16,684 bases of DNA, from assembly GCA_016793305.1 (NCBI GenBank), contig JAEUHU010000532.1:1-16684 (forward strand), given 5' to 3'. Position numbers and translations under genes: made by a program. The DNA comes from Planctomycetota bacterium (GTDB taxonomy: Bacteria > Planctomycetota > UBA1135 > UBA2386). The notes beneath the pieces are model-generated. The model did no database searches and had not been told where the DNA came from. It saw only the letters and a program-made list of their open reading frames with translations. This document shows, one piece after another, positions 1 to 16,684 of this stretch (position 1 is the first letter of the stretch; every line of letters begins with the position of its first letter).

Positions 1-3000
1 GGGCTCGGCGCGTTCGCGCTGCAGCGCCTGCCGATCGACGCCGTGCCCGACGTCACCTCGAACCAGGTGCAGATCAACACGCTGTTCCCGTCGTTGACCG
101 CCGCCGAGGTCGAGAAGCAGATCACCTACCCGATCGAGAACGCGCTGGCCGGCATCCCCGGCCTCGAACTGACGCGCAGCTTCTCGCGCAACGGCTTCGC
201 GCAGGTGACCGCGGTGTTCCGCGACTCGGTCGACGTCTACTTCGCGCGCAACCAGATCACCGAACGCCTGACCGCCGTGCAGGCGCTGCTGCCCGCGGGG
301 GCCGTGCCGTCGATGGGCCCGATCACCACCGGGCTCGGCGAGGTCTACATGTACGTGGTCGAGTTCGTGCATCCCGACGGCACCGGGGCACCGGTCGCCG
401 ACGGGCACCCCGGCTGGCAGCACGACGGCAGCTACCTGACGCCGGAGGGCGAACGGCTGCGCAGCGAGCTCGAACGCGCCACCTACCTGCGCACCGTGCA
501 GGACTGGGTGATCCGCCCGCAGCTGCGCAACCTCGCCGGCATCGCCAGCATCGACAGCAACGGCGGCTACGTGAAGCAGTACGAGGTGCAGCCGGACCCG
601 CAGCGCCTCGCCGCGTTCGGGCTCGACTTCGACGACCTGGTGCGCGCGTTGGAGCGCAACAACCTCGCCACCGGTGCAGGGTTCTTCGAGCGGAACGGCG
701 AGGCGTGGACAATCCGCGCCGCGGCCCGCTTCGAGCGGCCCGAACAGATCGCGGAAGTGCCGGTGGTCGTGCGCGACTCGGTGCCGATCCGCGTGCGCGA
801 CGTCGCCACGGTCGTGCTCGGCCACCCGTCGCGCACCGGCAGCGCCAGCCAGGGTGGCCGCGAGGTCGTGCTCGGCACCGCCCTGATGCTGCAGCGCGCC
901 AACAGCCGCCAGGTGGCGATCGAACTCGACGCACGGCTCGCCTCGATCCGGCCGTCGCTGCCGCCCGACGTGCGCGTGCGCACCGTGCTGAACCGCAAGA
1001 AGCTGGTCGACGCCACCGTCACCACCGTCGCGACGAACCTCGCCGAGGGAGCGCTCCTGGTGGTCGTCGTGCTGTTCCTGATGCTCGGCAACATCCGGGC
1101 GGCGGTGATCACCGCACTGGCGATCCCGCTGGCGATGCTGATGACCGCGATCGGCATGCTCGAGGCCGGCATCAGCGGCAACCTGATGTCGCTCGGTGCG
1201 ATCGACTTCGGCCTGATCGTCGACGGCTCGGTGATCATCGTCGAGAACTGCCTGCGCCGGCTCGGCCACGAGCAGCACCGGCTCGGTCGCTTGCTGACGC
1301 TCGAGGAACGGCTGCACGAGGTGATGGTCGCCGCCCGCGAGATGATCGGCCCGTCGGTCTACGGCCAGGCGATCATCGTCACCGTCTACCTGCCGATCCT
1401 GGCGCTGACCGGCGTCGAGGGGAAGATGTTCCGGCCGATGGCGCTGACGGTGATCATGGCGCTGGCGGCGGCGTTCGTGCTGTCGCTGACGCTGGTGCCG
1501 GCCCTGGTCGCGATCGCCGTGCGCGGCCGCGTGCAGGAGCACGACAACTGGCTGGTGCGCGCCTGCAAGCGGCTCTACGCGCCGGTGCTCGAGACGGTGC
1601 TGCGGCGGCGCTGGCTGGTGGTCGGCACGGCCGGGGCGGCGTTCGCCGGCAGCCTGCTGCTGTTCCAGCGGCTCGGCGCCGAGTTCGCACCGAACCTCGA
1701 CGAAGGCGACGTCGTGGTGATGGCGACGCGACCGGCGTCGACCGGCCTCGAGACCGCGACGCGCCTGCAGTTCGAGATGGAGCGGGCGCTGCAGGCGATC
1801 CCCGAGGTCGGCACGGTGTTCTCGCGCACCGGCACCGCCGAAGCGGCGACCGACCCGATGCCGCCGAACCTGAGCGACACGTTCCTGATGCTGAAGGACC
1901 GCGAGCACTGGCCGGATCCGAAGCTGCCGAAGGACGTGCTGATCGCGCGCATCGAACGGGCCCTCGAGGACGTGCCCGGCGCCGAGTTCGAGTTCACGCA
2001 GCCGATCCAGATGCGTTTCAACGAGCTGATCGCCGGCGTGCGCAGCGACGTCGCGGTGCGTGTCTACGGCGACGACTTCCCGGCGATGCAGCGCACCGCC
2101 GAGCGCATCGCCAAGGCCCTCGGCGAACTGCCGGGAGCGGCCGACATCAAGGTCGAACAGACCGACGGCGTGCCGATGCTCGAGGTCGACGTCGACCGGG
2201 AGCGCACCGCGCGGGCCGGTCTCGACATGGCGGCGGTGCAGGACGTGCTGGCGGTCGCCGTCGGCGGCCGCAGTGCCGGTGTGATGTTCGAGGGCGACCG
2301 CCGCGTCGAGGTCGTGGTGCGCTTGCCGGAACGGGCGCGCGCCTCCGCCGACGCGCTGGCGAACCTCGCCGTGCCGCTGCCGCACCCGCCCGACGTCGCG
2401 GGCGACGCGTTCGGCCGCACGCTGCCGCTCGGCTCGCTGGCCGAGGTGCGTGCCACCGACAGCCCCTACCAATGGAGCCGCCGCAACGGCAAGCGCATGA
2501 TCACCGTGCAGGCGAACGTGCGCGGCCGCGACCTCGGCTCGTTCGTCGAAGCGGCCCAGCAGCGGCTGCGCAGCGTGCCGTTGCCGCCCGGCGGCTGGCT
2601 CGAATGGGGCGGCACCTACCAGAACCTCGCCGAGGCGCGCGAACGCCTGCTGGTCGTGGTGCCGCTGGCGTTCTTCCTGATCTTCGTGCTGCTGTTCTCG
2701 ATGTTCCGGCGCGTCAAGTACGCGCTGCTGGTGTTCAGCGGCGTGCCGCTCGGGCTGTCCGGCGGCATCCTCGGACTCTGGCTGCGCGGCCTGCCGTTCT
2801 CGATCTCGGCGGCGATCGGCTTCATCGCGCTGTCGGGTGTCGCCGTGCTGAACGGTGTCGTGATGGTCACCTTCGTCGACCAGCTGCGAGCCGAGGGCAT
2901 GCGGTGCCATGAGGCGATCCGCACCGGCTGCCTCGTGCGCCTGCGGCCCGTGTTGATCACCGCCCTGGTCGCGTCGCTCGGCTTCGTGCCGATGGCGCTG

Positions 3001-3210
3001 GCCCAAGGCCAGGGCGCCGAGGTGCAGCGCCCGCTGGCGACCGTCGTGATCGCCGGGCTCGTCTCGAGCACGCTACTGACGCTGCTGGTACTGCCGGCGC
3101 TCTACCGGCTGTTCACCGCGTTCGAACCCGACCAGGTCGCGGCGAGCGAGCCGTGGGAAGCGCCGGAATCCGGGCCGCTGGAGGTGCGCGACGGCGTGCC
3201 ACCGGAGTGA
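1..3210 (+). CDS. czcA: CzcA-type heavy-metal RND efflux pump, 5'-truncated by the window edge
   Basis: This is the inner-membrane proton/metal antiporter subunit of a tripartite CzcCBA/CusCBA-like efflux complex, which drives metal cations out through a periplasmic adaptor and an outer-membrane channel. The reading frame is open from base 1 (G-L-G-A-F-A-L-Q-R-L-P-I-D-A-V-P-D-V-T), so the start and part of the first membrane helix lie outside the window. Residues 402-416 of the visible part read DFGLIVDGSVIIVEN. This is the TM4 proton-relay signature of the divalent-cation (Zn/Co/Cd/Ni) HME branch with Ser in place of the usual Ala. The Cu/Ag CusA branch has A-I-G...D-A-A here instead, so czcA fits better than cusA. 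An insertion with HPDGTG and DGSYLTPEGERL (visible residues about 123-155) in the first porter region also occurs in some proteobacterial CzcA proteins, as I recall. The C-terminal membrane bundle is intact and the stop at 3208-3210 is natural. Family identity is very likely; the substrate is inferred. Confidence 0.95.
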   Translation, partial: GLGAFALQRLPIDAVPDVTSNQVQINTLFPSLTAAEVEKQITYPIENALAGIPGLELTRSFSRNGFAQVTAVFRDSVDVYFARNQITERLTAVQALLPAGAVPSMGPITTGLGEVYMYVVEFVHPDGTGAPVADGHPGWQHDGSYLTPEGERLRSELERATYLRTVQDWVIRPQLRNLAGIASIDSNGGYVKQYEVQPDPQRLAAFGLDFDDLVRALERNNLATGAGFFERNGEAWTIRAAARFERPEQIAEVPVVVRDSVPIRVRDVATVVLGHPSRTGSASQGGREVVLGTALMLQRANSRQVAIELDARLASIRPSLPPDVRVRTVLNRKKLVDATVTTVATNLAEGALLVVVVLFLMLGNIRAAVITALAIPLAMLMTAIGMLEAGISGNLMSLGAIDFGLIVDGSVIIVENCLRRLGHEQHRLGRLLTLEERLHEVMVAAREMIGPSVYGQAIIVTVYLPILALTGVEGKMFRPMALTVIMALAAAFVLSLTLVPALVAIAVRGRVQEHDNWLVRACKRLYAPVLETVLRRRWLVVGTAGAAFAGSLLLFQRLGAEFAPNLDEGDVVVMATRPASTGLETATRLQFEMERALQAIPEVGTVFSRTGTAEAATDPMPPNLSDTFLMLKDREHWPDPKLPKDVLIARIERALEDVPGAEFEFTQPIQMRFNELIAGVRSDVAVRVYGDDFPAMQRTAERIAKALGELPGAADIKVEQTDGVPMLEVDVDRERTARAGLDMAAVQDVLAVAVGGRSAGVMFEGDRRVEVVVRLPERARASADALANLAVPLPHPPDVAGDAFGRTLPLGSLAEVRATDSPYQWSRRNGKRMITVQANVRGRDLGSFVEAAQQRLRSVPLPPGGWLEWGGTYQNLAEARERLLVVVPLAFFLIFVLLFSMFRRVKYALLVFSGVPLGLSGGILGLWLRGLPFSISAAIGFIALSGVAVLNGVVMVTFVDQLRAEGMRCHEAIRTGCLVRLRPVLITALVASLGFVPMALAQGQGAEVQRPLATVVIAGLVSSTLLTLLVLPALYRLFTAFEPDQVAASEPWEAPESGPLEVRDGVPPE

Positions 3211-3217
3211 ACCGGGT

Positions 3218-4429
3218 TCAGCCCGACGGCGCTCGCGCGCGCTGGTCCGCCGCGCGCCGCAGCCACCACGTGAGCAGGATGCCGACCGCGGCGAACCCCG
3301 CCATCGTCGTGAACGCGAGCCCGCCGGCGCGTTCGTAGACGGCCCCACCGACGAGGCCGCAGACCACCATGCCGATGCCCGAGTTGGCGGCCCCGAGCAG
3401 GCCCTGCGCGGTGGCCCGCTGGTGCGGGGCGACGCGCCGTTCCAGCGCCCGCATCGTGCCGAGGTAGGTCGCGGCGAAGCTGACGCCATGCAGCCAGTTG
3501 GTCGCGAACAGCACCGGCACCGACGTCGTGGCCCCGATCAGGATCCAGCGCACCACGGCGCCGAGCCCGCCGAGCCACAGGATCGTGGTCGGGCGCAACC
3601 GGCCGAGCAGATCCTTGGCGACGAAGAACATCACGATCTCGGCGACGATGCCCTCGGCCCAGAGCACGCTCGCGGTCGCCTTGTCGATGCCGTGGTCGAC
3701 CCAGTGCACCGTGGACAGGTTGTAGAACGTCGCGTGGCTGCCTTGGATCAGCGCCGACGCGACCAGCAGGCCGACGAACGGGCGCGAGCGCAGCAACGCC
3801 CACCACGGCTCGGCCGGCACCGCCTCGCCAGCACCCGCGACCCCGTCCGCGCTGCTGCGCGGCAGCAGCAGCGAGCCCAGCGCCATCACGACGGCTAGCC
3901 CGACCAACGTCGGCAGGATCGCGCCGCTGCCGGTCTGCTGGAACACCACGCCTGCCAGCAGCAGCACGAGCAGGTAGGACAGGGACCCGATCATGCGCAT
4001 GCGGCTCCATGCGAAGCCCTGTTCGCTGCCGGCCTGCAGCGCCGCGGCGTCGAGGATCGGGTACATCGGCGAGTAGAGGCTGCCGAACAGCAACGCCACG
4101 GCGAAGCACCACCACAGCGGTTGCACAACGAGCCACAGCGCCATCACGCCCGCACTGGCGAACGACAGCCACACCAGCAGGGCGCGCGCCGCCCCGCGAC
4201 GATCGGCGCGATGGGCCCACAGCGGGCCGGCGATGGTGCGCGCGACCGTCTGGCCGGCCATCACCACGGTCACGTCCTGCGGCCGAAGCCCCGCTTCGTC
4301 CTTCAACCAGACCGGGAAGAACTGCATGAACACCGCCAGCACCGCGAACGCGGCGGTGTAGAAGGCGGCGAAGCCGAGCCAGCAGCGCATCGGGCTCGGA
4401 GCAGCGGACGGACTCGGCACGGAGGCCAT
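3218..4429 (-). CDS. MFS transporter, HcaT-like (3-phenylpropionate/nucleoside-type permease family)
   Basis: A predicted 403-residue inner-membrane permease of the major facilitator superfamily. The protein is a run of hydrophobic helices, about 12, with a hydrophilic central loop near residues 190-210 that separates two six-helix halves. The segments FFPVWLKDEAGL near the N-terminus, SPMYPILDA in the first half and LWAEGIVAEIVMFF in the second half resemble E. coli HcaT and relatives (the MFS_1_like group). The gene starts 24 bases after the stop of the VWA gene on the same strand, so the two are probably co-transcribed. It ends 7 bases from the convergent pump gene. No good Shine-Dalgarno precedes the ATG at 4429. 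A second ATG at codon 14 (M-R-C-W) sits just before the first hydrophobic segment and could be the true start. The substrate cannot be told from sequence, and a role in phenylpropionate uptake should not be assumed. Confidence 0.88.
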   Translation of the reverse strand: MASVPSPSAAPSPMRCWLGFAAFYTAAFAVLAVFMQFFPVWLKDEAGLRPQDVTVVMAGQTVARTIAGPLWAHRADRRGAARALLVWLSFASAGVMALWLVVQPLWWCFAVALLFGSLYSPMYPILDAAALQAGSEQGFAWSRMRMIGSLSYLLVLLLAGVVFQQTGSGAILPTLVGLAVVMALGSLLLPRSSADGVAGAGEAVPAEPWWALLRSRPFVGLLVASALIQGSHATFYNLSTVHWVDHGIDKATASVLWAEGIVAEIVMFFVAKDLLGRLRPTTILWLGGLGAVVRWILIGATTSVPVLFATNWLHGVSFAATYLGTMRALERRVAPHQRATAQGLLGAANSGIGMVVCGLVGGAVYERAGGLAFTTMAGFAAVGILLTWWLRRAADQRARAPSG

Positions 4430-4432
4430 CGT

Positions 4433-4448
4433 GCCGGGCCGGCCCGGC
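4433..4448. repeat. 16-bp perfect GC palindrome between the VWA and MFS genes
   Basis: GCCGGGCCGGCCCGGC is a perfect inverted repeat centred at 4440/4441. It fills most of the 24-base gap between the VWA stop and the MFS start. In the transcript it could form a stem or act as an intercistronic element that reduces translation or transcription of the downstream MFS gene. No T-run follows, so it is not a canonical intrinsic terminator. In such GC-rich DNA a short palindrome may also be accidental. Confidence 0.45.
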
Positions 4449-4453
4449 GGAAG

Positions 4454-6193
4454 CTATCGCTGCACGAACACGCCGCCGTTCTGCTCGGCGAGCCGCCGCA
4501 GCAGGTCGGCACCGTCGCCGCCCGGCTCCCCGGTGTGCACGCAGTGGATCTTGATGCGCGCATAGCGGTTCGCCTCGCGCACCATCTCCAGCAGCGTCGC
4601 GGTGTCGCGCACCGCACCCGAGGTCGGCTGGCCGTCGCTGAGCACGAACAGTTCGTCGAGGCCGCTCCTGCTGGTCTCGCCGTAGCGCTGTTCCTGCCAC
4701 TGCAGGGCCGCCTGCAGGCCGTCGTGCAGGTTGGTGCCGCCGTCGGCGGCGATGCGGCCGAGCAGCTCGGTCAGCGAACGCACGCTGCGGCCGTCGGCCT
4801 GGACCGGCTTCTGGGTCCAGCGTCGCGCCGTCTCGCTGAAGGTCAGCACCTGGTACTGCGATTCCTTCGGCATCGCCTGCACGGCCAGCACCAGCTGCTC
4901 CTTCGCCGCCTGCAGCCGCGTCACCGGCCGGCTGCTGCGGCCGGTGGTCGCCGCCGAGGCGCCGTCCATGCTGCCGCTGCTGTCGATCAGGAACGCGATC
5001 GACGAGCCGGTCACCGGGACGCCGAAGAACGTCGCCGCGGTGCCGCCTTCGGCCGGCTTCTGCAGCGTCTTCGGCACCACGATCGCGTCGCCTTCGGCGG
5101 CCCAGAACGCGCGCCACTTCTGCGGTTCCTCGGCCGGCACGAGCGCCCCGGTCAGACGCTGCAGCAGGCTGCCCAGGCGCTGCCGCAGCATCGGCGACGC
5201 GCGCTTGTTGACGGCGTCGACCAGCGCGTCGGGCCGCTGCACGACCCGTTCGAGGTGCGCGATCAGCGGCTCGATCGCAGCCCGGCACGGGCTCGCTTCG
5301 ACGAGGTCGAGCAACTCCATGTCGGTGCGCCAGCCACACTGGCCAAGGCGCTGCAGCGCCCGGCCCAGCAGGTCTTCGCGCGCCTCGTCGGTGAGCTCCT
5401 CCGGCGGGTTCTTCAGCACGTCGAGCAGCAAACGCACCTGCGCCTGCGACGCCACCGGATGGCTCTCGTCGGCGAGCACCTCCACCAGCGTCGCCACGGT
5501 CTCCAGCGACCACGGCGGCAGCAGCGATTCGGCCGCCGCGAGCCGAACGCGCGGCTCGTCGTCGCGCAGGGCGGCGAGCAGCACGCCGCGCGCCACCGGC
5601 AGGTTCTTCTTCGCCAGCGCCTGCAGCGCCGCCACGCGCCGCGCCGCACCCGGGCCGAGCGGCACCACGGCCTGGCCGGGGCCGGGCGCTGCGGCGACGA
5701 ACGCGTCGGGCGCGCGTTCGCCGGCAGCGGTGCGCATCACCACGAACCAGGCCCCCTGGTCCTCCATGCGCAGCAGGGTCAGCATGCCGAGTTCGCGGAT
5801 TTCCAGCGTCTCGAGATCGACCAGCGCGTGGTCGAAGCCGATCGCCGCGACGTCGAGCACGGCTTCGGCGAGCTCCTCGTTCGGGTTCTTCTCGGCGAAG
5901 TAGAGCAGCTTGCCGAGCATGTCCAGGTGCGTGACGCGGCCCTCTTCGCTCTCGTAGACGAGGCCCGCCTGGCGCATCGCCTCGAGGTAGCGCGGCTGCA
6001 GGTCGCGCCCGCTGCGCACCACGGCCTTCGCGCCGAGCCGGCCCTGCCGGTAGTCGGCGGCCCAGTCGCGCAGCGCGCGTGCGACCGGGGAGCCGTTCGA
6101 AGGTGGGCTCGGCACCTGGGCTGTGGCCGGGACGCCGACGAACGCCAACACGAGCGACGGCAGGGCCGCCGCCAGGGTTTTCCGGTGAGACAT
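4454..6193 (-). CDS. Secreted HEAT-repeat protein with C-terminal VWA domain
   Basis: A 579-residue predicted exported protein. Residues 1-25 form a signal peptide: basic MSHRK, a hydrophobic stretch, then a PATAQ-type cleavage region. Residues about 180-350 are helical, with recurring L-A-A-L-R-D-D-E-P-R-V-R-L-A-A-A-E-S-type units typical of HEAT/armadillo repeats. A linker containing W-R-A-F-W leads to a VWA domain from about residue 388. Its metal-ion-dependent adhesion site looks complete: D404, S406 and S408 in DSSGS, T487 in GGTN and D520 in LSDGQPT. The role is probably protein-protein interaction in the periplasm or at the cell surface; no enzymatic motif is visible. The linker plus VWA arrangement resembles many Planctomycetota proteins, and this is my main taxonomic hint. 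The start is supported by GGAG at 6200-6203, six bases before the ATG. The MFS gene follows 24 bases after its stop. The partner is unknown. Confidence 0.88.
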   Translation of the reverse strand: MSHRKTLAAALPSLVLAFVGVPATAQVPSPPSNGSPVARALRDWAADYRQGRLGAKAVVRSGRDLQPRYLEAMRQAGLVYESEEGRVTHLDMLGKLLYFAEKNPNEELAEAVLDVAAIGFDHALVDLETLEIRELGMLTLLRMEDQGAWFVVMRTAAGERAPDAFVAAAPGPGQAVVPLGPGAARRVAALQALAKKNLPVARGVLLAALRDDEPRVRLAAAESLLPPWSLETVATLVEVLADESHPVASQAQVRLLLDVLKNPPEELTDEAREDLLGRALQRLGQCGWRTDMELLDLVEASPCRAAIEPLIAHLERVVQRPDALVDAVNKRASPMLRQRLGSLLQRLTGALVPAEEPQKWRAFWAAEGDAIVVPKTLQKPAEGGTAATFFGVPVTGSSIAFLIDSSGSMDGASAATTGRSSRPVTRLQAAKEQLVLAVQAMPKESQYQVLTFSETARRWTQKPVQADGRSVRSLTELLGRIAADGGTNLHDGLQAALQWQEQRYGETSRSGLDELFVLSDGQPTSGAVRDTATLLEMVREANRYARIKIHCVHTGEPGGDGADLLRRLAEQNGGVFVQR

Positions 6194-6255
6194 CGCGATC
6201 TCCGGGGAGAGGGGTTGGCGGCAGCATAGCGAAGCAAGCCCGGCCCACGGGCTCC
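6194..6255. promoter_or_regulatory. Divergent intergenic region between the VWA and DUF3592 genes
   Basis: These 62 bases separate the divergently transcribed VWA gene (minus) and DUF3592 gene (plus), so promoters for both presumably lie in or near them. The Shine-Dalgarno of the VWA gene, GGAG on the minus strand, is at 6200-6203. I see no convincing -35/-10 pair. The assignment rests on gene orientation only. Confidence 0.35.
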
Positions 6256-6918
6256 ATGTCGGCCCCGCCGGTCGCCGATGGAGCCACCGTGGAGATCGAC
6301 TTGGACGCGATGCCAGTGCGGCTGCGAGCCCGACTGCTGCTGGCCCTTGCCCTCGGGCTGACCTTGGTCGCCGCGGGTGTGCACCACTACCTGTCGCGCC
6401 CGAACCGCTGGCCGTCGGTCCAGGGCACGGTGCTCGAGAGCCACTACCTCGACACCCGGGCCGAGCACGGTGGCCCCTACGTCCACTACGCCTACGAGGT
6501 CGACGGACGCCGCTTCACGTCGAAGCGGCTGAGCCAGTTCGTGGTGCCGAGCCGCTACAGCAGCGACCGCACGCACCCGGAGTCGGTGGTGATCCCGTTC
6601 CTCGCCGCCCACCCCGAAGGCAGCGCCATCGAAGTGCGCTACGACCCCGACGACCCGAACACCGCGGTCGTGCTGTGGACCATGAACGTGCCCGGCGCAT
6701 GGGTCGCCGCGGCGATCCTGCTGTGCCTGTGGCTCGCGACTGGCTGGGCGTGGCTCCAGCTGTGGAGTGGCGAGGCGACGCCACCCGAGGAGTCGCGCGC
6801 GCCGCAGCGAGATCCGGGCGTGGACGGCGAGCGCAGGGCGGCATCGAGCGAGGCCGCGTGCTGGCGGCAGCAGTACGTGCGCGCACCCGAGCGGATCGAC
6901 GAGCCGGCGCCACGCTGA
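6256..6918 (+). CDS. DUF3592-family two-helix membrane protein
   Basis: A 220-residue predicted membrane protein. Hydrophobic segments lie at about residues 25-43 and 148-170. Between them is a beta-rich domain that opens with WPSVQGTVLES (52-62) and closes with RYDPDDPNTAVV (128-139), the hallmark ends of the DUF3592 family. In that family the soluble domain usually lies between two transmembrane helices, as here. The C-terminal 50 residues are charged and probably disordered. The function of the family is not established. I chose ATG 6256 because the open frame further upstream overlaps the VWA gene antisense and reads like low-complexity shadow. ATG 6310 (MPVRLRARLL) is an alternative that would place basic residues directly before the first helix. 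Neither start has a strong ribosome binding site. The gene ends 61 bases from the convergent hsdM stop. Confidence 0.8.
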   Translation: MSAPPVADGATVEIDLDAMPVRLRARLLLALALGLTLVAAGVHHYLSRPNRWPSVQGTVLESHYLDTRAEHGGPYVHYAYEVDGRRFTSKRLSQFVVPSRYSSDRTHPESVVIPFLAAHPEGSAIEVRYDPDDPNTAVVLWTMNVPGAWVAAAILLCLWLATGWAWLQLWSGEATPPEESRAPQRDPGVDGERRAASSEAACWRQQYVRAPERIDEPAPR

Positions 6919-6928
6919 GCGACAGGCT
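6917..6928 (+). repeat. Left copy of a 12-bp direct repeat flanking the restriction operon
   Basis: GAGCGACAGGCT begins inside the TGA stop of the DUF3592 gene and occurs again, identical and in the same orientation, at 16203-16214. The two copies bracket the seven-gene minus-strand operon. The flanking bases differ (ct/gg here, tc/cc there), so the identity is exactly 12 bases. It could be a duplicated target or a recombination site left by acquisition of the cassette. Confidence 0.45.
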
Positions 6929-6935
6929 GGCTACG

Positions 6936-6957
6936 TGTGCGCAGGCAATCTCGCACA
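6936..6957. terminator. Weak stem-loop between the convergent DUF3592 and hsdM genes
   Basis: TGTGCG (6936-6941) and CGCACA (6952-6957) can form a 6-bp stem with a 10-base loop in the 61-base gap between two convergent genes. It has no T-tract and a large loop, so a terminator role is only suggested by position. Confidence 0.2.
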
Positions 6958-6979
6958 GGCCCCAACCCCTACCCAAAGG

Positions 6980-8503
6980 TCACAGTTCGCCCCGCCATTT
7001 CGTAGCAGCGCGAGCCTGTAGGTCCCCAAGCACGCTCTCGATCTGCTCCAGCGCCGAACGGAGATCATCGGCGATCTCCTCGGCCAGGATGTGCGGGTCG
7101 GGCAGGTTCGCCGAGTCCTCCAGGCTCTCGTCACGCAGCCAGAACAGGTCGAGGCTAACCTTGTCGCGGGCCAGGATCTCGTCGAGGGTGAACGGCCGCC
7201 AACGGCCATCCGGCTTCTTCTCCGACCAGGTCGCCTTGCGCTTCTGTCTTCCCTCAGGCTGGTAGCAGGCGACGAAGTCGTCGAGGTCGGCCCGGGTCAT
7301 GCGCTTCGTCTTCAACGTGAAGTGCACGTTGGTGCGCAGGTCGTAGACCCAGACGGTCTTGGTCCACGGCTTCTCGCTGCCGCGCTTGCGATCGAAGAAC
7401 AGCACGTTCGCCTTCACTCCCTGCGCGTAGAAGATGCCGGTCGGCAGCCGCAGCAGTGTGTGCACATCGCATTCGTGCAGCAGCTTGCGCCGCACGACTT
7501 CCCCCGCACCTCCCTCGAACAGGACGTTGTCGGGCACGACGACGGCGGCGCGGCCGTCGATCTCGAGCAACGACTTCACGTGCTGGACGAAGTTGAGCTG
7601 CTTGTTCGACGTGGTCGTCCAGAAGTCCGGCCGGTTGTAGCTGATCGACTCCTTGTCGGTGTCGCCTTCGTCGTTGACCACCGTGATGCTCGACTTCTTG
7701 CCGAACGGCGGGTTGGTCAGCACGACCTGGGCATGGTGCTTCGGCTCGTTGCGCAGCGCATCCTCGGTGACCAGAGGTGGCGCATGCTCGTCGTCGGTCG
7801 GCCCGACGCCGTGCAGCAGCAGGTTCATCGCACACAGGCGCGAGACGCCATCGACCAGTTCGACGCCGCGCAGCGCCTCGTAGCGGAGGTGCATCTTCTG
7901 GTCGCGGTCCAGCTTGTAGGTGCGCGCTAGGAAGCTGTGTGCCGCCAGCAGGAAGCCCCCGGTCCCACATGCCGGGTCGGCGACGACCTCACCAGGCCGC
8001 GGGCGCACGCATTCGACCATCGCGTCGATCAGCGGGCGCGGGGTGAAGTACTGGCCGGCACCGCCTTTCACGTCCTGCGCGTTGCGCTCGAGCAAGCCCT
8101 CGTAGGCGTCGCCCTTGACATCGGCCGCGAGGTTGAGCCAATCCTCCTTGCCGATCAGTTCGACGATCAGCTGGCGCAGCTTCGCCGGGTCTTGGATCTT
8201 GTTCTGGGCCTTGCGGAAGATCAGTCCGAGCATGCCGCCCTGGCGACCGAGCACGCCGAGGGTCTCGCGGTAGTGCTGCTCGAGATTGCTGCCCTCCATC
8301 TGCGGACTGGCGAGGTCCGACCATCGTGAGCCCTTCGGGATGGCCTGCTTCTCGCCGGTGAGCTTCTCGCGCTCGTCGGCCATCTTCAGGAACAGCAGGA
8401 AGGTCAACTGCTCCAGGTAGTCCTGGTAGCTGAGGCCGTCGTCGCGGAGGACCTGGCAGTAGCTCCAGAGCTTCTGGACGAGGCGGTTGCTGGCTTCGGT
8501 CAT
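6980..8503 (-). CDS. hsdM: Type I restriction-modification system methyltransferase subunit HsdM
   Basis: The N6-adenine methyltransferase subunit. With HsdS it methylates host DNA at the bipartite target, and with HsdR it forms the restriction complex. It is 507 residues, a normal length. An N-terminal helical HsdM_N region (about 1-135) is followed by GQYFTPR (150-156), the S-adenosylmethionine-binding motif DPACGTGGF (176-184) and the catalytic NPPFG (264-268, an N/D-P-P-Y/F motif). Nothing essential is missing. The gene is last in the operon, 75 bases after the metallopeptidase stop, and has no obvious Shine-Dalgarno upstream of the ATG at 8503. This placement is unusual: hsdM normally lies directly beside hsdS, whereas here four unrelated genes intervene. 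The N-terminus (MTEASNRLVQKLWSYCQVLRD) looks authentic for the family. Confidence 0.96.
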   Translation of the reverse strand: MTEASNRLVQKLWSYCQVLRDDGLSYQDYLEQLTFLLFLKMADEREKLTGEKQAIPKGSRWSDLASPQMEGSNLEQHYRETLGVLGRQGGMLGLIFRKAQNKIQDPAKLRQLIVELIGKEDWLNLAADVKGDAYEGLLERNAQDVKGGAGQYFTPRPLIDAMVECVRPRPGEVVADPACGTGGFLLAAHSFLARTYKLDRDQKMHLRYEALRGVELVDGVSRLCAMNLLLHGVGPTDDEHAPPLVTEDALRNEPKHHAQVVLTNPPFGKKSSITVVNDEGDTDKESISYNRPDFWTTTSNKQLNFVQHVKSLLEIDGRAAVVVPDNVLFEGGAGEVVRRKLLHECDVHTLLRLPTGIFYAQGVKANVLFFDRKRGSEKPWTKTVWVYDLRTNVHFTLKTKRMTRADLDDFVACYQPEGRQKRKATWSEKKPDGRWRPFTLDEILARDKVSLDLFWLRDESLEDSANLPDPHILAEEIADDLRSALEQIESVLGDLQARAATKWRGEL

Positions 8504-8545
8504 GGTTGGAATACGTAGGCGCGGGTCGCAGCGTGCATCAGCGCG

Positions 8546-8560
8546 CTGCTGTCGCAGCAG
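8546..8560. other. Short perfect stem-loop in the hsdM leader
   Basis: CTGCTG-TCG-CAGCAG makes a 6-bp stem with a 3-base loop in the 75-base gap between the metallopeptidase stop and the hsdM start. It is a possible RNA processing or attenuation element controlling hsdM separately from the upstream genes. It has no T-run, so it is not a classical terminator. Confidence 0.3.
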
Positions 8561-8578
8561 TAGATCGTCTCGGCCAAC

Positions 8579-9715
8579 TCAGCCGGCCTCCGCAACGACG
8601 ATCTGCTCGATGGCCGGGAGATGCTTCAGCTTCACGTCGAGGTAGCCGGCGAGGGTGCTCGCGCTGATCAGTTCGGCTTGGAAGGCCGACAGAACCAGTC
8701 GGACGAACGTCGCACCAGCCGACGAGACGAGGCGTTTCGGCAACGGCACTGGACCACCGCCCAAAGGCGCAACCGCTCCGAGTCGCTTGGAACGCCATCG
8801 CTCGTAGAAGTCCTTCGACGCCAACCCGAGCGCAACCAGCCGCCGGACCACGACCTCTTGGCTGACCCAGAACCGGCGTGAGATCCGCTGCAGCTCCGGC
8901 TCCGGCCATTCCGGCCGATACGCCACAGCCTCCTGGGCAAGGTCGTCGGCGGGCACGAGCAGTTCCGCTGCGAATCGGTTGCACCAGACCTCCTCGGCGG
9001 CCCCTTCGCCCATGTCGCACACGGCACCCTTGGGCCGCACCAGGTGGCCCAGCTCGTGCGCCAACGTGAACACGCGAGCCACCGCTGCATCGGCGCTGTT
9101 CATCGCGATCACGGGGAAGGGCTCGTACCAGCACGAGAACCCGCGGGTCTCCTCGACTGCGACACCGCTGATCTGGAAGACCAGCACCCCTTGCGCCTCG
9201 ATTCGCCGACGCCAAGCCCGGAGGGCGGCGTACTGGTCACTCCAGCTCTTTCGAACGCTCGCATCGATGCCGAGCCGGGCCCGAACCCGTTCCGCAGCAG
9301 CCTCTGGCGAACCGTTCCGCGCCACGTCGAGATCGAACCTGGGCGGCAGTTCGTGCAGCTCCGTACCAAGGTCCAAGGCGATCTCCCTTCGCGATGCCGC
9401 CCTTCGGAGTTCGACGATCAGTTCCGGCGACGGGTCGCGCGGCGAACCCAGCAGGCGGCGGAAGTCGGCCACGAGCTGCTGCTCCCGCGGCGGTTCCGGC
9501 AGAAAGAGGGCTGCCAACGGTCGTCGATACGCTGCCGCCAGCTTGCGAACCTGCGCGATCGTCGGTCGCTCCACTTGCGGCTCGTGCTCCCAGCCAGCCA
9601 GTCGCGCTGCATCGACATCGGCGGCCTGTGCCGCCTCCTCGAGGCTCATGCCGATCGACTCACGTGCCCAGAGCAGCATGCGCGGCGAGGCCAGGCCTGG
9701 GATGGACTTGCTCAC
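8579..9715 (-). CDS. XRE-type helix-turn-helix / ImmA-IrrE family zinc metallopeptidase
   Basis: A 378-residue fusion of a DNA-binding domain and a protease. Residues about 10-70 form an XRE/Cro-like helix-turn-helix (RMLLWARESIGMSLEEAAQAA, then an A-R-L-A-G-W-E-H turn and recognition region, ending with PLAALFLPE). The peptidase domain carries HELGH at 220-224, the gluzincin zinc site. It is followed by E241/E242 in a E-E-V-W-C-N-R-F-A-A-E-L-L-V-P segment, where the third zinc ligand of the ImmA/IrrE (DUF955) family is found. Family members cleave phage-type repressors or regulators on a signal (ImmA on ImmR, IrrE on DdrO), and many lie beside toxin-antitoxin or mobile genes. Here it probably senses a signal and cleaves either a regulator or the adjacent antitoxin-like protein; the substrate is an inference. 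The start codon is GTG at 9715. It lies 54 bases after the macrodomain gene and 75 before hsdM, on the same strand. Confidence 0.88.
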   Translation of the reverse strand: MSKSIPGLASPRMLLWARESIGMSLEEAAQAADVDAARLAGWEHEPQVERPTIAQVRKLAAAYRRPLAALFLPEPPREQQLVADFRRLLGSPRDPSPELIVELRRAASRREIALDLGTELHELPPRFDLDVARNGSPEAAAERVRARLGIDASVRKSWSDQYAALRAWRRRIEAQGVLVFQISGVAVEETRGFSCWYEPFPVIAMNSADAAVARVFTLAHELGHLVRPKGAVCDMGEGAAEEVWCNRFAAELLVPADDLAQEAVAYRPEWPEPELQRISRRFWVSQEVVVRRLVALGLASKDFYERWRSKRLGAVAPLGGGPVPLPKRLVSSAGATFVRLVLSAFQAELISASTLAGYLDVKLKHLPAIEQIVVAEAG

Positions 9716-9769
9716 GGGGTTCGCCAGTGGGTGGCTGGACGTCTTGTTCTACCACGCTCGACTACGGCG

Positions 9770-10240
9770 TCAGCGTGCGCGGTTCCCTTCAGCTGGAACG
9801 TAGAGCCGCACGTCGACCTCCGGCAGCGGTGCAAACGCCGCCTCGATCCGCGGTCGCACTTCCCGCCACTCCAGCCCGCCGAGGCCGCAGCCGAGTGCGG
9901 GCACGGCGAGCGACCGGATGCGTCGCTCACGGATCTCGACGACCAGACTCTGCAAACCGGCCTCGATGTCCTCGATGCGCGAGCCGTCGCGCCAGTGCTG
10001 CTTGGTCGGGAAGTTGACGAGGAACCGCGGGTTCTGGAGAAGGCCGGTAGCGAACACGAACATCGCGCCGGTGTGCACCTCGCCTGCCTTGCACGCCTTG
10101 GCGTAGGCTCTGAAGTTTACTGGGAACCGCTCCTTGAACTGGAGGGCGATGCCCTTGCCCATAACGCCGACACAGTTGACGGCGTTGACGAGGGCCTCGA
10201 CGTCGGCGTCGAGCAGGTTGCCGCTGGCGAGGGTGATCAA
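9770..10240 (-). CDS. Stand-alone DarG-like macrodomain (ADP-ribosyl hydrolase) protein
   Basis: A 156-residue single macrodomain. It shows the ADP-ribose-binding features GNLL (7-10), VNAVNCVGVMGKGIALQF (18-35), NFPTKQHW (76-83) and the C-terminal loop PALGCGLGGL (114-123). This is the ALC1-like subgroup containing DarG, which removes ADP-ribose from thymidine bases in DNA placed there by DarT. K80 in the NFPTK motif falls at the position I recall as catalytic in Thermus DarG. DarG normally has a C-terminal DarT-binding domain and sits beside darT. Here the protein ends after the macrodomain and no DarT-like gene is visible. The start appears to be TTG at 10240, which overlaps the stop of a 10-codon open frame (10237-10269). 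A weak GAGG lies at 10245-10248. Activity on DNA rather than protein or RNA adducts is inferred from the subfamily. Confidence 0.88.
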   Translation of the reverse strand: MITLASGNLLDADVEALVNAVNCVGVMGKGIALQFKERFPVNFRAYAKACKAGEVHTGAMFVFATGLLQNPRFLVNFPTKQHWRDGSRIEDIEAGLQSLVVEIRERRIRSLAVPALGCGLGGLEWREVRPRIEAAFAPLPEVDVRLYVPAEGNRAR

Positions 10241-10269
10241 GCCGCCTCGTGGTTGCTGGCTTCGATCAT
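10237..10269 (-). CDS. Possible 10-codon coupling ORF between the PIN and macrodomain genes
   Basis: The sequence ATG ATC GAA GCC AGC AAC CAC GAG GCG GCT TGA encodes MIEASNHEAA. Its ATG overlaps the TGA of the PIN gene (ATGA) and its TGA overlaps the TTG start of the macrodomain gene (TTGA). A ribosome finishing the PIN gene could reinitiate here and be delivered onto the weak TTG start. It may equally be accidental; nothing else supports its translation. Confidence 0.25.
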   Translation of the reverse strand: MIEASNHEAA

Positions 10270-10682
10270 GGGGACGAGTCAGGGGCGTGCGTGATCACCT
10301 GGAGCCGAGGGATGCCGACGAAGTGGCGCGAGTTGTGAGTTACGAGCGGCAGGTTGTGGCGCAAGGCGCATGCTGCGATCCACCAGTCCCCTCGGTCCTT
10401 CTGGTCGCGCCCAGTCTGGCGTTGATGAGCGGCCACTTCCGCCCATCGCGATGCCGTCTCGCTATCGAACCCCAGGATCGTGTAGCCGAGCATGGCCTGC
10501 TCCAGGGAGTCGCGGCGCTTCTGGCCCCACGAGTGCTCGATCGCCCACAGACGAAGCTCGGCCACGCTTATGAAGGCAAGGCACAATCGCTTGCCGAGCA
10601 AGTCTTGCGCGTAGAAGTCCCGCCGCGAGTCCCGTTTGAACAGGAACGAGAAGATGTTCGTGTCGACGAGTAGCGCGGTCAT
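10266..10682 (-). CDS. VapC-like PIN-domain ribonuclease (probable toxin)
   Basis: A 138-residue single PIN domain. The acidic metal-binding residues are in place: D7 in LLVDTNIFSFLF, E42 in SVAELRLWA and D99 in RGDWWIAACA, with THNSRHF (115-121) supplying the last motif. Such proteins are Mg2+-dependent ribonucleases that act on tRNA, rRNA or mRNA as VapC toxins. The start ATG overlaps the stop of the upstream gene by four bases (ATGA), the tight antitoxin-then-toxin order usual for vapBC. Its partner is expected to be the upstream 308-residue protein, whose C-terminus resembles a VapB tail. The family call is strong; the RNA target is unknown. Confidence 0.9.
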   Translation of the reverse strand: MTALLVDTNIFSFLFKRDSRRDFYAQDLLGKRLCLAFISVAELRLWAIEHSWGQKRRDSLEQAMLGYTILGFDSETASRWAEVAAHQRQTGRDQKDRGDWWIAACALRHNLPLVTHNSRHFVGIPRLQVITHAPDSSP

Positions 10683-11605
10683 CCGCCACGCACCTCGCGC
10701 AGCATGTTCAGGAAGTCGTCGACAGACTCGTCTTCCGGCCAGTCGCCGGCGAGGGCGTCGAGGTTCGTCACCGGCACGACTCCCTGCCTGCGAGCCAGTT
10801 CGTCGACGCTCAGGTTCTCCCAGAAGCCACCGAATCGCGGATCAGGCATCCCGACGCTGACCTGAGCTGGCACGACGTTGGTAACCGTGGCGCGGATCGC
10901 GCGACCGCTCAGGCGCTCGATGCGGCCGGTCACGCGAACGCGCTGCCGACGCAGTTCCGTGACGGGCTCGTCCAGTCCCTCGGGCAGGATAAGTGCCACC
11001 CGGTTGCCGTCGACCTCGTCCAGTTGTGCGGTGCGCTGCTTCCAGTCGCACTCCCAAAGCACGCCCTCGATCTCCCCTTCGGCAACCTGCGGCTGACCAA
11101 CGTTGGTACCACGCAGGTTCTGACGGAAGGTCCTGGTCAGCCGCGCCGACCGTCTCCGCTCGCCGTCGAGAAGGGTGATGCTGATCGCATCGACCCCCTC
11201 ACCCAACGGCTTGGCGAGAGTCTCCCAGCCGTCGACAACGCCAGCTTGAAGGCCCGCATCCCAGCCGGCGGCTCCCGACTCGACCTTCTGCATGGCGTCG
11301 AGCATCTCCTCGGCGACTCGAACGCCTGGGTCCCCGTGCAGGGTGTCGCGGTCGCGTTGGCCCGCATACTCGAACGTGAGTACGGCACTGCCTTTGGCGA
11401 AGGCCGTGAGGTCGAGCGCGCAGGTCTGCTCGATGCCCGTCGGGAACCGGCCACCGCCTCGGCGGTGCGAGGCGAGCATGCGGCGCAGAGACAGCTGCAG
11501 CTCCTTGGCGACGGCCGTCAAGGTGTCGACGCTGATCCGGCCGGGAACAGCAGGCCCTTCCAGGCGCATCTCGATCTTGGGTGGTTCGGGTGTCGGCTTG
11601 GTCAC
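10679..11605 (-). CDS. 308-residue protein of unknown function with a VapB-like C-terminal antitoxin tail
   Basis: I do not recognise the first ~250 residues. Residues 11-170 are mixed alpha/beta, with an S-V-D-T-L-T-A-V-A-K-E-L helix and a D-L-T-A-F-A-K-G-S-A-V-L-T-F-E strand pair. Residues about 176-245 (from EGEIEGVLWECD to VRVTGRIERLSG and beyond) look like a small beta barrel, possibly OB- or SH3-like. Residues 261-308 contain LSVDELARRQGVVPV, then L-A-G-D-W-P-E-D-E-S-V-D-D-F-L and a basic end. This matches short VapB-type antitoxins that wrap around PIN toxins. With the PIN gene starting inside its stop codon, it is probably that toxin's antitoxin, fused to a large extra domain. The GTG start at 11605 is fixed by a strong GGAGGT six bases upstream. 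The gene begins 3 bases after hsdS. An unusually long antitoxin might sense HsdS/HsdR status, DNA or a ligand; that part is speculation. Confidence 0.75.
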   Translation of the reverse strand: MTKPTPEPPKIEMRLEGPAVPGRISVDTLTAVAKELQLSLRRMLASHRRGGGRFPTGIEQTCALDLTAFAKGSAVLTFEYAGQRDRDTLHGDPGVRVAEEMLDAMQKVESGAAGWDAGLQAGVVDGWETLAKPLGEGVDAISITLLDGERRRSARLTRTFRQNLRGTNVGQPQVAEGEIEGVLWECDWKQRTAQLDEVDGNRVALILPEGLDEPVTELRRQRVRVTGRIERLSGRAIRATVTNVVPAQVSVGMPDPRFGGFWENLSVDELARRQGVVPVTNLDALAGDWPEDESVDDFLNMLREVRGG

Positions 11606-11608
11606 GGC

Positions 11609-11616
11609 TCACCTCC
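11609..11616 (-). promoter_or_regulatory. Shine-Dalgarno overlapping the hsdS stop, for the antitoxin-like gene
   Basis: On the minus strand GGAGGTGA includes the hsdS stop codon TGA (11609-11611). It lies six bases, counted from GGAGG, before the GTG at 11605. It is the best ribosome binding site in the operon and settles the GTG start. It suggests that the antitoxin-like protein is made efficiently and is coupled to hsdS termination. Confidence 0.75.
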
Positions 11617-13183
11617 GGACGGAAGGTTTGGTCGGAGCGGAAGGGCGCATCGTAGCGGGATTCACGACCAACGCCGTCGTTGGAGCGGCCCCTGGGGGTT
11701 GATCGACAAGTCGGCCCTCGAAGGCCCACTTGAGGATGGACTGGCGCAGGCGCTGCACCCGCCGCCTGCCGTGTGCTGCGGAGCCATGCAGGTTTGCCAT
11801 TCCAGACAGCATGCGATCGAGCTCGCTCCTGACACGCAGCTGCTCAGCTTCTGGAGGGACCGGAACCGGGAGGCTAGCGATCTTCGAGAGGCTGAGCGTG
11901 TGCAAGCCCGACGTCGAACTTGCTGCGCGTTCGATGTGGCCTCGGCCGCTCGTAGAGAGCATCCAGGTCAATGACCACTTCGGCAGGGTGGCGCCGGCAA
12001 AGCGGACCTTGATGATGTGGTTCTGGTGTACGCATCCGGGGACGCTGCCGTTCCAGAGGGCGACACGGCCGATCTGGTCGACGCTGCCGTTGCCCTCCAC
12101 GACGAGAAGGTCGTCGGCCAGAAGCTCGGCGCGCTCGGCTTCATCCTCCGTGACTCCGATGCGCTTGATCTCGTCCAAGCGAAGTTCATCGGCGTAGACG
12201 TTGGCAACGCGAAGGTAGGGCCGCTGCTTTGCGAGCTTCTCCCTCTGGGCATTCTTGGTGAGGCCACCGGAGATGATGCCAAGTTGGTCCATGCTGGCCC
12301 AGCACCAGCCCTCGGGCAGCTCGGGTAGGTCAGTCGTGTCCGGCGCGGCGGGTTCTTCGTACTTCGCCTTCCAGCGGTCGTCGGTCGGCGGCTTGCCCTT
12401 GGCCTTCAGCTTGGTGAGTTCGGCTTCTTCCCAGCGGCGGCGGCGCTCGGCGAGGATGCGCTTCAGCAGGACGGAGGCGGGTTCGTAGCTGCGGCCTTCC
12501 TTCTTCGCGAGTTCGGCTTCGGTCGGGACGAGGCGACCTTCGACGGCGGCCTTGAGCACGGAGGCGCGGTAGCGCTCGAGGTTGCGCTGCACGCGCTCCA
12601 GGGTCGCGGTCGCGGCGTCGAGGCGGGAGAAGTGGGCGTCGATCGCGGCGACGACTTGGCGCTGCTCTTGCAGTGGCGCAACGGTTGTCGGGAGCTTCTT
12701 GAAGCGATCGTGTGTGAGGTTGAGACCACTGTCGCTGATGCCTGTCTTCATGGCATCGATCGCCATCTGCGCAGCCTGAGACAGAAGCTGTGCCTCCAAG
12801 AAGCGCGGGTCCATGACGTCCGGCCGAGCACGAAACCGGTACATCTTCCCGGACAGGATGAGTCTCGGCCGCGTCTCGCGAACCAAGCACGGCACGCCAC
12901 ATCGAACTCTTGGTCCAGCGCACGTCAGGAGGATGTCGCCCGCTCTCACCTCAAGTTGCGGCCGAGGCTTCAGATTGTCGGGTAGCTGCTTGTTGTGCTC
13001 CGGCAGGAATCGGCCTGGCTGAATCGCCGTTGTCTTGAGCACGCCCCAGGCGTCGCTGGTAAGCGAGGGTTCCTTGAGGCACTGCGGACTCCAGCCATGG
13101 TGCAGCACGCGGCCGTCATCCAACGGTGCGAGCACCTTGTCGATCGTCGTGCGGGTCCAACCCTGAGGAATCTCTTCTGTCAT
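11609..13183 (-). CDS. hsdS: Type I restriction-modification specificity subunit HsdS
   Basis: The DNA-recognition subunit that sets the bipartite target for both methylation and cleavage. It is 524 residues with the standard two-half architecture. Target-recognition domain 1 spans about residues 5-165. A conserved helical spacer (about 168-260) begins with APLQEQRQVVAAIDAHFSRL and leads to VLKAAVEGRLVP. Target-recognition domain 2 spans about 288-440, opening with LPEGWCWASMDQL. A second helical repeat (about 440-500) has PPEAEQLRVRSELDRML and ILKWAFEGRLV. A Pro/Thr/Ala-rich tail of about 25 residues follows. The ATG overlaps the hsdR stop by four bases (ATGA), so the two are translationally coupled. 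Specificity domains vary greatly, so the recognised sequence cannot be read from the protein. Confidence 0.95.
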   Translation of the reverse strand: MTEEIPQGWTRTTIDKVLAPLDDGRVLHHGWSPQCLKEPSLTSDAWGVLKTTAIQPGRFLPEHNKQLPDNLKPRPQLEVRAGDILLTCAGPRVRCGVPCLVRETRPRLILSGKMYRFRARPDVMDPRFLEAQLLSQAAQMAIDAMKTGISDSGLNLTHDRFKKLPTTVAPLQEQRQVVAAIDAHFSRLDAATATLERVQRNLERYRASVLKAAVEGRLVPTEAELAKKEGRSYEPASVLLKRILAERRRRWEEAELTKLKAKGKPPTDDRWKAKYEEPAAPDTTDLPELPEGWCWASMDQLGIISGGLTKNAQREKLAKQRPYLRVANVYADELRLDEIKRIGVTEDEAERAELLADDLLVVEGNGSVDQIGRVALWNGSVPGCVHQNHIIKVRFAGATLPKWSLTWMLSTSGRGHIERAASSTSGLHTLSLSKIASLPVPVPPEAEQLRVRSELDRMLSGMANLHGSAAHGRRRVQRLRQSILKWAFEGRLVDQPPGAAPTTALVVNPATMRPSAPTKPSVRR

Positions 13184-16023
13184 GCCGCCAGCACCTCGTT
13201 CACCTCACGCAGCACGTCCGCCAGCTTCCCTCCGAACACCAGCTGCGCCCGCCCGAGCCCACCCTCCTGCACGAACGGCACCCCGTCGAAGTCGTCGATC
13301 GTGATCTCGACACTCGTCGCCACCTGCTCGCGGATCATCTCCAGCCACTTGACCTGCTCCGACGTGAACCGTCCACCCTGCTTCTCGAGCCATGACGCGA
13401 ACCGCGCCTGCACGGTCTCCGCGAACGGCACCAGTTCGTTGTCCTGCTTCAGCGCGTAGCGCACCAGCGACACCACGTCGACGAGCATGCGCCGCGCCGA
13501 GGCCCCGCGCACCCGATCGCGCGCCAGGATCTCGTAGGCGCGCCACAGCTGTTCCTGCGAGCAGCCGACCGGCGCTTCACCCAGCGCTGCGGCCAGCGCC
13601 TTGATGTCGTCGTAGCGCAGCCGGCGCCGATGCGGGACCGAGTAGAAGAACTGCAGCGCCGCCATCTCGTCCTTCTTGTCGGCGACGAACTGCTCGAACC
13701 GCTGCACCAGGGCCTGCGCCTTCTGCTTGGCTTCGGGGGAGAAGCCGGCCTCCAGCAGTTCGTCGCGGCTGACCGGGTCGATCACCTGGTCGCATTCCTG
13801 CCGCACGGTGACCAGCACGTCGCACAGCGTCGGGTTGTCGACCAACGGCTGGACGGAGGCGGCGACCAGCTCGGCCTTCGCAGCCGCGAGCTGGGCCGCG
13901 TCGGGGACCGTGGCCGGATCGAGCTGGAAGCGCTGTCGGGCTGCGGCCTCCTGCGCGTCGGTGTCTAGCGCCTGCACGAGCCCGTGGCTGATCGACGCCA
14001 GCGTCAGCCCGCCGGACGCACGCAGCAACCGATCCTGCTGCGCCGCCGAGCATCCGCGATCGAGCCGCGTCAGCCGCGAGACCAGGGAACTCAGGCAGGC
14101 GTCGTCGGCACCGCCCTCCCGAACCCGATCCAACAGCGTGCGCAGCGGCACCCCTGGCTGCTGCTCGAGAGGCTGAGATTCGGCGACCCACTTCTGCTCC
14201 GTGACCCCGATGCAGTCCACCACCACGAAGTGCGTCTTCTTCACCGGCTCGCCCGCGATGTGCTCCATCGTCGTCGGCGGACAAACCCGCACGCCGCGCC
14301 CCTTCATCTGCTCGAACAGCAGTCGGCTCTTGACCATGCGCAAGAACACGACCACCTCGACCGGCTTGATGTCGGTGCCCGTCGCGATCATGTCGACCGT
14401 GACGGCCATGCGCGGCAGGAAGTCGTTGCGGAAGGCGGCGATCAGGTCCTCCGCGCGATCGCCGTCGACCTTGTAGGTGATCTTCCGGCAGAAGTCGTTG
14501 CCGCGGCCGAACTCCTCGCGGATCACGGCGGTCACGTCTTCGGCGTGGCTGTCGTCCTTGCAGAAGAACAGCGTCTTCGGCACCTCCTTGCGGCCTGGGA
14601 AGATCTCGGAAGACAGCTTCTCGCGCAGCGTGCGGATCACCGTGCGCAGCTGGTCGCGAGCGACGACGGCCCGATCGAGGTCGCCTGCCGTGTAGGTGAT
14701 CGGCTGGTCCGGGGCCTCCCACCGAAGCTTGCGGGTACGGCGGTCGCGCAGGCCGAGCACCCGTTCGCCAGTGGCGGCGATCGACGCGCCCTGCTCGGTG
14801 ATCTTGGTGCGGATCCGGTAGACGTCGAAGCCGACGTTGACTCCGTCGGCGACCGCGTCGTCGTGGCCGTACTCGATGACGACGTTCTGGTCGAAGAACG
14901 CGTAGGTGTGGGCCGCGGGAGTCGCGGTCAGCCCGATCAGGAACGCGTCGAAGTACTCCAGCACCTGACGCCACTTCGAGTAGATCGAGCGATGGCATTC
15001 GTCGACGAAGATCACGTCGAAGTACTCGGGCGGGATCGCGCGGCAGTATTGAACCTCGGCCGGCTCGCGCCCGTCGTCGGCGTCGAGCAACGACGTCGCC
15101 TCTTCCGACTCGGCGAAGTCGGAACGCCCCTGCAGCATCGAGTAGAGCCGCTGGATGGTCGTGATGACCACCTTGGTCGACGCCCCGATCACGTTGCTCT
15201 GCAGGTGCTGCGTGACGTAGAGCTCCGGGAAGCGGCGGTTGTCGTCGGGGGTGACGTAGGCGCTGAACTCGTTGTCGAACGCCTGCTTGCCCAGGTTGCT
15301 GCGATCGACCAGGAACAGCACGCGCCGAGCCCCGCCGAACTTGATCAAGCGGTAGATGGAGGTGACCGCGGTGAACGTCTTGCCCGACCCCGTCGCCATC
15401 TGCACGAGCGCTCGCGGCCGGTTCTCGCGCAGCGAGCGTTCGAGGTTGGCGATGGCCCGCACCTGCACCGGGTAGAGACCCTTCGTCGCCAGGTCCGGCA
15501 TCGCCCGGAGTCTGGCCCGCAGCGTCGAAGGCAGGGAGGCCTCCGCCGCGGTGTGGGCCCCAGTTCGCTCCACCCACTGCTGTAGGGAGTCGGAGGCGAG
15601 CCACTCGGCCAGCGTCTCCGGCTGGTGGACGGCGAAGACCTCGCGGCTGACTGGGTACGGGTCGAGACCGTTCGCGAACAGGGTCTCACTGCCGTTGCTG
15701 AGGTAGACGAACGGCAGCGGGCGCACCGGAGCGGTGACACCAGCCGGCAGCCCGCTCGCGTAGTCACCGGCCTGCCATTCGTGGGCGCGTAGGGGCTCAC
15801 CGGCCCGCTTGGCCTCGAGCACCCCGACCGCTCGCCCATCGACGAACAGCAGGTAGTCGGCGACGCCATGGCCGGACGCCATCTCGAACTCGCGCACGGC
15901 GACGCCCCGCCCAGCAGCGAGGTCGACCTGGGACCGGTTCTGCACCAACCAACCCGCGGCCAGCAGATTCGCGTCGATCGTCTGGCGAGCTTGCTGCTCT
16001 GGGGTGAAGCCGGAGGAGGACAT
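13180..16023 (-). CDS. hsdR: Type I restriction endonuclease subunit HsdR (EcoEI-like)
   Basis: The motor and nuclease subunit: it translocates DNA with ATP and cuts unmethylated DNA far from the target. It is 947 residues. The N-terminal PD-(D/E)xK nuclease shows D56 in GHGVADYLLF and E70-x-K72 in GVLEAK. The SF2 helicase core has Walker A MATGSGKT (209-216), Walker B DECH (341-344), motif III LTATP (365-369) and motif VI QMKGRGVRV (572-580). The C-terminal ~120 residues, including the GGLGRAQLVFGGKL segment, match the EcoEI-type C-terminal domain that contacts the methyltransferase core. All catalytic residues are present, so it should be active. It is first in the operon, about 300 bases downstream of the tmRNA gene on the same strand. 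The start is ATG 16023; the preceding sequence has no clear Shine-Dalgarno, but the N-terminus fits the family. Confidence 0.96.
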   Translation of the reverse strand: MSSSGFTPEQQARQTIDANLLAAGWLVQNRSQVDLAAGRGVAVREFEMASGHGVADYLLFVDGRAVGVLEAKRAGEPLRAHEWQAGDYASGLPAGVTAPVRPLPFVYLSNGSETLFANGLDPYPVSREVFAVHQPETLAEWLASDSLQQWVERTGAHTAAEASLPSTLRARLRAMPDLATKGLYPVQVRAIANLERSLRENRPRALVQMATGSGKTFTAVTSIYRLIKFGGARRVLFLVDRSNLGKQAFDNEFSAYVTPDDNRRFPELYVTQHLQSNVIGASTKVVITTIQRLYSMLQGRSDFAESEEATSLLDADDGREPAEVQYCRAIPPEYFDVIFVDECHRSIYSKWRQVLEYFDAFLIGLTATPAAHTYAFFDQNVVIEYGHDDAVADGVNVGFDVYRIRTKITEQGASIAATGERVLGLRDRRTRKLRWEAPDQPITYTAGDLDRAVVARDQLRTVIRTLREKLSSEIFPGRKEVPKTLFFCKDDSHAEDVTAVIREEFGRGNDFCRKITYKVDGDRAEDLIAAFRNDFLPRMAVTVDMIATGTDIKPVEVVVFLRMVKSRLLFEQMKGRGVRVCPPTTMEHIAGEPVKKTHFVVVDCIGVTEQKWVAESQPLEQQPGVPLRTLLDRVREGGADDACLSSLVSRLTRLDRGCSAAQQDRLLRASGGLTLASISHGLVQALDTDAQEAAARQRFQLDPATVPDAAQLAAAKAELVAASVQPLVDNPTLCDVLVTVRQECDQVIDPVSRDELLEAGFSPEAKQKAQALVQRFEQFVADKKDEMAALQFFYSVPHRRRLRYDDIKALAAALGEAPVGCSQEQLWRAYEILARDRVRGASARRMLVDVVSLVRYALKQDNELVPFAETVQARFASWLEKQGGRFTSEQVKWLEMIREQVATSVEITIDDFDGVPFVQEGGLGRAQLVFGGKLADVLREVNEVLAA

Positions 16024-16202
16024 GGAGGGCGGTTGGTCCCCACCGAGCGGCCAGCGGCACCAGTGACCACGGTGGATCCCGAGCCCCGATCATGCCGCGC
16101 CGATTCTGCGCGAACCACCATCAGCCATGGAGTTGCAGCCACCTAGCAGCTGCACCGGCGCGGCTGCTGGCTCACTCCGATCGCCGTATTGGGAACAGCA
16201 TC

Positions 16203-16214
16203 GAGCGACAGGCT
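16203..16214 (+). repeat. Right copy of the 12-bp direct repeat flanking the restriction operon
   Basis: GAGCGACAGGCT is identical to 6917-6928 and in the same orientation. It lies between the hsdR start and the ssrA 3' end and abuts a perfect stem-loop (16214-16230). Together the copies delimit about 9.3 kb that contains only the restriction operon. Confidence 0.45.
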
Positions 16215-16230
16215 CCCCGACTCTCGGGGA
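16214..16230. repeat. Perfect 7-bp stem-loop beside the direct repeat
   Basis: TCCCCGA-CTC-TCGGGGA forms a 7-bp stem with a 3-base loop. It begins at the last base of the right direct repeat and is one of a series of hairpins downstream of ssrA. Confidence 0.5.
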
Positions 16231-16239
16231 ATCGCCGCT

Positions 16240-16270
16240 TGCCACCGCCCGCCGAAGGCGGGCCGTGGCA
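16240..16270. repeat. Long stem-loop downstream of ssrA
   Basis: TGCCAC / GTGGCA (6 bp) and GCCCGCC / GGCGGGC (7 bp) stack around a single C-C mismatch with a 3-base loop, giving a very stable 31-base hairpin. It may help end ssrA transcription or be a REP-like repeat. No T-run follows on either strand. Confidence 0.55.
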
Positions 16271-16293
16271 ATGCCCGATGCCGGGCGTCGACG

Positions 16294-16326
16294 CCACCCT
16301 TCCCGCGCTTGCGCGGGGAAGGGTGG
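16294..16326 (-). terminator. 15-bp stem-loop immediately after, and overlapping, the tmRNA 3' CCA
   Basis: CCACCCTTCCC-GCGC pairs with GCGC-GGGAAGGGTGG around a TT loop with one bulged G (16315). In the minus-strand transcript it starts at the encoded CCA of tmRNA, so the precursor would fold the mature end into this stem. It is the strongest candidate for an ssrA terminator or 3' processing signal. The missing U-tract argues against a classical intrinsic terminator. Confidence 0.5.
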
Positions 16327-16676
16327 TGGAGGCGGCGGGAATCGAACCCGCGTCCCGAGATGCTCCGTCCTGGGCCTCTACGCGCGTAGTCCGTCGTTTG
16401 GTGTCGCCAGCGCCGCTCCGACGAACAGGATCGGCACTGGCCAGCTCGACTGTGTCTCGTCGTGGATGGGCCGAGCAGCCACCACACGACCAGCCTGCTG
16501 TGTTGCGCCTCGTACCCCCGCAGGCGAGGGGTCCTCGGCGTCACTACCTAGTTCTTAGGCAGCGAGGGAGTAGTGCGTGTTGGCACTTGGTTGGTTCCAG
16601 TCGGATTTACGAGGTGCCTGGCCCTCGGCGCGCCACACCAGGTCGAGTCGGCATCCGGTCGAAGCCGATCGCCCCC
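16324..16676 (-). ncRNA. ssrA: Transfer-messenger RNA (tmRNA, SsrA), one-piece
   Basis: tmRNA rescues stalled ribosomes: it enters as an alanyl-tRNA mimic with SmpB and then supplies a short reading frame that tags the peptide for proteolysis. The 3' end shows a T-arm, GCGGG-TTCGATT-CCCGC, followed by CGCCTCC-A-CCA, so CCA is encoded. The 5' end GGGGGCG (16670-16676) pairs with CGCCTCC in a 7-bp acceptor stem with one G-U pair, and is followed by ATCGGCTTCGACCGG, typical of tmRNA 5' ends. The deduced length of 353 bases is normal for one-piece tmRNA. The internal tag frame is at 16555-16584. The promoter lies beyond the window. The gene was found from its tRNA-like ends, and both boundaries follow from the acceptor pairing. 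Confidence 0.95.
16555..16584 (-). other. tmRNA tag-peptide reading frame (ANTHYSLAA, stop)
   Basis: Inside ssrA the codons GCC AAC ACG CAC TAC TCC CTC GCT GCC TAA encode ANTHYSLAA. The ending L-A-A is the conserved ClpXP/ClpAP degron seen in tags such as E. coli ANDENYALAA. GCC is assigned as the resume codon because it is preceded by AAGT, resembling the UAGUC-GCA setting in E. coli, and because the frame closes with TAA. The alanine charged on tmRNA would precede the tag. Confidence 0.88.
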
Positions 16677-16684
16677 GTCGTGAC

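Follow-up and report, generated by a model that had tools for sequence, protein, structure and literature searches.

The window (the whole 16,684-nt stretch of Planctomycetota DNA analysed here) carries an operon on its minus strand, read from position 16023 to 6980 in the order hsdR, hsdS, a gene for a 308-aa protein, a PIN-domain gene, a macrodomain gene, an XRE-ImmA gene and hsdM. This order had been given in a preliminary description, and all seven genes are indeed open reading frames where it placed them; the identities it assigned from motifs are backed by profile matches for six of the seven, the 308-aa protein being the exception in Pfam, NCBIfam and PADLOC searches. The hsdR gene (13180..16023, minus strand, as are all features below) encodes a 947-aa, EcoAI/EcoEI-like type I restriction subunit (PF04851, PF08463 and PF04313; ResIII and EcoEI_R_C), whose 208 bits against NF046051 fall below that model's cut-off of 550. 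The 524-aa specificity subunit encoded by hsdS (11609..13183) matches PADLOC Specificity_I at E 6e-101 and Pfam Methylase_S below cut-off only. The hsdM gene (6980..8503) encodes a 507-aa N6-adenine methyltransferase subunit (PF02384 and PF12161; N6_Mtase E 4e-63, PADLOC MTase_I E 6e-194). Because the HsdR, HsdM and HsdS genes occur together, each full length and with its domains, the type I restriction–modification gene set is complete, and judged by its sequence the locus is a complete type I restriction operon of R-S-M order with predicted activity, situated beside ssrA.

Direct reading of the joints agrees with the ATGA overlaps and very short gaps described earlier from hsdR through PIN: hsdR and hsdS share an ATGA overlap, hsdS and the 308-aa gene are separated by 3 bp, and the 308-aa and PIN genes again overlap by ATGA. 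Calculated from the open reading frame ends, the gaps farther along are 25 bp (PIN–macrodomain), 54 bp (macrodomain–ImmA) and 75 bp (ImmA–hsdM, the largest in the operon). The accessory genes are thus co-directional with overlapping or very short joints, and closely joined genes of toxin–antitoxin (TA) type do split hsdS from hsdM, which lie 3.1 kb apart. The G+C content is ~0.65–0.69 across the operon versus 0.70–0.73 in the left flank, and the flank of the window matches two Planctomycetota MAGs at 70% and 67% DNA identity, which makes an uncultured planctomycete its most likely source.

A tmRNA gene (ssrA, 16324..16676; Rfam RF00023, 166.8 bits) lies just upstream of hsdR. It had been overlooked in the preliminary description, as had a 10-codon relic of the hsdM start after PIN and a 25-codon toxin stub before hsdM. 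We considered an element integrated at ssrA, but the last 24 bases of the tmRNA occur only once each in the window and in two related loci, L002 and L003 (allowing up to five mismatches), and no integrase is found among the seven operon genes; we do not propose such an element.

The 308-aa protein (10679..11605) has 28 relatives but no Pfam match at E ≤ 1 and no NCBIfam match at E ≤ 0.1. Full-length homology (probability 97.9, E 4e-13) joins its family to a second antitoxin family, X316/X322. Structural models suggest an N-terminal α/β part, an OB-fold-like middle (approximately residues 172–246) and a C-terminal tail, which we take to be VapB-like. Foldseek returned no PDB match at E ≤ 0.001 for either antitoxin model, and rows of the VIA-align alignment span mainly residues 187–269, so that the N-terminal part is barely probed. 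As a lead only, two predicted proteins from viruses (one of DUF6575, the other from Leptospira phage LE1) match the antitoxin model over ~300 columns at E ~5e-5 with high rmsd. The protein matches the PADLOC candidate PDC-M32A weakly (E 1e-5), and one relative, P0025, does so at E 3e-10; four of four tested X322-type members gave no match, and we therefore do not adopt this identity for the family. Among the papers listed by a literature search, none names PDC-M32A.

The gene that overlaps it encodes a 138-aa PIN-domain protein (10266..10682; PF01850, E 6e-13), a putative toxin. Acidic residues D7, E42 and D99 are invariant among seven aligned sequences, and residue 117, presumably the usual fourth acidic position, is an asparagine in the window (N117). 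The two genes are conserved as a pair: PIN-coding DNA directly follows the antitoxin gene in all 16 loci with a full-length antitoxin gene (the window, L001–L003, L025, L026, L067, L074 and L129–L136). In L001, L131 and L133 the PIN gene is damaged or short, and in L136 it was detected by tblastn only; at a further locus, L137, the antitoxin gene is partial and no PIN is visible. Eight of the pairs stand alone: in each, PIN-coding DNA comes immediately behind the antitoxin gene, and no window-like hsd genes lie within the fetched stretch. No relatives of the 308 family were found in viral contigs or plasmids, none of the X322 member P0234 in plasmids or phages, and none of the X322 alignment in viral contigs. 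Likewise, no new pair was found in the orders of G278 (two genomes) and G437 (five genomes), nor with the X322 profile in the order of G002 (154 genomes).

The arrangement resembles VapBC and other type II systems with PIN toxins in that a 138-aa PIN protein is encoded by a gene overlapped by an upstream gene whose product has a VapB-like tail. It differs in the antitoxin, which is ~310 aa long with an OB-like domain rather than a short DNA-binding protein. Since neither Pfam nor NCBIfam gives the 308-aa protein a match that would place it in a known VapB family, we do not file the pair as VapBC, only as likely to work like it. The 308-aa and PIN proteins most likely form an autonomous type II TA pair, with toxicity and neutralization predicted from this conserved arrangement.

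The macrodomain gene (9770..10240) encodes a stand-alone DarG-type protein of 156 aa (PF01661). Its score against the NCBIfam DarG model NF048014 is 255.3 bits (cut-off 250), with residues 2–152 aligned to model positions 1–151 of 338, and it retains K80, which we take to be the catalytic lysine of DarG. The likeness to DarTG is therefore in the macrodomain and its K80, and the difference is that neither DarT nor the C-terminal half of DarG is present; the neighbors across the short gaps on its two sides are PIN and XRE-ImmA, and no DarT was found beside it. One relative (G153, L029) has a DarT fragment with a full-length DarG. It might be supposed that the window protein is a broken DarG, but 7699 of 8000 scored candidates, limited to proteins 0.55–1.75 times its length, match at E ≤ 1e-20, and its five nearest relatives are 156–190 aa long and 87–97% identical (the nearest, at 97%, is also 156 aa). 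Stand-alone relatives being common, we reject its size as proof of decay.

The 378-aa XRE-ImmA protein (8579..9715; PF06114 Peptidase_M78 and PF01381) carries an HELGH motif at residue 220 and matches the RosmerTA antitoxin RmrA in PADLOC at E 9e-26. Relatives number 42 at E ≤ 1e-15, in 39 of 392 genomes. We inspected 30 of these 42 loci, and the ImmA frame was readable by its motif in 27 (all but L086, L103 and L113). The next gene, judged by eye, is DUF4411/PIN-like in 24 of the 27, and all three next-gene proteins tested match PF14367. The exceptions are L088, which is broken, L093, which ends with its contig, and L091, where DUF4062 follows (L091 is the same hsd locus as L065, described below). 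In the window, no intact RosmerTA toxin was found beside ImmA. A 25-codon stub of a DUF4411 PIN-like toxin gene (8500..8577), whose stop overlaps the hsdM start (ATGA), lies at this place. The stub frame, LAETIYCCDSSALMHAATRAYVFQP, aligns with the N-terminus of the relatives' DUF4411-type toxins with a score of 54 (11 toxins used), which none of 2000 shuffles reaches (maximum 39), and the other five frames of this region score at most 19. ImmA-domain antitoxins are described as pairing with varied toxins, PIN-like ones included, in the available part of PMC10440598. The relatives of the window protein, with XRE-ImmA beside a PIN-like (DUF4411) toxin, resemble these RosmerTA/ImmA systems (D25) as far as that text presents them, whereas in the window the toxin has shrunk to the stub. 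By this sequence evidence the ImmA protein is an orphan antitoxin of RosmerTA type that has lost its own toxin.

Several features indicate that the macrodomain and XRE-ImmA genes were added after the 308/PIN pair. The two genes are flanked by a 21-bp direct repeat (20/21 identical, copies 1766 bp apart), with one copy on the PIN side (10251..10271) and one where hsdM starts (8485..8505). The PIN-side copy has become part of a 10-codon minicistron (10237..10269; MIEASNHEAA, then a stop), which overlaps the stop of PIN (ATGA) at one end and the macrodomain start (TTGA) at the other. In alignment, this copy corresponds to the start of hsdM found after PIN in the related loci L001 and L002. A second repeat in the same region, 19 bp long and 95% identical, lies at unrelated places, so that the position of the 21-bp repeat, not its length, carries the argument. 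Since the PIN-side copy occupies the position of the hsdM start in L001 and L002, hsdR-hsdS-308-PIN-hsdM is the most likely ancestral order. Neither the macrodomain gene nor the XRE-ImmA gene has a relative in L001–L003. We conclude that these two genes most likely entered the operon later, between PIN and hsdM.

To place the window among related operons, we collected hsdM relatives (12 genomes at E ≤ 1e-60 among 154 of the order; 32 at E ≤ 1e-120 among 392 of the phylum) and fetched 40 hsdM neighborhoods. In 27, some with a degraded hsdS (e.g. L024, L077 and L083), hsdS precedes hsdM on one strand; the remainder are cut by contig ends, degraded or without a visible hsdS. The spacing between hsdS and hsdM is at most ~210 bp, with no accessory gene, in nine of the 27 junctions and at least 0.9 kb in the other 18, most of which hold variable genes (in one, L084, no ORF of 60 aa was picked). 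The preliminary description had taken a consistent lack of the accessory genes in homologous loci as evidence against it, and on this point the outcome is mixed.

The contents of the wide junctions are diverse. By Pfam, L064 carries a Zeta toxin, SIR2_2 and DUF3800, and L066 carries DndB and RhuM. AAA_21 occurs with DUF4276 (below cut-off) in L024 and with Fic-like_C in L057; L072 has a weak HigB-like match and HTH-ImmA, L071 SLFN_AlbA_2, and L069 a helicase. A Y1_Tnp gene is present in L075, and ORFs judged similar by eye occur in L076, L077, L079, L080 and L083. Upstream of hsdM on two contigs where no hsdS was found lie a reverse transcriptase (L062) and ImmA, DUF4062 and SLFN_AlbA_2 (L065). 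A gene like that for the 308-aa protein, followed by PIN, lies between hsdS and hsdM in three of the 27 junctions (L026, L067 and L074), and L025, whose contig breaks off with no more of hsdS than a likely tail, is a fourth pair-bearing operon. By sequence comparison, related pairs recurring at the same junction of divergent operons are more than chance, and the hsdS–hsdM junction is an exchangeable cargo site.

On a tree of hsdM (33 rows; the partial or broken L023, L024, L027–L029, L031, L082 and L083 left out), the five pair-bearing loci, the window included, require at least four changes. On a tree of the antitoxin (28 rows, with one long branch, P0028), loci at the S–M junction, a label that here counts the collapsed L001 and L002, interleave with stand-alone loci and again require at least four changes. 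Label shuffles on the two trees were as low in 88 and 76 of 500 cases. These are weak tests, and we therefore use the trees only against a single origin with vertical descent as a sufficient account.

The hsdM start left inside the window's cargo has counterparts elsewhere. The first ~150 bases of each locus's hsdM were aligned to its own gap and to 30 plain shuffles for 23 gaps (the 18 wide ones, L025, L062, L065, L068 and the window). The strongest match is in L066, where 145 columns from the start codon on score 192 (shuffle maximum 26); this relic, which includes a stop, separates the second cargo ORF from the third. L064 scores 53 over 43 columns (shuffle maximum 27) and the window 37 over 21 columns (shuffle maximum 28). 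In the other 20 of the 23 gaps, no match to the locus's own hsdM start stood clearly above the 30 shuffles; these include L057, whose score of 30 against a shuffle maximum of 26 falls away from the start codon and was not counted. Judged by these relics, at least three operons most likely gained cargo in the space between an old hsdM start and a new one, and since two of them are operons other than that of the window, additions at this point look recurrent.

Relatives in which the operon has collapsed bear on how the pair relates to it. L002 (on a 192-kb contig) and L003 share with the window an MFS–VWA flank and a tmRNA gene, which adjoins the 308/PIN pair in both and is 89% and 87% identical to that of the window, respectively; the block of tmRNA and operon is inverted in the window relative to both. 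In L002, the tmRNA is followed by 53 bp of the hsdR start (83%), an hsdS tail, intact 308 (92% aa identity) and PIN (96%) genes, 39 bp of the hsdM start (90%) and a stop. In L001, a different part of hsdR (163 bp, 79%) is joined to the hsdS tail, followed by an intact 308 gene (95% aa identity), a PIN gene that has lost its C-terminal end and a few codons of the hsdM start. As the hsdR/hsdS breakpoints differ, we count two collapses. L003 has the pair alone beside the tmRNA, perhaps likewise after loss of an operon. Between the window and L002, dN and dS (NG86) are 0.045 and 0.351 for the 308 gene and 0.019 and 0.245 for PIN. With the hsd genes reduced to scars, the 308 gene kept in both loci and PIN in L002, the Hsd proteins are probably dispensable for restraint of PIN. 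Either the 308-aa protein is probably enough to restrain PIN or, at the least, this operon's Hsd proteins are probably unnecessary for it, and the pair most likely looks after itself and is not controlled by the defense enzyme. The natural deletion in L002 is to be read together with the other N6_Mtase matches of that genome (four in G002, six in G003 and none in G001).

Taking these observations together, we consider it likely that this R-S-M operon carries a self-neutralizing 308/PIN pair as resident cargo and acquired orphan antitoxins at the start of hsdM later. The gene order, homologies, relic and repeat, toxin stub, collapses and recurrence are read from the sequence; on them we base the activities, neutralization, coupling, insertion direction and any role against phage proposed here. 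A PIN ribonuclease toxin would be held by its ~310-aa antitoxin, not by Hsd proteins, and the pair would ride in, and be expressed with, the restriction operon, acting as an ordinary TA module in self-maintenance and perhaps in growth arrest during infection. The DarG-type macrodomain and the XRE-ImmA antitoxin would have been added afterwards at the hsdM start, leaving the 21-bp repeat, the hsdM-start relic and the stub of ImmA's own toxin. The overlapping minicistrons may couple translation of the macrodomain gene and hsdM to the upstream genes, and the two orphan antitoxins may have kept a protective role against toxins of DarT or DUF4411 type.

A different relationship had been proposed in the preliminary description, namely a single composite locus whose PIN toxin could be released when restriction fails, with ImmA, a signal-triggered protease, presumably as the sensor. 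In its general form, an intact restriction complex or transcript holds PIN until an anti-restriction protein, or cleavage of the antitoxin by ImmA, releases it. The co-directional, overlapping genes and the repeated placement of the pair at the S–M junction fit this scheme, and there is a precedent in PrrC, a toxin whose gene lies within a type IC locus and which is released upon inhibition of EcoprrI according to the portion of PMC12707154 available to us, as well as a proposal, in the available text of PMC3506569, that immune proteins may restrain embedded toxins. We nevertheless find it quite improbable, because PIN has a predicted antitoxin of its own, also in the eight stand-alone pairs with no window-like hsd genes in the fetched stretch, and because L002 lost its hsd genes yet kept both 308 and PIN, the scarred L001 likewise retaining an intact 308. 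Nor do the remaining parts fit: the macrodomain and ImmA genes most likely arrived later, with no ImmA relative in L001–L003, and ImmA belongs to another TA family, its own toxin lost, so that action of ImmA on the 308/PIN pair is unsupported.

Two further readings keep the pair autonomous and differ over what it does for the operon. The pair could make the cell dependent on the entire restriction operon, in the way an addiction module does for a plasmid, and its mid-operon placement, such that large operon deletions would also take the antitoxin, is what this predicts. The operon was nonetheless lost around the pair in L001, L002 and perhaps L003, where the pair saved only itself, and experiments on the pneumococcal tvr locus found no evidence of an addiction role for its embedded Phd-Doc homologues, although such a role may exist, in the part of PMC6265443 available; we regard this role as unlikely. 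Alternatively, recombination between conserved hsd genes may simply swap hsdS and its neighbors, the cargo having no functional tie to restriction and being kept only because TA pairs resist deletion. This overlaps our preferred reading, the main difference being that it denies any benefit, and it has a real though less than even chance of being correct. The mixture at the junction (Zeta toxin, SIR2-like, RhuM, AAA_21, HigB-like and Y1 transposase genes), the several gains or losses on the tree and the inner hsdM-start relics all accord with it, as does the suggestion of a hotspot in the hsdS–hsdR gap elsewhere, made in the available text of PMC12255303. Less easily accommodated are the defense- or TA-like nature of much of the tested cargo, which is not random, and the start–stop overlaps, which suggest co-expression.

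TA and defense genes within type I operons are already known, in EPEC (DarTG2) and among the mlo genes of Campylobacter, and the window is thus not categorically new. In the EPEC island RptR-RMS-DarTG2-M48, which is active against phage, DarTG2 lies between hsdS and hsdR, a gap called a potential recombination hotspot, and the repressor RptR leads the operon (as given in the accessible part of PMC12255303). That island resembles the window in placing a TA pair inside a type I operon, and the window differs from this description in having another antitoxin/PIN pair at hsdS–hsdM, R-S-M order and a macrodomain without DarT. In the hsd loci of Campylobacter jejuni, rlo genes separate hsdR from hsdS and mlo genes separate hsdS from hsdM (PMC5183652, citing Miller et al. 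2005), again variable genes in the hsdS–hsdM gap, and a TA pair of the 308/PIN family is not described in the portion of that paper available. The tvr locus likewise has a TA-like pair inside a type I locus (TvrAT, a Phd-Doc homologue), which by the available text of PMC6265443 represses a recombinase that shuffles hsdS; the window has no recombinase among its seven genes and a pair of another TA family. PrrC, embedded in ecoprrI, is an RNase-type toxin encoded within a type I locus (PMC12707154, in the part available), held by the Hsd complex, whereas the window toxin has a predicted antitoxin of its own. A search of titles and abstract openings, mainly of open-access literature, found no PIN pair of the 308 family in an hsd operon.

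It is tempting to connect the relics with the fold of the antitoxins. In this joint reading, which we regard as rather doubtful, the hsdM start is a serial capture site and antitoxins with OB folds, close to those of single-strand DNA-binding proteins, are kept as DNA sensors. Copying of the 5′ end of hsdM during each addition may leave a relic between older cargo on the hsdS side and newer cargo on the hsdM side, such that the operon would record the order in which TA and defense genes arrived, and the antitoxins may read DNA products of restriction or infection and then release the toxin.

The preferred reading, of a self-neutralizing pair with later additions at hsdM, has several consequences. 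Immune genes have been naturally deleted around the pair at least twice, which opens the question of toxin restraint in this case to a test with just two genes. These loci also indicate a TA family with a large OB-like antitoxin that has no Pfam or NCBIfam match, and to orphan antitoxins that gather in an operon with readable scars. The hsdS–hsdM gap of such operons is a practical hunting ground for defense genes and for their capture.

The hsdS–hsdM gap, which serves as a cargo site, carries different genes in related operons. The closest hsdM relative (L020, 88–89%) has one 580-aa gene alone between hsdS and hsdM (L020:9129–10871); it overlaps the hsdM start and has no Pfam matches. The gap of L064 (oriented 5142–11892) extends over 6.8 kb and contains SIR2-like, DUF3800, Zeta-toxin and other genes, together with an inner relic of that locus's own hsdM start near 7870. 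Upstream of hsdM in L062 lies a 507-aa reverse transcriptase gene (L062:5190–6713) that ends 7 bp short of the hsdM match. In six related operons (L075–L077, L079, L080 and L083) the hsdS–hsdM gap contains ORFs resembling Y1/REP-type transposases, with Pfam run on one of the six; these ORFs are a possible source of rearrangements at the gap.

When window segments 6076–3254 and 16682–16324 were compared with L002 and L003, Planctomycetota neighbourhoods that both share the MFS–VWA flank, the tmRNA–operon block was found to be inverted in the window. ARAGORN also called a tRNA-Cys within the VWA gene (5563–5655) and an additional, odd tmRNA that overlaps the genuine gene (15999–16416), but both are probably false calls because neither is on the Rfam gathering list.

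The tail of the 308 family, relatives of the 308-aa antitoxin-like protein, occurs in other contexts. L029 of genome G153 has ingredients like those of the window in another arrangement (4068–7225): a DarT C-terminal fragment, a full 346-aa DarG, a 330-aa ORF and, immediately after it, an hsdM fragment. The final ~50 residues of the 330-aa ORF are the 308-family tail, fused to a different N-terminal part. In L138, a solitary 71-aa ORF (8170–8385) within a degraded hsd locus ends in the tail motif (IFGRWPGTESDEEVAAALEDMS), which would fit with the tail being a separable putative antitoxin module.
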